A stretch of DNA of 64,000 bases from Devosia soli (GTDB lineage: Bacteria; Pseudomonadota; Alphaproteobacteria; Rhizobiales; Devosiaceae), in contig NZ_LAJG01000005.1 in the NCBI RefSeq assembly GCF_000970455.1, forward strand, positions 124,001 to 188,000, read 5' to 3'. A program made the position numbers and the translations under genes. This document shows positions 1-64,000 of this stretch, in pieces. Under the pieces are notes generated by a model that saw only the letters and a list, made by a program, of their open reading frames with translations, searched no databases and was not told the DNA's origin. The stretch's first letter is position 1. Each line of letters starts with the position of its first letter.

Positions 1-1399
1 GCGCCTCTTCCACCGTGTCGGCGGCAAGAGCCAATTTCCAGTCATCGAACCAGCGCGGGTCCTTCCAGCTCTGGTAGTTCGTGGCGGCGTCAGGCGTCGA
101 AAAGAGGCTCATGTCGTAGAGCGGGTTCCAGGTGACACCACCCTGCCCGAGGAAAAAGAGCGGTCCCATCTCCTTGGTGCGGAGGAGCGGTGAATAGACC
201 GAAGCCCATTCGAGGAGTTCTACCTCGGTCTCGACCCCGATATCACTGAGATACTGGCCGATGGCCTGGACGACATTGGCGTCGTTGAGATACCGGCCGC
301 GCGGCCCCTGAAGGCGAATGTTGAAGCGAACGCCGTTCTCGCCGCGAGGATAGCCAGCCTCATCGAGGAGCTTTTCGGCCATGTCCGGATCGTAGGGGAC
401 AGGCTTGAGGTCCGGATTGCCATTGGGCGGATTGACGAGGCTCGTCATGCGCTCGCATTCGGTGCCGAGAAGCTGGGTGCAGATGCTCGGAACATCGACG
501 GCATATTGCAGCGCCCAGCGAACCTTTGGGTCCTGGATTTCCTTGGCGCCCGGCATGCCGGCAACGCCTTCGCCGAGGTTGAACCCAACCTGCATGCGGC
601 GTGTACCGCTGACCTTCTCGACAACAGCCGTGCCCGAGGCATCGATTGCCTCGATCTGATCCGGCGCGACATTGGTGATGATATCGACATTGCCAGCGAT
701 CAGTTCGGCGGTGCGGGTCGACGCTTCGGGGATAACGCGCCAGACAATGGTATCGAAGGTGCCTGGGTCCTTGACCTTTTCAAGCACGATCTGCGAGCCG
801 CGATCCCAGGACGCCAGGCGATAGGAACCCGAGCCGATGGGGTTTGCCGCCGCTTCCTCGAGCGTCATCTTCTCGTAGCTGTCTTTGCAGTGGATATAGA
901 CCTGCGCCATCATCCCCAGAGCGAGCGTCGTCTTGGCACTGAGATTGATCTTGACGTCGAGATCGTCGACGACCTCAGCGGATTTGAACCCTAGCGTCGT
1001 ATAGACAAAGCCTGGCGTATTGCCGGTGAAGGCATTGGCCGGATCAGCTGCCCGATTGAACGAATAGGCGACGTCTTCCGCGGTCAGCGGTTCGCCATCG
1101 TCGCAGGTGAGGCCATCCTTGATCTTGAATGTATAGGCGAGCCCGTCGTCGCTGACCTTGGTATCCTCAACGAGGTAAGGCTCGACTTCGCCCTCGAAGG
1201 TGACGCGGAACAGCGTCGCGAAAATATGCTTGGCGATATTGGAATTGTCGCGGCTCGAAATCTGGGCCGGATCGAAAGTGGACGCGTCGGCGCTCAATCC
1301 CACGACAATCGTATTGTCGGGGGGAGCCGCCAAGGCTGTGGTCGAAAGCGCGGCGCCCAACAAGGCGGCGACGGCACCAAAGCGAAACAGTGTTCTCAT
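1..1399 (-). CDS. Peptide-type ABC transporter substrate-binding protein 1 (3' end cut by window edge)
   Basis: Periplasmic solute-binding subunit of a family 5 (DppA/OppA-type) ABC importer. The 466 visible residues start with a signal peptide of about 24 residues (MRTLFRF...TTALA), then the family's 'GLSADASTFDP' start and 'TAEDVAYSFNRA' block. About 50 C-terminal residues lie beyond the left edge. The ATG at 1399 has a GAGGGA ribosome site six bases upstream. It is a close paralogue of the next gene (shared 'FNRAADPANAFTG' and 'SYRLASWDRGSQ'), so this is a tandem duplication. It is the last visible gene of the leftward operon; permease genes probably follow off the edge. Family and role are clear; the ligand is unknown, but the neighbours suggest a peptide or ureide. 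Confidence 0.9.
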   Translation of the reverse strand, partial: MRTLFRFGAVAALLGAALSTTALAAPPDNTIVVGLSADASTFDPAQISSRDNSNIAKHIFATLFRVTFEGEVEPYLVEDTKVSDDGLAYTFKIKDGLTCDDGEPLTAEDVAYSFNRAADPANAFTGNTPGFVYTTLGFKSAEVVDDLDVKINLSAKTTLALGMMAQVYIHCKDSYEKMTLEEAAANPIGSGSYRLASWDRGSQIVLEKVKDPGTFDTIVWRVIPEASTRTAELIAGNVDIITNVAPDQIEAIDASGTAVVEKVSGTRRMQVGFNLGEGVAGMPGAKEIQDPKVRWALQYAVDVPSICTQLLGTECERMTSLVNPPNGNPDLKPVPYDPDMAEKLLDEAGYPRGENGVRFNIRLQGPRGRYLNDANVVQAIGQYLSDIGVETEVELLEWASVYSPLLRTKEMGPLFFLGQGGVTWNPLYDMSLFSTPDAATNYQSWKDPRWFDDWKLALAADTVEEA

Positions 1400-1460
1400 T
1401 GTCATTCCCTCATTGACCTCCCGGATGCGCGTTCACGCCGGCTATGCTGCCGACCTGTGC

Positions 1461-1494
1461 CGGCACGCAGGGCTTCTCCTGACCCTGCGTGCCG
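1461..1494 (-). other. Stem-loop between the two binding-protein genes
   Basis: A perfect 12-base-pair stem (arms 1461-1472 and 1483-1494, 10-base loop) begins a few bases after the stop codon of the upstream binding-protein gene. No T-run follows on the transcribed strand, so it is more likely an mRNA-stabilising or partial-attenuation element than a full terminator. Confidence 0.6.
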
Positions 1495-1501
1495 AAATGC
1501 G

Positions 1502-3061
1502 TCACTGTGCGAGAGCGGTGTCGAACAGGTAGACCTTTTCGTCGCGGCGCGGTTCGAAGGTGACCCGCTTGGACACGCCGTAGAAGTCCGGCTGGAAGTA
1601 GAGCATCAGCCACGGCGGATCGTTGTAGAAGACCTCGAGCATGCGATCGATAACGGCGCGCTGCTCTTCGTCGGTCTTTGCTGCGGCGATTTCCGGCCAG
1701 CCATCGAACCAGGCCGGGTTCTTCCATTCGGTATAGTTGGTGCCCGCATCGACAGCCGAAAGGTCGGCCATGTCATAAAGGGCGCTCCAGGTGCCGCCAC
1801 CCGAACCGAGGAGGAACATCGGGCCGACATCATGCTTCTGGATCAGCGGCACATAGACCGAGGCCCATTCCATCAGCTCGACATTGGTCTTGACGCCGAT
1901 GTCATTGAGATACTGGCCGATGGCGAGAGCGACGTTGGCGTCGTTGAGATAGCGGCCGCGGGGCGCCTGGAAGGTGATTTCAAAGCGCGTACCGTCTTCA
2001 CCGCGCGGATAGCCGGCGGCATCGAGCAGTTCTTCAGCCTTGTCCGGATCATAGGGATAAGGCGTGAGGCTCTTGTTGTCGTTGGGTGGATTGACGAGGC
2101 CAGTGGCACGCGTGCATTCGAAATTGAGGAGCTGCTTGCAGATGGCTTCGACGTCGACGGCATATTGCAGCGCCACGCGCACATCGGTCTTCTGGATAGC
2201 TTCACCGCCCGGCGAACCGGTGGCGAACGAATCCTTCATGTTGAAGCCGACATAGATACGGCGCGTGCCCTGGACGGATTTGACTTCCGCCGTACCGGAA
2301 TTGTTGACGGCGTCGATCTGGTCGGGGGCGACATTGGTGATGATGTCGACATTGCCCGCGATCAGTTCGGCTGAGCGGGTCGAGGCTTCCGGAATGATGC
2401 GCCAGACGATGTTCTGGAAGCTGCCCGGATCCTTGATCTTTTCAAGAACGACCTGCGAGCCGCGGTCCCAGGAAGCGAGACGATAGGACCCCGAAGCGAT
2501 CGGCTTGGCCGCCGCGTCTTCAAGGCTCATCTTCTCGTAGCTGTCCTTGCAGTGGATGAACACTTCCGCGATGAGCCCGAACGAAACGGGGTTCTTCTTG
2601 TCGAGGTTGATCTTGACCTCACGGTCGCTGACCACCTCGGCGCCGGCAAAGCCGATAGAGGAATAAACAAAGCCCGGGGTATTGCCGGTAAACGCATTGG
2701 CCGGATCAGCAGCGCGATTGAACGAATAGGCGACGTCTTCCGCAGTCAGTGCTTCGCCGTCTTCGCAGGTCAGGTCAGGCTTGAGCGTATAGGTGTAGCT
2801 TTTGCCATCTTCTGATTCCACGTACGATTCCGCCATCTGCGGGACGATCTGGCCTTCAGGGTCCACTTCGTAAAGGGTCCCGAAGATGTGCTTGGCGATA
2901 TTGGAGTTGTCGCGGCTCGAAATATTGGCCGGATCGAAGGTCGAGGCATCTGCGGAGATGCCCACGACCAGGGTATCTGCAGGTGGGGCGGCATGGGCGG
3001 AAGCAAACGGCAGAATAAGCGCCGCCGTGCCTGCCATGAGAAGATATCTCACGGTGTTCAT
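1502..3061 (-). CDS. Peptide-type ABC transporter substrate-binding protein 2
   Basis: Full-length (519 residues) family 5 periplasmic binding protein of a dipeptide/oligopeptide-type importer. Residues 1-24 (MNTVRYLL...SAHA) are a typical Sec signal peptide, followed by 'VVGISADASTFDP' and 'EDVAYSFNRAADP'. The ATG at 3061 is preferred over upstream in-frame starts because it begins the signal peptide, has an AAAGGA ribosome site and overlaps the upstream stop as ATGA. Its paralogue lies just downstream. Two binding proteins serving one transporter usually widen the ligand range. The matching ATPases are in the divergent operon at 21.7-23.8 kb. Confidence 0.92.
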   Translation of the reverse strand: MNTVRYLLMAGTAALILPFASAHAAPPADTLVVGISADASTFDPANISSRDNSNIAKHIFGTLYEVDPEGQIVPQMAESYVESEDGKSYTYTLKPDLTCEDGEALTAEDVAYSFNRAADPANAFTGNTPGFVYSSIGFAGAEVVSDREVKINLDKKNPVSFGLIAEVFIHCKDSYEKMSLEDAAAKPIASGSYRLASWDRGSQVVLEKIKDPGSFQNIVWRIIPEASTRSAELIAGNVDIITNVAPDQIDAVNNSGTAEVKSVQGTRRIYVGFNMKDSFATGSPGGEAIQKTDVRVALQYAVDVEAICKQLLNFECTRATGLVNPPNDNKSLTPYPYDPDKAEELLDAAGYPRGEDGTRFEITFQAPRGRYLNDANVALAIGQYLNDIGVKTNVELMEWASVYVPLIQKHDVGPMFLLGSGGGTWSALYDMADLSAVDAGTNYTEWKNPAWFDGWPEIAAAKTDEEQRAVIDRMLEVFYNDPPWLMLYFQPDFYGVSKRVTFEPRRDEKVYLFDTALAQ

Positions 3062-4134
3062 TGGGACGTCCTTTGCTGGAGTGCAGAGTGGTGAGTGGAG
3101 TGACCGATCTCTCGCTTCGCATTCGTATCGAGATCGGCCGGATTGATCGCTTGGCCCTGTTGTGAGGAGAGGATGCAGGCTTGAACCATGCGAAGCGAAT
3201 TGAGGTGGTCGCGCCCGGTGCACGGCAGATCAGCCGTACCGCGCATGGCGGCGACGAAAGCGGCGAGGAGGGATTTGGCGTCGTTGATCCACTGCTCATA
3301 TGGCGGGAGCGTAACCGGCGTTAGCTCGCTGTCGGCGTGGAGCGCATAGTTGAGCTCGCCGAACTGATCGTTTTGGACGACGACCCCGTTCCTGCACTCG
3401 CTGCGCCACTGAAAGCCCGGCTTTTGCCAATTGGACTGCCAGAGACCCTGATAATTGACCTCTACGCCGTTGGCGAAGCGGATGAGCGCGCTGACATTGG
3501 CGTCGTCGCGATACATCGACCAGCTCGGGTTGAAGGTCGAGCCGAAGACTGACACGGGTTCCGAGCGATAGACGTAGCGCATCAGGTCGAAGTGGTGGAT
3601 CGACTGTTCCCAGAGCATGGGCTGATCCATGGTCAGGGGATATTTGTTGAAGTTTGGCCGCCAGCCATCGCGCCAGCGCTCATAGGTGAAGCGGCCGAAT
3701 TCCGGCGCACCCACCGTCTCGTCAAAAAGGCGCAGCGTCTCCTGGGTGACGGGCAGGAAGCGGAAATTGAGCCCAACGGCGAGCGGCACGCCGGCATCTT
3801 CGGCCATCTCGACATAGCGCGCGGCGAGTTCAACGCTGTCGGCTAATGGCTTTTCCGCGAGAATGGCAATGCCGGCTTTGCATGCCAGCTCCATCTGCCT
3901 TTCTCGCCCACCAGGCGGGGTGGCGAGTAGCACGAAATCGGCATCCACCGTCGTGATGAGATCGAGGTCGGCGCTGGCAGCGGCTTCAGGCCATTGAGCA
4001 AGGGCGCGGGTCCGGGCCTCGTCCGAAGGATCGATCAGGCCGACGATGGTGCAGTCCGGATTTTCGCGAATGACGCGCATCCAGAATTGGGCCCGGGCAC
4101 CAAGACCGACGAGGATGATGCGGAGCGGGCTCAT
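3058..4134 (-). CDS. Gfo/Idh/MocA-family NAD(P)-dependent dehydrogenase
   Basis: 358-residue cytosolic oxidoreductase of the glucose-fructose oxidoreductase/inositol dehydrogenase family. The N-terminal Rossmann fold opens with 'IILVGLGARAQ' (residues 5-15), and the family 'EKP' motif (in 'ILAEKPLADS') supplies the usual lysine. The C-terminal half has the family's beta-sheet substrate domain. It starts at the ATG at 4134, which overlaps the upstream stop (ATGA); its own stop overlaps the binding protein. Members oxidise polyols, sugars or imines; here the substrate would be an intermediate of the unknown compound handled by the operon. Confidence 0.85.
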   Translation of the reverse strand: MSPLRIILVGLGARAQFWMRVIRENPDCTIVGLIDPSDEARTRALAQWPEAAASADLDLITTVDADFVLLATPPGGRERQMELACKAGIAILAEKPLADSVELAARYVEMAEDAGVPLAVGLNFRFLPVTQETLRLFDETVGAPEFGRFTYERWRDGWRPNFNKYPLTMDQPMLWEQSIHHFDLMRYVYRSEPVSVFGSTFNPSWSMYRDDANVSALIRFANGVEVNYQGLWQSNWQKPGFQWRSECRNGVVVQNDQFGELNYALHADSELTPVTLPPYEQWINDAKSLLAAFVAAMRGTADLPCTGRDHLNSLRMVQACILSSQQGQAINPADLDTNAKREIGHSTHHSALQQRTSQ

Positions 4135-5036
4135 GTGCGAGCCTCCGCAGCAAGAATCCGTGCAAGACCAGTGGGCAAAGCCGTCCACTCATAGAGCGCC
4201 GCAAGATCGAGCCGATCGCTACCCATGGGGAGGCGTTCAATGCGCGTGGTGTCGCCGATAACGATCTGCGCTTCGGGAATGAGGTCAGCAATCATCCGGG
4301 CAAGGTCGATATTGGCGATCGACTGGCCCGAAGTGAGATGAAAGACGCCGCGAAGAGGCGGTTGCTGACGCAACAGGGCGTCGAGCGCAAATGGGAGATC
4401 GGGAGCGAAAGTCCAGTCGCGGCGCTCGGCGGGCATGTCGACGATGATAGGTTCGTCCGAAAGCGCCATATTGAGCCAACGCCTCATGGGCGAAACCACG
4501 GTGCGGGTGTCACGGGGGCGTTCGTCCGGTCCGTAGATCGGTCCGAGGCGAATGGAGATCGCGCGCAGTTCGGTTGCGGCGGCAACGACGTCTTCCCCGG
4601 CGCGCTTCGCATTTGCATAAGGCAGGTCAGCGGTTGCGGCCGTGCTTTCAAGGTGAACGCCATCCCCATCCGTCGCGCTGAAGACACCTGACGAGGAGAT
4701 GAAGACGAAGTCTTTGGCACCGCTCTCGCTTGCGTGGCGGAGGACCCGGTTCGTCAACGCGGTATTGGTAGAAAGAAGCACGTGCTCGGCTGCTGTACCG
4801 CCCTTCGCCGGAGTGGTGATCGCCGCACCGTGAATGACGAGGTCTGCGGGTGGCAGAGCCATTTCGTCAGAAAGGAGATCGCCCTCAATTAGGTCGATGT
4901 CCGCCAGGCGTTGACGCGTAGTTGGATCGAACAGCCGATCGACGGCAAACACTGCGTCGCCCAATGCCTTGAAACCTGCGGCGAGGTGCGAGCCGACAAA
5001 GCCACCAGCCCCAGTGATCAAGACGCGCCGCGTCAT
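4131..5036 (-). CDS. NAD-dependent epimerase/dehydratase-family protein
   Basis: 301-residue extended-SDR enzyme. The nucleotide-binding GxxGxxG (GAGGFVG) is at residues 9-15, the active-site serine lies in 'FISSSGVF' (about 112-119), and the YxxxK pair is Y140/K144 in 'YANAK'. The sequence resembles UDP-sugar epimerases and erythronate/tetronate dehydrogenases of the same family, and I cannot separate these. It is translationally coupled on both sides (ATGA overlaps with the GntR gene and with the Gfo/Idh gene), so it belongs to the leftward catabolic operon. Its role is probably oxidation or epimerisation of a hydroxy-acid or sugar-like intermediate. Confidence 0.82.
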   Translation of the reverse strand: MTRRVLITGAGGFVGSHLAAGFKALGDAVFAVDRLFDPTTRQRLADIDLIEGDLLSDEMALPPADLVIHGAAITTPAKGGTAAEHVLLSTNTALTNRVLRHASESGAKDFVFISSSGVFSATDGDGVHLESTAATADLPYANAKRAGEDVVAAATELRAISIRLGPIYGPDERPRDTRTVVSPMRRWLNMALSDEPIIVDMPAERRDWTFAPDLPFALDALLRQQPPLRGVFHLTSGQSIANIDLARMIADLIPEAQIVIGDTTRIERLPMGSDRLDLAALYEWTALPTGLARILAAEART

Positions 5037-5710
5037 GGTGCGATCCCCAGTTCTTCCGGAGCGATCTGGGAGGCAGAACGGGTGTGATCCGAAATCAACG
5101 AAATGGCGCGGATCATGTCGCGGTTTTCGATCGCCTCGATGATCGGCGGATGATTGCGCGCGACCGCGCGAAGATCGCGATTGGCGCTGTTGCGAAGGGC
5201 CATGATCTGGCGGATACGGAGATAGAGATTGTCCCAGAAGCCGAGCATCAGGTCGTGGTCGGCGAGCCGGATCAGCGTGCGGTGGAAGGCTTCGTCGGCA
5301 GTATTGAGGGCCGCGAAATCACCACGCTCGGCTGCTTCGAACATCGCATCTGAGTGACGGCGCAATTCGGAAACATCGACCTGCCGTTCGACGATCCGAC
5401 GAATGGCAAAGGCTTCGAACTGTTCTCGAAGACTGTAGAGCTCTTCTACCTCCTTGAGCGTGAGCGGTTTGACCCGCTTGCCCTTATAGGGCTCGCTTTC
5501 GATGAGGCCATCGGCCTCGAGGATCTGGATCGCCTCGCGCACGGGCGCACGGGAAACCTGCAACTGCTCGGCCAGCGCCATTTCGACGACGGGTGTGCCG
5601 GGCTTCATCGTGCCATTGAGGATGGCTTGGCGGATGATGTCGGCGACCGAAACGCGAAGCGGCACGTTCTCGATGCGGCTGATGTCGCCATTCGGTTCTG
5701 CCATAATCAT
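5033..5710 (-). CDS. GntR-family transcriptional regulator (FCD type)
   Basis: 225-residue regulator. A winged helix-turn-helix occupies about residues 20-85 ('GTMKPGTPVVEMALAEQL', 'VSRAPVREAIQILEADGLI'). An all-helical FCD effector domain follows, with metal/ligand residues suggested by 'DEAFHRTL' and a C-terminal 'SDHT'. It is embedded in the leftward operon with ATGA overlaps, so it is probably autoregulated together with the pathway genes. FCD regulators typically bind carboxylic acids and recognise TNGT-N-ACNA half-sites; the palindrome at 12355-12368 is the obvious candidate site. A second ATG two codons in (5704) is an equally possible start. Confidence 0.9.
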   Translation of the reverse strand: MIMAEPNGDISRIENVPLRVSVADIIRQAILNGTMKPGTPVVEMALAEQLQVSRAPVREAIQILEADGLIESEPYKGKRVKPLTLKEVEELYSLREQFEAFAIRRIVERQVDVSELRRHSDAMFEAAERGDFAALNTADEAFHRTLIRLADHDLMLGFWDNLYLRIRQIMALRNSANRDLRAVARNHPPIIEAIENRDMIRAISLISDHTRSASQIAPEELGIAP

Positions 5711-6606
5711 GCTGCCTCGCCCTGTGCGATGGCTACAGCGCGGCTCAACGCCTCATTGTGCTCGACGCCGAGACGGACAAAGGGCGGCCGAACGACCGCA
5801 TAGGCCTCGTCGCCATGGCGCAGGGCCGTGGCGGCCTTGATCGCCGGAATAAGCGGCAGGCTTTCGAAGATCTTGCGGACCGCCGTGACACCTCTCGCAA
5901 TCTCGGCTTCTTCGGGTGTTCCGAGGGCGTGCATCAGGGCGACGATATTGCGCGCATTGACGTTTGCGGAGGCGCTGATGCAGCCAGCGCCTCCGGCCGC
6001 GACGTTTTGCGGGATCAGCGCTTCGGAAGCGGAATAGCTTTCAAGCTCTGGAAAAGCCTCGATCGCCGACCGGGTGTTTTCCCAATTGCCCGAGGAGTCC
6101 TTCAAGCCGACAAAAATGCCGGGATGCTTCTTGAGCAGCATCTCGATCAGGTTGAGCGTGATCGGCACGCCGGTCATCTGCGGGATATGGTAGAGGTAGA
6201 TGCGGAGCGCGCTATTCGCCACACCATCTATGATCGCAGAATAGCTGTCGATCAGGCCCTGGTCCGTCACGCCCTTATAGTAGAACGGGGGCAGCATGAG
6301 CGTCCCAAGGCAACCGCGCCCAGTGGCGTGGCGCGTCAGCGCAATCGTATCGGTCAAAGCTGAGCAGCCCGTTCCTGGGATGAGGCGCTTGGGGTCGATG
6401 CCGCCTTCGATCAGGGCATCAAGCGCGTCGATGCGCTCGGAGACACTCATGGAATTGGCTTCGCTGGTCGTGCCGAAAGGTGCGAGCCCATCAGCGCCGT
6501 CTTCGAGCAAGGCCTTGGAATTGGTCACGAAGCGGGCAACGTCGACTTGAAGGTCGGCGGCAAAGGGCGTGATGGCGGGAACGTAGAGTTTTGGGGTCCG
6601 GGTCAA
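5707..6606 (-). CDS. DapA-family (dihydrodipicolinate synthase-like) aldolase/lyase
   Basis: 299-residue class I aldolase-family TIM barrel. The Schiff-base lysine is K169 in 'FVGLKDSSGN', the partner tyrosine is Y139 in 'IYLYHIPQ', and the 'GTTSE' pyruvate-binding loop is at 45-49. All catalytic residues are therefore present. Members make or split C-C bonds of pyruvate adducts (dihydrodipicolinate, N-acetylneuraminate, keto-deoxy sugar acids). The start is a TTG at 6606, supported by a strong GGAGG seven bases upstream and a TTGA overlap with the preceding stop. A catabolic context suggests lyase action rather than lysine synthesis. Confidence 0.87.
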   Translation of the reverse strand: MTRTPKLYVPAITPFAADLQVDVARFVTNSKALLEDGADGLAPFGTTSEANSMSVSERIDALDALIEGGIDPKRLIPGTGCSALTDTIALTRHATGRGCLGTLMLPPFYYKGVTDQGLIDSYSAIIDGVANSALRIYLYHIPQMTGVPITLNLIEMLLKKHPGIFVGLKDSSGNWENTRSAIEAFPELESYSASEALIPQNVAAGGAGCISASANVNARNIVALMHALGTPEEAEIARGVTAVRKIFESLPLIPAIKAATALRHGDEAYAVVRPPFVRLGVEHNEALSRAVAIAQGEAA

Positions 6607-7085
6607 GCCTGAACCTCCTCGGATACGAGTTGAAGCGGAGAGATTTCGGTAAAGACGTCGTCATCATTGGCGCCGCGCCACATCAGGACGGCGAAGGCCC
6701 CTTCCCGGTCGATGACGCTGATGCCGGCATGCCAAACGCCCGGCGCATAGATAACGCCCAGGGTACCGGGAACGATAAAGGTCTCGACCTGATCCAGATC
6801 GGGCGTGCCATCGGCCAGCGAGGGCGCGACAGTGACGAGATAGCGGCTGACATCGAGCGGCACGAAGCACTGTGCGGCATGCGGGTGCCGCTCCAGCCGA
6901 TCGACCACCGCCGGCACAGCAGTCATCGGCACCTTGTTGACGTGGAAGACTGGCGCAAGGCCATCCCCGCCAAGCCAGCGAGAATAAAAGGCGCGTTCGC
7001 CGAACTGAGCGGGGCGATCGATGATGGCGCCATAAGCAGCAAAACGATCGTGAGAAATGCTCGGTTGGATGGCGACCGACTGCAT
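6603..7085 (-). CDS. Ureidoglycolate lyase-type protein (AllA family)
   Basis: 160 residues, the usual length for AllA. AllA releases urea and glyoxylate from ureidoglycolate in allantoin breakdown. The cupin-like fold shows the family signatures 'RLERHPHAAQCFVPL' and 'YAPGVWHAGI' with the conserved histidines. It sits directly after a PuuE-type allantoinase, and the two genes overlap by one base. The same divergent locus also encodes AllB- and AllD-like proteins, supporting action on a ureide or a close analogue. Some AllA-family members act on other ureido or amidino compounds, so the exact substrate is open. Confidence 0.85.
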   Translation of the reverse strand: MQSVAIQPSISHDRFAAYGAIIDRPAQFGERAFYSRWLGGDGLAPVFHVNKVPMTAVPAVVDRLERHPHAAQCFVPLDVSRYLVTVAPSLADGTPDLDQVETFIVPGTLGVIYAPGVWHAGISVIDREGAFAVLMWRGANDDDVFTEISPLQLVSEEVQA

Positions 7086-7993
7086 TACGCCACCTTCCCT
7101 TCCGGCGGCATGACGGCGCGCCAGTGATCGGCAATGTCGGCCCGACGGGCAATCCAGACGTCCTGGCTGGCAGCGACATGATCGAGAAATTTGACAAGGC
7201 CGGCAAAACGGCCGGGATGGCCGACCACGCGGGGATGAAGACCGATCGACATCATGCGCGGGGTCTGGCGACCTTCGGCGCGCAGCACCTCAAACGTGTC
7301 GATCAGGAACTGCGCATAATCGCCCGCCGTTTCGATGCCACCGCCCGCCAGGAGCTTGGCGTCATTGGTCACGAGCGAATAGGGCAGGACCAGATGCTGC
7401 TTACCCTCGACGCTGAGCCAATAGGGTACTTCGTCGTTGTAGGCGTCGCTATCATAGCTATAGCCGCCATGCTCGACGACGAGGCGCCTTGTGTGCGCAC
7501 TTGGGCTATAACGGCAATACCAACCCTCCGGCGCTCGTCCGACCGAGTTAAGAATGCTGGCATGAGCCTTTGCGATGTGCTGGCGCTCGGTCGCCTCATC
7601 GAGATTGTAGTGCTCGATCCAGCGATATCCGTGCGCGACAATGTCCCAATCGGTCTCGGCGATGGCCTTGGCGACATCGCCATTGCGCTCGAGCGCGAGA
7701 GCTGCCGCGAAAATGGTCAGCGGCAGGTTGCGTTCGCGGAACAGGCGGTAGACGCGCCAGAAGCCAACGCGTGCACCATATTCATACATGCTTTCAGACG
7801 CGAAATCGCGGTCGCCGGTCTTGACCCGAACGGCATTGACCTCGATGAGCGCCCCTTCGGACCGCCCATCGCCGTCACCGAGGGAATATTCCGACCCTTC
7901 TTCGTAATTGAGCACGAAGTTGACCGCTACGCCGGCATTGCCGGGCCATCTTACGGTCGGTGGTCGATTGGCGTAACCGATGAAGTCGCGCAT
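7085..7993 (-). CDS. PuuE-type allantoinase / polysaccharide-deacetylase-fold cyclic amide hydrolase
   Basis: 302 residues, close to the length of PuuE, the metal-independent allantoinase built on the NodB polysaccharide-deacetylase fold. Family landmarks are 'FVLNYEEGSEYS' near the start, 'ESMYEYGARVGFWR' (about 68-81), 'DIVAHGYRWIEH' and the late 'MMSIGLHPRVVGHPGR'. Members open the hydantoin ring of allantoin or similar ring amides. Its neighbour encodes an AllA-type lyase, an order also found in urate-degradation operons. No uricase or xanthine dehydrogenase is present in the window, so the ring compound may not be urate-derived. Confidence 0.87.
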   Translation of the reverse strand: MRDFIGYANRPPTVRWPGNAGVAVNFVLNYEEGSEYSLGDGDGRSEGALIEVNAVRVKTGDRDFASESMYEYGARVGFWRVYRLFRERNLPLTIFAAALALERNGDVAKAIAETDWDIVAHGYRWIEHYNLDEATERQHIAKAHASILNSVGRAPEGWYCRYSPSAHTRRLVVEHGGYSYDSDAYNDEVPYWLSVEGKQHLVLPYSLVTNDAKLLAGGGIETAGDYAQFLIDTFEVLRAEGRQTPRMMSIGLHPRVVGHPGRFAGLVKFLDHVAASQDVWIARRADIADHWRAVMPPEGKVA

Positions 7994-8017
7994 GCTGATG
8001 CCCCCTGCCCGGCCGCC

Positions 8018-9019
8018 TCAAGGCGTCCAGTCGCGCGGTCCTTCGACCTTGTTGAAGAAGCAGCACCAGTCGCCGGTGTTGACGTTCGGCAAAGCCCGCA
8101 ATCCGAAGAACATGCCGTCCGCCGGAGCGACGAGATGGGCCAGTTCGTCGCCAAAGATGTTGATGATCTTGGCGAGACTATCGCCCTTCTTCATCGGCTT
8201 GAGGAAATCGACGCCCGGCGTCGGCACGAAAATGCCGGAGGCAGGCGCCAGGAGCGCTTCTTGCTGGCCCCTGGTTGCATCCGTCGGGTACGTCGCCTGG
8301 CCCGGATACATCTTATAATGCCGCAGGATGTTGATGATCGAATTGGCCAGGTGCCGCGAGATTTCGGCAAATTTCTCAGGCGAGGTCGCCGAGCGGCCAC
8401 CGAGCTCTACCGTGATCCCGGTCTTGCCGATTTCCTTCATCTGCGCCATCGGCGAACCCTTGGGCAGGAAGTTGGACATGATGCAGCCCCAGCCCTCGCC
8501 CATCGCCATGGCGAGCTCGACAGAAGCCGGCGTCTCATCGACGAAAATGGCCTTGGCGAGGAACGAATGCGCGCCGCCCGAATGGATGGAAATCTCGAAA
8601 TCAGCGACCTTGCTCATCCATTCCGAATGCGCCCAGGCGACACGTTCGCTGAGATAGCCATTGGCCTTGCCCGGATAGATGCGGTTCATGTCGAACGAGA
8701 AGGTATCGAGCGGATTGCCGCGATTGGCATTCTCGAAGGCCATGACGTTCATCACGGGCACCATGACGAGCGTGCCGGAAAGCTGGGCCGGATCGACTTC
8801 GCGCAGCGCAATCGCACAGGCCATCGGGCCTTCGGGCTCATCGCCATGGATGGCGCCATCGACCCAGAAGACCGGGCCGGGCTTGGTGCCATTGACGATC
8901 ACCAATGGGATCTCAACCTTTGTGCCGCCGGCCAGCTCGGTGACCGGGATGACGCCGCGGACAACTTCACCGGGCTTGGCAACTGCAGTGCCGACTGTGA
9001 TGGTTTTTGCTTCGGACAC
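8018..9019 (-). CDS. Succinylglutamate desuccinylase/aspartoacylase-family zinc amidohydrolase
   Basis: 333-residue M14-like carboxylate-amide hydrolase. Zinc ligands are visible as H58 and E61 in 'AIHGDEPEG' and H146 in 'ISIHSGG'. A C-terminal beta-barrel domain follows ('LLAPASGIFVPTP'), as in aspartoacylase/AstE relatives. Members remove acyl groups from N-acyl amino acids; a role in deacylating an N-acyl or N-carbamoyl amino acid fits the operon. The start is GTG at 9019, five bases after the upstream stop. A weak ribosome site suggests translational coupling. Confidence 0.85.
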   Translation of the reverse strand: MSEAKTITVGTAVAKPGEVVRGVIPVTELAGGTKVEIPLVIVNGTKPGPVFWVDGAIHGDEPEGPMACAIALREVDPAQLSGTLVMVPVMNVMAFENANRGNPLDTFSFDMNRIYPGKANGYLSERVAWAHSEWMSKVADFEISIHSGGAHSFLAKAIFVDETPASVELAMAMGEGWGCIMSNFLPKGSPMAQMKEIGKTGITVELGGRSATSPEKFAEISRHLANSIINILRHYKMYPGQATYPTDATRGQQEALLAPASGIFVPTPGVDFLKPMKKGDSLAKIINIFGDELAHLVAPADGMFFGLRALPNVNTGDWCCFFNKVEGPRDWTP

Positions 9020-9024
9020 GGTCG

Positions 9025-9510
9025 TCAGATTCCCTTGAAGGCGTTGTACTTTTCGAGTTCTTCAGGCGTGTAGACCTGCATGAATTCGATCTCGATGCCG
9101 CCGGCATCATTGTCGAGGAAGGCCACGAAACCCTCCGGATGCGGGTGGCTGCCATAGACGCCGCAGGCCTGGCAGATGCGCAGTTCCGCGCCCTGCGCCT
9201 TGGCGTGATCGAGCGCTTTGTCGATATTATCGACGGCATAGCAGATGTGATGGAGCCCTTCGGCGCCACCGCGCTGCTTCATCCAGGCATCAAACCGCCC
9301 GCCCTCTTCAAGCGACTGGCAAAGCTGATATTCGATGCCGCCCAACTGGAAGAGCGCAACGCGGTTCTTGGATTTGGGATAGTCGATGATCGCCGTATCG
9401 GTCGGCACGTCGAGAAACTTCGAATACGCGTCGAGCGCCTTTTTCGCATCCTTGACGCCAAAAGCCATGTGCTTGATCGAGAGAACGTTTGGATTGGTAG
9501 AAACGGACAT
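9025..9510 (-). CDS. VOC-superfamily (glyoxalase / methylmalonyl-CoA epimerase-like) protein
   Basis: 161 residues containing two beta-alpha-beta-beta-beta modules of the vicinal-oxygen-chelate fold. The probable metal ligands are in 'IKHMAFGV' and 'LHHICYAV' (His), plus 'GIEIEFMQ' (Glu) near the C-terminus. Members are epimerases, lyases or dioxygenases on metal-chelated substrates. The ATG at 9510 is chosen over an in-frame GTG two codons earlier because AAGGAG lies five bases upstream of the ATG and overlaps the GTG. It sits inside the leftward operon between an aminotransferase and an amidohydrolase. An epimerase for an alpha-substituted acid is possible but unproven. Confidence 0.82.
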   Translation of the reverse strand: MSVSTNPNVLSIKHMAFGVKDAKKALDAYSKFLDVPTDTAIIDYPKSKNRVALFQLGGIEYQLCQSLEEGGRFDAWMKQRGGAEGLHHICYAVDNIDKALDHAKAQGAELRICQACGVYGSHPHPEGFVAFLDNDAGGIEIEFMQVYTPEELEKYNAFKGI

Positions 9511-9519
9511 ATTCACTCC

Positions 9520-10725
9520 TTAGGCTGCCGGCGCTTTGCGCTCGGCGCGGATGGTGTCGACCACGGCCTTCATGCGGCCGATGGCTTCCTCGATGCGGGG
9601 GACGGGCTGGGTCAGGGACATGCGGACATAGTCGTCGACATAGTCGCCATAGATGGTGCCCGGGTAGATCATCACCTTGCCCTCGGCGAGCAGGCGCTCG
9701 CAGAACTGGCTGGCGGGAATGCCGGTCGCGGCAGCGACATCGGCATAGACATAGAACGCGCCCTGCGGCTCGGCATAGCGAATGCCCATGGCATCGAGCC
9801 CTGCGCACAACGCCTTGCGCCGCTCGTCATAGGTCTTTCGCATCTCTTCCACACACTCCTGCGGCCCGGTGAGCGCGGCCAGCGCGGCGTGCTGGCTGAC
9901 CGAGGCGACGGAAATGGCAAAGGCATGGTTGACCTCGGCCATGGCGACGATCAGCTCACGAGGCCCGGCAAAGTAGCCGACGCGCCAACCGGTCATCGCA
10001 TAGGCTTTCGAGAAGCCCGACAGAGTAATCGTCCGCTCACGCATGCCGGGCAGCGACGCCACTGGCTGGATGCGCTGATTACCATAAGTCAGACGCGCGT
10101 ATATTTCGTCGGAGATAACGATCAGATCGTGCTCGATGGCAAGTTTGGCGATCTTTTCCACCTCATCCGGCGCAGTGACCGTACCGGTGGGATTGTTGGG
10201 ATTGATCAGCACCAAGACGCGCGATTTCGGCGTAATATGCTTGGCGACCATCTCGGCAGTGAGCGTGAAATTGGTTTCCATGCTCATGCGCACCGGAACC
10301 ACCGTCGCGTCCGACAGCTCCGCCGCCTGCGAATAGGGATTGTACCCGGGGCACGGTACGATGATCTCATCGCCCGGATTAAGCAGTGACAGCGCAATCA
10401 CGAACATCGCATGCTGACCGCCGGGGGTGACGACAATCTCATCCGGCGAATAGTCGGCGCCGCCATGCGCCTTGATGTTTTCCGCAATCGCCTTGCGCAG
10501 GGCCGGCAGGCCAAGTGGGTGCCCGTAATGGGTCTCGCCACGCCCCAGCGCATCCTGCCCCGCCTTGACGATATGGGCGGGCGTGTCGAGGTCGGGGTCG
10601 CCGCGGCCGAGCTTGATGACGTCGGTCAGCCCTTCCGCAATATTGGCCATCCGCGTGATGATATGCTCATCCTTGAGCTTGATGCGGTTTGCCAGGCGAT
10701 TGGCGTGGAGTTCGCTCATCTGCAT
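9520..10725 (-). CDS. Class I/II pyridoxal-phosphate aminotransferase
   Basis: 401-residue fold-type I aminotransferase of the aspartate-aminotransferase class. The PLP lysine is K240 in 'LSGFSKAYAMTGW'. 'NPNNPTG' (about 176-182) and 'SDEIY' supply the phosphate and ring contacts, and a C-terminal substrate-binding arginine follows in 'YVRMSLTQP'. The start ATG at 10725 has GGGAGG five bases upstream. It is clearly paralogous to the aminotransferase at 17707-18888 in the opposite operon (both begin 'GRGDPD...TPAHIV.AG'). It probably deaminates an amino acid released from the imported compound; the amino-acid specificity cannot be read from sequence. Confidence 0.9.
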   Translation of the reverse strand: MQMSELHANRLANRIKLKDEHIITRMANIAEGLTDVIKLGRGDPDLDTPAHIVKAGQDALGRGETHYGHPLGLPALRKAIAENIKAHGGADYSPDEIVVTPGGQHAMFVIALSLLNPGDEIIVPCPGYNPYSQAAELSDATVVPVRMSMETNFTLTAEMVAKHITPKSRVLVLINPNNPTGTVTAPDEVEKIAKLAIEHDLIVISDEIYARLTYGNQRIQPVASLPGMRERTITLSGFSKAYAMTGWRVGYFAGPRELIVAMAEVNHAFAISVASVSQHAALAALTGPQECVEEMRKTYDERRKALCAGLDAMGIRYAEPQGAFYVYADVAAATGIPASQFCERLLAEGKVMIYPGTIYGDYVDDYVRMSLTQPVPRIEEAIGRMKAVVDTIRAERKAPAA

Positions 10726-10736
10726 GGTTCCCTCCC

Positions 10737-12257
10737 TCAGAGACCGTAGAGTTCGCTATATTTGCTGGTGAGGTGCGCGATGTAGGGCTCGGGATCGAGA
10801 CGGCGTCCGGTTGCTTTGATCAGCAGTTCGTCGCGCCCATAGCGGCGGCCATGCTGGTGGATGTTTTCCACCATGAAGAGACGCAGTGGCTCATAGTCGC
10901 CACGCGCCAAGCCATCGGCGATGTTACCATCCTGCTTGGCCGTCTCGAACAACTGCCCGGCCATGACATTGCCGATGGTGTAGTTGCAGAAGGTGCCGAT
11001 CTGGCCTGAGGACCAGTGCACGTCCTGCAGCACTCCCTGCGCATCATTCGGCACGTCGAGGCCGAGATATTCCTTTATTTTTGCGTTCCAGGCTTCCGGC
11101 AGGTCCTTGACGGCCAGCGAACCATCGATCAGCGCCGCCTCGATATCGGTGCGCAGCATGACGTGGAAATCATAGGTCAGCTCGTCGGCTTCGACGCGAA
11201 TGAAGCCTGGCTTGCAGCGGTTGACGGCGCGGAAGAATTCTTCCGCGGTCACATCGGCCAGCTGCTCGGGATAAAAATTCTGCGCTTCGGCAAAATTGAC
11301 CTGCCAGAATTCCCGGCTGCGGCCGACATGGTTTTCCCAAAGACGCGATTGCGACTCGTGCGCACCAAAGCTGACGCCGCCGACAGCATAAAGCCCAACG
11401 AGGTCGGTCGCGAACGGGGTGCGCGTATAGGCCGGATCGACGCCCTGCTCGTAAAGCCCGTGGCCGGCTTCATGCAGCGCGCCAAAGAGGCTCGCGGCCA
11501 TGTAATTGGGATTGAAGCGCGTGGTGATACGGACATCGTTGCGAGTAAAGGACACCTCGAACGGGTGCAGCGTCGTATCGAGCCGGCCGCGATGCAGATC
11601 GTAGCCAACCTTTTGCGCCATGGCCAAGGCAAAGGCGTGCTGCTTTTCGACCGGATAGTGTCGTTCGAGAAAGTCGAAACGTGGCTGCTGCTTTTCACCG
11701 ATCGCCTTGACCAGAGGCTGCAGCCCTTCGCGAAGGCGGTTGAAGAGCGGCTTGAGCGTGGCAACGGTTTCACCAGGCTCGAAGCGATACATCAGCGCGT
11801 CATAGGGGTGTTCGGAATAGCCGATCGCCTCGGCCATTTCGCGATTGAGCGCCACCGTCTGCTCGAGGATCGGAGCAAACTGCTTGAAATCGCTTTCGGC
11901 GCGCGCCTTGGCCCAGACGGCATGGCCCAGCGACCCGAGTTCGGCACGACGGCGTGTTAGGTCCGCGGGAATGGCGAGATGGTAATCGATGGCTTCGCGC
12001 ACCTGCGCCACCATGACTTTTTCCACAGACCCATCGGCAAAGTTGGCTACTTCGGCTTCTGCCGCGTCGAGTCGGCGGCGCGTTTCGGCTGAAACCAAGA
12101 GGTCGCGCGTCAACACCGACAGCGTTGCCAACTGTTTGCCACGCGTTTCATGCCCGCCTTCGGGCATCATCGTACGCGCATCCCAATTGAGGATGGACTG
12201 CGTGTTTAGCAGGTCGTTCACCTGCCCCATGGCTTCCATAAGCTGCGCGTAACCCAT
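10737..12257 (-). CDS. Carboxypeptidase Taq-type M32 metallopeptidase
   Basis: 506-residue M32 zinc carboxypeptidase, full family length. The zinc motif HEAGH is at 262-266 in 'GALHEAGHGLYEQG', followed by the M32 block 'GVSFGAHESQSRLWEN' carrying the third ligand glutamate. These cytosolic enzymes remove C-terminal residues from peptides with broad specificity. It is the first gene of the leftward operon, 191 bases from the divergent DUF4438 operon. Along with the M14 gene at the end of the opposite operon, this gives the locus two carboxypeptidases and points to a peptide-bonded substrate. Confidence 0.92.
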   Translation of the reverse strand: MGYAQLMEAMGQVNDLLNTQSILNWDARTMMPEGGHETRGKQLATLSVLTRDLLVSAETRRRLDAAEAEVANFADGSVEKVMVAQVREAIDYHLAIPADLTRRRAELGSLGHAVWAKARAESDFKQFAPILEQTVALNREMAEAIGYSEHPYDALMYRFEPGETVATLKPLFNRLREGLQPLVKAIGEKQQPRFDFLERHYPVEKQHAFALAMAQKVGYDLHRGRLDTTLHPFEVSFTRNDVRITTRFNPNYMAASLFGALHEAGHGLYEQGVDPAYTRTPFATDLVGLYAVGGVSFGAHESQSRLWENHVGRSREFWQVNFAEAQNFYPEQLADVTAEEFFRAVNRCKPGFIRVEADELTYDFHVMLRTDIEAALIDGSLAVKDLPEAWNAKIKEYLGLDVPNDAQGVLQDVHWSSGQIGTFCNYTIGNVMAGQLFETAKQDGNIADGLARGDYEPLRLFMVENIHQHGRRYGRDELLIKATGRRLDPEPYIAHLTSKYSELYGL

Positions 12258-12448
12258 TGCCCCGCCTGACTAATCTTTTGATCGCAGCATTTTTGCTGCT
12301 TTTCTGATCGAACGCTTGACGACGCCCGATCTGTGTGCACTTCTTTGATCGTCTGATTGTCGACAATCTGATGATCTAATGGTGGACAGGGTTTCGACGG
12401 GTTGTCAAGCGATGCAAATAAGCCAGCGAAAAAATGTGGAGAGACAGC
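12258..12448. promoter_or_regulatory. Divergent control region between the two long operons
   Basis: This is the only sizeable gap between the leftward M32 operon and the rightward DUF4438 operon, so both promoters should lie here. It contains a small GCAGCA/TGCTGC hairpin (12284-12299) followed by four Ts on the plus strand, three spaced copies of TGATCG (12279, 12305, 12346) and the 14-base palindrome listed separately. I could not assign convincing -35/-10 boxes. Confidence 0.65.
12355..12368. promoter_or_regulatory. Palindrome GATTGTCGACAATC, probable GntR operator
   Basis: A perfect 14-base palindrome in the middle of the divergent control region. Its core TTGT-CG-ACAA resembles the TNGT/ACNA half-sites bound by FCD-type GntR regulators, though with two rather than three central bases. 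The GntR gene at 5033-5710 in the leftward operon is the natural partner. Inference from position and consensus only. Confidence 0.5.
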
Positions 12449-13330
12449 ATGAGTGCTGAACTCGGAGGGCTCACCTCCAATGCGGAAAGCCTCGTAGCCA
12501 TGGCCGTCTGCGGCTATGTCTCAAGCCCCTCGCTCCGCCCCGGCCACTACACGCACTATCCAGATGGCAAGGGTGTCATCCTGCCCGGCATGTTCGGGGT
12601 GACCTATAATGCGTCCGTCGGAGACCGGGCTTTCGGCTGGGCCGGCGACCATGTCGAACCCGGCGTGTCGATCGCCCACCCCGACGAAAAGAGCGACATG
12701 GCGCTCCATTATTTGAGCTGCGTCGGCAATGAAGCGACCGTCATGTCCGGCCTGGCCAAGGGCGCCAAGGGCACGGTTACCGGCGAGCACGCTCGCCTCC
12801 TCGTCGCCTTCCCTGACGAGGTCAACGATCTCCTCAATATCGGCGACCAGATCCAGATCGAGGCTATCGGCCGTGGGATCGCGCTCAACGAGTTCCCCAA
12901 GATCGAATTCAAGAAAACGAGCCCGAAGCTGCTCGCCTCTCTGGGCCTAACCCGCGCCGGCAATGGCGCGCTCAAACTGCCGGTCGCCATCGAATTGCCC
13001 ATCGAGATCATGGGCTCGGGCGCCGAACTGAATTCCGAATATGTCGACCAGGACCTGATGAGCGGTGATCGCACGCTTATGGCCGATCTCGGGATCGACC
13101 AGATGCGGTTGGGCGACATCATCGCCATCCGCCACGCCGACCACCATTTCGGCCGCTCCTATCGCGAAGGCGCCGTCTCCATCGCCATCTGTATCCATGG
13201 CGACTCGATCATGACCGGCCATGGCCCCGGCATCATGACGCTGATGACCTGCCACGAGGGTGGCATCGAATTCGAAGTCGATCCGTCCGCCAACATCGCC
13301 AACTATTTCCGCATTGGAGCCGGCAAATGA
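12449..13330 (+). CDS. DUF4438-domain protein, copy 1
   Basis: 293-residue protein of the uncharacterised DUF4438 family. Visible features are an N-terminal 'VCGYVSSPSLRPG', a central 'GNEATVMSGLAKGAKGTVTG' block and a glycine-rich C-terminal 'MTGHGPGIMTLMT'. No signal peptide or membrane segment. The ATG at 12449 has GGAGAG five bases upstream and is preferred over an in-frame ATG at 12434. It is the first gene of the rightward operon and is coupled by ATGA to a second DUF4438 gene. The pair may form a heteromer. No function is established; the setting implies a catabolic role. Confidence 0.85.
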   Translation: MSAELGGLTSNAESLVAMAVCGYVSSPSLRPGHYTHYPDGKGVILPGMFGVTYNASVGDRAFGWAGDHVEPGVSIAHPDEKSDMALHYLSCVGNEATVMSGLAKGAKGTVTGEHARLLVAFPDEVNDLLNIGDQIQIEAIGRGIALNEFPKIEFKKTSPKLLASLGLTRAGNGALKLPVAIELPIEIMGSGAELNSEYVDQDLMSGDRTLMADLGIDQMRLGDIIAIRHADHHFGRSYREGAVSIAICIHGDSIMTGHGPGIMTLMTCHEGGIEFEVDPSANIANYFRIGAGK

Positions 13331-14205
13331 CCGTCACCTTCAACGAAGCCGACCTCGTTGCCGTCTCGGTTGGCGGCGTGATCGCCCATCCCGGTTTCCC
13401 CGGCCTTCCCGCCGAGCCCTATCGCCTCGCCGCGGACGGCACGCCGTTCCTGCTGCCCGCTTGGGGCGGCATCGTCTACAACGTTTCGGTGGGCGACAAG
13501 GCTTTCGGATGGGCCGCCGACTGCATTCATCCCGGCGTTTCCATCCGCGGCACCGATGACGGACGCAATCGCGGCCTCAACGTCTTTTCCTGCCTCGGCA
13601 ACACCGCCACCGTCATGACCGGCCAGGCCCAGGGTTCCAAGGGTGTCGTCACCGGCAAGTCCGGCCGCTTTTCCGAGCAGGTCATCATCCACTTCCCCAA
13701 GGAAGTGCGTAAAAAAATGGCCGTCGGCGACCAGATTCTCGTCAAGTCCTACGGCACCGGCATCGTCATCGAGGGCCACGAGAACATCGCCTGCAAGGGC
13801 CTCTCGCCGGACCTGCTGAAGGTCCTGCCGAGCAAAGTCGAAGACGGCATCCTCAAGTTCGGTACTGTCGCCACCGTTCCGGCCTTCCTGGTCGGTGCAG
13901 GTGCAGGTCTCACCAGCGAAGGCGGCAGCCTTCACATGCAGTCGACCGATAAGGCCGCGCTCGCCGAAGCGGGTCTTGACCAGCTCAAGCTCGGCGATGT
14001 CGTCGCCATCGAAAACACCGATAGCCGCTATAATCACGGTTATCTGCGCGGCGCCATGAGCATCGGCGTCGTCGGCCAGACCGATGGCCCGCGCTCCGGC
14101 TACGGCCCCGGCATGACTGTGATCATGACCGCGCCAAAAGGCGAACTCGGCACCTATCGCGATGCCTCCGCCAACATCGCCTCGCTTCTCAAACTCGAGG
14201 CCTGA
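13327..14205 (+). CDS. DUF4438-domain protein, copy 2
   Basis: 292-residue paralogue of the preceding protein, aligned along its whole length: 'SVGGVIAHPGFPGLPAEPY', 'GNTATVMTGQAQGSKGVVTG', and C-terminal 'GYGPGMTVIMTAPKG' then 'DASANIASLLKLEA', matching 'DPSANIANYFRIGAGK' in copy 1. Each shares the conserved 'SVGDKAFGWA/SVGDRAFGWA' motif. The ATG overlaps the upstream stop. Two diverged copies kept side by side suggests two subunits or two related substrates. Function unknown. Confidence 0.85.
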   Translation: MTVTFNEADLVAVSVGGVIAHPGFPGLPAEPYRLAADGTPFLLPAWGGIVYNVSVGDKAFGWAADCIHPGVSIRGTDDGRNRGLNVFSCLGNTATVMTGQAQGSKGVVTGKSGRFSEQVIIHFPKEVRKKMAVGDQILVKSYGTGIVIEGHENIACKGLSPDLLKVLPSKVEDGILKFGTVATVPAFLVGAGAGLTSEGGSLHMQSTDKAALAEAGLDQLKLGDVVAIENTDSRYNHGYLRGAMSIGVVGQTDGPRSGYGPGMTVIMTAPKGELGTYRDASANIASLLKLEA

Positions 14206-14207
14206 CC

Positions 14208-15290
14208 GTGTCGATCACTCTCACCAGCGTCGACAAGCCGAGCCTCGAGCGCTTTATGGCCGAGGGGTTCGAAGCGCTCGGGCTGACGCCTGAAGACGCC
14301 CGCATCTTTGCCGATGCGCTGATCTTTTCTGAACTGCGCTTCCACCCCGGCCACGGCCAGGGCGTTCGCCGCCTCCGTCGCTATCAGGAACGGATCGGCG
14401 AAAAGCTCGTCGACCCTCGCGCGCCTTGGCAGCTGGTCAAGGAAAGCCCGGCCCTCGCCCTCGTCGATGCTCACAACGGCATCGGCACCGTCGCAGCTGC
14501 CAAGGCAATGAAGCTCGCGATCGAGAAGGCAAAAGTCTGCGGCGTCGGCCAGGTCATCGTCCGCAATTCGACCCACTATGGCTCCTCCGCCGTCCATGCC
14601 TGCCAGGCCATGGAAGCCGGTTGCATCGGCATCGCCTATACCAATGCCGGCCCTGAAATGGCGCCCTGGGGCGCACGCGAAGGCGCCGTCGGCACCAATC
14701 CCTGGGGCATTGCTGCCCCGACCAATCTCGGCTTCCCCGCCGTCATGGATTTTGCCCTGACCACCGCCGGCAAGGGCATGATGCAGTGGCATTCGCGCGA
14801 GGGCAAAAAGATGCCGCTCGACTGGGCCCTGACACCTGCGGGCGAAGTCACCGACGATCCCGATGCCGCCATGAAGGGCCCCCTCCTCGCGATCGGCGAA
14901 TACAAAGGCTATGGCCTTGCCTTCATGACCGATGTTTTGACCGGCGTCATTGGCGGCGGCGGCTTTGGCCTTAAGCCCTATGCCGACCCGGCCAAACTCG
15001 ACGTCTCGCATAGCCTCACGGCCATCGATATCGAATGGTTCATGCCGCTCGACGAGTTCAAGGCGCGCATGGGCGAGTTCGCCCAAATGGTCAAGTCCCG
15101 CCAGACCCGCCCCGGCTTTTCCGAGGTCCTCATCCCAGGCGAGCAGGAAGCACGCCGCGTCGCGAAGAAATCCCAGGCCGGCGTCCCGCTCGACGATGAA
15201 GTGCTGGCCGATCTCGTCGCTCTCGGCAAGGAACTCGGCCTCAAATCCGAAATCCAGGCGATTGGCCCCTACAACGAGGCCCGACTGTGA
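14208..15290 (+). CDS. Ldh-family (AllD/YlbC-type) NAD(P)-dependent dehydrogenase
   Basis: 360-residue member of the malate/L-lactate dehydrogenase family that includes ureidoglycolate dehydrogenase AllD, delta-1-piperideine-2-carboxylate reductase and 2,3-diketogulonate reductase. Landmarks are 'FHPGHGQGVRRL' with the catalytic histidine (about residue 49), 'NSTHYGSSAVHACQAMEAG' (about 121-139) and 'GTNPWGIAAP'. These enzymes use an unusual non-Rossmann fold to oxidise 2-hydroxy acids or reduce cyclic imines. The start is GTG at 14208, two bases after the upstream stop. Given the AllA/AllB/PuuE-like neighbours, a ureidoglycolate-like hydroxy acid is an attractive but unproven substrate. Confidence 0.85.
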   Translation: MSITLTSVDKPSLERFMAEGFEALGLTPEDARIFADALIFSELRFHPGHGQGVRRLRRYQERIGEKLVDPRAPWQLVKESPALALVDAHNGIGTVAAAKAMKLAIEKAKVCGVGQVIVRNSTHYGSSAVHACQAMEAGCIGIAYTNAGPEMAPWGAREGAVGTNPWGIAAPTNLGFPAVMDFALTTAGKGMMQWHSREGKKMPLDWALTPAGEVTDDPDAAMKGPLLAIGEYKGYGLAFMTDVLTGVIGGGGFGLKPYADPAKLDVSHSLTAIDIEWFMPLDEFKARMGEFAQMVKSRQTRPGFSEVLIPGEQEARRVAKKSQAGVPLDDEVLADLVALGKELGLKSEIQAIGPYNEARL

Positions 15291-16468
15291 ACCTGCAGGC
15301 GCCCCCCATTAAACCAGTCCAACCACTTGGCCAGGCCTTCCGGCAGGACGTGCAGGCCCGCCTTCGTGTCGCCGCTGAGTGGCGCGGCGTCGATGGCGTG
15401 CTGCTGCTCTCGCCGGCCAATGTCTTTTATGCCTGCGGCTTCAACTTCTCGGTCAACGAACGCCCGATCGGGCTCTATGTGCCCGTCGATGGCCCGGTGC
15501 TTCTCTTCGTGCCCTTGCTCGAACTTGAAAATGCCGAGCCAGTCGAAGGCGTGGAACTCGCGACATACGAAGAATTCCCCGGCCTCGTTCATCCGATCGC
15601 CTGGATGCTCTGCCAATCCAAGGCCCGTCGTATCGCCATCGACACTCTAGACGCCCGCCTTCTCGCAACGCTCAATACCCTTGCCGACGCGATTGTCCTC
15701 GAAGACCTCGCCGCTCCGCTGCGCTTCATCAAGACGGCCGAAGAACTCGAACTCACCCGCATCGCCGCAGGCTATGCCGACCTCTGCCTCTTCCGCCTTG
15801 CCAGCGAAGCCGGCACCATAATCCGCAATGGCGGCAGCGAACTCGATCTCCTCGCCGACTGCACCGGCTTTGCCCTCGCGGCCCTGAAGCGCGACTACGG
15901 CGCCGCCTTTGCCGGCACCAAGCTCGGCATTACCGCCTCGGTCCATTCCGGCCCCCGCGCCGCCTTGCCCCATGGCTCGACCAGCCACCGCGTCCCCGAA
16001 TATGGCGACACGATCATCTCCGGCATCGGCGCCAGTCTCGGCGGCTATCATGCCGAAAGTGGCATCACGCTCGTCGTCGGCGAAATGAGCGCCGACCAGC
16101 GCCATGTCATGACCGCCATGGCCAACTGCAATGATGCCGCCGTTTCGGCGCTAAAGCCGGGTCAACGTTGCCAGGATGTTAACGAAGCCGCCCTCGATGC
16201 GCTCAAATCGGCAGGGCTTGGAGACACCATCCGCCATCGCATCGGTCACGGCATGGGGCTCGAAGGCCACGAGGCGCCCTGGCTCGCACCGGGCGATATG
16301 ACCACCATCGAAACCGGGATGGTCTTCTCCAACGAACCCGGCGTCTACCGCCCCGGCCGCGACGGCTACCGCACCATCAACACCATGATTGTCCACGACA
16401 ATCACGTCGAAATCCCCTCGCGCCTGCTCGCGACCCTTCCCATCGACCAGCGCGTCATTCCGCTTTGA
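15287..16468 (+). CDS. M24 'pita-bread' fold protein (Xaa-Pro peptidase/creatinase family) with degenerate metal site
   Basis: 393 residues with an N-terminal creatinase/prolidase domain and a C-terminal M24 domain. The proton-shuttle histidines remain (H220 in 'SVHSGPRA', H229 in 'ALPHG', H321 in 'RIGHGMGLEGHE'), as does E350 in 'SNEPGV'. The usual first metal aspartate is replaced (G246 in 'ISGIGAS'), the second is a glutamate (E257 in 'YHAESGIT') and the last glutamate (R-x-E) reads 'YRTIN'. This resembles creatinase, which hydrolyses an amidino C-N bond without metal. The start is GTG at 15287, overlapping the upstream stop. Peptidase activity is therefore doubtful. Confidence 0.83.
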   Translation: MNLQAPPIKPVQPLGQAFRQDVQARLRVAAEWRGVDGVLLLSPANVFYACGFNFSVNERPIGLYVPVDGPVLLFVPLLELENAEPVEGVELATYEEFPGLVHPIAWMLCQSKARRIAIDTLDARLLATLNTLADAIVLEDLAAPLRFIKTAEELELTRIAAGYADLCLFRLASEAGTIIRNGGSELDLLADCTGFALAALKRDYGAAFAGTKLGITASVHSGPRAALPHGSTSHRVPEYGDTIISGIGASLGGYHAESGITLVVGEMSADQRHVMTAMANCNDAAVSALKPGQRCQDVNEAALDALKSAGLGDTIRHRIGHGMGLEGHEAPWLAPGDMTTIETGMVFSNEPGVYRPGRDGYRTINTMIVHDNHVEIPSRLLATLPIDQRVIPL

Positions 16469-16477
16469 GGACCTGAA

Positions 16478-17707
16478 ATGCCCGAACCCGCCTCCTGGCA
16501 TTACACCAAAATCACCAAGCCCATGTTCGACCTCAAGCCGGTCGATCAGGTGCTGAAGGGCCGCATCATCACCGCTGTCGGCGACGAAATCATCGAAGAC
16601 GGTTTCGTCGAAATCCGCGGCGGCAAAATCACCCGCGTCGGCACGGCTTCCGAGCTCGGCAACACCGATCTCGCAGTCGTCGACACTGGCGGCAAGACGA
16701 TCATGCCCGGCCTGATCCAGTCCCACGGCCACCTGTCCTGGGATGGTGTGCATGAGCTGTCCTTCCAGTCCATGTACGATAGTCCCGAAATCCGCGCCTA
16801 TAAGGCCGCCGGCAACATGCTGAAATCGCTCCGCGCCGGCGTGACGCTGGTGCGCGATCTTGGCGTCCACAATGCCAATCTCTTTGCCAAACAGGCCGTC
16901 GCCCAAGGCTTTTTCCCCGGGCCGCGCCTGCTTGTTTCGGGTGAGTCAATCATCCAGACCGGCGGCCATACCTATTGGGTGTGCCGCGAAGCCTCGGGCG
17001 CCGATGAAATGCGCCGCGCCGTGCGCGATCAGGTCAAAGGCGGCGCCGATCTCATAAAAATCATGGCCTGCCACGACACGCTGGAATTCACCGATGCCGA
17101 ACTCGAAGCCGTTATCGACGAAGCCCATCGCAACCGCTTGCCGATCACGGCGCATGCCACCTATGACGCCTGTATCCGTCGCGTCGCCGAATTTGGCGTC
17201 GATTGCGTCGAGCATGGCGGCTCGATGAGCGACGAGACGATCCAGATCCTCCTCGACAAGAAGATTCCGATCGTCACCACCTTCTCGGCCCTCGTCATGC
17301 AGGCCAAGCCCGACATTGCCAAGGCTTTCGGCATTCCCGAGTGGAAAGTGCTCGAGCGCCAGAAGGCGGTCGGCGACAAGACGCGTTTCGATGGCCTCGT
17401 GCGCGCCGCCAAGGCCGGTGTGCCGATCGTCTTCGGCACAGATGCCGGCAGCCCCGCTGTCGAGCACGATGTCATCGCGCCGGAACTCGCCTTCATGGTC
17501 GAGGTCGGCGTCTGCCCCAACAATCTCGACGCGTTGCGCGCCATCACCATTCGAGGCGCGCAACTTTCGAAAATGGACAAGAAGATCGGCACTGTCGAAG
17601 TCGGCAAGGAAGCCGATCTCATCGTCGTCGACGGAAAACCCGACGAGGATCTCTATGCGCTCGAACGCGTCGAGATGACCTTGATCGCCGGCAAGAGGAT
17701 GCACTGA
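16478..17707 (+). CDS. Metal-dependent amidohydrolase (imidazolonepropionase/prolidase-like)
   Basis: 409-residue amidohydrolase-superfamily TIM barrel. Metal and catalytic residues are visible: H83 and H85 in 'QSHGHLSWDG', K194 in 'DLIKIMACHD', H226 in 'TAHATYD', H246 in 'VEHGGS' and D322 in 'GTDAGS'. The lysine makes a carbamylated binuclear centre likely. Relatives hydrolyse X-Pro dipeptides, N-acyl amino acids or ring amides; the subgroup cannot be fixed by eye. The ATG at 16478 follows a GAGG ribosome site, and the stop overlaps the next start (TGATG). It probably acts in the cytosol on an imported amide. Confidence 0.88.
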   Translation: MPEPASWHYTKITKPMFDLKPVDQVLKGRIITAVGDEIIEDGFVEIRGGKITRVGTASELGNTDLAVVDTGGKTIMPGLIQSHGHLSWDGVHELSFQSMYDSPEIRAYKAAGNMLKSLRAGVTLVRDLGVHNANLFAKQAVAQGFFPGPRLLVSGESIIQTGGHTYWVCREASGADEMRRAVRDQVKGGADLIKIMACHDTLEFTDAELEAVIDEAHRNRLPITAHATYDACIRRVAEFGVDCVEHGGSMSDETIQILLDKKIPIVTTFSALVMQAKPDIAKAFGIPEWKVLERQKAVGDKTRFDGLVRAAKAGVPIVFGTDAGSPAVEHDVIAPELAFMVEVGVCPNNLDALRAITIRGAQLSKMDKKIGTVEVGKEADLIVVDGKPDEDLYALERVEMTLIAGKRMH

Positions 17708-18888
17708 TGAGCTTTCTGAACGACCATATGGCCACACGCATCACCGAGGACGACGGCTCGTTCCGGACCAAGATGCTCGCCATTGCCGCCGGCATGACCA
17801 ATGTCATCGCCATGGGTCGCGGCGATCCCGATTTCCATACGCCAGCCCATATCGTCGAAGCCGGCAAGAAGGCACTCGACGAAAACCAGCATCACTATAC
17901 CGGTCCGCACGGCATCCCCCCGCTCCGCGACGCTATCGCCAAGCATCTCAACGCGGAATATGGCCTCGACTATGCCGCCGACGACATCGCCGTGACAGCA
18001 GGCGTCCAGGAATCCATCACCCTGATCATGCTAGCTTTGATCCAGCCTGGCGACGAGGTGCTGATCACCTCCCCGCGCTTCACCACCTATGACATGGCGG
18101 TGAACCTTGCAGGCGGTGTGCCGGTGCCGGTGCCGACCTTCCAGAAGGACGACTTCGCACTCGACCTCACCGAGATCGAAAAGCGCATCACGCCGAAAAC
18201 CAAGATGTTCGTGCTGGTCTCGCCCAACAATCCGACCGGCGCCGTCACTCCGCCCAACGTCATCCGCGGCATCGCCGATCTCGCGATCAAGCATGACCTC
18301 GTCATCGTTTCCGACGAGATCTACGCCAAGATCATCTACGACGGCTACGAGCACCTTTCCATTGCCTCGATCAAGGGCATGAAGGACCGCACCATCACGC
18401 TCAACGGCTTCTCCAAGACCTATGCGATGACCGGCTGGCGCGTCGGCTACATGGCCGCCCCTGCCGACTTCATCTCGCGCATCACCGACACCCGCCACAC
18501 GCTCTCGATCAACACCTCGACCATCAGCCAATATGCAGCCCTCGCCGCCCTGACCGGCCCGCAGGAGCCAATTGATGCGATGATCGAGGAATACAAGGCG
18601 CGCCGCGATTATCTCCTGCCCGCGCTCGACGAAATGGGCCTCACCTACGGCAAGCCCGGCGGCGCCTTCTACGTCTATATCAACGTTGCTGGCACTGGCA
18701 TGTCGACGCCCGAATTCTGCGAAAAGCTCTTGCGCGAAACCGGCGTCATGCTCTTCCCAGGCACCATGTTCGGCGATCATGACCCGAGCTATATCCGCAT
18801 GTCGTTCCTGCAGCCGCTCGACAAGATCAAGGATGCGGTCGAGCGCATGAAGGGCTTCATCGCCAAGCACGCGAAAGCCGCCGCATGA
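17707..18888 (+). CDS. Class I/II aminotransferase, second copy
   Basis: 393-residue PLP aminotransferase. The PLP lysine is K237 in 'LNGFSKTYAMTGW', with 'SPNNPTGAV' (about 172-180) and 'SDEIYAK'. The ATG at 17707 overlaps the upstream stop and is the true start; a longer in-frame ORF from 17203 lies over the amidohydrolase and is discarded. It is a paralogue of the enzyme at 9520-10725 on the opposite strand, so each operon carries one copy. Different amino-acid products, or the two enantiomers of one, could explain keeping both. Confidence 0.9.
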   Translation: MSFLNDHMATRITEDDGSFRTKMLAIAAGMTNVIAMGRGDPDFHTPAHIVEAGKKALDENQHHYTGPHGIPPLRDAIAKHLNAEYGLDYAADDIAVTAGVQESITLIMLALIQPGDEVLITSPRFTTYDMAVNLAGGVPVPVPTFQKDDFALDLTEIEKRITPKTKMFVLVSPNNPTGAVTPPNVIRGIADLAIKHDLVIVSDEIYAKIIYDGYEHLSIASIKGMKDRTITLNGFSKTYAMTGWRVGYMAAPADFISRITDTRHTLSINTSTISQYAALAALTGPQEPIDAMIEEYKARRDYLLPALDEMGLTYGKPGGAFYVYINVAGTGMSTPEFCEKLLRETGVMLFPGTMFGDHDPSYIRMSFLQPLDKIKDAVERMKGFIAKHAKAAA

Positions 18889-20312
18889 CCGAAAAGCCCA
18901 ATCCCGCCGAAAAATTCGTCGGCATCCAGGTTAGCCCGATCAACTTCATCGACGAGGGCGTCGAAAACCTCCTAGACATCCTTAAGGACCGCGTTGGCGT
19001 CAACGTGCTGATGCTGGGCACCGTGTCCTGGCTTGGCCTCAAGACTGGCCGCTCCATCTCGCACAAGCTCGATGGCTGGCCCGACCATGGCGTGCCCGAA
19101 CCCTTCGCCATGAAGGGCGGCGCCTATTTCGAGCCCGATCCGGCCTATTACAGCGGCACCTTCATCAAGGATTACCGCGCCAAAGACCCAGAGTTCGAAG
19201 GCAAGGACATTCTCGACATGGTCATTGCACCCGCGCATGAGCGGGGAATGAAGGTGTTCATCGAGTTGATGGAGCCGTTCTTCAAATATACCGGTCACGG
19301 TTCGACCAATACCGTCGATATCCCCAACCTCGCCCAGGCCATGGAAGTCGACATTTTCGGCCGCCTCGGCAGCGATCCCTCGACCAGCCATCCAGACTAT
19401 CGCAACTGGATCCTCTCGATGATCGAGGACCAGGTTCGCAATTACGACATCGACGGGGTCATGTGGTGCAACGAGCGCAATTCGCCACTCGATACCCTGA
19501 TCCAGGGCGGCGCCCCTGGCGATTTCTCAACCCACGCCCGTCGCGAAGCCATGGAACGCGGCATCGATGTCGAAGCGTGCCGCCGCGCTCTCATCAATCT
19601 CTACGATTTCGTGCAGGAAGCCGCCTCTGGCAAGGAATTTGCCGATGGCGCCTTCATCACATTTATCCGTACGCTGTTGGCCAATCCCGAAGCGCTGATC
19701 TGGGAAAAGTTCTGGCTCGAGCGCAACAAGGACCTCGACCGCGAGCTTTATGGCCTCGTGAAATGGTGTAAGCCCGGCCTCAGCTTTGGGCTTAACGTCT
19801 GGAACCGCAACCATTTCAATATCTTCCGCCGCGCCCAATGGCCGTGGGAAGAGCAGACCATGTATGCAGATTGGGTGAAGCCCATCACCTACCAGCATCA
19901 GGCTGGCGAAGTGTTCACCAAGGAACTAGGCTTCTTCCAGAAGACCATTCTGCGTGACTTTTCGCCCGATGAAGCGACGGCGGTGCTCTACCGCATTCTC
20001 GGTCTCAACGAGGCTCCCTATGCCAATGTCATCGCTGCAGGCATGGACCCGGACACCTATGTCTTTGGCCAGTGCGCCGATGCGGTAAAGGGCGTAAATG
20101 GCAAGGCCAAGGTTTTCATGGGCCTCGGCGTCGATGCCCCGCGCACCAAGCCCGAAACCGCCAAAATGACCCCCGACATCGCCTACCGGTCGGTTATGGC
20201 GACCTATCGTGCTGGCGGCCATGGGGTGGTGCTGGCCCCAAATTATGCCAGCATGCACCTGACTAATCTTGATGGCGTGGCCAAGGCCCTGACAGAACTG
20301 GGGCTCAAGTAG
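18885..20312 (+). CDS. Unassigned TIM-barrel-like protein, glycosidase-like
   Basis: 475-residue cytosolic protein with no signal peptide. I do not recognise a characterised family. The pattern of strands and helices ('NVLMLGTVSWLG', 'GMKVFIELMEPFF', 'DIDGVMWCNERNSPLD', 'LSFGLNVWNRNHFN', 'HGVVLAPNYASMHL') resembles the beta/alpha barrels of glycoside-hydrolase-like proteins, and 'WCNERNS' carries a glutamate where a catalytic acid might sit. It overlaps the aminotransferase stop (ATGA) and the next start (GTG at 20312), so it belongs to the pathway. It may cleave a glycosidic or C-N bond; function inferred only from fold impression. Confidence 0.7.
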   Translation: MTEKPNPAEKFVGIQVSPINFIDEGVENLLDILKDRVGVNVLMLGTVSWLGLKTGRSISHKLDGWPDHGVPEPFAMKGGAYFEPDPAYYSGTFIKDYRAKDPEFEGKDILDMVIAPAHERGMKVFIELMEPFFKYTGHGSTNTVDIPNLAQAMEVDIFGRLGSDPSTSHPDYRNWILSMIEDQVRNYDIDGVMWCNERNSPLDTLIQGGAPGDFSTHARREAMERGIDVEACRRALINLYDFVQEAASGKEFADGAFITFIRTLLANPEALIWEKFWLERNKDLDRELYGLVKWCKPGLSFGLNVWNRNHFNIFRRAQWPWEEQTMYADWVKPITYQHQAGEVFTKELGFFQKTILRDFSPDEATAVLYRILGLNEAPYANVIAAGMDPDTYVFGQCADAVKGVNGKAKVFMGLGVDAPRTKPETAKMTPDIAYRSVMATYRAGGHGVVLAPNYASMHLTNLDGVAKALTELGLK

Positions 20313-21715
20313 TGGCGGCCTACGACACCATCATCCGCAATGCGGACGTGCTGACAAACAGCGGGCTGAAAACCATCGACGTTGCCATCGCAGGCGGAAA
20401 GATCGCGGCGCTTTTGCCGACGGGGACCGGCGAAGCCATCGGGACCATCGATGGCGCTGGGCAAACTCTTCTGCCCGGCGTCATCGACATCCATTTCCAC
20501 ATTCGGGCCCCGGCTTATCCGGATCGTGGCACGGTCGAGAGCGAAACCAAGGCAGCGGCAGCTGGTGGCATTACAACCCTTTTCGAAATGCCGATCAGCA
20601 AGCCGTGCTGCAATTCCGCAGAACGCATCGAGATGCGTAAAGCGCATTTTGCCGAACATGCCCGGATCAATTTCGGCATCTTTGGCGCGCCGGGCGACCT
20701 GACGCCTGAAGCGGTTGGAGGAATGGCGAATGCTGGCGCGATTGCCTTCAAGATCTTTACGACCGAAGCACCTCCCGGCCGAGACGACGAGTTCTTTGGC
20801 TTGTCGTTTCCCGACGAGGGGGATCAGATGCGCGCGCTCAAGGCAGTTGCAGCAGCTGGTATTCCGATCGTGGTCCATGCCGAAAGCGCCCAGCTGATCG
20901 CAATGTTTGAGACGGCCGCGCAATCGCTCGATCTTGCCAATGCCGATACGCACCTCGCGGCGCGTCCGGCCCTTTGCGAGGCCGTTGCGGTTGCCAAGCT
21001 TCTCACCATGAACATGGAGGCACGGGCCAAGCTGCACATCGCCCATGTCACGAGTGCCCTGACGGTGGACGTCCTGCGCCGGTACAAGGGCACGTCCGAC
21101 TTTTCGGCCGAAACCTGCCCCCACTATCTCTTCCGCACTCATGACGATGTGCGCAAGGCGGGGGTCTTCGCAAAGATCAATCCGCCGGTCCGGCTCCAGG
21201 CCGATCAGGATGCATTGTGGTCCGCGCTGGCAGACGGCACTATCGAGCACGTCACGACCGACCACGCGGCTTTTTCCCACGCCGAAAAGCTGGCAAGCGC
21301 CAAGGATTTCCTGCGCGCGCCTCCAGGTTCGCCGGGATCGGAAATTCTCCTCCCATCCATGCTGGACGCCGTCGCCAAGGGCCGCATATCGCTCGACAAA
21401 GCGATGGCACTTCTCAGCAGCAATGCGGCAGAGCGCTTTGGCCTGGCGAGCAAGGGCCGTATCGAAGTTGGCGCGGATGCCGATATGATCCTCGTTGATT
21501 TCGATGGCACAACCGAGATTTCCAGGGACAATCTCCACACCTTCGCTCGCGATGTCGCGCATCTTTATTACGGCGCGAAATTTTCGGGACGAGTGACGCG
21601 AACAATTGTTGGCGGCAAGACCGTTTTTGATGGCGAAGTTGTCGGCAAAGCGGGAGACGGCCACTTCGTCGCTCCAGACCGGACGATCCGACCCGACACC
21701 AGATTGAGGGCCTGA
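20312..21715 (+). CDS. Dihydroorotase/allantoinase-type amidohydrolase
   Basis: 467-residue cyclic amidohydrolase (AllB/PyrC/hydantoinase group). The complete binuclear metal set is visible: H61 and H63 in 'DIHFHIR', K147 in 'AFKIF' (carbamylated), H189 in 'VVHAES', H245 in 'HIAHVTS' and D317 in 'TTDHAA'. The family 'ETCPHYL' motif is at about 267-273. It opens or closes five- or six-membered ureide rings. The start is GTG at 20312, overlapping the upstream TAG. It is the second ring-opening enzyme of the locus, of a different fold from the PuuE-type protein. A pyrimidine biosynthesis role is unlikely in this operon. Confidence 0.88.
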   Translation: MAAYDTIIRNADVLTNSGLKTIDVAIAGGKIAALLPTGTGEAIGTIDGAGQTLLPGVIDIHFHIRAPAYPDRGTVESETKAAAAGGITTLFEMPISKPCCNSAERIEMRKAHFAEHARINFGIFGAPGDLTPEAVGGMANAGAIAFKIFTTEAPPGRDDEFFGLSFPDEGDQMRALKAVAAAGIPIVVHAESAQLIAMFETAAQSLDLANADTHLAARPALCEAVAVAKLLTMNMEARAKLHIAHVTSALTVDVLRRYKGTSDFSAETCPHYLFRTHDDVRKAGVFAKINPPVRLQADQDALWSALADGTIEHVTTDHAAFSHAEKLASAKDFLRAPPGSPGSEILLPSMLDAVAKGRISLDKAMALLSSNAAERFGLASKGRIEVGADADMILVDFDGTTEISRDNLHTFARDVAHLYYGAKFSGRVTRTIVGGKTVFDGEVVGKAGDGHFVAPDRTIRPDTRLRA

Positions 21716-21718
21716 CCC

Positions 21719-22765
21719 ATGAGTGACGCATTCGCCTCTTCGCCTACGGCACGGACCAACGAACCGCCTCTCCTCGAGGTTGAAGACCTGCAGACTTCTT
21801 TCATCGTCGGCGAGGGACAGGATGTTCGCGCCGTCGACGGCGTCAGCTTCGTCGTCAAAGGTGGTGAAACACTGGCCATCGTCGGAGAGTCCGGCTCGGG
21901 CAAATCCGTGACCAGCCTCTCCATCATGCGGCTTCTGCCCAAGAAGATCGGCCGCATCTCGCGCGGTACCATCCGCCTCCGCGGCAAGGATCTGGTGGGC
22001 TTGCCTGAAGGAGAGATGCGCGCCATTCGCGGCAACGATATCGGCATGATTTTCCAGGAGCCGATGACAAGCCTCAACCCGGTCCACACCATCGGCACCC
22101 AGATCGCCGAAGTGGTGATGCAACATTCCAAGCTGGGCAAGAAGCAGGCGCATCAGCGCGCTATCGAAATGCTCGAACTCGTCGGCATTCCCGAGCCCGT
22201 TCGCCGCGCCAGCCAATATCCGCATGAAATGTCGGGTGGCATGCGGCAGCGTGCCATGATCGCCATGGCGCTTTCATGCGAACCAAGCGTGCTGATTGCC
22301 GACGAGCCGACCACGGCACTCGATGTGACGATCCAGGCGCAAATCCTCGATCTGATGCGCAATCTTCAAGCCAAGATGGGTATGGCGATCGTTTTCATTA
22401 CCCACGATCTCGGCGTCGTCGCCGAAATGGCCGATCGAGTGGTGGTGATGTATGCCGGCCAGGTCGTCGAAACCGGGACGGTCGCCGAAATCTTCACCAA
22501 GCCGCTGATGCCCTACACATCGGGGCTCATGCAGTCGATTCCGCGCATGGGTGAATATGAAGAAAAGACCAGGCTCCAGACCATTCCTGGCTATGTGCCG
22601 CTGTTGACCAAATTGCCTGGCGGGTGCCGCTTCCGCACACGCTGCGCCTTTGCCGAAGACCGCTGCGCAGCGGCCGAACCGCCGCTCGAAGTGCTCGACA
22701 GCGGCCGATCCGTGCGCTGCGTGCGCTGGCGCGAACTCGATCTCAAGACCAAGGCGACGGCATGA
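21719..22765 (+). CDS. OppD/DppD-type ABC transporter ATP-binding protein
   Basis: 348-residue ATPase of a peptide-type importer. Walker A 'GESGSGKS' is at 56-63, the ABC signature 'MSGGMRQR' at about 165-172 and Walker B '[12 protein letters not shown]' follows. The oligopeptide C-terminal extension with conserved cysteines is present ('[16 protein letters not shown]'). It energises import with the OppF partner next to it. The binding proteins are in the divergent operon (1-3061), and no permease lies between. The ATG is at 21719, four bases after the upstream stop. Confidence 0.95.
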
Positions 22766-23805
22766 CCGAGACATCCTTTCCAACGCCAGTCGCGCCGAGC
22801 GATGCACTGCTCGATGTGCGGCATCTCAAGAAATATTTCCCGATACGCGGCGGCGTCCTGAGCCGCGTCGTCACTAATGTGAAAGCGGTCGACGACGTTT
22901 CGTTTTCGATCCGCCGCGGCGAAGTCGTCGGGCTCGTCGGAGAGTCCGGATCAGGCAAGACCACTGTAGGCCGGACCATCCTGCGATTAGGCGAGCCGAC
23001 CTCGGGCGTCATAGACTTCGATGGCGCCGATATCAGCAAGCTCTCCAAACCTGCCATGCGGCGATACCGCAAGCGGATGCAGATCGTTTTCCAGGACCCC
23101 TACGCCAGTCTCAATCCGCGCGAAAAAATCCGTACCGTTCTCGGTCACGCGCTCGCCGTCCACAATATCGGCACCTCGGCAGATCGCGAAGACCGCATCG
23201 TCGCCATGCTTGAGCAGGTCGGATTGAGCGGGGACTACCTTGACCGCTTTCCGCATGAGTTCTCTGGGGGCCAGCGTCAGCGCATCGGTATTGCGCGCGC
23301 ACTCGCTGTCGAACCCGACTTCATCGTCGCTGACGAGCCGGTTTCGGCCCTCGACGTGTCGATCCAGGCGCAGGTTGTAAACCTACTTGAAGATCTCAAG
23401 GACAAGTTCAGCTTGACCATGCTGTTCATTGCCCACGATCTCGCGGTCGTCGAGCATATCAGCGACCGGGTCATCGTGATGTATCTCGGGCGGATCATGG
23501 AGATCGCGCCGACGCGAACACTTTATCGCAATCCCAACCACCCCTACACCAAGGCCCTGCTCTCCGCGGTGCCTAACCCCGACATCACGGCGCGTAAAGA
23601 CCGGATCATTCTCAAGGGCGATATTCCGAGCCCGATCAACCCACCCTCCGGTTGTGTCTTCCGCACCCGCTGTCCCATCGCGATCGCCGATTGCGCCAAG
23701 GTCGTGCCGGTGCCGGTCGAGGTTTCGCCCGCGCATTTCAGCGCCTGCATTCGCACCGCCCCACAACCCGCCTACGGCCAACTTGCCGCCCAGGATATGC
23801 CATGA
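22762..23805 (+). CDS. OppF/DppF-type ABC transporter ATP-binding protein
   Basis: 347-residue second ATPase of the peptide-type importer. The N-terminal '[14 protein letters not shown]' is typical of OppF/DppF. Walker A 'GESGSGKT' lies at about 60-67, signature '[15 protein letters not shown]', Walker B '[12 protein letters not shown]', and the C-terminal cysteine-containing '[13 protein letters not shown]'. The ATG at 22762 overlaps the OppD stop; the longer in-frame ORF starting at 22624 is a shadow. It pairs with OppD to form the ATPase heterodimer. Confidence 0.95.
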
Positions 23806-25475
23806 CCGATCTCGATGTGAAATTCGACCGCTACTACACCTATGACGAGATGACGGAGCGCCTGCGACGGCTGGTCGCTGCTTATCCCGACCTGGCCACG
23901 ATGACCTCGCTCGCCAAGAGCTTCCAGGGTCGCGACGTCTGGCTGATCGAGATCACCAATCCCAAGACCGGCCCGGCAGCTGAAAAGCCCGGCTACTATA
24001 TCGATGGCCAGATTCATGCCGAGGAGCACGCAACCTCGGCAGCGGCGCTTTATGCTGTCTATCACCTGCTGACGAAGTACGGCACCGACGAAGAAGCGAC
24101 GCGCCTTGTCGACACTCAGGTGTTCTATATCCTCCCCCGCATCAATCCCGATGGAGCAGAGCTTTCGCTGGTGCCGCCTTACTACAATTGGTGCGGTAAC
24201 GGCCGCTTCATGCCGGGCGCCGATCGGCTCGAAGGCCTGATCCCTGAAGATATCGACGGCGACGGCTATCTCGTCTGGATGCGCGTACCCGATCCCAAGG
24301 GTGAGTGGAAAAAGAGCGCCAGCAATCCCGACATCATGGTGCAGCGCACGCCTGGCGAGGAAGGCGGCGAATACTATCGCATGTATCCTGAAGGTACCGT
24401 CCGCAACTATGACGGGGTGAATGTTCCGGTCGAAAAGCCATTCGATGGCAATATGAACCGCAACTTCCCGACGCATTGGTCACCGCAGGAATATGGCGCT
24501 GGCATTCATCCGCTGTCCGAGCCGGAAGCGTTCGGCATGGCCAAATTCATCCTCGACCATCCCAATATCTGCGGCATGTGCGCCTATCACACCCATGGCG
24601 GCATTATCCTCAGGCCATCTATGACCAAGCCCGATAGCGCCATGAGCGCGCGGGATATCAATCTCTATAAGGAGATCGGCAAGGTCGGCACGGCGCTGAC
24701 CGGCTACCCGACCGTCTCGATCTACGAAGAATTCACGCCGGACAAATCCGTCGTCCGCCGCGGCGGCCTGATGGATTGGACCTATGAGGAGATGGGCATC
24801 ATCTCCTTCGGCACTGAGCTTTGGGACCTTGAGCGCACCGCCGGCGTTCCGAAGGAAGGCTACTACAACCTCTACCCGCGCAATGAAGAGGTCCAGCAAA
24901 AGGTCTACGACTACGTTAAGGCCAACATGGCCGAAAAAGGTTGGCGCGACTGGAAGCCGTTCGATCATCCGCAGCTCGGCAAGATCGAGATCGGCGGCAT
25001 GGTCAATATCTGGAGCTACCGCAATCCGCCGGGCAATCTGCTCGAAGAGATGGTTCGCCAAAACGTCCTCTTCAATCTCAAGCACGCTGCGGCAGCCCCG
25101 CAGGTCAAGGTCGAGGATGTGAGCATCACCGCCGTCGGCAGCGATCTCTATAAGGTGCGCGCGGTCATCAGCAATTTCGGCTATCTGCCGACCAATCTCT
25201 CGGACGTTGCCATCGCCAATAAGGTGGCAAAGCCCGTCACTGCCTCGATCAGCGTCGACGGCGGTGAGTTGGTGATGAACCCGGAAACGGCCGATCTCGG
25301 CAATCTCGCTGGCCGCAACGAGCGCCTTTATCCATGGTCGCCTTGGGGCCAGCAATGGACCGCCAATGGTCGCCCGACCGAGTGGCTGGTCCGAGCTAGG
25401 CCCGGCTCATCAGTAACCGTCACGAGCCGCTCCGAAAAAGGCGGCACGCATCGGGTCACAACGACAGTCAACTGA
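23802..25475 (+). CDS. M14-family zinc carboxypeptidase
   Basis: 557-residue M14 metallocarboxypeptidase. The zinc ligands H72 and E75 are in '[11 protein letters not shown]', and the third histidine is in 'MCAYHTHGG' (about residue 266). The catalytic glutamate is in 'SFGTELWDL'. An extra C-terminal segment of about 120 residues rich in beta strands follows the catalytic domain ('[19 protein letters not shown]'). No signal peptide is seen, so it probably works in the cytosol on imported peptides. The ATG at 23802 overlaps the OppF stop. It is the last gene of the rightward operon, followed by a strong terminator. Confidence 0.9.
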
Positions 25476-25492
25476 GTTCCTGTCCCAACTGG

Positions 25493-25524
25493 CTCCGGTC
25501 CTTCCTGGGACCGGAGTATTTTTT
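25493..25524 (+). terminator. Rho-independent terminator of the rightward operon
   Basis: A perfect nine-base-pair stem CTCCGGTCC/GGACCGGAG (25493-25501 and 25508-25516) is followed by TATTTTTT, 18 bases after the M14 stop. It closes the 13-kb rightward operon; the convergent SDR gene ends inside the T-run. Confidence 0.9.
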
Positions 25525-26248
25525 AGCGGGCAGCTATTTCCTGCACCAGATCCCAGGCCTTAATGCGCTGGTCGTTAAGACCGCTGGCGTCCTGAACGGC
25601 CAGATGCACGAAGGCTGGTGCAAGCTCGATCGGGTCCTTCCAGATTTTCCGCAGTTCCGGCGAATATGTCGTTTCGCTCATCGGTGTGTGCATGGCATGG
25701 CCGGGGGTCACAATGTTGACCGAGACATTGTAGGGCGCGAACTCTTTTGCCAGAGCGCGCGACAGACCTTCGATACCAAACTTCGATGCGCAATAGGTGC
25801 TTTCGTCGACATCGCCGACAATGCCGGCATTGCTGGAAACATTGATGATGGCGCCGGCTCTTTGGGCTTTCATCCCTGGTGCGACGGCTTTGACGCACAG
25901 GAAGGCGCCCTTGAGGTTTACGCCCATCAGACGATCCCAATCCGCGATGGTGACGGCCTCGACCGGCTTGAAGAATATGATGCCGGCATTGTTGATCAGT
26001 ATGTCGATCCGACCCGCCTCAGCTTCGATGGCTTTCAAAGTTGGTTCAATACTTTCGGCGTCGGTGAGATCGAGCTTGCGCGGTCGAATGTCGCCGGGCA
26101 GTTTGGCAATGCCCTGAAGCTCATCCTCCAAGACGTCAAGGGCATAAACGGTAGCGCCTTCCGCACCGTAAAGCTGGGCGATGGCGCGGCCAAGGCCGCG
26201 TGCTGCGCCAGTGACGATGGCAATCTTGCCGTCCAGTTTGCCGCTCAT
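25523..26248 (-). CDS. SDR-family oxidoreductase
   Basis: 241-residue classical short-chain dehydrogenase. The cofactor motif TGAARGLG is at 13-20, 'NNAG' at about 87-90, and the catalytic Y/K are in 'STYCASKFGIEG'. An acidic residue after strand 2 ('YALDVLED') suggests NAD preference. The C-terminus lacks the common 'G..L.VDGG' ending and reads 'NDQRIKAWDLVQEIAAR' instead, as in a subset of SDRs. It is coupled by ATGA to a second SDR upstream. It probably oxidises a hydroxyl of a catabolic intermediate. Confidence 0.87.
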   Translation of the reverse strand: MSGKLDGKIAIVTGAARGLGRAIAQLYGAEGATVYALDVLEDELQGIAKLPGDIRPRKLDLTDAESIEPTLKAIEAEAGRIDILINNAGIIFFKPVEAVTIADWDRLMGVNLKGAFLCVKAVAPGMKAQRAGAIINVSSNAGIVGDVDESTYCASKFGIEGLSRALAKEFAPYNVSVNIVTPGHAMHTPMSETTYSPELRKIWKDPIELAPAFVHLAVQDASGLNDQRIKAWDLVQEIAAR

Positions 26249-27009
26249 GTCGCGATCCTTCCGCCGTCGATAACAAGCCCAATTCCGGTGACGAAGGAAG
26301 ACTGTTTTGAAGCAAGGAACAGCACCGCTTCGCCGATTTCGTCACCCGTGCCCATGCGGCCGAGCGGCGTAATGGACCGCCATTTTTGTTCTAACGCATC
26401 GGGGTCTGCGGCCTTCTCCAGATTTCTCCGGTTCATGCCCGTGTCGATAACGCCCGGATTGATGGCGTTGCAGCGAATGTTGCGGGTCGCATATTCAATG
26501 GCGATGACGCGCGTCATCGACATGATGCCGCCCTTGGATGCCGCATAGCTGAGATTGCCACCGACATTGGCAAAGGCGCTGACGGAGGAGTTGTTGACGA
26601 TGGTACCGCCACCATTGCGCAACAGCGCCGGGATGGCGTGTTTGCAACCGAAAAAGGTGCCCTTGAGGTTGATGTCGATCACGCGCTCGAACAGGGCTTC
26701 AGTGACATCCTCGGAGGGCGTCACCGGCTGTTCAATGCCGGCATTGTTGAAGATGGTATCGAGCCTGCCGTGATCCTTTTCCGCCCGTGCAACCAGCGCG
26801 GCGACCTGGTCTTCTTGAGACACGTCTGTGTGCTGAAAGACAATCGCGAGGCCAGCCGCTTTCGCCTCATCGGCCAAACGCGCGCCCTCTGCGTCATCGA
26901 CATCCCCGACGACGACTTTAGCGCCTTCGCGGGCAAAGAGCATCGCAGTCGATCGCCCCATTCCGCTCGCGCCGCCGGTGATCACGGCAACCATGCCTTC
27001 TAGTCTCAC
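26245..27009 (-). CDS. SDR-family oxidoreductase
   Basis: 254-residue classical SDR with TGGASGMG (about 11-18), 'NNAG', serine in 'NNSSVSAF', and Y/K in 'LSYAASKGG'. It ends with the typical 'GIGLVIDGGRIAT'. D after strand 2 ('VVGDVDDAEG') points to NAD. The start taken is GTG at 27009; an ATG five codons in is an alternative but has its ribosome site too close. It forms a two-gene unit with the SDR downstream and diverges from the RidA gene, sharing a 91-base control region with a GntR-like site. Confidence 0.87.
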   Translation of the reverse strand: MRLEGMVAVITGGASGMGRSTAMLFAREGAKVVVGDVDDAEGARLADEAKAAGLAIVFQHTDVSQEDQVAALVARAEKDHGRLDTIFNNAGIEQPVTPSEDVTEALFERVIDINLKGTFFGCKHAIPALLRNGGGTIVNNSSVSAFANVGGNLSYAASKGGIMSMTRVIAIEYATRNIRCNAINPGVIDTGMNRRNLEKAADPDALEQKWRSITPLGRMGTGDEIGEAVLFLASKQSSFVTGIGLVIDGGRIAT

Positions 27010-27045
27010 ATCTACCCCCAGATTTGGTTTCCAAATCCTACATTA

Positions 27046-27064
27046 TTGTATGCTTGTAATACAA
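27046..27064. promoter_or_regulatory. Probable GntR (FCD) operator between the SDR pair and RidA
   Basis: TTGTATGCTTGTAATACAA contains the perfect dyad TTGTA-A-TACAA (27054-27064), which fits the TNGTNNNACNA consensus of FCD-type GntR regulators. It lies midway between the divergent SDR and RidA starts. Related sequences lie upstream of hyuA (31297-31314) and of the gntR gene itself (32145-32158). Confidence 0.6.
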
Positions 27065-27100
27065 ACTCAAAGTCGTAGATTTGGGCAAACGGAGCATGTG

Positions 27101-27493
27101 ATGAGCCATTCGATTACCCTATCCAGCCCTAGAGATATCTACGCCCCTGCCAGCTATGAGCATGTGGCCCAAGCAGGCGATTTTGCTTATGTTGCCGGAC
27201 AGGTGTCGCGTGATGTCGCCGGTAACCTGGTTGGGCCGGGCAACGCCACCGAACAGGCGGCGCAGGTTTATCGCAACATCGACGCTATCTTGCGCCATAT
27301 CGGTGCGAAGCGCGACCAAGTTGTAAAAATCACCACCTATCTCGTGGACCCGGCCGATTCCGCCGCCGCTGCGGCACAAAGGAAGGCGTTCTTCGGTGCG
27401 CACCGCCCGCCCCATACCGGTCTGATCGTCGCGGCGCTGGGCGGACCCGAGGTCAAGCTCGAGGTTGAACTTGTCGTCTACACCCCGCGCTAG
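27101..27493 (+). CDS. RidA-family protein (enamine/imine deaminase)
   Basis: 130-residue member of the YjgF/YER057c/UK114 family. Members hydrolyse reactive enamines/imines such as 2-aminoacrylate released by PLP enzymes, and catabolic members act on pathway imines. Landmarks are 'FAYVAGQVSRD' (about 29-39), 'VVKITTYLVDP' and the C-terminal 'KLEVELVVYTPR'. The conserved substrate-binding arginine of canonical RidA ('.P.R..v' near 105) appears displaced ('HRPPHTGLI'), so it may belong to an Rid subgroup with other substrates. The ATG at 27101 has GGAG six bases upstream; an ORF extending further 5' is discarded. Confidence 0.87.
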   Translation: MSHSITLSSPRDIYAPASYEHVAQAGDFAYVAGQVSRDVAGNLVGPGNATEQAAQVYRNIDAILRHIGAKRDQVVKITTYLVDPADSAAAAAQRKAFFGAHRPPHTGLIVAALGGPEVKLEVELVVYTPR

Positions 27494-27496
27494 GCT

Positions 27497-29212
27497 TCAA
27501 CCCAGCGCGAGGGCCTCTGCGACACGGCCTGCGCCATAATCGCGCTCGGCCGCTGCGCGGGTGATCTTTTCCTCGCGCAGGTCGGCGGCCAAGGCGGCAA
27601 GCGGACGCTCGCCTGGATCGCCAAAGCCGCCACCGCCCAGCGTTTCGACGCGGATCACTTCGCCGGCTGCTAGGACCAGTCCGGAGGCTTTAGAATGCAG
27701 GTTTTCTTCCTGCGCCGTGCCCGGATTGCGCCGGATGCGCGTCACATTTGACGCCTTGCCTCCGGCCACACCAGGCGCCGGGATGATGTGGGCATCCGAG
27801 CGAGCGGAGAAGGTGGTGTTGTCCTCACGAATTCGGATCTGCCGGGCCATGCCCATACCGCCGCGGTGCAGCCCTGCCCCGCCGGAATCCGGCACGAGGC
27901 AATATTCGTCTAGCAATAGCGGATATTCGAGTTCCAGCGCTTCAGCCGGCAGATTGGTGGAATTGACCGTGTGCACATGGACGGCATCCATGCCGTCGCG
28001 GTCGGCAAAGGCGCCTGCCCCACCGCCCATGCTTTCGGGATAGACATAGGTCGCCTGGCGGCCTTCATGCCAGCCAGAGATGGAGACGGCCGATGTCGAG
28101 TCATTGCACGATGCCATGACCTTATCTTCTGGCATGGCTTGGTAGAGTGCGCCGAATACGGCGCCGCAAAGACGGTTTGAAGTCACAGCGCGACCGGCGA
28201 CAGCGGCGGGCGCCTTCGGGTTGACGATCGTGCCCGGCGGCGCGGAGATGCCGATGGGGTCGATAATCCCCTGATTGGGCATCAGGCCGGGATCAAGCAC
28301 CGCTTTGACGCAATAGTAGATCGAGGCTTTTAGGGCACTGTCCGGCAGGTTGATGGCGCCGCGCGCCTGCGGACCTGAACCGGCAAAATCGAAAGAGAGC
28401 TTGTCCCCTGCAATGGTCGCCGTGCAGACGATCGGCACCGGTTCGCCCGGAAACCCATCATCATCCATGGCGCGTTCGAAGCGATAGACGCCATCGGGCA
28501 AAGCGGCCACGCGATTGCGCAAGCGACGGCGCGTATAGGTCAGGATATCTTCGATGGCTTGCGACACCGCCGCCCAGCCCATGCGATCGACCAGTTGCAC
28601 CAGCATCGCACCGCCTCGAACATTGGTGCCGATCTGTGTCCGCAGGTCGAGCAGGCGCTCTTCGGGATCGCGCGTGTTGTGTGCGATGAGTTCGAGGAGA
28701 TCCTCGTCGATCTCACCGCCCCGCGCGATGCGGATGATCGGAAGGCGAATGCCCTCCTCAAAAATCGAACGGGATGTACCCGATGTCGATCCCGGCGTCT
28801 TGCCACCAACGTCGGCATGGTGCGCGATGTTGCCTGCGAAGAAGCGGACCTCGCCATCATGATGCACCGGCGTGATGATCGAGATGTCCGGCAAGTGACT
28901 GCCGCCTGCAAGATAGGGATCGTTGGCGATGAAAGCGTCGCCAGGCTTCATTGCCGATAAGGGATAGCGCGCCAGCATTGCTTCCACGGCACCGATCATG
29001 GCGCCGAGGTGAATGGGAATGTGGTCGGCCTGGGTGACAAGCCGTCCCTGGGCATCAAAGATCGCTGTCGAGCAATCGCGCCGTTCCTTGATGTTGGACG
29101 AGAATGACGAGCGAATGAGGATAGATCCCATATCCTCGGCGATAGCGAGCAACCGGTTGGAGAACACCTCCATCTGGATGGCATCGGCGATGTGATCGTT
29201 GTCCTGGCTCAT
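27497..29212 (-). CDS. hyuB: Hydantoinase B / oxoprolinase-family subunit
   Basis: 571-residue HyuB-type subunit. With HyuA it forms an ATP-dependent hydrolase for five-membered ring amides (5-oxoproline, N-methylhydantoin) or a related carboxylase. Landmarks are 'SSFSSNIKERRDCSTAIFD' near the start, 'PYLAGGSHLPDI' and 'GGGGFGDPGERP' at the C-terminus. The ATG overlaps the HyuA stop (ATGA), so the subunits are co-translated. It converges on RidA with only three bases between the stops. Confidence 0.93.
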   Translation of the reverse strand: MSQDNDHIADAIQMEVFSNRLLAIAEDMGSILIRSSFSSNIKERRDCSTAIFDAQGRLVTQADHIPIHLGAMIGAVEAMLARYPLSAMKPGDAFIANDPYLAGGSHLPDISIITPVHHDGEVRFFAGNIAHHADVGGKTPGSTSGTSRSIFEEGIRLPIIRIARGGEIDEDLLELIAHNTRDPEERLLDLRTQIGTNVRGGAMLVQLVDRMGWAAVSQAIEDILTYTRRRLRNRVAALPDGVYRFERAMDDDGFPGEPVPIVCTATIAGDKLSFDFAGSGPQARGAINLPDSALKASIYYCVKAVLDPGLMPNQGIIDPIGISAPPGTIVNPKAPAAVAGRAVTSNRLCGAVFGALYQAMPEDKVMASCNDSTSAVSISGWHEGRQATYVYPESMGGGAGAFADRDGMDAVHVHTVNSTNLPAEALELEYPLLLDEYCLVPDSGGAGLHRGGMGMARQIRIREDNTTFSARSDAHIIPAPGVAGGKASNVTRIRRNPGTAQEENLHSKASGLVLAAGEVIRVETLGGGGFGDPGERPLAALAADLREEKITRAAAERDYGAGRVAEALALG

Positions 29213-31254
29213 AGGTTCGTCTCCACGATCAGATTGCCCCAGCGGTCGGCGATAACAGTTTGTCCCGGCAGGATCAGGCTCGTCGCGCTCATCTCATTGA
29301 TGATGGCCGGGCCGGAAATCGGCACACCGGACGGCAAGTCGCCACGATGATAGATGGGTGTCTCGAGCCAGCCACGAGTGGCATCATAATAGACAGGCCG
29401 CGAGCCGGTCCGAGCGGCCTCAAGACTGTTTCCGCCTTGCACTTCAGCCTGCGGCGCCTTTTCGACCGCACCGATCGCCTGCACGCGGGCCGAGACGAAC
29501 TGGATCGCCCGGTGCCTGATATCGTAGCCATATTCCTTGACGTGGGCGGCGTGGAACCGCTCCTCGAGCTCCTTGAGATTGCCGGCGCCGAGGCCGCTGC
29601 AATCGACCTTGACCTCAAAATTCTGGCCACGATAGCGGGCGTCGAGCACGCGATTGAAGCGGCGGTCACCGCTGGCGACGCCGTCATTGTCGAGCCAGGC
29701 TGCACCCTCGGCCTCCATGGCGTCGAAAAGGTCGAGCACATGGGCCCAGTTCTCTGCGGTGCAATCCGAGAAGAAACTGCGCACATAGTCAGAGCTGAGA
29801 TCAGTCAGGAGCATGCCGCGGGCACAGAGCGTGCCCGGCTCGCGGGGAATGAGAATACGCGGCAGGCCGCATTCGACCGCGACTTCCGCCGCATGAAGCG
29901 GTCCAGCGCCGCCGAATGCGCAGAGGGCAAAATCGCCCATGGCGTAGCCTTTTTCCACCGACACCGACCGGATCGCGCGGCTCATATTGGCATTGGCGAT
30001 CTGGATGATGCCGAGGGCGGCAGCTTCAAGCGAAATGCCAAGCGGCTCGGCAATAGCCTCGCGAATGACCCGGCGTGCCGCGTCGAGATCGATCTGCATG
30101 CGCCCCCCCAAGAGGGTCGTCGCGTCCAATCGGCCTAGGCACAAGTTGGCATCGGTAATCGTGGGCTCGGTGCCACCGCGCCCATAGGCGACAGGACCCG
30201 GCGCTGCGCCAGCCGATCGTGGACCGACCTTCATCGAACCAGCATCATCGATCGCGGCAATGGAGCCGCCCCCGGCCCCGATGACGTGAATGTCGAGCAT
30301 CGGCGTCTTGACGGGATAGCCAGCGACGAGCCGCGCACTGGTAAAAAGCGGTGTGCAATTGTCGATGAGGGAAACGTCGGTCGAGGTGCCGCCGACATCG
30401 AAGGTGATGAGATTGGGCAGTCCCGCCACGCGCCCGATCTCTGCTGCGCCCACCACACCGGCTGCCGGCCCGGATACGCAGGTGCGCACCGGGCTCGCAT
30501 AGACCGTGTCTATCGACATCAGCCCGCCATTCGAATGGATCGTATAAGGCGCGGCGGGAATGCCGACATCGGCGACGCGCTTGCGGAAGCGCTGCAGATA
30601 GCTGCCCATGCGCGGCCCAACAAAGGCATTGACCGCGACCGTCGACATGCGCTCGAACTCGCGGAATTCCGGCAGGATTTCCGAGGAAAGGCTCACATAG
30701 GCATCGGGCAGAAGCTCGCGCACAACCTCCTTGGCACGCGCCTCGTGCTCCGGCCGGCGATAAGAATGGAGGAAGCAGATGGCAACGCTTTCGACACCGA
30801 TAGCCGCCAATCTGGCGACTGCTTCACGTAGCGAGTCTTCGTCGATTTCCTGCAGCACTTCGCCATCCGGTCCAATCCGCTCGAGCACCTCGACGCGGCG
30901 GTCGCGTGGGATCAGAACGGGTGGCTTCTCAACGCGATAGTCGTAGATCGACGGCCGCGCTTGCCGGCCGAGTTCAAGCACATCGCGAAATCCCTTGGTC
31001 GTCACAAGCCCGGTCCGCGCGCCGCGCCGCTCGATGACGATATTGGTCGCAACAGTCGTGCCATGCGCCAGATAGATTACGTCCGAAGGCGCAAAACCCA
31101 GCTCGCCGAGCATATCTCGCAAGCCATTTTCGATAGCCTCGGACGGATCGTGCGGTGTCGAGGGTGTCTTGAAGAAATGGACATCGCCCGAACGGTCATC
31201 GAGTAAGGTGAAGTCCGTGAACGTGCCGCCGACGTCGACGCCAATGCGATACAT
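29209..31254 (-). CDS. hyuA: Hydantoinase A / oxoprolinase-family ATP-binding subunit
   Basis: 681-residue HyuA-type subunit with the actin/ASKHA-like ATP-binding fold. Landmarks are 'IGVDVGGTFTDFTLLDD' at the N-terminus, 'YLAHGTTVATNIVIERRGA' (about 62-80), 'TFDVGGTSTDVSLID' (about 288-302) and 'ALCAFGGAGPLHA'. It couples ATP hydrolysis to ring opening with HyuB. Full length for the separate-subunit type. There is no clear Shine-Dalgarno before the ATG at 31254. The promoter gap of 92 bases upstream holds a GntR-like dyad. Confidence 0.93.
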   Translation of the reverse strand: MYRIGVDVGGTFTDFTLLDDRSGDVHFFKTPSTPHDPSEAIENGLRDMLGELGFAPSDVIYLAHGTTVATNIVIERRGARTGLVTTKGFRDVLELGRQARPSIYDYRVEKPPVLIPRDRRVEVLERIGPDGEVLQEIDEDSLREAVARLAAIGVESVAICFLHSYRRPEHEARAKEVVRELLPDAYVSLSSEILPEFREFERMSTVAVNAFVGPRMGSYLQRFRKRVADVGIPAAPYTIHSNGGLMSIDTVYASPVRTCVSGPAAGVVGAAEIGRVAGLPNLITFDVGGTSTDVSLIDNCTPLFTSARLVAGYPVKTPMLDIHVIGAGGGSIAAIDDAGSMKVGPRSAGAAPGPVAYGRGGTEPTITDANLCLGRLDATTLLGGRMQIDLDAARRVIREAIAEPLGISLEAAALGIIQIANANMSRAIRSVSVEKGYAMGDFALCAFGGAGPLHAAEVAVECGLPRILIPREPGTLCARGMLLTDLSSDYVRSFFSDCTAENWAHVLDLFDAMEAEGAAWLDNDGVASGDRRFNRVLDARYRGQNFEVKVDCSGLGAGNLKELEERFHAAHVKEYGYDIRHRAIQFVSARVQAIGAVEKAPQAEVQGGNSLEAARTGSRPVYYDATRGWLETPIYHRGDLPSGVPISGPAIINEMSATSLILPGQTVIADRWGNLIVETNL

Positions 31255-31296
31255 GTATGGAAAAACCAGGTTGAGAAGAGGCCATCTATCCCGACC

Positions 31297-31314
31297 TTGT
31301 CATACAGTATACAA
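31297..31314 (-). promoter_or_regulatory. GntR-like dyad upstream of hyuA
   Basis: Read on the minus strand the site begins TTGTATAC and ends GACAA, with TTGT/ACAA ends like the site at 27046-27064. Within it CTGTATGACAA differs at one base from the TNGTNNNACNA consensus. It lies 43-60 bases upstream of the hyuA start, overlapping any promoter there. Confidence 0.5.
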
Positions 31315-31346
31315 TCGATCAACCGACTTTCTGGCGGGCCACTGCC

Positions 31347-32054
31347 CTAGCGGCTGATGGAAACGTCGCCAGTTTTCTTGCGCGCGATCAAGAGCATGTG
31401 GTCTTCCAACGCCTCCTGGATGGCTTTGAACGGCGTCGATGGCTTGGCAACCTGATCCACGATCCAGTCTCGGAACTGCTCATGCTGCCGAGCGCTTGCC
31501 TCGAGGTCTTCATCGCGGAAGCGCTCGAAATTGAAGATGATGAGGACATGCCGTGCGATCGTATCCCAAAGCGTACCGACGATCGGATTGTGCGCGGCCT
31601 GACGGATCGCGCGGTGAAATTCGAGATCGGCAATCAGCGAGTTGCGCAGACTGCCGCCTTTGGCCGATGCGATCATCAATTCGATCGGCGGTTGCAGAAC
31701 CGCTGGGCTACCCTGCCCCTTGCGCCAATTCTCGATGGCATCACGCAGCATGAACGTCTCTAGGCTGAGGCGCACTTCCATGATCTGCTGGGTAATGCCT
31801 GGTTCGAAGGCAGCGACGCGATAACCCTTGTGACCACCGCCACTGATGATGCCCTGTGCGTGAAGAACTTTCAGAGCTTCACGGATGGGAACGCGGCTGA
31901 CTCCGAGTTTTTCGACGAGCGTCGTCTCGACAATCCTCTCATTGGGCATAATGATCCGGGTCGCAATAGCCTCCGCGATCGTATCGGCAACGCTCTCGGA
32001 CAGCGAAATCCGCTTGGGTTGCGGCAATTCGACAAGACTAGCTTCGCCGGGCAT
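31347..32054 (-). CDS. GntR-family transcriptional regulator (FCD type)
   Basis: 235-residue regulator. The winged helix-turn-helix occupies about residues 20-80 ('MPNERIVETTLVEKLGVSRV', 'PIREALKVLHAQGIISGG'), followed by an FCD-type helical ligand domain ('LEFHRAIRQAAHNP'). It sits beside hyuAB, oriented the same way, and a matching TTGTAT..TTGTAA site lies in its own upstream region. It probably represses itself, hyuAB and the SDR/RidA unit until a ring-amide or its carboxylate product appears. It is distinct from the GntR at 5033-5710. Confidence 0.9.
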   Translation of the reverse strand: MPGEASLVELPQPKRISLSESVADTIAEAIATRIIMPNERIVETTLVEKLGVSRVPIREALKVLHAQGIISGGGHKGYRVAAFEPGITQQIMEVRLSLETFMLRDAIENWRKGQGSPAVLQPPIELMIASAKGGSLRNSLIADLEFHRAIRQAAHNPIVGTLWDTIARHVLIIFNFERFRDEDLEASARQHEQFRDWIVDQVAKPSTPFKAIQEALEDHMLLIARKKTGDVSISR

Positions 32055-32144
32055 CTGGGTCTTTACCTCGCTCGCCGGGGGCAGTTCCTAGCCCTCTACG
32101 CAAAGGCGCTTCTAACACCCGACCTAAGTCGCGACAACATTGGG

Positions 32145-32158
32145 TTACAATTATACAA
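32145..32158 (-). promoter_or_regulatory. Candidate autoregulatory GntR site
   Basis: On the minus strand this reads TTGTATAATTGTAA, matching 12 of 14 bases of the start of the 27046 site (TTGTATGCTTGTAA). It lies 91-104 bases upstream of the gntR ATG. It is a direct-repeat rather than a perfect dyad arrangement, so confidence is moderate. Confidence 0.4.
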
Positions 32159-32174
32159 TCTCTGAGACAGCTGC

Positions 32175-33113
32175 TTAGGCAGGACCAAAGTCGTCGGCGT
32201 AGATTCCGAGCTCCAGCACACCGTCCGGCGAAATTCTGCCGCGATACATGCCTTCTGTATTATGGACGAGCGACACCGAACCGGCAGCATCAATGGCAAT
32301 CAGCCCCGCGCCTGCGCCGTCGTCTTTGAGTTGGTTGATCGCATGCTTCGTTGCCTCGTCGAGCGAAACACCGAGGTAGGCTATGCGCGCCGCGATGTCA
32401 TGGGACGTACATCGACGGATAAAATATTCGCCGAGGCCGGTGCATGATACGGCCACCACGCCGTTCTGCGCATAGGTCCCGGCGCCGATAATCGGTGTAT
32501 CACCGACGCGGCCCGCTCGCTTGTAGGTGTAACCGCCGGTTGATGTCGCTGCCGCAAGATTGCCGAAATCATCCAGCGCGACGGCGCCAACCGTGCCGTG
32601 CTTCTCCGCTTCGGTGCGCGCACGTGTGAGTTTCCCGGCGCGCTCATCGTCCGCCCTTTGCCAGTGTTGTTGGCGAAGTGGCGTCGTGAAGTAACCCTGC
32701 CCGACTATGTCGAGCCCTTGCTGTCGGGCGAAGTCATCCGCACCAGCGCCTGAAAGCAGAAGGCACGAGCCATCATCAAGAATCCGGCGCGCTGCAAGTA
32801 TGGGATTGCGGATGTGGCGAGCCGAAGCGATGGCACCCGCTGCACCCGTGCGACCATCCATGATCGCGGCATCGAGCTCGTGCTCCTGTCGTTCGTTTAA
32901 GACGGCGCCATGTCCGGCGTTGAAGCTCGGATGATTTTCGAGCGCGACGACCGCAGCCTCGACTGCATCTAATGCCAGCCCACCCTTTCCGAGCACCTCC
33001 CATCCTGCAACAAGCGAGCTTCGCAGCCCGTCGCGCGCCGCACGATAAGCCTCATCGGTCATCGAACCGCGCGGGATCGTTCCGGCGCCGCCGTGGATAG
33101 CCAGTGTCGCCAA
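32175..33113 (-). CDS. Isoaspartyl peptidase / L-asparaginase (T2 family)
   Basis: Ntn-hydrolase of the plant-type asparaginase/IaaA family. It hydrolyses L-asparagine and beta-aspartyl peptides and self-cleaves before a threonine, seen here in 'EKHGTVGAVALDDFGNLA'. 'LAIHGGAGTIPRG' marks the start of the mature fold. The TTG at 33113 is preferred (312 residues, GAGGGG nine bases upstream, typical family length); a TTG at 33164 would add 17 residues of arginine-rich sequence not seen in the family. It adds another amide-bond hydrolase to the cluster. Confidence 0.87.
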   Translation of the reverse strand: MATLAIHGGAGTIPRGSMTDEAYRAARDGLRSSLVAGWEVLGKGGLALDAVEAAVVALENHPSFNAGHGAVLNERQEHELDAAIMDGRTGAAGAIASARHIRNPILAARRILDDGSCLLLSGAGADDFARQQGLDIVGQGYFTTPLRQQHWQRADDERAGKLTRARTEAEKHGTVGAVALDDFGNLAAATSTGGYTYKRAGRVGDTPIIGAGTYAQNGVVAVSCTGLGEYFIRRCTSHDIAARIAYLGVSLDEATKHAINQLKDDGAGAGLIAIDAAGSVSLVHNTEGMYRGRISPDGVLELGIYADDFGPA

Positions 33114-33230
33114 TTGATCGGTCCCCTCTAGATTGCCGCTTGATCGGCGCCGCCTTGTGGTCAACCCTGAAGCGAGTTGCGCCGGGGGTCAATCGGTGAC
33201 CCACCGCAGGATCGCGTCAGGACGTTGGCT

Positions 33231-33932
33231 GTGAAAATTTCCGACATGAATTGGTTTGCCGTTGAAGATTATCTGCGCCACGACGATCGAGCGATAATAC
33301 CGCTCGGCTCGACTGAACAGCACGCCTATCTGTCGAATAGCGTTGATTCGATCCTCGCAGAGAAGGTGGCTGTCGAGGCTGCGGAGACGACCGGTGTCCT
33401 GGTCTTTCCCGTTCTTGCCTATGGCATCACTCCCTATTTCACGGCCTATCCCGGCAGCGTCTCCCTGCGCCTTGAAACCTATGGCCGGATCATCACCGAT
33501 GTCCTCGACAGCCTTGCCGGACAGGGCTTTCGGCGCTTCCTGTTCGTCAATGGCCACGGCGGCAACAGCCCGGGCCAGACGACGGCGCTCGAATGGCTGA
33601 ATAGTCATGCCGATTGCCGGGTGCGCTGGCATAATTGGTGGAATGCGCCCAAAACCTTCGCAAAGGTTCAAGCGATCGATCCCGTCGCGAGCCACGCCTC
33701 CTGGATGGAAAATTTCCCGTGGACGCGACTGCCCAATATCGGCATGCCCAGCGAACAAAAACCGATGAGTGATCTCGACAGACTCAAGACCATGGGGAGC
33801 CCGGCCGTGAAAGACTATCTCGGCGACGGCAATTTCGGCGGCTTTTACCAGCGCGCAGACGAAGACATGCATGCCATCTGGGATGTTGCGATCGAAGAAA
33901 CGCGCAGCTTGATCGAAAACGACTGGAGTTAA
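33231..33932 (+). CDS. Creatininase-family amidohydrolase
   Basis: 233-residue metal-dependent creatininase/MftE-type enzyme. Metal ligands are suggested by 'PLGSTEQHAYLS' (E, H) near residue 25, 'LRLETYGRII' and the signature 'FVNGHGGN' (about 106-113). Members open the creatinine ring or hydrolyse other cyclic or formyl amides. The start chosen is GTG at 33231, with AGGA eight bases upstream; a TTG at 33177 would add unlike sequence. It leads a two-gene unit with an SDR. Substrate likely a ring amide but not necessarily creatinine. Confidence 0.87.
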   Translation: MKISDMNWFAVEDYLRHDDRAIIPLGSTEQHAYLSNSVDSILAEKVAVEAAETTGVLVFPVLAYGITPYFTAYPGSVSLRLETYGRIITDVLDSLAGQGFRRFLFVNGHGGNSPGQTTALEWLNSHADCRVRWHNWWNAPKTFAKVQAIDPVASHASWMENFPWTRLPNIGMPSEQKPMSDLDRLKTMGSPAVKDYLGDGNFGGFYQRADEDMHAIWDVAIEETRSLIENDWS

Positions 33933-33936
33933 GTCG

Positions 33937-34692
33937 GTGTCCGTTTCATTCGATTTTTCCGGCAAATCCGTCATCGTCACCGGGGCCGCGCAGGGTATTG
34001 GGCGGCAGATCGCGCAGAGCTTTTTCGATGCTGGTGCAAGGGTGGCGGCTTTCGACATCGATCGCGCCGGGATGGCAGCGCTCGAGAATTCCGCGCTTCT
34101 TGTCGATGTCGATCTTTCCGACCAGCAAGCGGTCGCCACGGCGGTTGAGACTGTCGTTGCCAAATTCGGTGGTATCGACATTCTTGTCACGGCGGCGGGG
34201 GGCGTCAGGGGTCAGGTGGGCGGCCCGATCGAGGCCGTGACGCAAGAAAACTGGCAGCGGCTGTTCGCTGCCAATGTCGAAAGCGCGCTTTGGTGCGCGC
34301 AGGCTGTCGCTCCGCACATGAAGAGGAGGAGCGCTGGGCGGATCGTCACGATTTCATCGGGCGCGGGTCTCCGTCCGAGCCTGACTGGCATTCAGGCTTA
34401 TTCCGCTGCCAAGCACGCCCTGGTCGGCTTGACCAAGCAGCTTGCACTCGAACTCGGCCCTTCCGGCATCACCGTGAACAGCGTAGCGCCGGGATTTGTC
34501 CTTTCCAATCCTAACACCCAGCGACAATGGGATAGCTATTCGGCTGACCAACAAGATCGACTCGTTGCTTCGACCTTCATGCGGCGCCTTGGCACGCCAG
34601 AGGACATTGCCGCGGCAGCGCTCTTTCTAGCTTCAGAGGAAACATCCTGGATTTCCGGACAGATTCTTAGCGTCGACGGTGGCCGTGCCTAA
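33937..34692 (+). CDS. SDR-family oxidoreductase
   Basis: 251-residue classical SDR: TGAAQGIG (about 14-21), D after strand 2 ('VAAFDIDRAG'), 'VTAAGGVRG', the catalytic serine in 'VTISSGAG', Y/K in 'QAYSAAKHAL', and the ending 'ISGQILSVDGGRA'. The start is GTG at 33937, four bases after the creatininase stop, with GGAG upstream. It is the third SDR in this module. It probably oxidises a product downstream of amide-ring opening. Confidence 0.87.
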   Translation: MSVSFDFSGKSVIVTGAAQGIGRQIAQSFFDAGARVAAFDIDRAGMAALENSALLVDVDLSDQQAVATAVETVVAKFGGIDILVTAAGGVRGQVGGPIEAVTQENWQRLFAANVESALWCAQAVAPHMKRRSAGRIVTISSGAGLRPSLTGIQAYSAAKHALVGLTKQLALELGPSGITVNSVAPGFVLSNPNTQRQWDSYSADQQDRLVASTFMRRLGTPEDIAAAALFLASEETSWISGQILSVDGGRA

Positions 34693-34707
34693 CCCTGAAT
34701 TTTTAGC

Positions 34708-36060
34708 CTAGCGCTCGACACCCAGTCTCGACATCTTTTCGCTCAGGGTTCGACGCGGCACCTGCAGTGCCTCCGCCGCGGCAGCGATAGAATTGTTATG
34801 GCGCGTCAATTCGGCCTCGATCAGACGCCGTTCGTAGGCGGCCACACGTTCGGCTAGCCCACCCTGGACAGCAGGCGCATCGGCCACATCGAGACCGATG
34901 ATCGCTTTGAGCGACCGGCCGGTCGCATCGAGGCCAATGGCAAAGCGATCCGCCGCGGCCTTCAACTCGCGCACATTGCCGGGCCATCTATGATGCAGCA
35001 GGGCCTGGATGTCAGCGGGATGCAGGGTTGGAACCGGACGACCGAAACGCTTGGCCGCCTCCCCAAGGAAATGGTGGAAGAGGAAAACGCAGTCGTCTCC
35101 GCGATCACGCAGTGGCGCGAGAGGCAACGTAGCGAGGTTGAGCCTATAATAGAGATCCGCGCGGAATCGGCCCTCGCGGCTTTCCTTGGCAAGATCAACT
35201 TTCGAGGCCGCAATAATGCGAAGGTCGAGCGGAATTTGCTTGTTGGAGCCCACACGCTCCACTACGCGCTCCTGGATGACGCGCAGGACTTTGGCTTGAG
35301 CCAGGAGCGGCATGGACTCGATTTCATCGAGCAGGAGCGTTCCGCCATTGGCATATTCGAACTTGCCGATGCGCTGCGCACCCGCACCCGTAAAGGCACC
35401 TGCCTCGTGGCCGAAGAGTTCGCTTTCGATCAAATCGGCCGGAATGGCAGCACAATTGACCGCGACGAATGCGCCTTTGGCGCGCGGCGAAAAATCATGA
35501 AGGCAACGGGCAACGACCTCCTTTCCCGTTCCGGTTTCACCCAAAATGATCAGGTCTGTGGGAATATGAGCCAGTTCAAGGACTGCTTGCCGAAGCCGCT
35601 CCATCGGGGGCGAATTGCCGACCAGCCGATTGGCCAGTTCGGCCTCACCGCCATCCAGGCGTCTCCGCAAACTGGCAATTTCGCGTTTGAGAGCAGACTG
35701 CTCAGCGGCCTTCTTCAAGCTTGAGACGAGTTCATCCGGCACATAGGGCTTCTGGATGAAGTCGAAGGCACCCTGCCGCATTGCTTCCACGGCCATTGGC
35801 ACATCGCCGTGGCCAGTGATCAGAATGACTTCCGCCGGCACGGTTCGCTCTCGCACCTTGCGCAACAGATCGAGACCCGACAGGCCGGGCATGCGTACGT
35901 CACTCAGGATGACATGAGGCTTGACCTCGTCGAGCCGGGCGAGCGCCGAGCTGGCGTCGGTCGCGACGTGCGTTTCAAACCCTGATAACCGCAGCCATTG
36001 TTCGAGCGCAGTGCGGATCATTTCCTCATCGTCGACGATAAGCACGCTTTGGTCAGGCAA
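34708..36060 (-). CDS. Sigma-54-dependent response regulator, DctD-like
   Basis: About 450 residues. An N-terminal receiver domain (phospho-acceptor D in 'HVILSDVRMPGLSG') is followed by an AAA+ sigma-54 activation domain with Walker A 'GETGTGKEV', GAFTGA loop ('EAGAFTGAGAQRIG') and Walker B 'TLLLDEI'. A Fis-type helix-turn-helix closes it ('NNSIAAAAEALQVPRRTLSE'). It activates RNA polymerase-sigma-54 when phosphorylated. The start is uncertain: TTG at 36060 overlaps the kinase stop; TTG at 36084 is possible but lacks a ribosome site. Partner kinase is immediately upstream. The predicted target is the tctC promoter. Confidence 0.9.
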   Translation of the reverse strand: MPDQSVLIVDDEEMIRTALEQWLRLSGFETHVATDASSALARLDEVKPHVILSDVRMPGLSGLDLLRKVRERTVPAEVILITGHGDVPMAVEAMRQGAFDFIQKPYVPDELVSSLKKAAEQSALKREIASLRRRLDGGEAELANRLVGNSPPMERLRQAVLELAHIPTDLIILGETGTGKEVVARCLHDFSPRAKGAFVAVNCAAIPADLIESELFGHEAGAFTGAGAQRIGKFEYANGGTLLLDEIESMPLLAQAKVLRVIQERVVERVGSNKQIPLDLRIIAASKVDLAKESREGRFRADLYYRLNLATLPLAPLRDRGDDCVFLFHHFLGEAAKRFGRPVPTLHPADIQALLHHRWPGNVRELKAAADRFAIGLDATGRSLKAIIGLDVADAPAVQGGLAERVAAYERRLIEAELTRHNNSIAAAAEALQVPRRTLSEKMSRLGVER

Positions 36061-37912
36061 TCTGTTCTCTTTCGGCTTTGACAACCATTGGAAGGGTCAG
36101 CGTGAAGCTGGCTCCATGGCCGGCTGGGCTTTTGACGGCAAGGGTACCGCCCATGTCGCGCACAAGGCCATAGGAGATCGATAGGCCAAGGCCCAGCCCC
36201 TCTCCTGGTCCCTTGGTGGAATAGAAGGGGTCGAAGATATTGGTCAGCGTTTCGGCCGGAATGCCGGTCCCCGTGTCGCTGACGGTGAAACCTGCGTGAC
36301 CTTCAATTTCGACGTCGACACCGATCGAGAGAACGCGGACGCTCTGGCCAGCCATGGCATCGGCGGCGTTGGTGAAGAGATTGATCAGCACCTGTTCGAT
36401 ATGGACAGGATTGCCCGCCACTCTGATCGGCGCGCGCGGACGGCGGTATTCTACCTCGATGCCGAAGGCTCGCAGCTTGTGATCGACGAGCTCGAGCGCA
36501 TTGGCAATAACGGCAGCTGCATCGGCTTCCATGGGCGCGCCGCTTTGCTTGCGGGCAAAGGTTTTGAGATGGCCGGTCAATGCAGCCAGGCGATCGACGA
36601 TGCGGTCGATATGGCCGAGGACACTGGTGATGTCGTCATCCTGGCGGCGCGCGGCCAGAAGTTTGGCGCTGGCAAGGTGGGTCGTCAGCGCCGCAACGGG
36701 TTGGCTGACTTCATGGGCAACCCCCGCCAGTGCCTGGCCGAGGCTGGCAAGTTTGGCGGCTTGAACAAGATGACCCTGAACCGCCCGCTCGGCGGCCTCG
36801 GCCCGGATGCGTTCAGCGATCTCGGCCCGGAGGGCCTCATTGGTCACGTAGAGATCTTCGGTGCGCTCGGCTACGCGCTGTTCCAGCTTTTCATGATCGG
36901 CAAGGCGCTGGGCCAGCATGCGGCGGCGCTGGAGGAGGAGTGCGGCGATAAGGCAGAGCGCGGCTACGGCGAGCGCAGCGGCAAGGGCGGCGATCCAGGC
37001 ATCGCGGAAGAGCGGCCAGGCGGGCGTGAAGGAAATGATACGCCACTGATGGACCGGCAGGCGCATCTCGTCAACGATGAAGATGCCGCTCGTATCGGTA
37101 TCTTCGTCGGCGATATAGGCGAAATCTACGCCGCGCGAGGGCCAGATATCGACGGCGACTGGTTGATCGCTGGCGCCTTGCGCGCCATAGCGCAATTGCG
37201 GGGCGATCATCGCATAGGTGCTGGCAGGAAGCGGCGAGATCGGGCGATAGCGCCAATCAGGGCGGGTCGAAAGGATGGTGATATTGTTGATATCGACGAT
37301 GCCTATCAGCTCGCCCGAGCGCCACCAATTGGCTTCTATCTCCCCGAGATTGACCTTGGTGACGGCAACGCCGAGCGGGCCATTTGCGCCGTCAATGCGG
37401 CGGGCGAGGAAATAACCGGCAACCCCGGTGACCGAACCGACGGCGTAGAATTTCGCATCGCCATCGAACATGGCTTCTTCGAAATAGGGGCGATAGGCGA
37501 GATTTTCGCCGACGAAACTGTCATATGCCCACCAATTGGAGGCAGCGACGACATGGCCATCGCGCGCGAGAACGAAAAGTTCGCCGGCGCCTGCCGTGTC
37601 ATTGAGGCGGGAGAGGAAGGCATTGGCGGCGTCGCGGCGGTCCGTATCCTGCGGGTCGGCGAGAACGTCGCGGACTTCGGCGGCCAGCGCGATGCTCGAG
37701 GGGAGATAATGGAAGCGCTCGATGATTGCTTCGAGCGTACGATCAAAGAGCGCGAGGCGCCGATCGGCCTGATCGCCGGCATTGCGGAGGCCAGCCGAAA
37801 GCGTCCATTCAAACGCTACCCAGCCTGTGCCGAGGATGGCGAGAGCCGCCAAGGCGAAAGCGAGCAGCGTGCGCCGAGAGCGTATTCCGCGATGTACCGA
37901 ACTCCTGGCCAT
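36053..37912 (-). CDS. Sensor histidine kinase, DctB-like
   Basis: 619-residue membrane kinase. The first membrane segment (about residues 15-36, 'LLAFALAALAILGTGWVAF') and a second near 310-330 flank a periplasmic double-PAS (Cache) sensor domain. A cytoplasmic coiled coil ('DHEKLEQRVAERTEDLYV') leads to the H-box 'GVAHEVSQPVAALTTHLA' and the ATPase domain ('NLFTNAADAM', 'DTGTGI', 'GLGLGLSISYGLV'). The ATG at 37912 follows a GAGG site; the longer ORF is discarded. DctB kinases sense C4-dicarboxylates; here the neighbouring transporter suggests a related carboxylate. Confidence 0.9.
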   Translation of the reverse strand: MARSSVHRGIRSRRTLLAFALAALAILGTGWVAFEWTLSAGLRNAGDQADRRLALFDRTLEAIIERFHYLPSSIALAAEVRDVLADPQDTDRRDAANAFLSRLNDTAGAGELFVLARDGHVVAASNWWAYDSFVGENLAYRPYFEEAMFDGDAKFYAVGSVTGVAGYFLARRIDGANGPLGVAVTKVNLGEIEANWWRSGELIGIVDINNITILSTRPDWRYRPISPLPASTYAMIAPQLRYGAQGASDQPVAVDIWPSRGVDFAYIADEDTDTSGIFIVDEMRLPVHQWRIISFTPAWPLFRDAWIAALAAALAVAALCLIAALLLQRRRMLAQRLADHEKLEQRVAERTEDLYVTNEALRAEIAERIRAEAAERAVQGHLVQAAKLASLGQALAGVAHEVSQPVAALTTHLASAKLLAARRQDDDITSVLGHIDRIVDRLAALTGHLKTFARKQSGAPMEADAAAVIANALELVDHKLRAFGIEVEYRRPRAPIRVAGNPVHIEQVLINLFTNAADAMAGQSVRVLSIGVDVEIEGHAGFTVSDTGTGIPAETLTNIFDPFYSTKGPGEGLGLGLSISYGLVRDMGGTLAVKSPAGHGASFTLTLPMVVKAEREQIA

Positions 37913-37921
37913 GGTCCTCGC

Positions 37922-37937
37922 TGGCAAGAATTTGCCA
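37922..37937. promoter_or_regulatory. Upstream activator dyad 1 (probable DctD site)
   Basis: Perfect inverted repeat TGGCAA-GAAT-TTGCCA, 10 bases upstream of the dctB-like ATG and about 85 bases upstream of the sigma-54 promoter. It resembles enhancer dyads of DctD/NtrC-class activators and could also let the regulator control the kinase gene. Confidence 0.65.
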
Positions 37938-37953
37938 CCCTTCTGGGATGTTC

Positions 37954-37969
37954 TGGCAAGTTTCTGCCA
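37954..37969. promoter_or_regulatory. Upstream activator dyad 2 (probable DctD site)
   Basis: Inverted repeat TGGCA-AGTTTC-TGCCA sharing TGGCAAG...TGCCAC with dyad 1. The two dyad centres are 32 bases apart, about three helical turns, so two activator dimers would sit on the same face of the DNA. Confidence 0.65.
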
Positions 37970-38020
37970 CATTGACCAGAACGGATTGCGAAAAACGCAG
38001 GTCTGGCTTGCATTTTTGAG

Positions 38021-38036
38021 TTGGCATACGGTTTGC
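38021..38036 (+). promoter_or_regulatory. Sigma-54 promoter of the tct operon
   Basis: TTGGCATACGGTTTGC matches the sigma-54 consensus TTGGCAC-N5-TTGC with the invariant GG (38023-38024) and GC (38035-38036) exactly 12 bases apart. Transcription would begin near 38048, some 50 bases before the tctC ATG. Two activator dyads lie upstream and a sigma-54 activator gene is adjacent. Confidence 0.85.
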
Positions 38037-38096
38037 AACACGAATTGCGAGACCGGCGGAGGAGCCGGCTAACAGATTATTTCCGGGAGGAAACCA

Positions 38097-39065
38097 ATGA
38101 AGAAGACTTTTGCCGTCGCCACGCTGCTTGCCTTTGCCTTGTCCGGCACTGCCTTTGCGCAGGACTATCCAACCAAGCCGATTACGGTCGTCGTGCCCTT
38201 CTCGGCTGGCGGCCCGACCGACACCGTGGCGCGCCTCGTTGCGGAGGCGATGAGCCAGGACCTCGGCCAGCAGGTCGTGGTGCAAAACGTCGGCGGCGCG
38301 GGCGGTACGCTCGGAGCTGGCCAGGTCGCAACGGCACCCAACGACGGCTATACGCTGCTTCTCCACCATATCGGCATGTCCACCGCGCCGACCCTTTACC
38401 GCAGCCTGCCTTACGATCCGCTGACCGACTTCGCGACCATCGGTCTCATCACTTCGGTGCCGATGACGTTGGTCGCGCGTAAGGATTTTGAACCCAACAC
38501 GCTCGAGGAACTGCTGACCTACATCAAGGAGAACGGCGAGAATGTCACCTATGCCCATGCCGGTATCGGTTCGGCAAGCCAGCTCTGCGGCATGCTGCTC
38601 ATGGAGCAGACCGAAACCGTCATGACCACCGTGCCCTATCAGGGTGCCGGTCCGGCGATGACCGATATCATCGGCGGCCAGATTGACATGATCTGCGATC
38701 AGACCACCAACACAACGACCCAGATCCAGGCCGGTGAAGTCAAGGCTTATGCCGTTACCTCGCCTGAGCGTCTGACCAACCTCCCGGATTTGCCGACCAC
38801 CAAAGAAGCCGGACTCGATCTCGAAATCGGCGTGTGGCACGGACTTTATGCGCCGGCGGGCACTGATCCGGCGATCATCGAGCGCCTTGAAGGTTCGCTC
38901 CAGAAGGCTCTGACCAACGAAACGGTCGTCGCCCGCTTTGCCGAACTCGGTACGACGCCGGTAACGGCTGCCGAAGCCACTCCCGAAGCCCTGACCGAAA
39001 CGTTGACCAGCCAGATCGAACTCTGGCGCGGCGTGATCGAAGCGGCCGGCGTCTACGCCGAATAA
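38097..39065 (+). CDS. tctC: Tripartite tricarboxylate transporter substrate-binding protein
   Basis: 322-residue TctC/BugD-type periplasmic binding protein. A 21-residue signal peptide (MKKTFAV...GTAFA) is followed by 'QDYPTKPITVVVPFSAGGPTD', the diagnostic Bug-family opening. It captures carboxylates (citrate, tartrate, aromatic acids or others) for the TctAB permease. The ATG at 38097 has GGGAGG upstream. It is transcribed from the sigma-54 promoter. A GC-rich stem-loop follows the gene, separating it from the permease genes. Confidence 0.93.
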   Translation: MKKTFAVATLLAFALSGTAFAQDYPTKPITVVVPFSAGGPTDTVARLVAEAMSQDLGQQVVVQNVGGAGGTLGAGQVATAPNDGYTLLLHHIGMSTAPTLYRSLPYDPLTDFATIGLITSVPMTLVARKDFEPNTLEELLTYIKENGENVTYAHAGIGSASQLCGMLLMEQTETVMTTVPYQGAGPAMTDIIGGQIDMICDQTTNTTTQIQAGEVKAYAVTSPERLTNLPDLPTTKEAGLDLEIGVWHGLYAPAGTDPAIIERLEGSLQKALTNETVVARFAELGTTPVTAAEATPEALTETLTSQIELWRGVIEAAGVYAE

Positions 39066-39077
39066 GCCAACAGCAAA

Positions 39078-39101
39078 GCGGCCCGCGTCCGTGCGGGCCG
39101 C
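39078..39101 (+). other. Stem-loop after tctC
   Basis: Perfect nine-base-pair GC-rich stem (GCGGCCCGC/GCGGGCCGC) with a six-base loop, 13 bases after the tctC stop. No T-run follows. It probably stabilises tctC mRNA or limits read-through so that the binding protein is made in excess over TctBA. Confidence 0.6.
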
Positions 39102-39138
39102 GCCGGCACACAACCAACAGGTCTTTGGGGAGGCGGCC

Positions 39139-39600
39139 ATGCTGGCCAAGTTTTCACTCCGCGAACTACTCGCGGGCGGCATCTTCGTGCTCGCCGGCGC
39201 TTATTTCGCGCTCGAAGCACTCAATTATGAGGTGGGAACCGCTTTCCGCATGGGTCCAGGCTTCATGCCGCTGCTGCTCGGCGCCGTGCTCGCCATGCTG
39301 GGCATCGGTGTTGCCGCTAGTGGCTGGCAGAAGCCGGACATCGAGAAGCCGCTGCCGCCATCCTGGCGCGGCATTGCGTTGATCATCGGCGTCGTCATCT
39401 TTTTTGGCGCGACCATTCGCGGGCTGGGCTTCGTACCGGTCGTATTCATCGGCGCCTTCGGTTCGGCCATGGCCAGCCGGCTCAATTCGCCGCTCTTTGC
39501 CGCGCTTTTGGCGGCCGGGCTCACCGTTCTCTGCACCGCCATCTTCGTCATCGGCCTCGGCATGACCGTGCCGTGGTTCGGACCCTGGCTCGGTCAATAG
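39139..39600 (+). CDS. tctB: Tripartite tricarboxylate transporter small membrane subunit
   Basis: 153-residue TctB family protein with four hydrophobic segments (about 10-30, 40-60, 75-98, 110-145). 'GPGFMPLLLGAVLAMLGIG' is the usual TctB motif. It partners the large TctA permease. The ATG at 39139 follows GGGGAGG five bases upstream and is chosen over a longer in-frame ORF that starts inside the intergenic hairpin region. Confidence 0.9.
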   Translation: MLAKFSLRELLAGGIFVLAGAYFALEALNYEVGTAFRMGPGFMPLLLGAVLAMLGIGVAASGWQKPDIEKPLPPSWRGIALIIGVVIFFGATIRGLGFVPVVFIGAFGSAMASRLNSPLFAALLAAGLTVLCTAIFVIGLGMTVPWFGPWLGQ

Positions 39601-39609
39601 GAGCGATCA

Positions 39610-41115
39610 ATGGATATCATCGGCTATCTCGGCCTCGGCTTTTCCGTCGCCCTCGACCCCATCAACATTCTCTACTGTTTTATCGGCGTGCTGCTCGGCA
39701 CCCTGGTCGGCGTCCTCCCCGGCATCGGGCCGACGGCGACAATCGCCATGCTCTTGCCGATCACATTCTCCCTCTCGCCAGCCGCCGCGCTGATCATGCT
39801 CGCCGGCATTTATTACGGCGCCCAATATGGTGGCTCGACTACCGCGATCCTGATCAACCTGCCGGGTGAAAGTTCGTCGGCGGTGACGGCAATCGACGGC
39901 TACCAGATGGCCAAGAAAGGCCGCGCCGGACATGCGCTCGCGACTGCGGCTCTCGGCTCGTTCTTTGCCGGCACGGTCGGGACGCTGCTTCTAGCCTTCT
40001 TCGCCCCGCCCCTGGCGCGAGCGGCGCTCAATTTTGGGGCGCCGGAATATTTCGCGCTGATCGTTCTTGGGCTTCTGGTCTCGATCGCTCTGGCCCATGG
40101 CTCGATCCTGAAAGCGCTGGCGATGATCGTTCTGGGTCTCCTCCTCGGGATGGTGGGCCAGGACATCTATACTGGCACGCCGCGCTTCACGCTGGGCATA
40201 CGCGAGCTCTATTCAGGCCTCAACTTCGTCTCCGTGGCCGTCGGCATCTTTGGCGTCGCCGAAATCCTGCGCAATCTCGAAAACGAGAAGGGCCGCGATG
40301 TCATGGTCAAATCCGTCAAGGGACTGTGGCTCGGCAAGGAAGAACTCAAGCGCATCGTCGCTCCGGTGGTGCGCGGGACGGCACTCGGCTCCATCCTCGG
40401 CATCCTGCCGGGCGGGGGACATATCCTTGCGTCATTCGCCTCCTATTCGGCGGAAAAGCGGCTTTCCAAGCACCCGGAGGAATTCGGCCATGGTGCTATC
40501 GAAGGCGTGGCGGGTCCTGAATCGGCGAATAATGCGGCGGCGCAGACCTCGTTCATTCCGCTGATGACCCTCGGCATTCCGGCCCATCCTGTGATGGCGC
40601 TAATGGTTGGTGCCTTCATTCTCCAGGGCATTACACCCGGCCCGAACGTGATCAACGACCAGCCGGCACTCTTCTGGGGCATCATCGCGTCGATGTGGAT
40701 CGGCAACCTCTTGCTGGTGCTTTTGAACCTGCCGCTGATCGGGCTCTGGGTGAAGATGCTCTCCATCCCCTATCGCGCGCTGTTCCCGGCCATAGTGCTC
40801 TTTGCCTGCATCGGCTGCTATTCGATCAACCAGAACATTTTTGACGTCTTCGCCATCGGCTTCTTCGGCATCCTTGGCTATGTGCTGATCCGCCTTGGCT
40901 GCGAACCGGCACCACTCCTTCTCGGCTTCGTCCTGGGGCCGCTCCTCGAAGAACACTTGCGCCGCGCCATGATCATCTCGCGCGGTGACCCGATGGTTTT
41001 CCTCGAACGCCCGATCTCGGCAACGCTGCTGGGTTTGGCCTTGCTCGCGGTGATCATTGCGGTGCTTCCCTCGATCCGGAAGAAGCGCAAGGAAGTGTTT
41101 GTCGAAGAGGACTGA
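39610..41115 (+). CDS. tctA: Tripartite tricarboxylate transporter large permease subunit
   Basis: 501-residue inner-membrane permease with about 12 hydrophobic segments. The family motif 'GVLPGIGPTATIAMLLPIT' (about residues 35-53) and its repeat-related 'GILPGGGHILASF' (about 262-274) are both present, reflecting the internal duplication of TctA. 'YYGAQYGGSTTAILINLPGE' follows the first motif. It starts eight bases after tctB with AGGAG. Driven by proton or sodium gradient with TctC delivering substrate. Confidence 0.95.
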   Translation: MDIIGYLGLGFSVALDPINILYCFIGVLLGTLVGVLPGIGPTATIAMLLPITFSLSPAAALIMLAGIYYGAQYGGSTTAILINLPGESSSAVTAIDGYQMAKKGRAGHALATAALGSFFAGTVGTLLLAFFAPPLARAALNFGAPEYFALIVLGLLVSIALAHGSILKALAMIVLGLLLGMVGQDIYTGTPRFTLGIRELYSGLNFVSVAVGIFGVAEILRNLENEKGRDVMVKSVKGLWLGKEELKRIVAPVVRGTALGSILGILPGGGHILASFASYSAEKRLSKHPEEFGHGAIEGVAGPESANNAAAQTSFIPLMTLGIPAHPVMALMVGAFILQGITPGPNVINDQPALFWGIIASMWIGNLLLVLLNLPLIGLWVKMLSIPYRALFPAIVLFACIGCYSINQNIFDVFAIGFFGILGYVLIRLGCEPAPLLLGFVLGPLLEEHLRRAMIISRGDPMVFLERPISATLLGLALLAVIIAVLPSIRKKRKEVFVEED

Positions 41116-41134
41116 GACGACTCTGCCCAAAATC

Positions 41135-41165
41135 ATCGGCCGCCGGAAAGCGGCCGATTTCTTTG
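41135..41165 (+). terminator. Terminator of the tct operon
   Basis: Perfect nine-base-pair stem ATCGGCCGC/GCGGCCGAT with a six-base loop, followed by TTTCTTT, 20 bases after the tctA stop. Confidence 0.85.
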
Positions 41166-41264
41166 CAGCATTGGAGCGCATCGCTTGCCGGATAATGGTC
41201 CCATCCAGCCGGGACTGCTGGTTTTACCTAATGCCCGCGTTCACGATCCCTGACCTCCGGATCG

Positions 41265-42173
41265 CTACTGAGTGACGGTGCCGCCCTCAGTGGCGAGATC
41301 ATCTAGACCCGCGGTGATCAAGTCTCGGCCGAAAATCGAATTGTCGCGCGGGACAAGACGGACGACCGAATAACCGCGCTTGGCGAGTTGATCGAGAAAG
41401 ATCGGGAGCATGTCGACGGTGCGCTGGTGGATGTCGTGGAACAGCACTATGCCGCTTCCACGTGCATCAAGGCGTGCCAAGGTGCGCGCTGCCACAGCTT
41501 CGGGCGTGTCCTTGTAATAGTCCTTGCTATCGATATCGACGTCGAGCACGACGGCCCCACTATGCAACAACCCCGTCCGCAGAAAGCCGGTCTGCGCCAG
41601 ATAAGGAAAGCGGAAGAACGGCGATAGTTTTTGTCCGCCACCCGCCAAGGCAGCCGACACTGCGTCCTCGCCCTTGACGATCTCAGCGATCGCCTCCTGA
41701 CGGGTAAGGTGTGAAAGGTCGACATGCCCATAGGTATGGCTGCCGACCGTGTGCCCGGCGATGGCCACGCGTTGAGCCAGTCGCGGATTGGCCTGGGCGG
41801 AGGCACCAAGCATCAGGAAGGTCGCTTTGACATTGTAGTCGGCCAGCAACTGCAGGATGGCATCAGTCTTGCCGGCTCTCGGGCCATCGTCAAAGGTAAG
41901 CACGACTTCGCCAGGCTTGAGCGCGATATCGGCTGTTGTTGCGACTGCCAAGGTCCGCCCGCCGAGATTCGACGGGGAGAATATCTCTCTCGGCAAAGGT
42001 TGGCTCGATTGGCTAAGCGAGGCTAGCACGGCTATGGCCCCCGTATTGACCATATCCACCTTTGCGGTGGCGCTCAGCCTTGGCTGTGTACTCGGCGCCT
42101 TCGCGCATCCGCCTAGTAAAGCGCCAAAGACCAGGAGGCAAAACAGAAGGCGGGACGGCGGCACGACGGACAC
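41265..42173 (-). CDS. Polysaccharide deacetylase (NodB-fold) lipoprotein
   Basis: 302-residue carbohydrate esterase 4 family protein. The N-terminal signal with lipobox 'ALLGGC' (cysteine near residue 23) predicts a lipoprotein. The NodB domain shows the catalytic aspartates in 'LTFDDGPRAGKTD' and metal histidines in 'VGSHTYGHVDL', so it looks active. It probably deacetylates peptidoglycan or another N-acetylated glycan in the envelope. The start is GTG at 42173 and no better upstream start exists. It diverges from benE. Confidence 0.87.
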   Translation of the reverse strand: MSVVPPSRLLFCLLVFGALLGGCAKAPSTQPRLSATAKVDMVNTGAIAVLASLSQSSQPLPREIFSPSNLGGRTLAVATTADIALKPGEVVLTFDDGPRAGKTDAILQLLADYNVKATFLMLGASAQANPRLAQRVAIAGHTVGSHTYGHVDLSHLTRQEAIAEIVKGEDAVSAALAGGGQKLSPFFRFPYLAQTGFLRTGLLHSGAVVLDVDIDSKDYYKDTPEAVAARTLARLDARGSGIVLFHDIHQRTVDMLPIFLDQLAKRGYSVVRLVPRDNSIFGRDLITAGLDDLATEGGTVTQ

Positions 42174-42257
42174 TCGATTTCACATGAACATGTCCGCGAG
42201 ATTTTGCGATTATGGTTAATTTTCCACTCGTGAGAAATTAAGGAGATATTACAGGTC

Positions 42258-42283
42258 AATTGGTTAAGCGCATTTAACCAATT
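42258..42283. promoter_or_regulatory. Large inverted repeat between the deacetylase and benE genes
   Basis: Perfect ten-base arms AATTGGTTAA (42258-42267) and TTAACCAATT (42274-42283) around GCGCAT. The ATTGGTT...AACCAAT pattern resembles operators of GntR-type repressors. It lies 71-96 bases upstream of the benE ATG and 85 bases upstream of the deacetylase start, so it could control either. The binding protein is unknown. Confidence 0.55.
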
Positions 42284-42353
42284 TCCGATGCTGCTTGCGC
42301 GCTGGACCTGTTCAAAAAAAGCATTAGCGTTGAAGCCTCTGGAGGGAATCGTC

Positions 42354-43550
42354 ATGAGCGCAGAGAGCACCTTGGCAGCGCCTGGCGGACGGCAGGAATA
42401 TTTTCAGCCGATCATGGCTGGCGCCTTGGCGGCAACGGTCGGTTATGCCAGCACCTTCACGGTGGTACTCGCCGCATTGACAGCCGCGGGCGCTTCACCT
42501 CAGCAGGCTGGGTCTGGGCTCCTCTCCGTCTGCCTCGCTTTGGGTTTCCTCAACATCATCGTCGCTTGGCGCGTAAGAACGCCAATCAGCTTTGCTTGGA
42601 CGACCCCCGGCGCGGCCTTTCTGTTGACTGTAGGCGAACCGGTTGGAGGCTTTCCGGCAGTCGCAGGCGCGTTTCTCGTTGCCGCCGCACTGATCCTCCT
42701 TACAGGCCTCGTCAAGCCGCTGGCGCGTTTGATCGCTGCCATCCCAGCACCGATCGCCAATGCCATGCTGGCGGGTATGCTTTTGACGCTTTGCCTCGCG
42801 CCAATTACCGCATTGGGCGAAGTTCCCCTCTTTGTTCTGCCCATTCTGCTGGCCTGGGCTCTGGGGCTTCGTTTTGCGCGCCGTTACGCGGTGCCGATTG
42901 CTGTACTCGTCACTGGTCTGGTGCTGGCTTTCACCACTCACTTGCCGCCCGGCGCGCTTGATGGCACCTGGCCAGTTCTGCTTCCCGTGATGCCTGTTTT
43001 CACCTGGGACGCAATCGTCCGCATTGGATTGCCCGTCTATGTCGTGACCATGGCGTCCCAGAACCTGCCCGGCATTGCGGTCATGAAAGCAAATGGCTTT
43101 GACCTTCGCCCTTCCCCGATTTTTGTTCTGACGGGTATTGGAAGCGCAATCACCGCCTTGTTCGGAGGGCACGCGATCAATCTTGCCGCGATCACCGCCG
43201 CTATCTGTGCCGGGCCGGAAGCGCATCCTGACCCTGACAAACGCTGGCCTGCACCGGTCGCGGCTGGCGTCATGTATCTGCTGCTGGGCCTTGCCGCGAG
43301 TCTCGCCGCCGCATTCATCGCCGCCTCGCCGCCGATTCTCATCCAGGCCGTCGCAGGTTTGGCGCTTCTTTCAAGCCTCGCTTCGGCGCTGTCAGGCGCA
43401 TTGGCGCAGGAAGACGTGCGCTTGCCTGCCATTTTGACTTTTGTTGCTACAGCGTCGGGCATCACTATTTTCGGTGTCAGCGCTCCGTTCTGGGGGCTCG
43501 TCGGCGGCATTGCGCTTCTTTTCCTGCTCAAGCCGCGGCAAGTTGCGTGA
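42354..43550 (+). CDS. BenE-family benzoate/H+ symporter-like transporter
   Basis: 398-residue inner-membrane protein of the BenE family with about 11-12 hydrophobic segments. Landmarks are 'GYASTFTVVLAALTAAGAS' near the start, 'FAWTTPGAAFLLT' (about 76-88) and 'VMASQNLPGIAVMKANGF'-like central sequence ('TMASQNLPGIAVMKANG'). Members are annotated as benzoate transporters, but no benzoate catabolic genes occur nearby, so the substrate is open. The ATG at 42354 has GGAGG eight bases upstream. Its stop overlaps the next gene. Confidence 0.87.
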   Translation: MSAESTLAAPGGRQEYFQPIMAGALAATVGYASTFTVVLAALTAAGASPQQAGSGLLSVCLALGFLNIIVAWRVRTPISFAWTTPGAAFLLTVGEPVGGFPAVAGAFLVAAALILLTGLVKPLARLIAAIPAPIANAMLAGMLLTLCLAPITALGEVPLFVLPILLAWALGLRFARRYAVPIAVLVTGLVLAFTTHLPPGALDGTWPVLLPVMPVFTWDAIVRIGLPVYVVTMASQNLPGIAVMKANGFDLRPSPIFVLTGIGSAITALFGGHAINLAAITAAICAGPEAHPDPDKRWPAPVAAGVMYLLLGLAASLAAAFIAASPPILIQAVAGLALLSSLASALSGALAQEDVRLPAILTFVATASGITIFGVSAPFWGLVGGIALLFLLKPRQVA

Positions 43551-44161
43551 CAAAAACGTTTGGCGTGATCCTCGCCGGAGGATCAGGAACACGCCTAGGC
43601 GGTGTTCGAAAAGCAGACATCCGAATTGGTGGTCAGCGCCTCCTTGACAGGGTCCTCATGGTTTTCGACGGCCAAGTCGATCATCTGATCGTGTCGACAG
43701 GAGGTTTCGACCTTGCTACGCCGAAAGCGGTTCAGGTTGTTGCCGACCGCGGGGGCAGCGGGCCGCTGGAAGGAATGCGCGCAGCGTGTGAAACACTAGG
43801 CCCAGAGGCAGCGGAAATCGTGGTCTTTGCGGCTGTCGACGCTCCTTTCCTACCATCGGATTACGTTCGACGGATCGCATCGACTGCCGGAGATCGTGGC
43901 GCGGCCTTTGCTGCCTACGGCGAATCTTTTTATCCCACCAACAGTGCCTGGCGTCTCGAGACGCTGCGCAAGCAACTAGCCGCATGTAAGCCAGATGACG
44001 GCCCTAAGGTCCTGCTCCGGAAAGCCAGTGCCTCGCGGCTCGATTGGAAGGATCAAAGTGGTCATGATCCTTTCGCTAACCTCAACACGCTTGCCGACCT
44101 GATCGCCTTGCAACGCCGGGCACCCGACCCTTTTGGTAACCAAAGCGCACCCGCGCTGTGA
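43547..44161 (+). CDS. mobA: Molybdenum cofactor guanylyltransferase-like protein
   Basis: 204-residue nucleotidyltransferase. The MobA N-terminal signature 'VILAGGSGTRLGGVRKADI' is present, with the nucleotide-binding 'GGSGPLEGMRAA' and the metal aspartate in 'AAVDAPFLPSD'. The C-terminal 'HDPFANLNTLADL' is the MobA 'F.NiNtpeDl' motif. It attaches GMP to molybdopterin for DMSO-reductase-type enzymes. The GTG start overlaps the benE stop by four bases. No other molybdenum-cofactor gene is visible. Confidence 0.85.
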   Translation: MTKTFGVILAGGSGTRLGGVRKADIRIGGQRLLDRVLMVFDGQVDHLIVSTGGFDLATPKAVQVVADRGGSGPLEGMRAACETLGPEAAEIVVFAAVDAPFLPSDYVRRIASTAGDRGAAFAAYGESFYPTNSAWRLETLRKQLAACKPDDGPKVLLRKASASRLDWKDQSGHDPFANLNTLADLIALQRRAPDPFGNQSAPAL

Positions 44162-44257
44162 CAGATTTATTCACAGGCGGCGCAACGAAGGGCTTGGCAA
44201 ACCAAATCAAGTTGGGTACACGGACCTCGCCTTCGCAAGAAGGCCTTACCGAAGTGT

Positions 44258-44333
44258 TCCGCGATAGCTCAGTTGGTAGAGCGTTCGACTGTTAATCGAA
44301 TGGTCGCTGGTTCGAGTCCAGCTCGCGGAGCCA
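44258..44333 (+). tRNA. tRNA-Asn (anticodon GTT)
   Basis: 76-base cloverleaf. Acceptor TCCGCGA pairs with TCGCGGA, the D-loop has AGTTGGTAGA, the anticodon stem TTCGA/TCGAA carries loop CTGTTAA with GTT at 44291-44293, and the T-arm is GCTGG-TTCGAGT-CCAGC. Discriminator G and an encoded CCA end. Confidence 0.97.
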
Positions 44334-44436
44334 TCGGGGTTTACCCTCCCCTCTCAATCACATCGCTCTGCTCAATTTTTGAGCAATGAGCGTTGTACTC
44401 TCGAGCTTGTCAGGCTAGGAGAGGCTTCATCCTGGA

Positions 44437-45675
44437 ATGCCTCTCATGACGACCTCGACCAGCAGCCCCGCCTCATTGGCCGGCCAGCAAACTGCTCTGA
44501 GCATCATTTTTGCTGTTAGCGGCGCCCATCTTCTCAATGACTTGCTGCAGTTTCTGCTCCCGGCGCTTTATCCCCTGCTAAAGGTCAATTACGAGCTTAA
44601 TTATCTGCAGATCGGGCTTTTGACGCTGGGGCAACAGATCACCGCCTGCTTCCTGCAGCCGGTGTTCGGCCTGCGTGGGGACTTGAAGCCGAAGCCCTAT
44701 AGCCTCGCGATTTCGCTGGTGATCGTCACGGTCGGCGTCTTGGGACTCGCCCTGGCACCAAGCTATATCTGGCTCTTTGTCGCCTCCGTCGTCATGGGTA
44801 TCGGCTCGGCGATCTTTCACCCCGAAGCATCGCGCGTGGCGCGAATGGCGTCGGGCGGCAAGCTCGGGTTTGCACAATCGCTGTTTCAGGTCGGAGGCAA
44901 TATCGGCACTGCGCTAGGCCCCCTGGCCGCCGCTATGATTCTATTGCCGCTCGGGCAGGTAACAACCAGCTGGTTCCTGATCGCGGGCCTTCTCGGCATC
45001 GCCCTCCTCGCTCATGTGGGAGGTTGGTTCGTCGAACATCAGCGCCAGGCAGCTGCCCGCCCAGCCGTCGTGCTCTCGAGGCCCAGCCTCGCTCGGGGTC
45101 GGCTCATCGTCGCCTTTGCGGTGATCGGCGCGCTACTCTTCAGCAAGTTCATCTATATCGAGGGGATGAAGAGCTATTACGCTTTCTTCCTCATCGAAAA
45201 ATTCGGCCTTTCGGCGCAGGAATCGCAGATTTATCTCTTCCTTTTCCTCGGCGCAGTGGCCGCGGGAACATTTATCGGTGGTCCGGTCGGCGACCGGTAT
45301 GGACGGCTATCGGTCATCTGGATTTCGATTTTGGGAGCCCTGCCCTTTACCCTGGCCCTGCCCTATCTCGACCTTTATGGCACGGCGGCCATGAGCATCA
45401 TGACTGGGCTGATCCTATCTTCAGCGTTCTCGGCGATGGTGGTCTATGCGCAGGAGTTGGTGCCGGGAAAAGTTGGGATGATCGCTGGCTTCGTCTTCGG
45501 CTTTGCCTTCGGCATTGGCGCGCTCGGCGCTGCGGCGATGGGCGCGCTCGCAGACAAGATCGGCATCGTCCAGGTCTTTCAGATTTGCGGTTTCCTGCCC
45601 ATCTTGGGTATCCTTACCATCTTCCTGCCGCGTACGGCAGAATTACACCCGCCGGCCAAGGAGCAAGTCGCATGA
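44437..45675 (+). CDS. MFS transporter, fosmidomycin-resistance (Fsr) type
   Basis: 412-residue major facilitator with 12 predicted membrane segments. 'SGAHLLNDLLQFLLPALYPLL' near the start is characteristic of Fsr-type exporters, as is 'GSAIFHPEASRVARMASGGK' between segments 4 and 5. 'GPVGDRYGRL' is the MFS loop motif of the second half. It probably exports a small toxic compound. A small hairpin TGCTCAA/TTGAGCA (44369-44385) lies in the leader. It is coupled by ATGA to the next gene. Confidence 0.88.
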   Translation: MPLMTTSTSSPASLAGQQTALSIIFAVSGAHLLNDLLQFLLPALYPLLKVNYELNYLQIGLLTLGQQITACFLQPVFGLRGDLKPKPYSLAISLVIVTVGVLGLALAPSYIWLFVASVVMGIGSAIFHPEASRVARMASGGKLGFAQSLFQVGGNIGTALGPLAAAMILLPLGQVTTSWFLIAGLLGIALLAHVGGWFVEHQRQAAARPAVVLSRPSLARGRLIVAFAVIGALLFSKFIYIEGMKSYYAFFLIEKFGLSAQESQIYLFLFLGAVAAGTFIGGPVGDRYGRLSVIWISILGALPFTLALPYLDLYGTAAMSIMTGLILSSAFSAMVVYAQELVPGKVGMIAGFVFGFAFGIGALGAAAMGALADKIGIVQVFQICGFLPILGILTIFLPRTAELHPPAKEQVA

Positions 45676-46133
45676 GTGAAGGCATCGACCTCGACAATGA
45701 AAGCCAGATCACGCTGACGCGGAAGATCGGCGCCAATGTCAGCGACGTCTTTTCAGCCTGGACCGATCCTGCCCTGATCGAACAGTGGCAAGTGGATGAA
45801 GCCGAGTTCGAGCCCTTGAAAGGTGGCGAGTATCGCTTTGTCACCTTTGGCGATGAAGACGAGGCTGACCATGAAGTGACCGGCGAAATCCTCGACATCG
45901 TCGAAGACGAGAAGCTCGTGATGTCCTGGGTTCACCGCGACGAGGAAGCTGACGAAGAGCTGTTGTTCGTCCTCGACATCAGCTTCCGCGCCATCGACGA
46001 TGACAACACCGAAATCACGGTCATTGAACGGGGATTGCCGCACGCTGACCCGCAGACACGCATATTTTCGATGGAAGCTTGGAGTTCCGCTCTCGAGCAA
46101 CTCGCCGAGGTGATGGAAGAAGTGATCGACTGA
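45672..46133 (+). CDS. SRPBCC (AHSA1/START-like) domain protein
   Basis: 153-residue single-domain protein of the Activator-of-Hsp90-ATPase-homologue group: 'LTRKIGANVSDVFSAWTDPALIEQW' type opening (about 13-37) and 'GEYRFVTFGDEDEA' strand block. It is strongly acidic in the middle and C-terminal parts. The family binds hydrophobic ligands in a deep cavity; specific function is unknown. The ATG overlaps the MFS stop, so the two are co-translated. Confidence 0.82.
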   Translation: MSEGIDLDNESQITLTRKIGANVSDVFSAWTDPALIEQWQVDEAEFEPLKGGEYRFVTFGDEDEADHEVTGEILDIVEDEKLVMSWVHRDEEADEELLFVLDISFRAIDDDNTEITVIERGLPHADPQTRIFSMEAWSSALEQLAEVMEEVID

Positions 46134-46182
46134 ACCGGAGCGCTGTCCAAAGCGTAGTAACGGAAAGCACCGGAGCTTCGCC

Positions 46183-47595
46183 TTGGATCGACCGACCTGC
46201 CTTGTCTGGCTGCGCAACGACCTGCGCCTCGCCGACAATCCCGCCCTAACTGCGGCCTGTGCCTCGGATATGAGAGTTGTGGCGCTCTATATCCACGAAG
46301 CTGACGACGGCGTTCGCGGCCCAGGCAGCGCGGCCAGGTGGTGGCTTCACCACAGTCTCGTTTCCCTGGCTGCTGACCTCGGCAAGATCGGCATTCCGCT
46401 CTTCGTTGAAGCTGGGAAGGCGGCTCTCGTTCTGGAGCGGGCTACAAATGACCACGGCATCCAGGCAGTGCATTGGAATCGTCGTTACGCGCCAGCCGAG
46501 CGGGAAGTCGACCACACCATTAAAGAACATCTGCGCTCTCGGGGCATCGCGGTGGCCTCGCATGTCGGCAATGTGCTGGCGGAGCCGTGGACGATACAGA
46601 CGGGCCAAGGCAAACCGTATTCAGTCTATTCCCCCTTTTGGCGCACCCTGAAGGACCGCGCCATCGACGAGCCTCAGCAGGCACCCAAGAAGCACGGTGA
46701 GCCCCTCAAGCCTAAAGGCATAGACGACACTTACAAGGCGCCGAAATGGTCCACAAAGTTCGACGGACTATGGACCATTGGCGAGGCGGGTGCGCGCAAG
46801 GCCCTGCATGACTTTCTCGATGAGCGGCTCGACATCTATCCCGAAGGCCGCGACTTTCCGGGCCGGGATGCGACGTCGAGGCTCTCCCCGCATCTTCGCT
46901 TCGGTGAAATTACCGCCCGTCAGATCTGGCATTCGGTGCACGCCCTGATCGAGGCCGAGCCAGAGCGGGCCGAGGCCGGCTATAAATTTCTGTCCGAGCT
47001 GGCCTGGCGCGATTTCAGCTATCATCAGCTCTATCATCGCCAGGATATCGCTAGCGTCCCGATGCAGGAAAAATACGCTGGCATGCGCTGGCGCGATGAC
47101 GCAAAGGCGGAAAAAGCCTGGCAGGCGGGCCAAACGGGCATTCCTATCGTTGATGCCGGGATGCGCGAACTCTGGGCGACAGGCTATATGCAGAATCGCG
47201 TTCGCATGCTGGTCGCGTCCCTTCTCACCAAAAATCTCCTGATCGATTGGAAAAACGGAGAGCGGTGGTTCTGGGACTGTCTTGTCGACTGCGACATCGC
47301 CAACAACCCGGCAAGCTGGCAATGGGTGGCAGGCAGCGGACTTGATGCCGCGCCTTACTTTCGCATCTTCAATCCCGTTACCCAAGGCGAGCGCTTCGAT
47401 GCTGGCGGCGACTATGTACGTCGCTGGGTGCCAGAATTGGCTAAGCTCGACGATAGGTGGCTCCATGATCCTGCCTCCGCACCGAAGGACGTCCTGGAAA
47501 AGGCGGGCATCAAGATCGGAGAAACCTATCCGGCACCCATCGTTGATCTTAAATCCTCACGCGAGCGCGCGCTTGATCGGCAAAAGGAACTCTAG
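46183..47595 (+). CDS. phrB: Deoxyribodipyrimidine photolyase
   Basis: 470-residue cryptochrome/photolyase-family enzyme that repairs UV pyrimidine dimers with blue light. The N-terminal antenna domain begins 'CLVWLRNDLRLADNPAL'. The FAD domain shows 'TSRLSPHLRFGEITARQIW', 'ELAWRDFSYHQLYH' and the C-terminal photolyase signature around 'ANNPASWQWVAGSG' and 'YFRIFNPVTQGERFD'. The tryptophan-rich electron path is present ('ERWFWDCLVD'). The start is TTG at 46183 with GGAG eight bases upstream. Confidence 0.93.
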   Translation: MDRPTCLVWLRNDLRLADNPALTAACASDMRVVALYIHEADDGVRGPGSAARWWLHHSLVSLAADLGKIGIPLFVEAGKAALVLERATNDHGIQAVHWNRRYAPAEREVDHTIKEHLRSRGIAVASHVGNVLAEPWTIQTGQGKPYSVYSPFWRTLKDRAIDEPQQAPKKHGEPLKPKGIDDTYKAPKWSTKFDGLWTIGEAGARKALHDFLDERLDIYPEGRDFPGRDATSRLSPHLRFGEITARQIWHSVHALIEAEPERAEAGYKFLSELAWRDFSYHQLYHRQDIASVPMQEKYAGMRWRDDAKAEKAWQAGQTGIPIVDAGMRELWATGYMQNRVRMLVASLLTKNLLIDWKNGERWFWDCLVDCDIANNPASWQWVAGSGLDAAPYFRIFNPVTQGERFDAGGDYVRRWVPELAKLDDRWLHDPASAPKDVLEKAGIKIGETYPAPIVDLKSSRERALDRQKEL

Positions 47596-47743
47596 AAAAA
47601 GAAACTGCATTGATCGCCCGGGCGGGGCGCACAGTTCTGCCAGTGGCCCGGCGACCGGAAAGTCGTGCCATTTCCGATGTTTGAGGCTTGTTCGACGGGG
47701 GACTGGCCCCTACCATCCTTCATAAACAACCACTAGAGCGATC

Positions 47744-48793
47744 ATGGCCAAGCACGACGATCTCATCTCCGCCATCGGCAACACGCCCCTCATTCGCCTC
47801 AGCCGGGTTTCGGCGCTGACGGGTTGCGAGATTTGGGGCAAGGCAGAATTTCTCAATCCCGGCCAGTCCGTAAAGGATCGCGCAGCCCTCTTCATCATCC
47901 ACGACCTCGTCAAATCAGGCGCGCTAAAGCCTGGCGGTACGATTGTGGAAGGCACCGCGGGTAACACCGGAATTGGGCTGACCCTGGTTGCCAATTCTCT
48001 GGGCTTCAAGTCCGTGATCGTCATTCCTGAAACTCAGAGCCAGGAAAAGAAGGACGCACTGCGCCTTTATGGTGCCGAACTCATCGAAGTGCCGGCCAAG
48101 CCCTACAAGAACCCGAACAATTACATCAAGCTGTCGGGGCGCCTCGCGGAAAAACTCAATCGTGAACTCCCGGAGGGAGCGGTCTGGGCCAATCAGTTCG
48201 ACAACGTGTCGAACAAGCGTGCTCATATCGAAACCACCGGACCGGAAATCTGGCACCAGACCAATGGCCGTATCGATGGCTTCATCTGCGCAGTCGGTTC
48301 AGGTGGCACTTTGGCCGGCGTTGCCGAAGCGCTCCGGTCACGTAATTCCGACATAAAGATCGGCCTGGCCGATCCCGAAGGCGCCGCGCTTTATGAATAT
48401 TACGCGCACGGCACGCTCAAATCCTCGGGCAACTCGATCACCGAAGGCATCGGTCAGGGCCGCATCACGGCCAATCTTGAAGGCCTGACGATCGACCATC
48501 CTTACCAGATTTCAGACGCCGAGGCCCTGCCCTACATCTTCGACCTCCTCGAGCACGAAGGCCTTTGCCTCGGCGGCTCGAGCGCCATCAACATCGCTGG
48601 CGCGGTGCGCATGGCGCGCGACCTCGGCCCCGGCAAGACGATCGTCACCATCCTCTGCGACTACGGCAACCGATATGCCAGCAAGATCTTCAATCCCGAT
48701 TTCCTGCGCGGAAAAAATCTTCCCGTTCCCCCGTGGATGGAAGCCCGCATCCCGATCGATATCTCGGACATTATCGAAGAAGAGCCGGCGTGA
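47744..48793 (+). CDS. cysK: Cysteine synthase A-type PLP enzyme
   Basis: 349-residue fold-type II PLP enzyme (O-acetylserine sulfhydrylase family). The PLP lysine is in 'NPGQSVKDRAAL' (about residue 45), 'EGTAGNTGIGL' binds the substrate carboxylate and 'GSGGTLAGV' the phosphate. The C-terminal extension of about 25 residues ('NPDFLRGKNLPVPPWMEARI') is common in alphaproteobacterial CysK. It makes cysteine from O-acetylserine and sulfide; a cystathionine-synthase-like role cannot be excluded. Its stop codon lies in the loop of the downstream hairpin. Confidence 0.9.
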   Translation: MAKHDDLISAIGNTPLIRLSRVSALTGCEIWGKAEFLNPGQSVKDRAALFIIHDLVKSGALKPGGTIVEGTAGNTGIGLTLVANSLGFKSVIVIPETQSQEKKDALRLYGAELIEVPAKPYKNPNNYIKLSGRLAEKLNRELPEGAVWANQFDNVSNKRAHIETTGPEIWHQTNGRIDGFICAVGSGGTLAGVAEALRSRNSDIKIGLADPEGAALYEYYAHGTLKSSGNSITEGIGQGRITANLEGLTIDHPYQISDAEALPYIFDLLEHEGLCLGGSSAINIAGAVRMARDLGPGKTIVTILCDYGNRYASKIFNPDFLRGKNLPVPPWMEARIPIDISDIIEEEPA

Positions 48794-48803
48794 CGCCGGC
48801 TCT
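48781..48803. terminator. Bidirectional hairpin terminator overlapping the cysK stop codon
   Basis: Perfect ten-base-pair stem AGAGCCGGCG/CGCCGGCTCT whose three-base loop TGA is the cysK stop codon. It separates cysK from the convergent gene ending at 48808. T-runs are short on both strands, so termination efficiency is uncertain. Confidence 0.65.
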
Positions 48804-48807
48804 AAAA

Positions 48808-49497
48808 CTAGGCGCTGAAGTCCAGATTAGTTGGCTTCCGCAGCACGCCGCTGTCCGGCATGTTCAACGGGATTGAGTTGGATACTTCTGTCAGTTCTAT
48901 CGCTCGCGCAAGCCCGCGTCCGGATCCTTTAAGGTAGAATCCGAAATTCAGCGCCACAGCGTCCTCGGGCACATCGAAAACGATTGTGCGGATTGTCCAA
49001 TCGGTATTGCCGTTGATTGGACCAGCAATTTGAGACCGTTCCAAGTTTTCAAAGCGCGATGACCCAGCTGGTCCATCGACCCTGAACCACGGGGTAACCC
49101 CACCTGAAACGCCTACAGATTTGATCTGACACCTTAGTCTTGTTCGCTTGCCACGATAATCCGATGCGTCAATGGCTTGCATCAAAGTGCAAAAATCCGC
49201 TTCCGAAAGGTAGGCTTCAGCGCCGGGCTTGCTTTCGATAACCGCCGCATGGTCTGTCTGATCGACATTGATACGATAGGCGCTAGGATTATTCCCCGAT
49301 TTGCTCCATGCCTTGGGCACGAGTTCATGAGCTATACCGTACGCTTCGATCTTGGCGCTCAGAATATTCCAATTGGCGACGCCGAACTGCCTGGCCAGCA
49401 GTTCAAGACTATCGCTATGAGACAGTTCAATATTCCGTTCCGCCAATGCCTGCCGCAGCAGTTTAGCCATGAGCTTTGCGTCCATGAACGTATGCAT
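48808..49497 (-). CDS. Two-domain protein: glyoxalase-superfamily N-terminal helix domain plus ligand-binding-like C-terminus
   Basis: 229 residues, function unknown. Residues 1-50 ('AKLLRQALAERNIELSHSDS...LLARQFGVANWNILSAKIEA') match the short helical domain found at the start of many 'glyoxalase superfamily' proteins. The C-terminal part ('DYRGKRTRLRCQIKSVGVSG', 'TPWFRVDGP', 'DVPEDAVALNFGFYLKGSG') looks like a beta-sandwich domain seen next to regulatory or sigma-factor domains in proteobacteria. ATG at 49497 has AGAGGA seven bases upstream. The 234 bases upstream (to 49731) hold no gene I can support. Confidence 0.7.
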   Translation of the reverse strand: MHTFMDAKLMAKLLRQALAERNIELSHSDSLELLARQFGVANWNILSAKIEAYGIAHELVPKAWSKSGNNPSAYRINVDQTDHAAVIESKPGAEAYLSEADFCTLMQAIDASDYRGKRTRLRCQIKSVGVSGGVTPWFRVDGPAGSSRFENLERSQIAGPINGNTDWTIRTIVFDVPEDAVALNFGFYLKGSGRGLARAIELTEVSNSIPLNMPDSGVLRKPTNLDFSA

Positions 49498-49731
49498 GGT
49501 CTGATCCTCTCGGGCGGACTTGTAGCGGCCAGTGCTCGCGTTGCTGACGGTTCGTCCGCCATCTAGGGGTCAAACCTAAGCATTTGTCATGCATTCACCA
49601 GCCCTTACGGGTGCGAGCGGCGGGCTGCATGAGCCTACGGTCAATGCTAGCGCAGTGCATCCTCGTGTCAACGGGATTGTCCAGCGGCTGCTGGCTGATA
49701 GAGTGCGCGGCAAATTGGAGAACCCCCAGCC

Positions 49732-51183
49732 TTGTTCGGCATCGACGACATTCTGCGCGCCATAGTTGCGGACCTGCATCTGGTGGCCGCGATCATGGGC
49801 GCCATTTATCTCCTCGCGTTCATCTGTGCGGTCCGCGAGATCTATAATTCCCGGACTTCGCAGGGGTCGATCGCCTGGCTTCTGTCCCTGGCGCTGCTCC
49901 CATTTCCGACGGTGTTCGTCTATCTCGTCTTCGGCTGGAAGTTCTTCGATGACTACGCCACCGATCGAATCAAGAACGGTCGCGCGGATCGGCCCCTGCG
50001 CGCCAAGGACCTCGCGCTGATCGATCGAGACACCGATGCCAAATGGCCGGTGCAGGTTGCCGTTTCGGAATTGCCTTTTCTCAAAGGCAATGACGTCGAG
50101 CTACTCGTCGATGGCCAGGCAACGTTCGAATCCATCTTTGCCGGGATCGAGGCGGCAGAACACTATCTGCTGGTGCAATTCTATATCGTACGGGACGACG
50201 CGCTCGGCCAGCAGCTTGCGGAACGGCTGATCGCCAAGGCAAAGTCTGGCGTCGAAGTCCGCTTGCTTTACGACGATATCGGCAGCACCGGCATGCCAAA
50301 GCGTTTCCGCACACAGATGCGCGATGCCGGCATCAAGGTCGCGGGCTTCAACCAGCGCCACAAGTTCATGCGGTTTTACGGTCCGACCCGGATCAATTAC
50401 CGCAACCATCGCAAGATCGTCGTCGCCGACGGCAAGCATGCCTGGGTCGGCGGACACAATGTCGGCGTGGAATATCTCGGCGAGAACCCCAAGTTCGGCC
50501 GTTGGCGCGATACGCATGTTCGTGTCTCGGGGCCAGCCGCTCTCGGTTGCGCTCTTCTCTTCCGCGAGGATTGGGAATGGGCGACCGGCGAGCGCTTGCC
50601 GGCAACCCCACCAAAGGAACTGGAAACGCCGGGCGATCAGTCCGTTCTAGTCATGGGCAGCGGGCCTGCCGATCAGCTCGAGGAATGCGCTATCGCCTAT
50701 GTCGACCTCATAGGGCGGGCGCGCGAAAGACTTTGGATCGTCAGCCCCTATTTCGTGCCGGATACCGATATCCGCACGGCACTCTTTGCCGCGCGGCTGC
50801 GGGGCGTCGACGTCCGGATCATGCTGCCTGACAATCCTGATCACTTGATGGTTTGGCTCGCGAGCATCGCGCATGCCGATGCCATGGTTCAGCATGATAT
50901 CGGCGTCTATCGCTATACCGACGGGTTCCTGCACCAGAAGGTTGTGCTGATGGACGACGAGATTGCCACCGTCGGTAGCGTCAATTTCGACAATCGGTCA
51001 TTCGCGATCAATTTCGAGATCACCCTCTGGTTCACCGATCCGCAGGCCATTCGCGACGTCGAGGAAATGCTGGAAGCCGATTTCCTGCTTTGCCGCCAAG
51101 TGAGCACGGCCGAAGTCTCGACGCGGCCAATGGTGCTCTACTTCCTGACGCAGGCCGCGCGCCTATTGTCGCCCGTGCTTTAA
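49732..51183 (+). CDS. cls: Cardiolipin synthase (phospholipase D family)
   Basis: 483-residue membrane enzyme joining phosphatidylglycerol molecules to cardiolipin. Two N-terminal membrane segments (about 15-32 and 45-65) precede two HKD catalytic motifs: 'HRKIVVADGKHAWVGGHNVG' (about 224-243) and 'HQKVVLMDDEIATVGSVNFD' (about 402-421). The TTG start at 49732 has GGAG 12 bases upstream, rather far; an ATG at 49793 would remove part of the first membrane segment, so TTG is kept with reserve. Confidence 0.93.
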   Translation: MFGIDDILRAIVADLHLVAAIMGAIYLLAFICAVREIYNSRTSQGSIAWLLSLALLPFPTVFVYLVFGWKFFDDYATDRIKNGRADRPLRAKDLALIDRDTDAKWPVQVAVSELPFLKGNDVELLVDGQATFESIFAGIEAAEHYLLVQFYIVRDDALGQQLAERLIAKAKSGVEVRLLYDDIGSTGMPKRFRTQMRDAGIKVAGFNQRHKFMRFYGPTRINYRNHRKIVVADGKHAWVGGHNVGVEYLGENPKFGRWRDTHVRVSGPAALGCALLFREDWEWATGERLPATPPKELETPGDQSVLVMGSGPADQLEECAIAYVDLIGRARERLWIVSPYFVPDTDIRTALFAARLRGVDVRIMLPDNPDHLMVWLASIAHADAMVQHDIGVYRYTDGFLHQKVVLMDDEIATVGSVNFDNRSFAINFEITLWFTDPQAIRDVEEMLEADFLLCRQVSTAEVSTRPMVLYFLTQAARLLSPVL

Positions 51184-51194
51184 GGACCCTTTCG

Positions 51195-51908
51195 ATGACG
51201 AACATGCTCTTTCGCGATGATGCCTATCGCCGTTCGACTGAAGCAGTCGTGACTGAAATTACGCCCGACGGCGGCATTGTGCTGGATCAAACTGTTTTCT
51301 ACGCCACATCCGGCGGGCAGCCTGGAGATAGCGGCATCATAACGGCGGAAGACGGCACGGTGGTGATGATCGGCAGTGCCATCCACCCCGATGGCGACAA
51401 GACACGCATCCTTCACGTATCGGCCGAGGGGCAACCCGGCCTTGGCGTCGGGACCAAGGTCATCGCTACTTTGGATTGGGAGCGGCGGTACAAGCTCATG
51501 CGCATGCACACCGCGCTTCATCTGCTTTCGGTGGCGCTGCCCTTTCCGGTTACTGGCGGATCCATCGGAGAGGACAAGGGCCGGCTCGATTTCAGCATGC
51601 CTGAAGCTCCGGAAGACGTCGGGGCGCTCGACGCGGCACTCAACGCCATGGTCGACGCCGATCATGCAGTGACGACCGAGTGGATCAGCGACGAGGAAAT
51701 GCTGGCCAAGGCCGACCTGATCAAGACCATGAAGGTCAAGCCGCCCATGGGTCAGGGCCGTGTCCGGCTTGTTCGCATCGGCGACATTGATCTGCAGCCC
51801 TGTGGCGGCACCCACGTCGTGCGCACCGGAGAAATCGGGACGCTCGCGATTGGAAAAATCGAGAACAAGGGCAAGCAGAACCGCCGCGTGAACCTGCTGT
51901 TCGCCTAG
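51195..51908 (+). CDS. alaX: Alanyl-tRNA editing protein AlaX type
   Basis: 237-residue stand-alone editing domain that hydrolyses mischarged Ser- or Gly-tRNA(Ala). The zinc motif HxxxH is in 'MHTALHLLSVAL' (about 106-117), and the second metal pair is in 'QPCGGTHVV' (about 199-207). The N-terminal 'FYATSGGQPGDSG' is the conserved editing-domain opening. No aminoacylation domain is present. The ATG at 51195, 11 bases after cls, has AAGGA upstream. Its last four bases overlap the convergent binding-protein gene. Confidence 0.92.
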   Translation: MTNMLFRDDAYRRSTEAVVTEITPDGGIVLDQTVFYATSGGQPGDSGIITAEDGTVVMIGSAIHPDGDKTRILHVSAEGQPGLGVGTKVIATLDWERRYKLMRMHTALHLLSVALPFPVTGGSIGEDKGRLDFSMPEAPEDVGALDAALNAMVDADHAVTTEWISDEEMLAKADLIKTMKVKPPMGQGRVRLVRIGDIDLQPCGGTHVVRTGEIGTLAIGKIENKGKQNRRVNLLFA

Positions 51909-52957
51909 CGGATTGGCGGCGCGTAAAGCAGCCCGCCATTGCTCCAGAGCGCATTCTGGCCGCGGAGCATGGCAGCACCGGTCTGCGGCCCGAAATGGCG
52001 ATCGAAGAGCTCGGCATAATTGCCGACCGCCCTAATGGCATCTGTCATGAAGCTCGCGCGAAGGCCCAAGGCTGCGCCATAGTCGCCCTCAACCCCGAGC
52101 AGACGCCGCACATCGGCCGAACGCGCCGCCGAGAGCGAGTCGATATTAAGGCTTGTGACGCCCACCTCTTCTGCGGTGATCAAGGCAAAGATGGTCCAAC
52201 GGACAATCTCGAACCACTGGTCATCTCCGCCTTGTACGACTGGACCAAGGGTTTCCTTTGAGATGCGCTCGGGCAAGATACGGTGTTGCGATGGATCCTC
52301 GAGTTCGCGACGGATGGCCTGCAATTGGCGGCCGGAAGCAGAGATGACGTCGCAAAGACTGGCCCGGTAGGCAACGATCAGATCGGCAATGTCTTCGTAG
52401 ACAATGTCAGTATATCTCGTCTGGTTGGTGAAGAAGAAGTCATCGAGCGCTTCAACCGCACCTGAACCGTCGACGACGCAAATCCTGACATTGTCCAGTT
52501 CATAAGCGGAGACGACGCTCATCGACTGAGGAACGAGAAACCCCTGACCATCGAAGAAGCTCGGCGTTACGTATCGCGCCCCGTAGCGGAGGTCGCGGCC
52601 GGCCGTCCATGCTCCGTTGCGCATGATCACATCAACTGCGCCGGTCTGGAGCGGAGCGAAGCGCGCTTCGCCACGGAAAGCCCGGAATTCGATGAGATCG
52701 GGATTGCCGAAGATGGCAGCCGCCAAGGCACGGCAGAGATCGACATCGAAGCCGGACCACCGACCATTGGCGTCTTGCTGGGCAAATCCCGCCAATGGGT
52801 TGCTGGAGCCGCAGACCAGGAAGCCACGCTCGCGGACTGTGTCGAGCGTTGCCGCATGAGCTCCGCTTATCCAGCTGATCCAACCAATGGCCAGCACGAG
52901 CAGCAATGGCTTGATGCGAGAAATCAAAATGCCGGCCTTTTTCCAACGAGCGGACAT
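51905..52957 (-). CDS. Amino-acid ABC transporter substrate-binding protein (AapJ-like paralogue)
   Basis: 350-residue periplasmic binding protein of the polar amino-acid family 3. A signal peptide of about 35 residues (...GWISWISGAHA) is followed by 'VRERGFLVCGSSNPLAGF'. It ends 'GGLLYAPPIR', like AapJ, and shares 'SKETLGPVVQGGDDQWFEIVRW' type sequence, so it is an AapJ paralogue. It lies downstream of aapP in the same direction, separated by a strong stem-loop, as a fifth gene of the aap cluster. Substrate probably an amino acid or derivative differing from AapJ's range. Confidence 0.88.
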   Translation of the reverse strand: MSARWKKAGILISRIKPLLLVLAIGWISWISGAHAATLDTVRERGFLVCGSSNPLAGFAQQDANGRWSGFDVDLCRALAAAIFGNPDLIEFRAFRGEARFAPLQTGAVDVIMRNGAWTAGRDLRYGARYVTPSFFDGQGFLVPQSMSVVSAYELDNVRICVVDGSGAVEALDDFFFTNQTRYTDIVYEDIADLIVAYRASLCDVISASGRQLQAIRRELEDPSQHRILPERISKETLGPVVQGGDDQWFEIVRWTIFALITAEEVGVTSLNIDSLSAARSADVRRLLGVEGDYGAALGLRASFMTDAIRAVGNYAELFDRHFGPQTGAAMLRGQNALWSNGGLLYAPPIR

Positions 52958-52972
52958 TGTGGCAGGCGGATG

Positions 52973-53007
52973 CCACGGGTCAAGCCGGTGACGGCGGTGA
53001 CCCGTGG
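52973..53007 (-). other. Large stem-loop between aapP and the extra binding-protein gene
   Basis: Perfect ten-base-pair stem CCACGGGTCA/TGACCCGTGG enclosing a smaller GCCG/CGGC hairpin. It begins 11 bases after the aapP stop. No T-run follows, so it may be an attenuator or an RNA-stability element rather than a complete terminator. Confidence 0.6.
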
Positions 53008-53017
53008 ATATCGGCGT

Positions 53018-53818
53018 TCAGTGCAGGATCTGGCTGAGGAACAGCTTGGTTCGCTCATGCTGCGGGTTCGAGAAGAAGGCTTCAGGCTCGTTCTGTTCGA
53101 TGATCTGGCCCTGGTCCATGAAGATCACGCGATTGGCCACCTGACGTGCAAAGCCCATTTCGTGGGTCACGCAGATCATGGTCATGCCGTCTTCAGCAAG
53201 CCCGATCATGACTTCGAGCACTTCCTTGACCATTTCCGGATCGAGCGCCGAGGTCGGTTCGTCAAAGAGCATAATCTTGGGCTGCATGCAGAGCGAGCGC
53301 GCAATGGCGACGCGCTGCTGCTGGCCGCCGGAAAGCTGGCCCGGATATTTGTTGGCCTGCTCCGGGATCTTCACTCGCTCGAGATAGTGCATGGCTGTCG
53401 CCTCGGCTTCAGCCTTGGGAATGCCGCGAACCCAGATCGGCGCAAGCGTAAGGTTCTGGAGGATCGTCAGATGGGGGAAAAGATTGAAGTGCTGAAACAC
53501 CATACCGACCTCCCGGCGCACTTCGTCGATGCGCTTGAGATCGGCGGTGAGCTCCGTGCCATTGACGATGATCTGTCCTTCCTGGTGCTCCTCCAGGCGA
53601 TTGATGCAGCGGATGAGCGTCGACTTCCCCGAGCCCGAAGGCCCGGCGATGACGATACGCTCGCCCTTCATCACCCGCAGATTGATGTCCCGCAGCACGT
53701 GGAAATCGGAATACCATTTGTGCATGTTGATGACATCGATGGCCACTTCGGTCTTGGAGACCTGCATGTGGCTGGTATCGATTTGACGAGCGACGGTTGT
53801 TTCGGAAACCTGAGACAA
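53018..53818 (-). CDS. aapP: General L-amino acid ABC transporter ATP-binding protein
   Basis: 266-residue ATPase. Walker A 'GPSGSGKST' lies at about 58-66, Q-loop '[12 protein letters not shown]', signature '[13 protein letters not shown]', Walker B '[12 protein letters not shown]' and H-loop 'VTHEMGFAR'. The start is TTG at 53818 (then [11 protein letters not shown]), six bases after the aapM stop, with AGAGG eight bases upstream; this matches the usual AapP N-terminus better than the ATG at 53767. A longer ORF running into aapM is discarded. Confidence 0.93.
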
Positions 53819-53823
53819 TCGAG

Positions 53824-54951
53824 CTACCTCTTGTAGCCAGTGTTGAGACGACGCTCCATGTAGATGGAGTAGCGAGACATGCCGAAGCAGAACACCCAGA
53901 AGACCATGGCTGCAAAGAGATAACCGGTGGTCGCGGTGTTGGCCGATTGCCACTCGAGGGCAGTGTCGTTCTTGGTTTTGACAGCCTCGAGTAGGTCTTT
54001 CATGCCGACGATGTAGACGAGCGACGTGTCCTTGAAGAGCGAGATGAAGTTGTTCACGATCCCCGGAATGACGTGCTTGAGAGCCTGGGGCAGGATGATG
54101 AACCACATCCGCTTCCAGTAGCCGAGGCCCAGGGCGGAAGCAGCTTCATATTGTCCGCGCGGAATGGCCTGGAGGCCGCCGCGCACCACCTCGGCCATAT
54201 AGGCGGAGGTGAAGAGCGTCACACCGACAAGCGCCCGCAGGAACTTATCAACTGTCGTGCCTTGCGGCATGAACAACGGCAACATGATCGAGGCCATAAA
54301 GAGAATGGTGATCAACGGCACGGCGCGGACAAGTTCGATGAACCCAACGCAGACCGTCTTGATGATCGGCATCTTCGACTGCCGGCCCAGGGCAAGGATA
54401 ATGCCAAGGGGGAAGGAGAGCGTGATGCCAACCACCGACAGGATCAGGGTGACGAGCAACCCGCCCCACTTTTCCGTCGGGATAGGCTTCAGCCCAAAAA
54501 CTCCGCCCGCCAGCAGGAAGTAGGTGACGATCGGATAGACCAGAAGAAAGAGGACCGCGTTCGTCCGCTTGAACGGGGCCTTGGGTATAAGCAGAGGGAT
54601 CAGCAACGCCGCGCCCAGTGCAAAGACGATGTTCGGACGCCATTGTTCGGGGATGTCGTAGAAGCCGTAAATGAAGAATTCCATTTCGGCAGCGATATAA
54701 GCCCAACAGGCGCCGGCATTGTCGAGCCGGCACTGTTCGACTGTTCCATTGGGCTCGACGGCGTTGCCGAAGAAGAACCCATAGAGCGGCGGCAGGATCC
54801 AGGCGAGAAACAGCAGCCCCAAAATGGTGAGGACAGTATCGAGGGGGGTGGAGAAGAGGTTCTTCTGTGCCCAGGCGATAGCGCCGCTGGTGCGGACCGG
54901 CGCCGGGCGGGGCTCCACCAGGTTCGAGCGGACGAATCCAATATCTGTCAT
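53824..54951 (-). CDS. aapM: General L-amino acid ABC transporter permease AapM
   Basis: 375-residue permease. The N-terminal segment and a stretch of periplasmic sequence precede the transport domain with about eight membrane segments. The coupling motif for AapP is '[22 protein letters not shown]' (in the C-terminal third, residues quoted start at EVVRGG). It pairs with AapQ. ATG at 54951 with GAGG five bases upstream. Twelve-base or shorter gaps to its neighbours place it firmly in the aapJQMP operon. Confidence 0.94.
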
Positions 54952-54960
54952 CAGATCCTC

Positions 54961-56151
54961 CTACCGTTCAACCAGCTTAACCCGGGCGTTGTACCAGTTC
55001 ATGATCGCCGAGGTGATTAGGGAGAAGCAGAGATAGACGAGCATGGTGATCGCGATACACTCGATCGCGCGGCCGGTCTGGTTAAGTGATGTGCCTGCAA
55101 AGACGTTCACCAGCTCGGGATAGCCGATCGCAGCGCCGAGCGAAGAGTTCTTCGTCAGGTTGAGGTACTGGCTGGTGAGCGGTGGCACGATAACGCGCAT
55201 GGCCTGTGGCACGATGACGAGGCGCAGCCTGTCATTGTCTTTGAGACCGAGCGATTGCGCTGCCTCGGTCTGACCGCGGCTGACCGATTGGATACCGCCG
55301 CGTACGGTTTCAGCGATAAAGGCCGCGGTATAGATGGTAAGGCCGAAAACCAGTGCTGCAAATTCTGGCGGCAAGGCGAGGCCGCCCTTGAAGTTGAAGC
55401 GTTCGAGAACCGGCGGTTCGAAAGTCACGCTCGCCCCGCTGATGAACCATAAAAGACCGGTGACGCCGAGGAGGATGACGACCGAGGTCAGAAAGACGGG
55501 GAAGCGCTGTCCGGTCGCTTCGAGACGCTTTTTTGCCCATTGCCGCAAGAAGACGACGGCCGCGATAGCGAGGGCGAGACCGATCCAGACGAAACCGAAC
55601 TGATCATCCGGGATAGGCCGTGGCACGAAGATGCCGCGCTGGTTGATGAAGGAGTCGAGCGGCAGCGCAATCGAATTGCGCACGGCCGGCATCGCCTTCA
55701 GAACGGCGAAATACCAGAAAAAGAGCTGCAAGAGCAGCGGGATATTGCGGATCAGCTCGACATAGACCGTGGCCAAGCTCGAAATGATGAAATTGCTGCT
55801 GAGCCGGGCGATACCGATGGTGAATCCGAGGATGGTGGCGAAGATGATGCCGATAAAGGCCACCAGCAACGTATTAATCAGGCCGACAAGAAAGGCTTCC
55901 CAATAATAGGAGCCGCGCGACCAGGGCAGCAGCGTGAAGCTGATGTCAAAGCCTGCTGTCTTCCAAAGGAAATCAAAGCCTGTCGTCTTGTTTTGTGCTG
56001 CCAGATTGGCAGCTGTGTTGCCGATGATCCAGAAGATGAAGCCGACCAGGATGGCCACGACAACGACCTGGTAGATGATCCCTCGGATCACCGGATCGTT
56101 GAAAAAGCTAACCCGGGGGGCAGCGTTGTGCCCCAGTTCGCGAGTTGTCAT
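54961..56151 (-). CDS. aapQ: General L-amino acid ABC transporter permease AapQ
   Basis: 396-residue permease with about eight membrane segments. The ATPase-coupling motif is 'ETVRGGIQSVSRGQTEAAQS', with the following 'SLGL'. 'YVELIRNIPLLLQLFFWYFA' marks the HisMQ-type transport domain (about 135-154). The insertion between the halves ('FVPRPIPDDQFGFVWIG') is typical for AapQ. ATG at 56151 with AAGGGA upstream; the longer in-frame ORF crosses the intergenic stem-loop and is discarded. Confidence 0.94.
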   Translation of the reverse strand: MTTRELGHNAAPRVSFFNDPVIRGIIYQVVVVAILVGFIFWIIGNTAANLAAQNKTTGFDFLWKTAGFDISFTLLPWSRGSYYWEAFLVGLINTLLVAFIGIIFATILGFTIGIARLSSNFIISSLATVYVELIRNIPLLLQLFFWYFAVLKAMPAVRNSIALPLDSFINQRGIFVPRPIPDDQFGFVWIGLALAIAAVVFLRQWAKKRLEATGQRFPVFLTSVVILLGVTGLLWFISGASVTFEPPVLERFNFKGGLALPPEFAALVFGLTIYTAAFIAETVRGGIQSVSRGQTEAAQSLGLKDNDRLRLVIVPQAMRVIVPPLTSQYLNLTKNSSLGAAIGYPELVNVFAGTSLNQTGRAIECIAITMLVYLCFSLITSAIMNWYNARVKLVER

Positions 56152-56222
56152 AGAATACTGTCCCTTGGCCGCAAGAACCGCTACGCGCCGAGAGCGGCGC
56201 CGTAGGTGACAGAACAAAGTGA

Positions 56223-56247
56223 CCGGCGCCCACCTTGGGGGCGCCGG
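56223..56247 (-). other. Stem-loop between aapJ and aapQ
   Basis: Perfect nine-base-pair stem CCGGCGCCC/GGGCGCCGG with a seven-base loop, 15 bases after the aapJ stop, no T-run. It is placed where binding-protein mRNA is commonly stabilised so that AapJ outnumbers the membrane subunits. Confidence 0.6.
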
Positions 56248-56262
56248 CACAATTCGTTCAGA

Positions 56263-57279
56263 TTAGCGGATCGGCGGGGCGTACTGGATGCCGCCGTCTT
56301 TCCAGAGGGCGTTCAGGCCGCGCTCAAGACCAATCGGGGTGCTCGGGCCGACATTGCGATCATAGGTTTCGGCATAGTTGCCGACGAGTTTGATGATCTG
56401 GTAGGCCCAGTCCTTGGTCACGCCGAGCGGAGTGCCGAAGTCGCCTTCCACGCCGAGGAGACGCTTGATGGCCGGATTGTCCGAACCGAGCATTTCATCG
56501 ACATTGGCCGAAGTGACGCCGAGTTCTTCAGCTTCGAGCAGGGCGAAATAGGTCCAGCGAGCGATGTTGAACCACTGCGTATCACCAGCGCGAACCACGG
56601 GGCCAAGGGGTTCCTTGGAGATGATTTCGGGCAGGATGATGTGGTCGTCCGGATTGGCGAACTTGGAACGTTCGGCAGCCAGGGCCGATGAGTCGGTGGT
56701 GTAAACGTCGCAACGGCCGTCTTCGTAAGCCTTCACCACTTCGTCCTGGTCGACGAAGACGACGGTATTGAATTCCATGTTGTTGGCGGCGAAGTAGTCG
56801 GCGGCGTTGAGTTCGGTGGTGGTGCCGGACTCGATACAGATGGCGGCGCCGCTCAGATCGAGCGCGGACGCGATGCCATCGGCCTTGCGGACCATGAAGC
56901 CCTGGCCGTCATAGAACATGGTGCCGACGAAGCTGATGCCGAGCTGGGTATCGCGGCTCATCGTCCAGGTGGTGGTGCGCGAAAGCACGTCGATTTCGCC
57001 TGCGGAAAGAGCGGTAAAGCGCTCCTGGCTGGTCAGCGAAGTGTAGCGGACGGCGTCGGCATCGTTGAAGATGGCTGCGGCCATGGCACGGCAGAAATCG
57101 ACTTCGATACCCGTCCAAACGTTGTTGGCGTCCGGTGCAGAGAAGCCGGGCACACCGCCGGTGACGCCACACTGCACGTATCCCTTGGCCTTGACGTCAT
57201 CCAGAATGGCGGCCTGAGCCGACACAGCCGTGAGACCCAATATCGCCGTTGCTGCAAGCGCTACGAGCTTTGTTTGCAT
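56263..57279 (-). CDS. aapJ: General L-amino acid ABC transporter substrate-binding protein
   Basis: 338-residue periplasmic binding protein of the AapJ/BztA type. Signal peptide residues 1-23 (MQTKLVAL...SAQA), then 'VKAKGYVQCGVTGGVPGFSA' and 'GIEVDFCRAMAAAIFND' (ligand-binding lobes). It ends 'GGIQYAPPIR'. Captures a broad range of L-amino acids for AapQMP. ATG at 57279 with AAAGGG upstream. First gene of the aap operon, diverging from metC across 225 bases. Confidence 0.94.
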   Translation of the reverse strand: MQTKLVALAATAILGLTAVSAQAAILDDVKAKGYVQCGVTGGVPGFSAPDANNVWTGIEVDFCRAMAAAIFNDADAVRYTSLTSQERFTALSAGEIDVLSRTTTWTMSRDTQLGISFVGTMFYDGQGFMVRKADGIASALDLSGAAICIESGTTTELNAADYFAANNMEFNTVVFVDQDEVVKAYEDGRCDVYTTDSSALAAERSKFANPDDHIILPEIISKEPLGPVVRAGDTQWFNIARWTYFALLEAEELGVTSANVDEMLGSDNPAIKRLLGVEGDFGTPLGVTKDWAYQIIKLVGNYAETYDRNVGPSTPIGLERGLNALWKDGGIQYAPPIR

Positions 57280-57504
57280 ATTATTGCCCTTTGTTTCCTG
57301 ACCCTCGTGTCCCGGAGTTTCTTGTCCCAATTTGCCTTGGGCGCCTCCGGCGGCACCACCGCCTTTGTGTAGCGGTTACGATGCTGTTAAGCATGCAAGC
57401 CTCTCTCGACGCTAACGTCAAGGGCAGAAGCTAGATTGGGACAGCTATTCTGTCTCTTTTTTAGCCAAGTAGTGAATTTGATCCGATTTTGAGCATCGTG
57501 CACA
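57280..57504. promoter_or_regulatory. Divergent control region of aapJ and metC
   Basis: 225 bases without a gene. It must contain the promoters of both flanking genes. I note short inverted repeats TGCT-GTTA-AGCA (57383-57394) and GACG-CTAA-CGTC (57408-57419) and a TTGACG that could be a -35 box for aapJ, but no confident promoter, SAM riboswitch or sigma-54 site. Confidence 0.4.
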
Positions 57505-58683
57505 ATGAGTGACTTTTCTTTGCCCAACGCCTCTGTCGAAACGCTGTTGACTCATGCTGGACGCGATCCCGATAGCCAGTTCGGCTTCGTCAACACGCCG
57601 GTGTATCGAGGCTCGACTGTCCTCTTCAAGACCCTCGATGATATCGAGGCGCAGGCACAGAAATACCTCTATGGACGAGCTGGAAACCCGACGACCGATG
57701 GGGTCGAGACGGTCGTTACCGCGCTTGAAGGCGCCTACCGCACCAAGCTCGTGCCGTCCGGTCTGGCTGCGATAACCGTGGCGATGCTGGCTTGCGTCAA
57801 GGCTGGCGACGATATCCTGATCAGCGACAGCGCATATGAGCCCGGGCGCAAGTTTGCCGATGGCTTCCTCGCGCAAATGGGTGTGTCGGCGCGCTACTAC
57901 GATCCAAGGACCGGCGCTGACCTTGCGGCGTTGATGCTGCCTAATACGCGGGCAGTGCTGGCGGAAAGCCCTGGCTCTCTGACGTTCGAAGTGCAGGACA
58001 TTCCCGCGATCGCGCAGGTGGCGCATGCTCACAATGCAAGACTGATTGTGGACAATAGCTGGGCGAGCCCCCTCTACCACAAGCCTTTGCAGCTTGGTGC
58101 CGATATCGTCGTGCATGCCGGGACGAAAATGTTCGTCGGGCATTCAGATGCCTTTGCTGGCACTATTTCCACAACCGAATCAGCGTGGGCCGACGTCGAA
58201 CGCGTGCGAAGCCTTCTTGGCTTTTTTACCTCCGGGGACGACGCTTATCTCGTCTCGCGCGGCCTGAAGACCCTGTCGCTCCGCATGGCTGCGCACCAGC
58301 AACGTGCTCTCGACATCGCCAGGTGGCTGGAAGCGCAGAGCGAGGTCGCCGAGGTGCTTCACCCTGCCCTGCCGAGCCATCCCGACCACGTCATCTGGAA
58401 GCGCGATTTTACCGGTTCTGGCAGCCTTTTCGGCTTTGTGCTGAAGCCTGCGCCGCGTGCCTCCGTGGCCGCGTTCGTCGACCATATGCAGATTTTCTCG
58501 ATGGGCTATTCCTGGGGCGGGTATGAAAGTCTCTGTTTGCCCGTCGTGATCAAGAAGAATCGCACAGCCGTGCCGTGGACGAAGGCAGGCAACCTCTTCC
58601 GCGTCCATATTGGTTTCGAAGGGATCGAAGACCTCAAGGCCGACCTCGCAGCCGGCCTCGAGCGCTACGCCAAGGCGCGCTGA
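57505..58683 (+). CDS. metC: Cystathionine beta-lyase
   Basis: 392-residue Cys/Met-metabolism PLP enzyme. It splits cystathionine to homocysteine, pyruvate and ammonia in methionine synthesis. The PLP lysine is in 'VVHAGTKMFVGHSDAFAG' (about residue 209), with the cofactor-stacking tyrosine in 'YLYGRAGNPT' (about 56) and the C-terminal 'GYSWGGYESL' typical of MetC of this type. The weakly matched ribosome site is before ATG at 57505. Its last 19 bases overlap the convergent PAP2 gene. Gamma-synthase/lyase paralogues are a lesser alternative. Confidence 0.9.
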   Translation: MSDFSLPNASVETLLTHAGRDPDSQFGFVNTPVYRGSTVLFKTLDDIEAQAQKYLYGRAGNPTTDGVETVVTALEGAYRTKLVPSGLAAITVAMLACVKAGDDILISDSAYEPGRKFADGFLAQMGVSARYYDPRTGADLAALMLPNTRAVLAESPGSLTFEVQDIPAIAQVAHAHNARLIVDNSWASPLYHKPLQLGADIVVHAGTKMFVGHSDAFAGTISTTESAWADVERVRSLLGFFTSGDDAYLVSRGLKTLSLRMAAHQQRALDIARWLEAQSEVAEVLHPALPSHPDHVIWKRDFTGSGSLFGFVLKPAPRASVAAFVDHMQIFSMGYSWGGYESLCLPVVIKKNRTAVPWTKAGNLFRVHIGFEGIEDLKADLAAGLERYAKAR

Positions 58684-59408
58684 AAAAGGCGCCGCAGAGC
58701 GGGCACGCCGCGATAGCGCACGTGCCCGTCGGGCGTTGTCTCGAAAAGCCAGCGCCGGCGCGCGAAGAGATTGCGCACAAGATAGGTGCCGAGCGCACCG
58801 ATCACGAAGCCAACCAGCACATCAGTCGGGTAATGGTCGCCGACGACGACGCGCGACATGCCGGTGACAAAAGCGATGACGAGCACCAGGCGGAAAAACC
58901 GCGGGGCGACGAAGCCAACAACGACGGCCGTGGCCATGGCCGTGGTGGAATGGCCGGAGGGAAAGCTCTGGAATGTCCAATCGTTAAAAACATGCTCGAA
59001 GCTGAAGGCGCCGAAGTCATCAAAAACTTGCGGCCGGCCGCGCCCGAAGAGACGTTTCGCCAGATTGGTGAATAGCCCGGTGCCGGCGACCGAGACGAAG
59101 ATGAAGCCGGATAGGACGGACGCTTCATAAAGCGCGCGACGCCAGCGCGAGCTGCGTTTCCAGAAGCGGAAAATCGCAAAACTGACCAGAAACACCAGTC
59201 CGCTTGGAATCAGCACCCAATCGGAGAGCCCGAAGTGGGTAACGAACTGAAAAGGCTGGCGCCATTCGACGGGCCAGGCGATGGCACTGCGCGAGATATA
59301 AGCGTCGAAAAAGAGCAGAATGAACAGCGTCAGGATGAAAATAGCCAGGTAATCTGGCCAGTTGCGCCGATTGAGCCCAAAGGGCCAGGGTTTGCTGAGG
59401 TCACTCAT
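58665..59408 (-). CDS. PAP2-family membrane phosphatase
   Basis: 247-residue inner-membrane protein with about six hydrophobic segments. All three phosphatase motifs are visible: 'KRLFGRGRP' (KxxxxxxRP), 'FPSGHSTTAMA' (PSGH) and 'SRVVVGDHYPTDVL' (SRxxxxxHxxxD). Members dephosphorylate phosphatidylglycerophosphate, undecaprenyl diphosphate or lipid A. The ATG is at 59408. It shares 19 bases with the end of metC on the opposite strand. Confidence 0.9.
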   Translation of the reverse strand: MSDLSKPWPFGLNRRNWPDYLAIFILTLFILLFFDAYISRSAIAWPVEWRQPFQFVTHFGLSDWVLIPSGLVFLVSFAIFRFWKRSSRWRRALYEASVLSGFIFVSVAGTGLFTNLAKRLFGRGRPQVFDDFGAFSFEHVFNDWTFQSFPSGHSTTAMATAVVVGFVAPRFFRLVLVIAFVTGMSRVVVGDHYPTDVLVGFVIGALGTYLVRNLFARRRWLFETTPDGHVRYRGVPALRRLFQRALA

Positions 59409-59508
59409 GCGCCTATTTGGTCGGATGGATTTGCCCAGTCAATAGTGCCCTATCGTGCAATGCCGCCTTGCCCTTTCGCTTTGAACGCGCTAACGGAATG
59501 CGCGACGT

Positions 59509-59585
59509 CGGAGTGTAGCTCAGCCTGGTAGAGCACCGGTTTTGGGAACCGGGGGTCCAAAGTTCGAATCTTTGTACTCCGACCA
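59509..59585 (+). tRNA. tRNA-Pro (anticodon TGG)
   Basis: 77-base cloverleaf. Acceptor CGGAGTG pairs with TACTCCG, the D-loop is AGCCTGGTAGA, the anticodon stem CCGGT/ACCGG carries loop TTTGGGA with TGG at 59543-59545, and the T-arm is CAAAG-TTCGAAT-CTTTG. Discriminator A and an encoded CCA end. Confidence 0.97.
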
Positions 59586-59612
59586 TCGCGCGCATCGTGT
59601 TGAGGACTTTGC

Positions 59613-59918
59613 ATGACCGCCCGTATCTACCGCCCTGCCCGCAACGCCATGCAGTCGGGCAAAGGCAAATCCAAGCAGTGGGTGTTGGTGCACGAACCGG
59701 TTGCGGCTCGCAAGATCGAGCCACTGATGGGCTATACGAGCAGCTCCGACATGCGCCAGCAGATCAAGCTCTCATTCCCGACCCTTGAAGACGCCGAAGC
59801 CTACGCCAAGCGCAACGGGATCGAATATACGGTGCAGCCCGCCCACGAGCCCACGCCGAAGCGGGTCAGCTATCCGGACAACTTCAAAGCTGATCGCAAG
59901 ACGCCCTGGACACACTGA
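59613..59918 (+). CDS. NDUFS4-type NADH dehydrogenase accessory subunit
   Basis: 101-residue member of the 'ETC complex I subunit conserved region' family, the bacterial counterpart of mitochondrial NDUFS4 (18 kDa). Landmarks are 'ARIYRPARNAMQSGKGKSKQ' at the N-terminus, 'WVLVHEP', 'GYTSSSDMRQQIKLSFPTLE' and the C-terminal 'DNFKADRKTPWTH'. It stabilises the NADH-binding arm of respiratory complex I. Such genes stand alone away from the nuo operon in alphaproteobacteria, as here, often next to tRNA genes. ATG at 59613 with GAGG upstream. Confidence 0.92.
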   Translation: MTARIYRPARNAMQSGKGKSKQWVLVHEPVAARKIEPLMGYTSSSDMRQQIKLSFPTLEDAEAYAKRNGIEYTVQPAHEPTPKRVSYPDNFKADRKTPWTH

Positions 59919-59940
59919 TCGTTTTTGAAACTGAATCGGT

Positions 59941-59976
59941 AAAGCGCTGCAAGCAATTGCGGCGCTTTAGTTTTTT
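59941..59976 (+). terminator. Rho-independent terminator after the NDUFS4-type gene
   Basis: Ten-base-pair stem AAAGCGCTGC/GCGGCGCTTT (one T-G pair) with an eight-base loop, followed by AGTTTTTT. Confidence 0.9.
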
Positions 59977-60039
59977 GGTCGCCTCGTCTCAAACTTCACG
60001 CTATCTTGCCGACTAATGCCAGACTTGCTGGAGCAGAAT

Positions 60040-60906
60040 ATGCATTGTCGCCGAAGCTTGCTTGCCCTTGCCATTTTGCTGGCCTTCAGCAACGCCGCAA
60101 CGGCTGCTCCGGCAATCTGGAAGGTAAGCGACGAGGACAGCTCGATCTGGCTATTCGGCTCCATCCATATGCTTCCGGCGGATACCGACTGGCGAACCGA
60201 AACGCTCGATAGGCTGATCCAAGACGCCGATAGGGTCTATTTCGAAACCGATCTCGGCCCCGAGGCACACGCAGAGATCGTCACCCTCACAATGTCGCGC
60301 GGGTTTGCCAGCGATGGAGTTCTGCTCAATCGCCGGATCGGTACAAAGCTGATGGGCAAGGTCCGGACGGCGGCCGAGAAATATGATCTGCCTGTGCCTT
60401 CACTTCTCGCCATGCAGCCCTGGATGGCGGCGATGACGATCGCGACGGCGGCGGTCAGTGGCCTTGGCTATGACCCGACAAAAGGCGTCGAGGCAGTCCT
60501 CACGGCAGAAATTCCGCGCGACAAGCAAGGCTTTCTCGAAACGGCCGCACAGCAGATTGAGGCAATTGCCGGCGGGAGCGAAGCCGACCAGATCCAGATG
60601 CTGACCGCGACGATCGCCGAAGCCCAGTGGTCGGCCGGCAGGATCGAGGATATGAAAAATGCCTGGATCGCCGGGACACCGGAAACAGTTGGCGATATTT
60701 TTCTCGCCGACATGGGCGCTTACGGCGACGCCTTCATGGACCGGTTGATCGTGCAGCGGAACAAGAATTGGGCCCAGCAGATTACGGAAATGCTCGACCA
60801 GGATGAAGCGGCCGTGCTCGTCGTCGGCGCCGGCCATCTGATTGGCGATTATAGTGTCGTGACGCTGCTCGAGGAAAAAGGGTTCACCGGCGAGCGTGTG
60901 CAATGA
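60040..60906 (+). CDS. TraB/GumN-family protein
   Basis: 288-residue exported protein of the TraB/GumN (Tiki-like) family, predicted metallopeptidases. A signal peptide (MHCRRSLLALAILL...TAA) is followed by 'WLFGSIHMLPAD', whose GxxH motif is the first conserved element, and the second 'VVGAGHLIGDYSV' lies near the C-terminus. The ATG at 60040 is chosen because GGAG lies six bases upstream and the signal peptide starts there; an ATG at 60016 would add eight residues. The true substrate is unknown. Confidence 0.85.
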   Translation: MHCRRSLLALAILLAFSNAATAAPAIWKVSDEDSSIWLFGSIHMLPADTDWRTETLDRLIQDADRVYFETDLGPEAHAEIVTLTMSRGFASDGVLLNRRIGTKLMGKVRTAAEKYDLPVPSLLAMQPWMAAMTIATAAVSGLGYDPTKGVEAVLTAEIPRDKQGFLETAAQQIEAIAGGSEADQIQMLTATIAEAQWSAGRIEDMKNAWIAGTPETVGDIFLADMGAYGDAFMDRLIVQRNKNWAQQITEMLDQDEAAVLVVGAGHLIGDYSVVTLLEEKGFTGERVQ

Positions 60907-60931
60907 GGCCGCCCGGCGTAACCGGACGGCC
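60907..60931. terminator. Hairpin between convergent TraB/GumN and dehydrogenase genes
   Basis: Arms GGCCGCCCGG and CCGGACGGCC (one mismatch) around CGTAA, starting directly after the TraB/GumN stop and ending eight bases before the end of the convergent gene. No long T-run; probable bidirectional terminator. Confidence 0.5.
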
Positions 60932-60939
60932 TTAGGCTA

Positions 60940-62091
<1,152 letters not shown>

Positions 62092-62131
62092 TTTTCGTGT
62101 CTCTTCTGTTAGCAACAGGTTAACATTGAGC

Positions 62132-62159
62132 GGCCGCCAACGTCCAAACGTTAGCGGCC
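62132..62159 (-). other. Intergenic stem-loop in the IolE/dehydrogenase operon
   Basis: Eleven-base-pair stem (arms 62132-62142 and 62149-62159, one G-T pair) with a six-base loop between the IolE-like gene and the dehydrogenase gene. No T-run; possibly an mRNA-stability element. Confidence 0.5.
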
Positions 62160-62170
62160 CGCAATTTGGC

Positions 62171-63229
62171 TCAGCTCAGGCCCAGCATCTTGCGATTGGC
62201 AGCCTGATCGGAGCCGCCGGACGCGAAGTCGTCGAAGGCATGTTCGGTGACGCGGATGATGTAGCTCTTGATGAGCTCGGCGCCTTCACGTGCACCATCT
62301 TCGGGATGCTTGAGCGCGCATTCCCATTCGAGGACGGCCCAGCCTTTAAAATCGTTGGCAGCCATCTTGGCGAAGATCGCGGGGAAATCGACCTGGCCAT
62401 CGCCGATCGAACGGAAGCGCCCTGCCCGGTCGATCCAGGACTGGAAGCCGCCATAGACGCCTTGACGGCCGGTCGGGTTGAATTCGGCGTCCTTCACGTG
62501 GAAGGCCTTGATGCGATCCTTGTAGATGTCGATGTAGTCGAGATAATCGAGCTGCTGCAGGACGAAGTGGCTCGGATCATAGAGAAGATTGGCGCGCGGG
62601 TGGTTCTTCACGCGGTCGAGGAACATTTCGTAGGAAATGCCGTCGTGCAAATCTTCGCCGGGATGGATTTCGTAGCAGACGTCGACGCCGGCTTCATCGA
62701 AGGCGTTGAGGATCGGGGTCCAGCGGCGAGCAAGTTCGTCGAAGGCTTCTTCAACGAGGCCTGCCGGGCGCTGCGGCCACGGATAGAGGTAGGGCCAGGC
62801 AAGCGCGCCTGAGAAGGTCGCGTGGGCGTTGAGGCCGAGGTTTTTGGAGGCCTTGGCTGCGTGCATCATGGTCTGGACGGCCCATTCCTGACGAGCCTTG
62901 GGATTGCCATGGACGGAGGCCGGGGCGAAGCCATCGAAGGCCGCGTCGTAAGCGGGATGTACGGCGACGAGCTGGCCCTGAAGGTGGGTCGAGAGTTCGG
63001 TGATCTCGAGGCCGTGGCTGTTCACGGTGCCCTTGATCTCGTCGGCATAGGTCTTGGAATTGGCGGCCTTTTCGAGATCGATGAAGCTCGAGACCCAGGT
63101 CGGGATCTGGACGCCCTTATAGCCGAGGTCAGCCGCCCATTTGCAGATATTGTCGAGCGTATCGAAGGGGGCCTTATCGCCAGCGAACTGGGCGAGAAAG
63201 ATTGCCGGGCCCTTGATGGTGGTGGCCAT
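62171..63229 (-). CDS. IolE-like sugar-phosphate isomerase/epimerase family TIM barrel
   Basis: 352-residue xylose-isomerase-like TIM barrel. Metal-site residues are suggested by 'CYEIHPGEDLHDG' (E, H), 'YDPSHFVLQQLD' (D, H), 'AFHVKDAEFN' (H, D) and 'WECALKHP' (E), the usual four-ligand set of this superfamily. Members are inosose dehydratases and sugar epimerases or isomerases. The ATG at 63229 has GGAG seven bases upstream. It is flanked on both sides by Gfo/Idh/MocA dehydrogenases on the same strand, so a polyol or keto-sugar pathway is likely. Confidence 0.87.
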   Translation of the reverse strand: MATTIKGPAIFLAQFAGDKAPFDTLDNICKWAADLGYKGVQIPTWVSSFIDLEKAANSKTYADEIKGTVNSHGLEITELSTHLQGQLVAVHPAYDAAFDGFAPASVHGNPKARQEWAVQTMMHAAKASKNLGLNAHATFSGALAWPYLYPWPQRPAGLVEEAFDELARRWTPILNAFDEAGVDVCYEIHPGEDLHDGISYEMFLDRVKNHPRANLLYDPSHFVLQQLDYLDYIDIYKDRIKAFHVKDAEFNPTGRQGVYGGFQSWIDRAGRFRSIGDGQVDFPAIFAKMAANDFKGWAVLEWECALKHPEDGAREGAELIKSYIIRVTEHAFDDFASGGSDQAANRKMLGLS

Positions 63230-63427
63230 AACTTTTCTCCTCTGATGGCTCCCCAAACGCCTCGTCAGGAGCCCATTATTGACGATGCCGGGCGGTCTAT
63301 GCCGCTGCCCTGACATGTTAGTTTTCAGTTTTGACCGGCATACGGAGCCTGTCAATGAGGTACGCTCATCAATGAGGATTTGTGGCTTGGTGATGGCGTT
63401 TCAGGATGGGTGGTGCCGAGCCCCCAG

Positions 63428-63448
63428 CCTCCCCCAATAAGGGGGAGG
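63428..63448. repeat. GC hairpin CCTCCCCC-AATAA-GGGGGAGG, possible interspersed repeat
   Basis: Perfect eight-base-pair hairpin embedded in CCCCCAGCC...TG. Hairpins of this CTCCCCC/GGGGGAG type are familiar as dispersed intergenic elements in Hyphomicrobiales genomes, but only one copy is in this window. The 268-base gap (63230-63497) also holds TCAATGAGG twice (63352, 63369) and a second hairpin. Confidence 0.45.
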
Positions 63449-63467
63449 TGTCTATAGTGGGTAGATA

Positions 63468-63488
63468 GGCGGCCGAGATTGAGCCGCC
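63468..63488 (-). other. Hairpin just after the partial dehydrogenase gene
   Basis: Arms GGCGGC and GCCGCC with a nine-base spacer, starting about 10 bases after the stop codon at 63498 on the minus strand. It lacks a T-run; may mark an operon break or protect the 3' end. Confidence 0.4.
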
Positions 63489-63497
63489 GTGTTGTCG

Positions 63498-64000
63498 TTA
63501 AGCCTTGAGCAGCGCCTGGGCGGCTTCGATGCCGAGGGCGCGGGGGCGTTCGCAGGTGGTCTGGAGGGTGAGGACCTGGCCGGTTTCGCCGGCTTTGAGG
63601 AGACCCGTCATGACTTCGACCACGTGGAGAGCGACATCGAGCCCGCAGCGCGGCGTTTCGCCGGTTTCGTGCGAGAGCATCATGTCGGCCAGGCCGGCGC
63701 AGCGATAGTTGGAGCGCGGGATGGCCTTGTCGAGGTCCTGGTTTGGCTTGCCGAAGGGGTGAGCCCACGGGGTGACCGGCGTGCGGGTGCCGTCGAGCGA
63801 AGCGGTGACGAGATCGCCGCCGAAGAAGTTCGGATCGGGCACGAAGATCGAGCCGTCGGTGCCGTAGAGCTCGATATTGTGGTGGCCGTGGGCCGCGACG
63901 TCCCAGCTGGCGCCGATAGTGACGATGGCGCCGTTGTGGAATTCGAGAATGCCGTGGATCGTCGTCGGCGTGCCGACCTTGATGAAGGTGCCCTTATAGG
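63498..64000 (-). CDS. Gfo/Idh/MocA-family dehydrogenase, C-terminal part (5' end beyond window)
   Basis: The visible 167 residues are the C-terminal half of another Gfo/Idh/MocA oxidoreductase: 'TTIHGILEFHNGAIVTIGAS', 'HHNIELYGTDGSIFVPDPNF', and the ending 'GIEAAQALLKA'. The reading frame is open to the right edge, so the catalytic N-terminal half is missing here. It precedes the IolE-like gene by 268 bases on the same strand. Its orientation suggests it belongs to the same sugar/polyol catabolic cluster, possibly as a separate transcript. Confidence 0.8.
   Translation of the reverse strand, partial: YKGTFIKVGTPTTIHGILEFHNGAIVTIGASWDVAAHGHHNIELYGTDGSIFVPDPNFFGGDLVTASLDGTRTPVTPWAHPFGKPNQDLDKAIPRSNYRCAGLADMMLSHETGETPRCGLDVALHVVEVMTGLLKAGETGQVLTLQTTCERPRALGIEAAQALLKA

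Follow-up and report, generated by a model that had tools for sequence, protein, structure and literature searches.

Two adjacent genes of Devosia soli encode diverged DUF4438 proteins, here called A and B, which, judging from comparative sequence analysis, are likely to be the two subunits of one enzyme. They lie in the window, that is, the whole 64,000-nucleotide stretch of DNA analysed here. Comparison across genomes indicates that the pair is real and conserved and that its gene cluster is ancient, and the cluster seems to import and degrade an amide- or urea-like nutrient. The reading in its entirety, a heteromeric enzyme of the DUF4438/TM1086 fold with A as catalytic chain and B as partner, placed in an uptake-and-breakdown module, has in our estimate an even chance of being correct. 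To our knowledge, the structure of a DUF4438 protein has been available from crystals since 2008, and the family is without an assigned function.

12449..13330, plus strand: DUF4438 subunit A, 293 aa, PF14505 and PF20999, TM1086 fold, putative catalytic chain
13327..14205, plus strand: DUF4438 subunit B, 292 aa, PF14505 and PF20999, TM1086 fold (Foldseek), diverged partner
12344..12379, no strand: candidate operator palindrome, core ATTGTCGACAAT at 12356-12367, inverted repeat with 18-nt arms, 83% complementary

The initial annotation had described two full-length diverged paralogues, joined by ATGA, sharing three motifs and heading a rightward operon, and each of these points is borne out. 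Both reading frames are complete, the proteins are 39% identical, and both Pfam domains are matched over their full length (E 1e-46 in A and 3e-49 in B for PF14505; 5e-43 and 4e-38 for PF20999), with scores of 130-167 bits vs gathering cut-offs of 24.9 and 27. The frame of A, which stops at 13330, offers ATG starts at 12434 and 12449; the latter is favored because it is preceded by GGAGAG, while the former is without a ribosome site. B begins inside the stop of A, with a 4-nt ATGA overlap at 13327-13330. The shared motifs are SVGDRAFGWA/SVGDKAFGWA, GNEATVMSG/GNTATVMTG and GHGPGI/GYGPGM, and the pair is the first unit past the divergent gap at 12258-12448. A and B are the only DUF4438 copies in the D. 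soli genome.

DUF4438 is rare and patchy. Of 385 genomes sampled across the class, one has a match above the Pfam cut-off, as do 16/136 genomes of the family and 10/75 of the genus (an eleventh match falls below the cut-off), and searches of plasmid and viral collections found no relatives. Scanning 85,000 species genomes yielded 388 relatives, the best 80 of which were kept for locus comparison. The nearest are Devosia species (91-94% identical), and these best 80 span six phyla: Alphaproteobacteria, Gemmatimonadota, Acidobacteriota, Actinomycetota, Deinococcota, and Chloroflexota. B lies directly 3' of A in 79 of the 80 loci, and in the other (L085) the contig stops after A. At L054 a seemingly reversed order was due to an open reading frame prolonged at its 5' side, and the coordinates place A first. 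Where both proteins are full length (76 of these loci), the gap between them is within 20 nt in 73 and the overlap is exactly 4 nt in 41, some small gaps being approximate since the B starts in relatives derive from the alignment. Neither overlap nor pairing is due to chance, because both recur in scores of distant genomes. Exactly two copies were found in all 13 genomes tested, drawn from widely separated loci; the paralogues are always together, in fixed order and number, the pattern expected of an obligate heteromer. DUF4438 genes also occur alone in other genomes. Such singletons, TM1086 of Thermotoga maritima among them, mean that this fold can function on its own, which counts against the two-subunit reading.

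A maximum-likelihood tree places A and B in separate clades (support 100/100 and 100/99, respectively) that branch in parallel. The sister group of the B clade is the second gene of the pairs of another, Chloroflexota type (95/95), and the A/B split therefore predates this operon; the rows of a further, Devosiaceae pair type (type 2) are long branches whose placement is unsure. The distances of A and B are correlated at 0.86, tighter than the values for A and each other operon gene tested (Ldh2 0.72, M24 0.71, GHL10 0.53, AT2 0.49, VOC 0.42). Enemella (Actinomycetota, L037) and Planktomarina (Alphaproteobacteria, L062) cluster together in both clades, which suggests that the operon was transferred as a unit.

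The nearest solved protein is TM1086 (PDB 3DCL, 3N99), deposited as uncharacterised. The predicted model of A (pLDDT 80, pTM 0.83) matches it at Z 30 with an rmsd of 2.6 over 257 aligned residues, and that of B, of moderate confidence (pLDDT 69), matches it by Foldseek (E 3.5e-26, TM 0.74) as the only hit of a fold search. The other fold relatives of A reach only Z <= 8.8 over ~70 residues, and F1-ATPase N-terminal barrels were rejected as kin, this being the level of common arrangements. TM1086 resembles A in its two Pfam domains, in sequence (41% identity) and in its D-H-x-E, C, H, and D residues; unlike the pair, it falls outside the paired clades and groups with single-copy members. Its crystals contained 5 and 30 chains, and a large ring is possible. 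The initial annotation knew of no function for the family, in agreement with our search, which found no paper naming DUF4438 in the PMC collection covered and, in the literature on DUF4438 and TM1086, nothing beyond a crystallisation remark that the asymmetric unit of TM1086 holds >1 MDa (PMC2661377).

Inspection of residues conserved across the family, proposed by the initial annotation, uncovered a set of ten D/H/E/C positions that are fully or almost fully invariant among singletons: D67, H68, E70, C91, H114, D202, D223, D231, H250, and H258 (numbering of A of the window). All ten are retained in A of three pair types, namely that of the window (type 1), the Devosiaceae pairs L130-L132 (type 2) and the Chloroflexota pairs L165-L169 (type 3). 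E70 and D202 are lost in B of all three, and the window-type B has lost six, through the additional changes H68->C, H114->S, H250->Q, and H258->Y; B of two of the three types still retains several. The loss is not a mere effect of distance, because non-polar positions invariant in singletons are kept equally in both proteins (49/58 in B, 47/58 in A). Nor is B simply decaying, since it has near-invariant polar residues of its own that are absent from A (C66, H68, H122, R128, H203, Q205, H237, R241, R256, and Y259). This pattern makes it fairly probable that A is the catalytic chain, and from it we infer that B is a specialised partner. The annotation's suggestion of a two-subunit enzyme thus finds good comparative support in the strict tandem, the two copies per genome, the co-divergence and the reciprocal specialisation of residues, and is amended in one respect: the subunits would not be equivalent, the family's polar set lying in A and not in B.

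The genes around the pair are as follows.

14208..15290, plus strand: Ldh_2-family NAD(P) 2-hydroxyacid dehydrogenase (Ldh2), PF02615 (E 3e-104), best PDB matches 1v9n and 2x06
15287..16468, plus strand: M24 (creatinase/prolidase-type) metallopeptidase, PF00557
16478..17707, plus strand: amidohydrolase near Zn arginine carboxypeptidase/Xaa-Pro dipeptidase, PF01979, PDB 3mtw and 3be7
17707..18888, plus strand: PLP class I aminotransferase AT2, PF00155
18885..20312, plus strand: GHL10-like protein, PF02638 (weak, E 6e-8)
20312..21715, plus strand: AllB/dihydroorotase-like cyclic amidohydrolase, TIGR03178 (300 bits, below the allantoinase cut-off of 358)
21719..23805, plus strand: OppD and OppF ATPases of a peptide-type ABC transporter, ABC_tran and oligo_HPY in both
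23802..25475, plus strand: M14 zinc carboxypeptidase, PF00246
10737..12257, minus strand: M32 carboxypeptidase, head of the divergent operon, PF02074 (E 2e-171)
9520..10725, minus strand: PLP class I aminotransferase AT1, PF00155
9025..9516, minus strand: VOC-superfamily protein, methylmalonyl-CoA-epimerase-like, PF13669, PDB 3rmu (E 4e-8)
8018..9019, minus strand: AstE/DoeB-like N-deacylase, PF24827, PDB 6twl
7085..7993, minus strand: PuuE-like (allantoinase-like) paralogue, TIGR03212 (368 bits, below the cut-off of 424.6)
6603..7085, minus strand: ureidoglycolate-lyase-like (AllA-like) paralogue, NF002954 (73 bits vs a cut-off of 212), PF04115 (77 bits)
5707..6606, minus strand: DHDPS/NAL-family lyase, PF00701
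5033..5710, minus strand: GntR/FCD regulator, candidate operator binder, PF07729 and PF00392
4131-5036, minus strand: NAD epimerase, conserved in 44/56 full loci
3058-4188, minus strand: Gfo/Idh/MocA dehydrogenase, conserved in 44/56 full loci
1502..3223, minus strand: SBP_bac_5 solute-binding protein of a peptide-type transporter, PF00496 (E 2e-70)

The annotation had read the first position of the pair as a sign of a core step. Position itself is no evidence, and it is conservation that upholds the claim: across the 56 loci whose flanks are complete on both sides (from the best 80 of 388), A and B are present in 56, Ldh2 in 54, AT2 in 53 and VOC in 49, while most other genes drop out. The peptidases, the cyclic amidohydrolase, the GHL10, Gfo/Idh, epimerase, AllA-like, and PuuE-like genes are each found in ~40-45 of the 56. 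Chloroflexota loci have the order A-B-VOC-Ldh2-AT, with VOC directly 3' of B. Types 2 and 3 share with the window an A followed directly by B, an adjoining 2-hydroxyacid dehydrogenase gene and Gfo/Idh and SDR genes nearby; they differ in that a D-2-hydroxyacid dehydrogenase, of a family unrelated to Ldh_2, takes the place of Ldh2, in their other operon genes, and in a B that degenerates differently. Each of the three pair types thus has a 2-hydroxyacid dehydrogenase gene as a neighbor, and the families that provide it, two in number, are unrelated. This swap is the best clue to the chemistry and points only to the neighborhood of a 2-hydroxyacid/2-oxoacid step. Because catabolic operons often have such dehydrogenases as neighbors, this context constrains the reaction type weakly. 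Ldh2 itself is distant from AllD and sulfolactate dehydrogenase, and a PDB search with the GHL10-like protein found no relative.

The 36-nt palindrome sits in the intergenic region between A and the M32 gene. Its core ATTGTCGACAAT recurs with <=2 mismatches within 220 bp upstream of A in 64/78 loci, vs a shuffle mean of 4.7 and 45/1,600 random windows of the same loci, figures to be read knowing that the pattern was picked in a single member and that the relatives are not independent. It is exact in 24/78 loci, the window's own included; the 4.14-Mb genome contains a single perfect core, at 12356-12367, and the type-3 locus L166 carries two exact copies. That the core persists outside coding sequence in different phyla speaks for an operator, probably that of the GntR/FCD protein encoded at 5033-5710. 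A scan for sigma-70 promoters gave no match.

Four of the operon genes resemble enzymes of allantoin degradation: the PuuE-like and AllA-like genes of the divergent operon and the AllB-like and AllD-like (Ldh2) genes of the rightward one. An ordinary allantoin pathway in which A:B performs one of the known steps would account for this likeness. All four, however, score below the curated equivalog cut-offs (PuuE-like 368/424.6, AllB-like 300/358, AllA-like 73/212, AllD-like 146/496 bits), and a canonical PuuE (507 bits) and ureidoglycolate lyase (PF04115, 186 bits) lie ~10 kb apart on another contig (about 647-658 kb). Peptide-type import, peptidases and aminotransferases would be unexpected in allantoin breakdown, and PuuE/AllA-like genes were not found in the Chloroflexota loci that keep A-B; we regard this pathway as very improbable. 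The combination of allantoin-like enzymes with peptide-type import and several peptidases instead suggests, as the substrate, a peptide-like compound with a ureide- or amidoglycolate-like group.

Based on the above data, we propose that A and B would form one heteromeric enzyme of the DUF4438/TM1086 fold. Its putative site would lie in A and probably comprises the D-H-x-E cluster (D67, H68, and E70) together with C91, H114, D202, D223, D231, H250, and H258, possibly built around a metal, and B would shape or complete it. The pair would act in an uptake-and-breakdown module, probably switched by the GntR/FCD regulator at ATTGTCGACAAT, which may import a peptide-like amide or ureide via the Opp-type transporter, and the A:B step would adjoin a 2-hydroxyacid/2-oxoacid interconversion. 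The weakest step of the proposal is the reaction itself; a hydrolytic or lyase step supplying the substrate of the neighboring dehydrogenase is our best candidate, and still a doubtful one. More tentatively than the two-subunit reading, though a little less so than this reaction, A:B may represent a new enzyme class with two subunits, a composite site and a dependence on a metal or a cysteine, defining an undescribed GntR-controlled module for a peptide-linked ureide or amidoglycolate in at least six phyla.

The same genes could encode two separate homomeric enzymes that catalyze different steps of one pathway and are merely co-transcribed. The near-invariant polar set of B is what a neofunctionalised enzyme would show, and singletons stand alone elsewhere, with TM1086 presumably homomeric. 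Against this, no type-1 locus among the best 80 of 388 keeps A or B alone where the contig allows, the start-stop overlap and gene order are kept across phyla, and A co-diverges more tightly with B than with any other operon gene tested, so that we consider separate enzymes unlikely, if a serious contender. A ligand-binding or scaffold complex serving the transporter or regulator would fit the most reduced loci: L061 retains little beyond A-B and a nearby SBP5 gene, L045 has A-B plus Ldh2 and OppDF, and L076 retains A-B-Ldh2-OppDF-SBP5. The weak, barrel-like fold matches beyond TM1086 would also suit such a role. Ten invariant D/H/E/C residues across distant members nevertheless resemble a reactive site, and a Pfam search of the pair found no DNA-binding or signalling domain (weak matches to PCB_OB, KOW, and Poly_export, at E about 0.02-0.2, are chance-like), which leaves a non-enzymatic complex a small share of the probability. 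For the two-subunit enzyme that we prefer, the comparison yields a testable division of labor between a catalytic A and a partner B, a short list of residues for mutagenesis, a candidate operator that may help to identify the inducer, and a pathway context. Were this reading true, an orphan fold would gain an enzyme activity, and a catabolic route would come to light for a class of organic nitrogen that soil and marine bacteria use.

Two other kinships were considered and rejected. In the Chloroflexota locus L157, a single-copy DUF4438 gene lies beside larB-, larC-, and larE-like and NAD-biosynthesis genes; a nickel-pincer (LarA-type) racemase, prompted by this arrangement, was discarded, as no LarC match was found in the window genome or in most pair-bearing genomes. 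Singleton neighborhoods in Chloroflexota (SelB, NAD synthesis, peroxidase, and others) showed no shared theme. A motif resemblance prompted comparison with glycine/D-proline reductase, and GrdE (PF09338) gave an hhalign probability of 0.4%, vs 0-3% for unrelated operon-protein controls.

Further genes flank these loci. A DUF1028 gene lies directly 3' of a type-2 DUF4438 pair (L132:3435-4298) and is followed by an aminotransferase gene. In the window, two closely similar SBP_bac_5-like genes stand in tandem on the minus strand at 2-3223, adjoining the Gfo/Idh gene. The minus strand at 25523-31254 carries two SDR genes and HyuB/HyuA hydantoinase/oxoprolinase genes, which may belong to the same pathway as the pair; in Methylobacterium (L098), homologues of both SDRs and of HyuB/HyuA (62-81% identical) lie near the DUF4438 pair.
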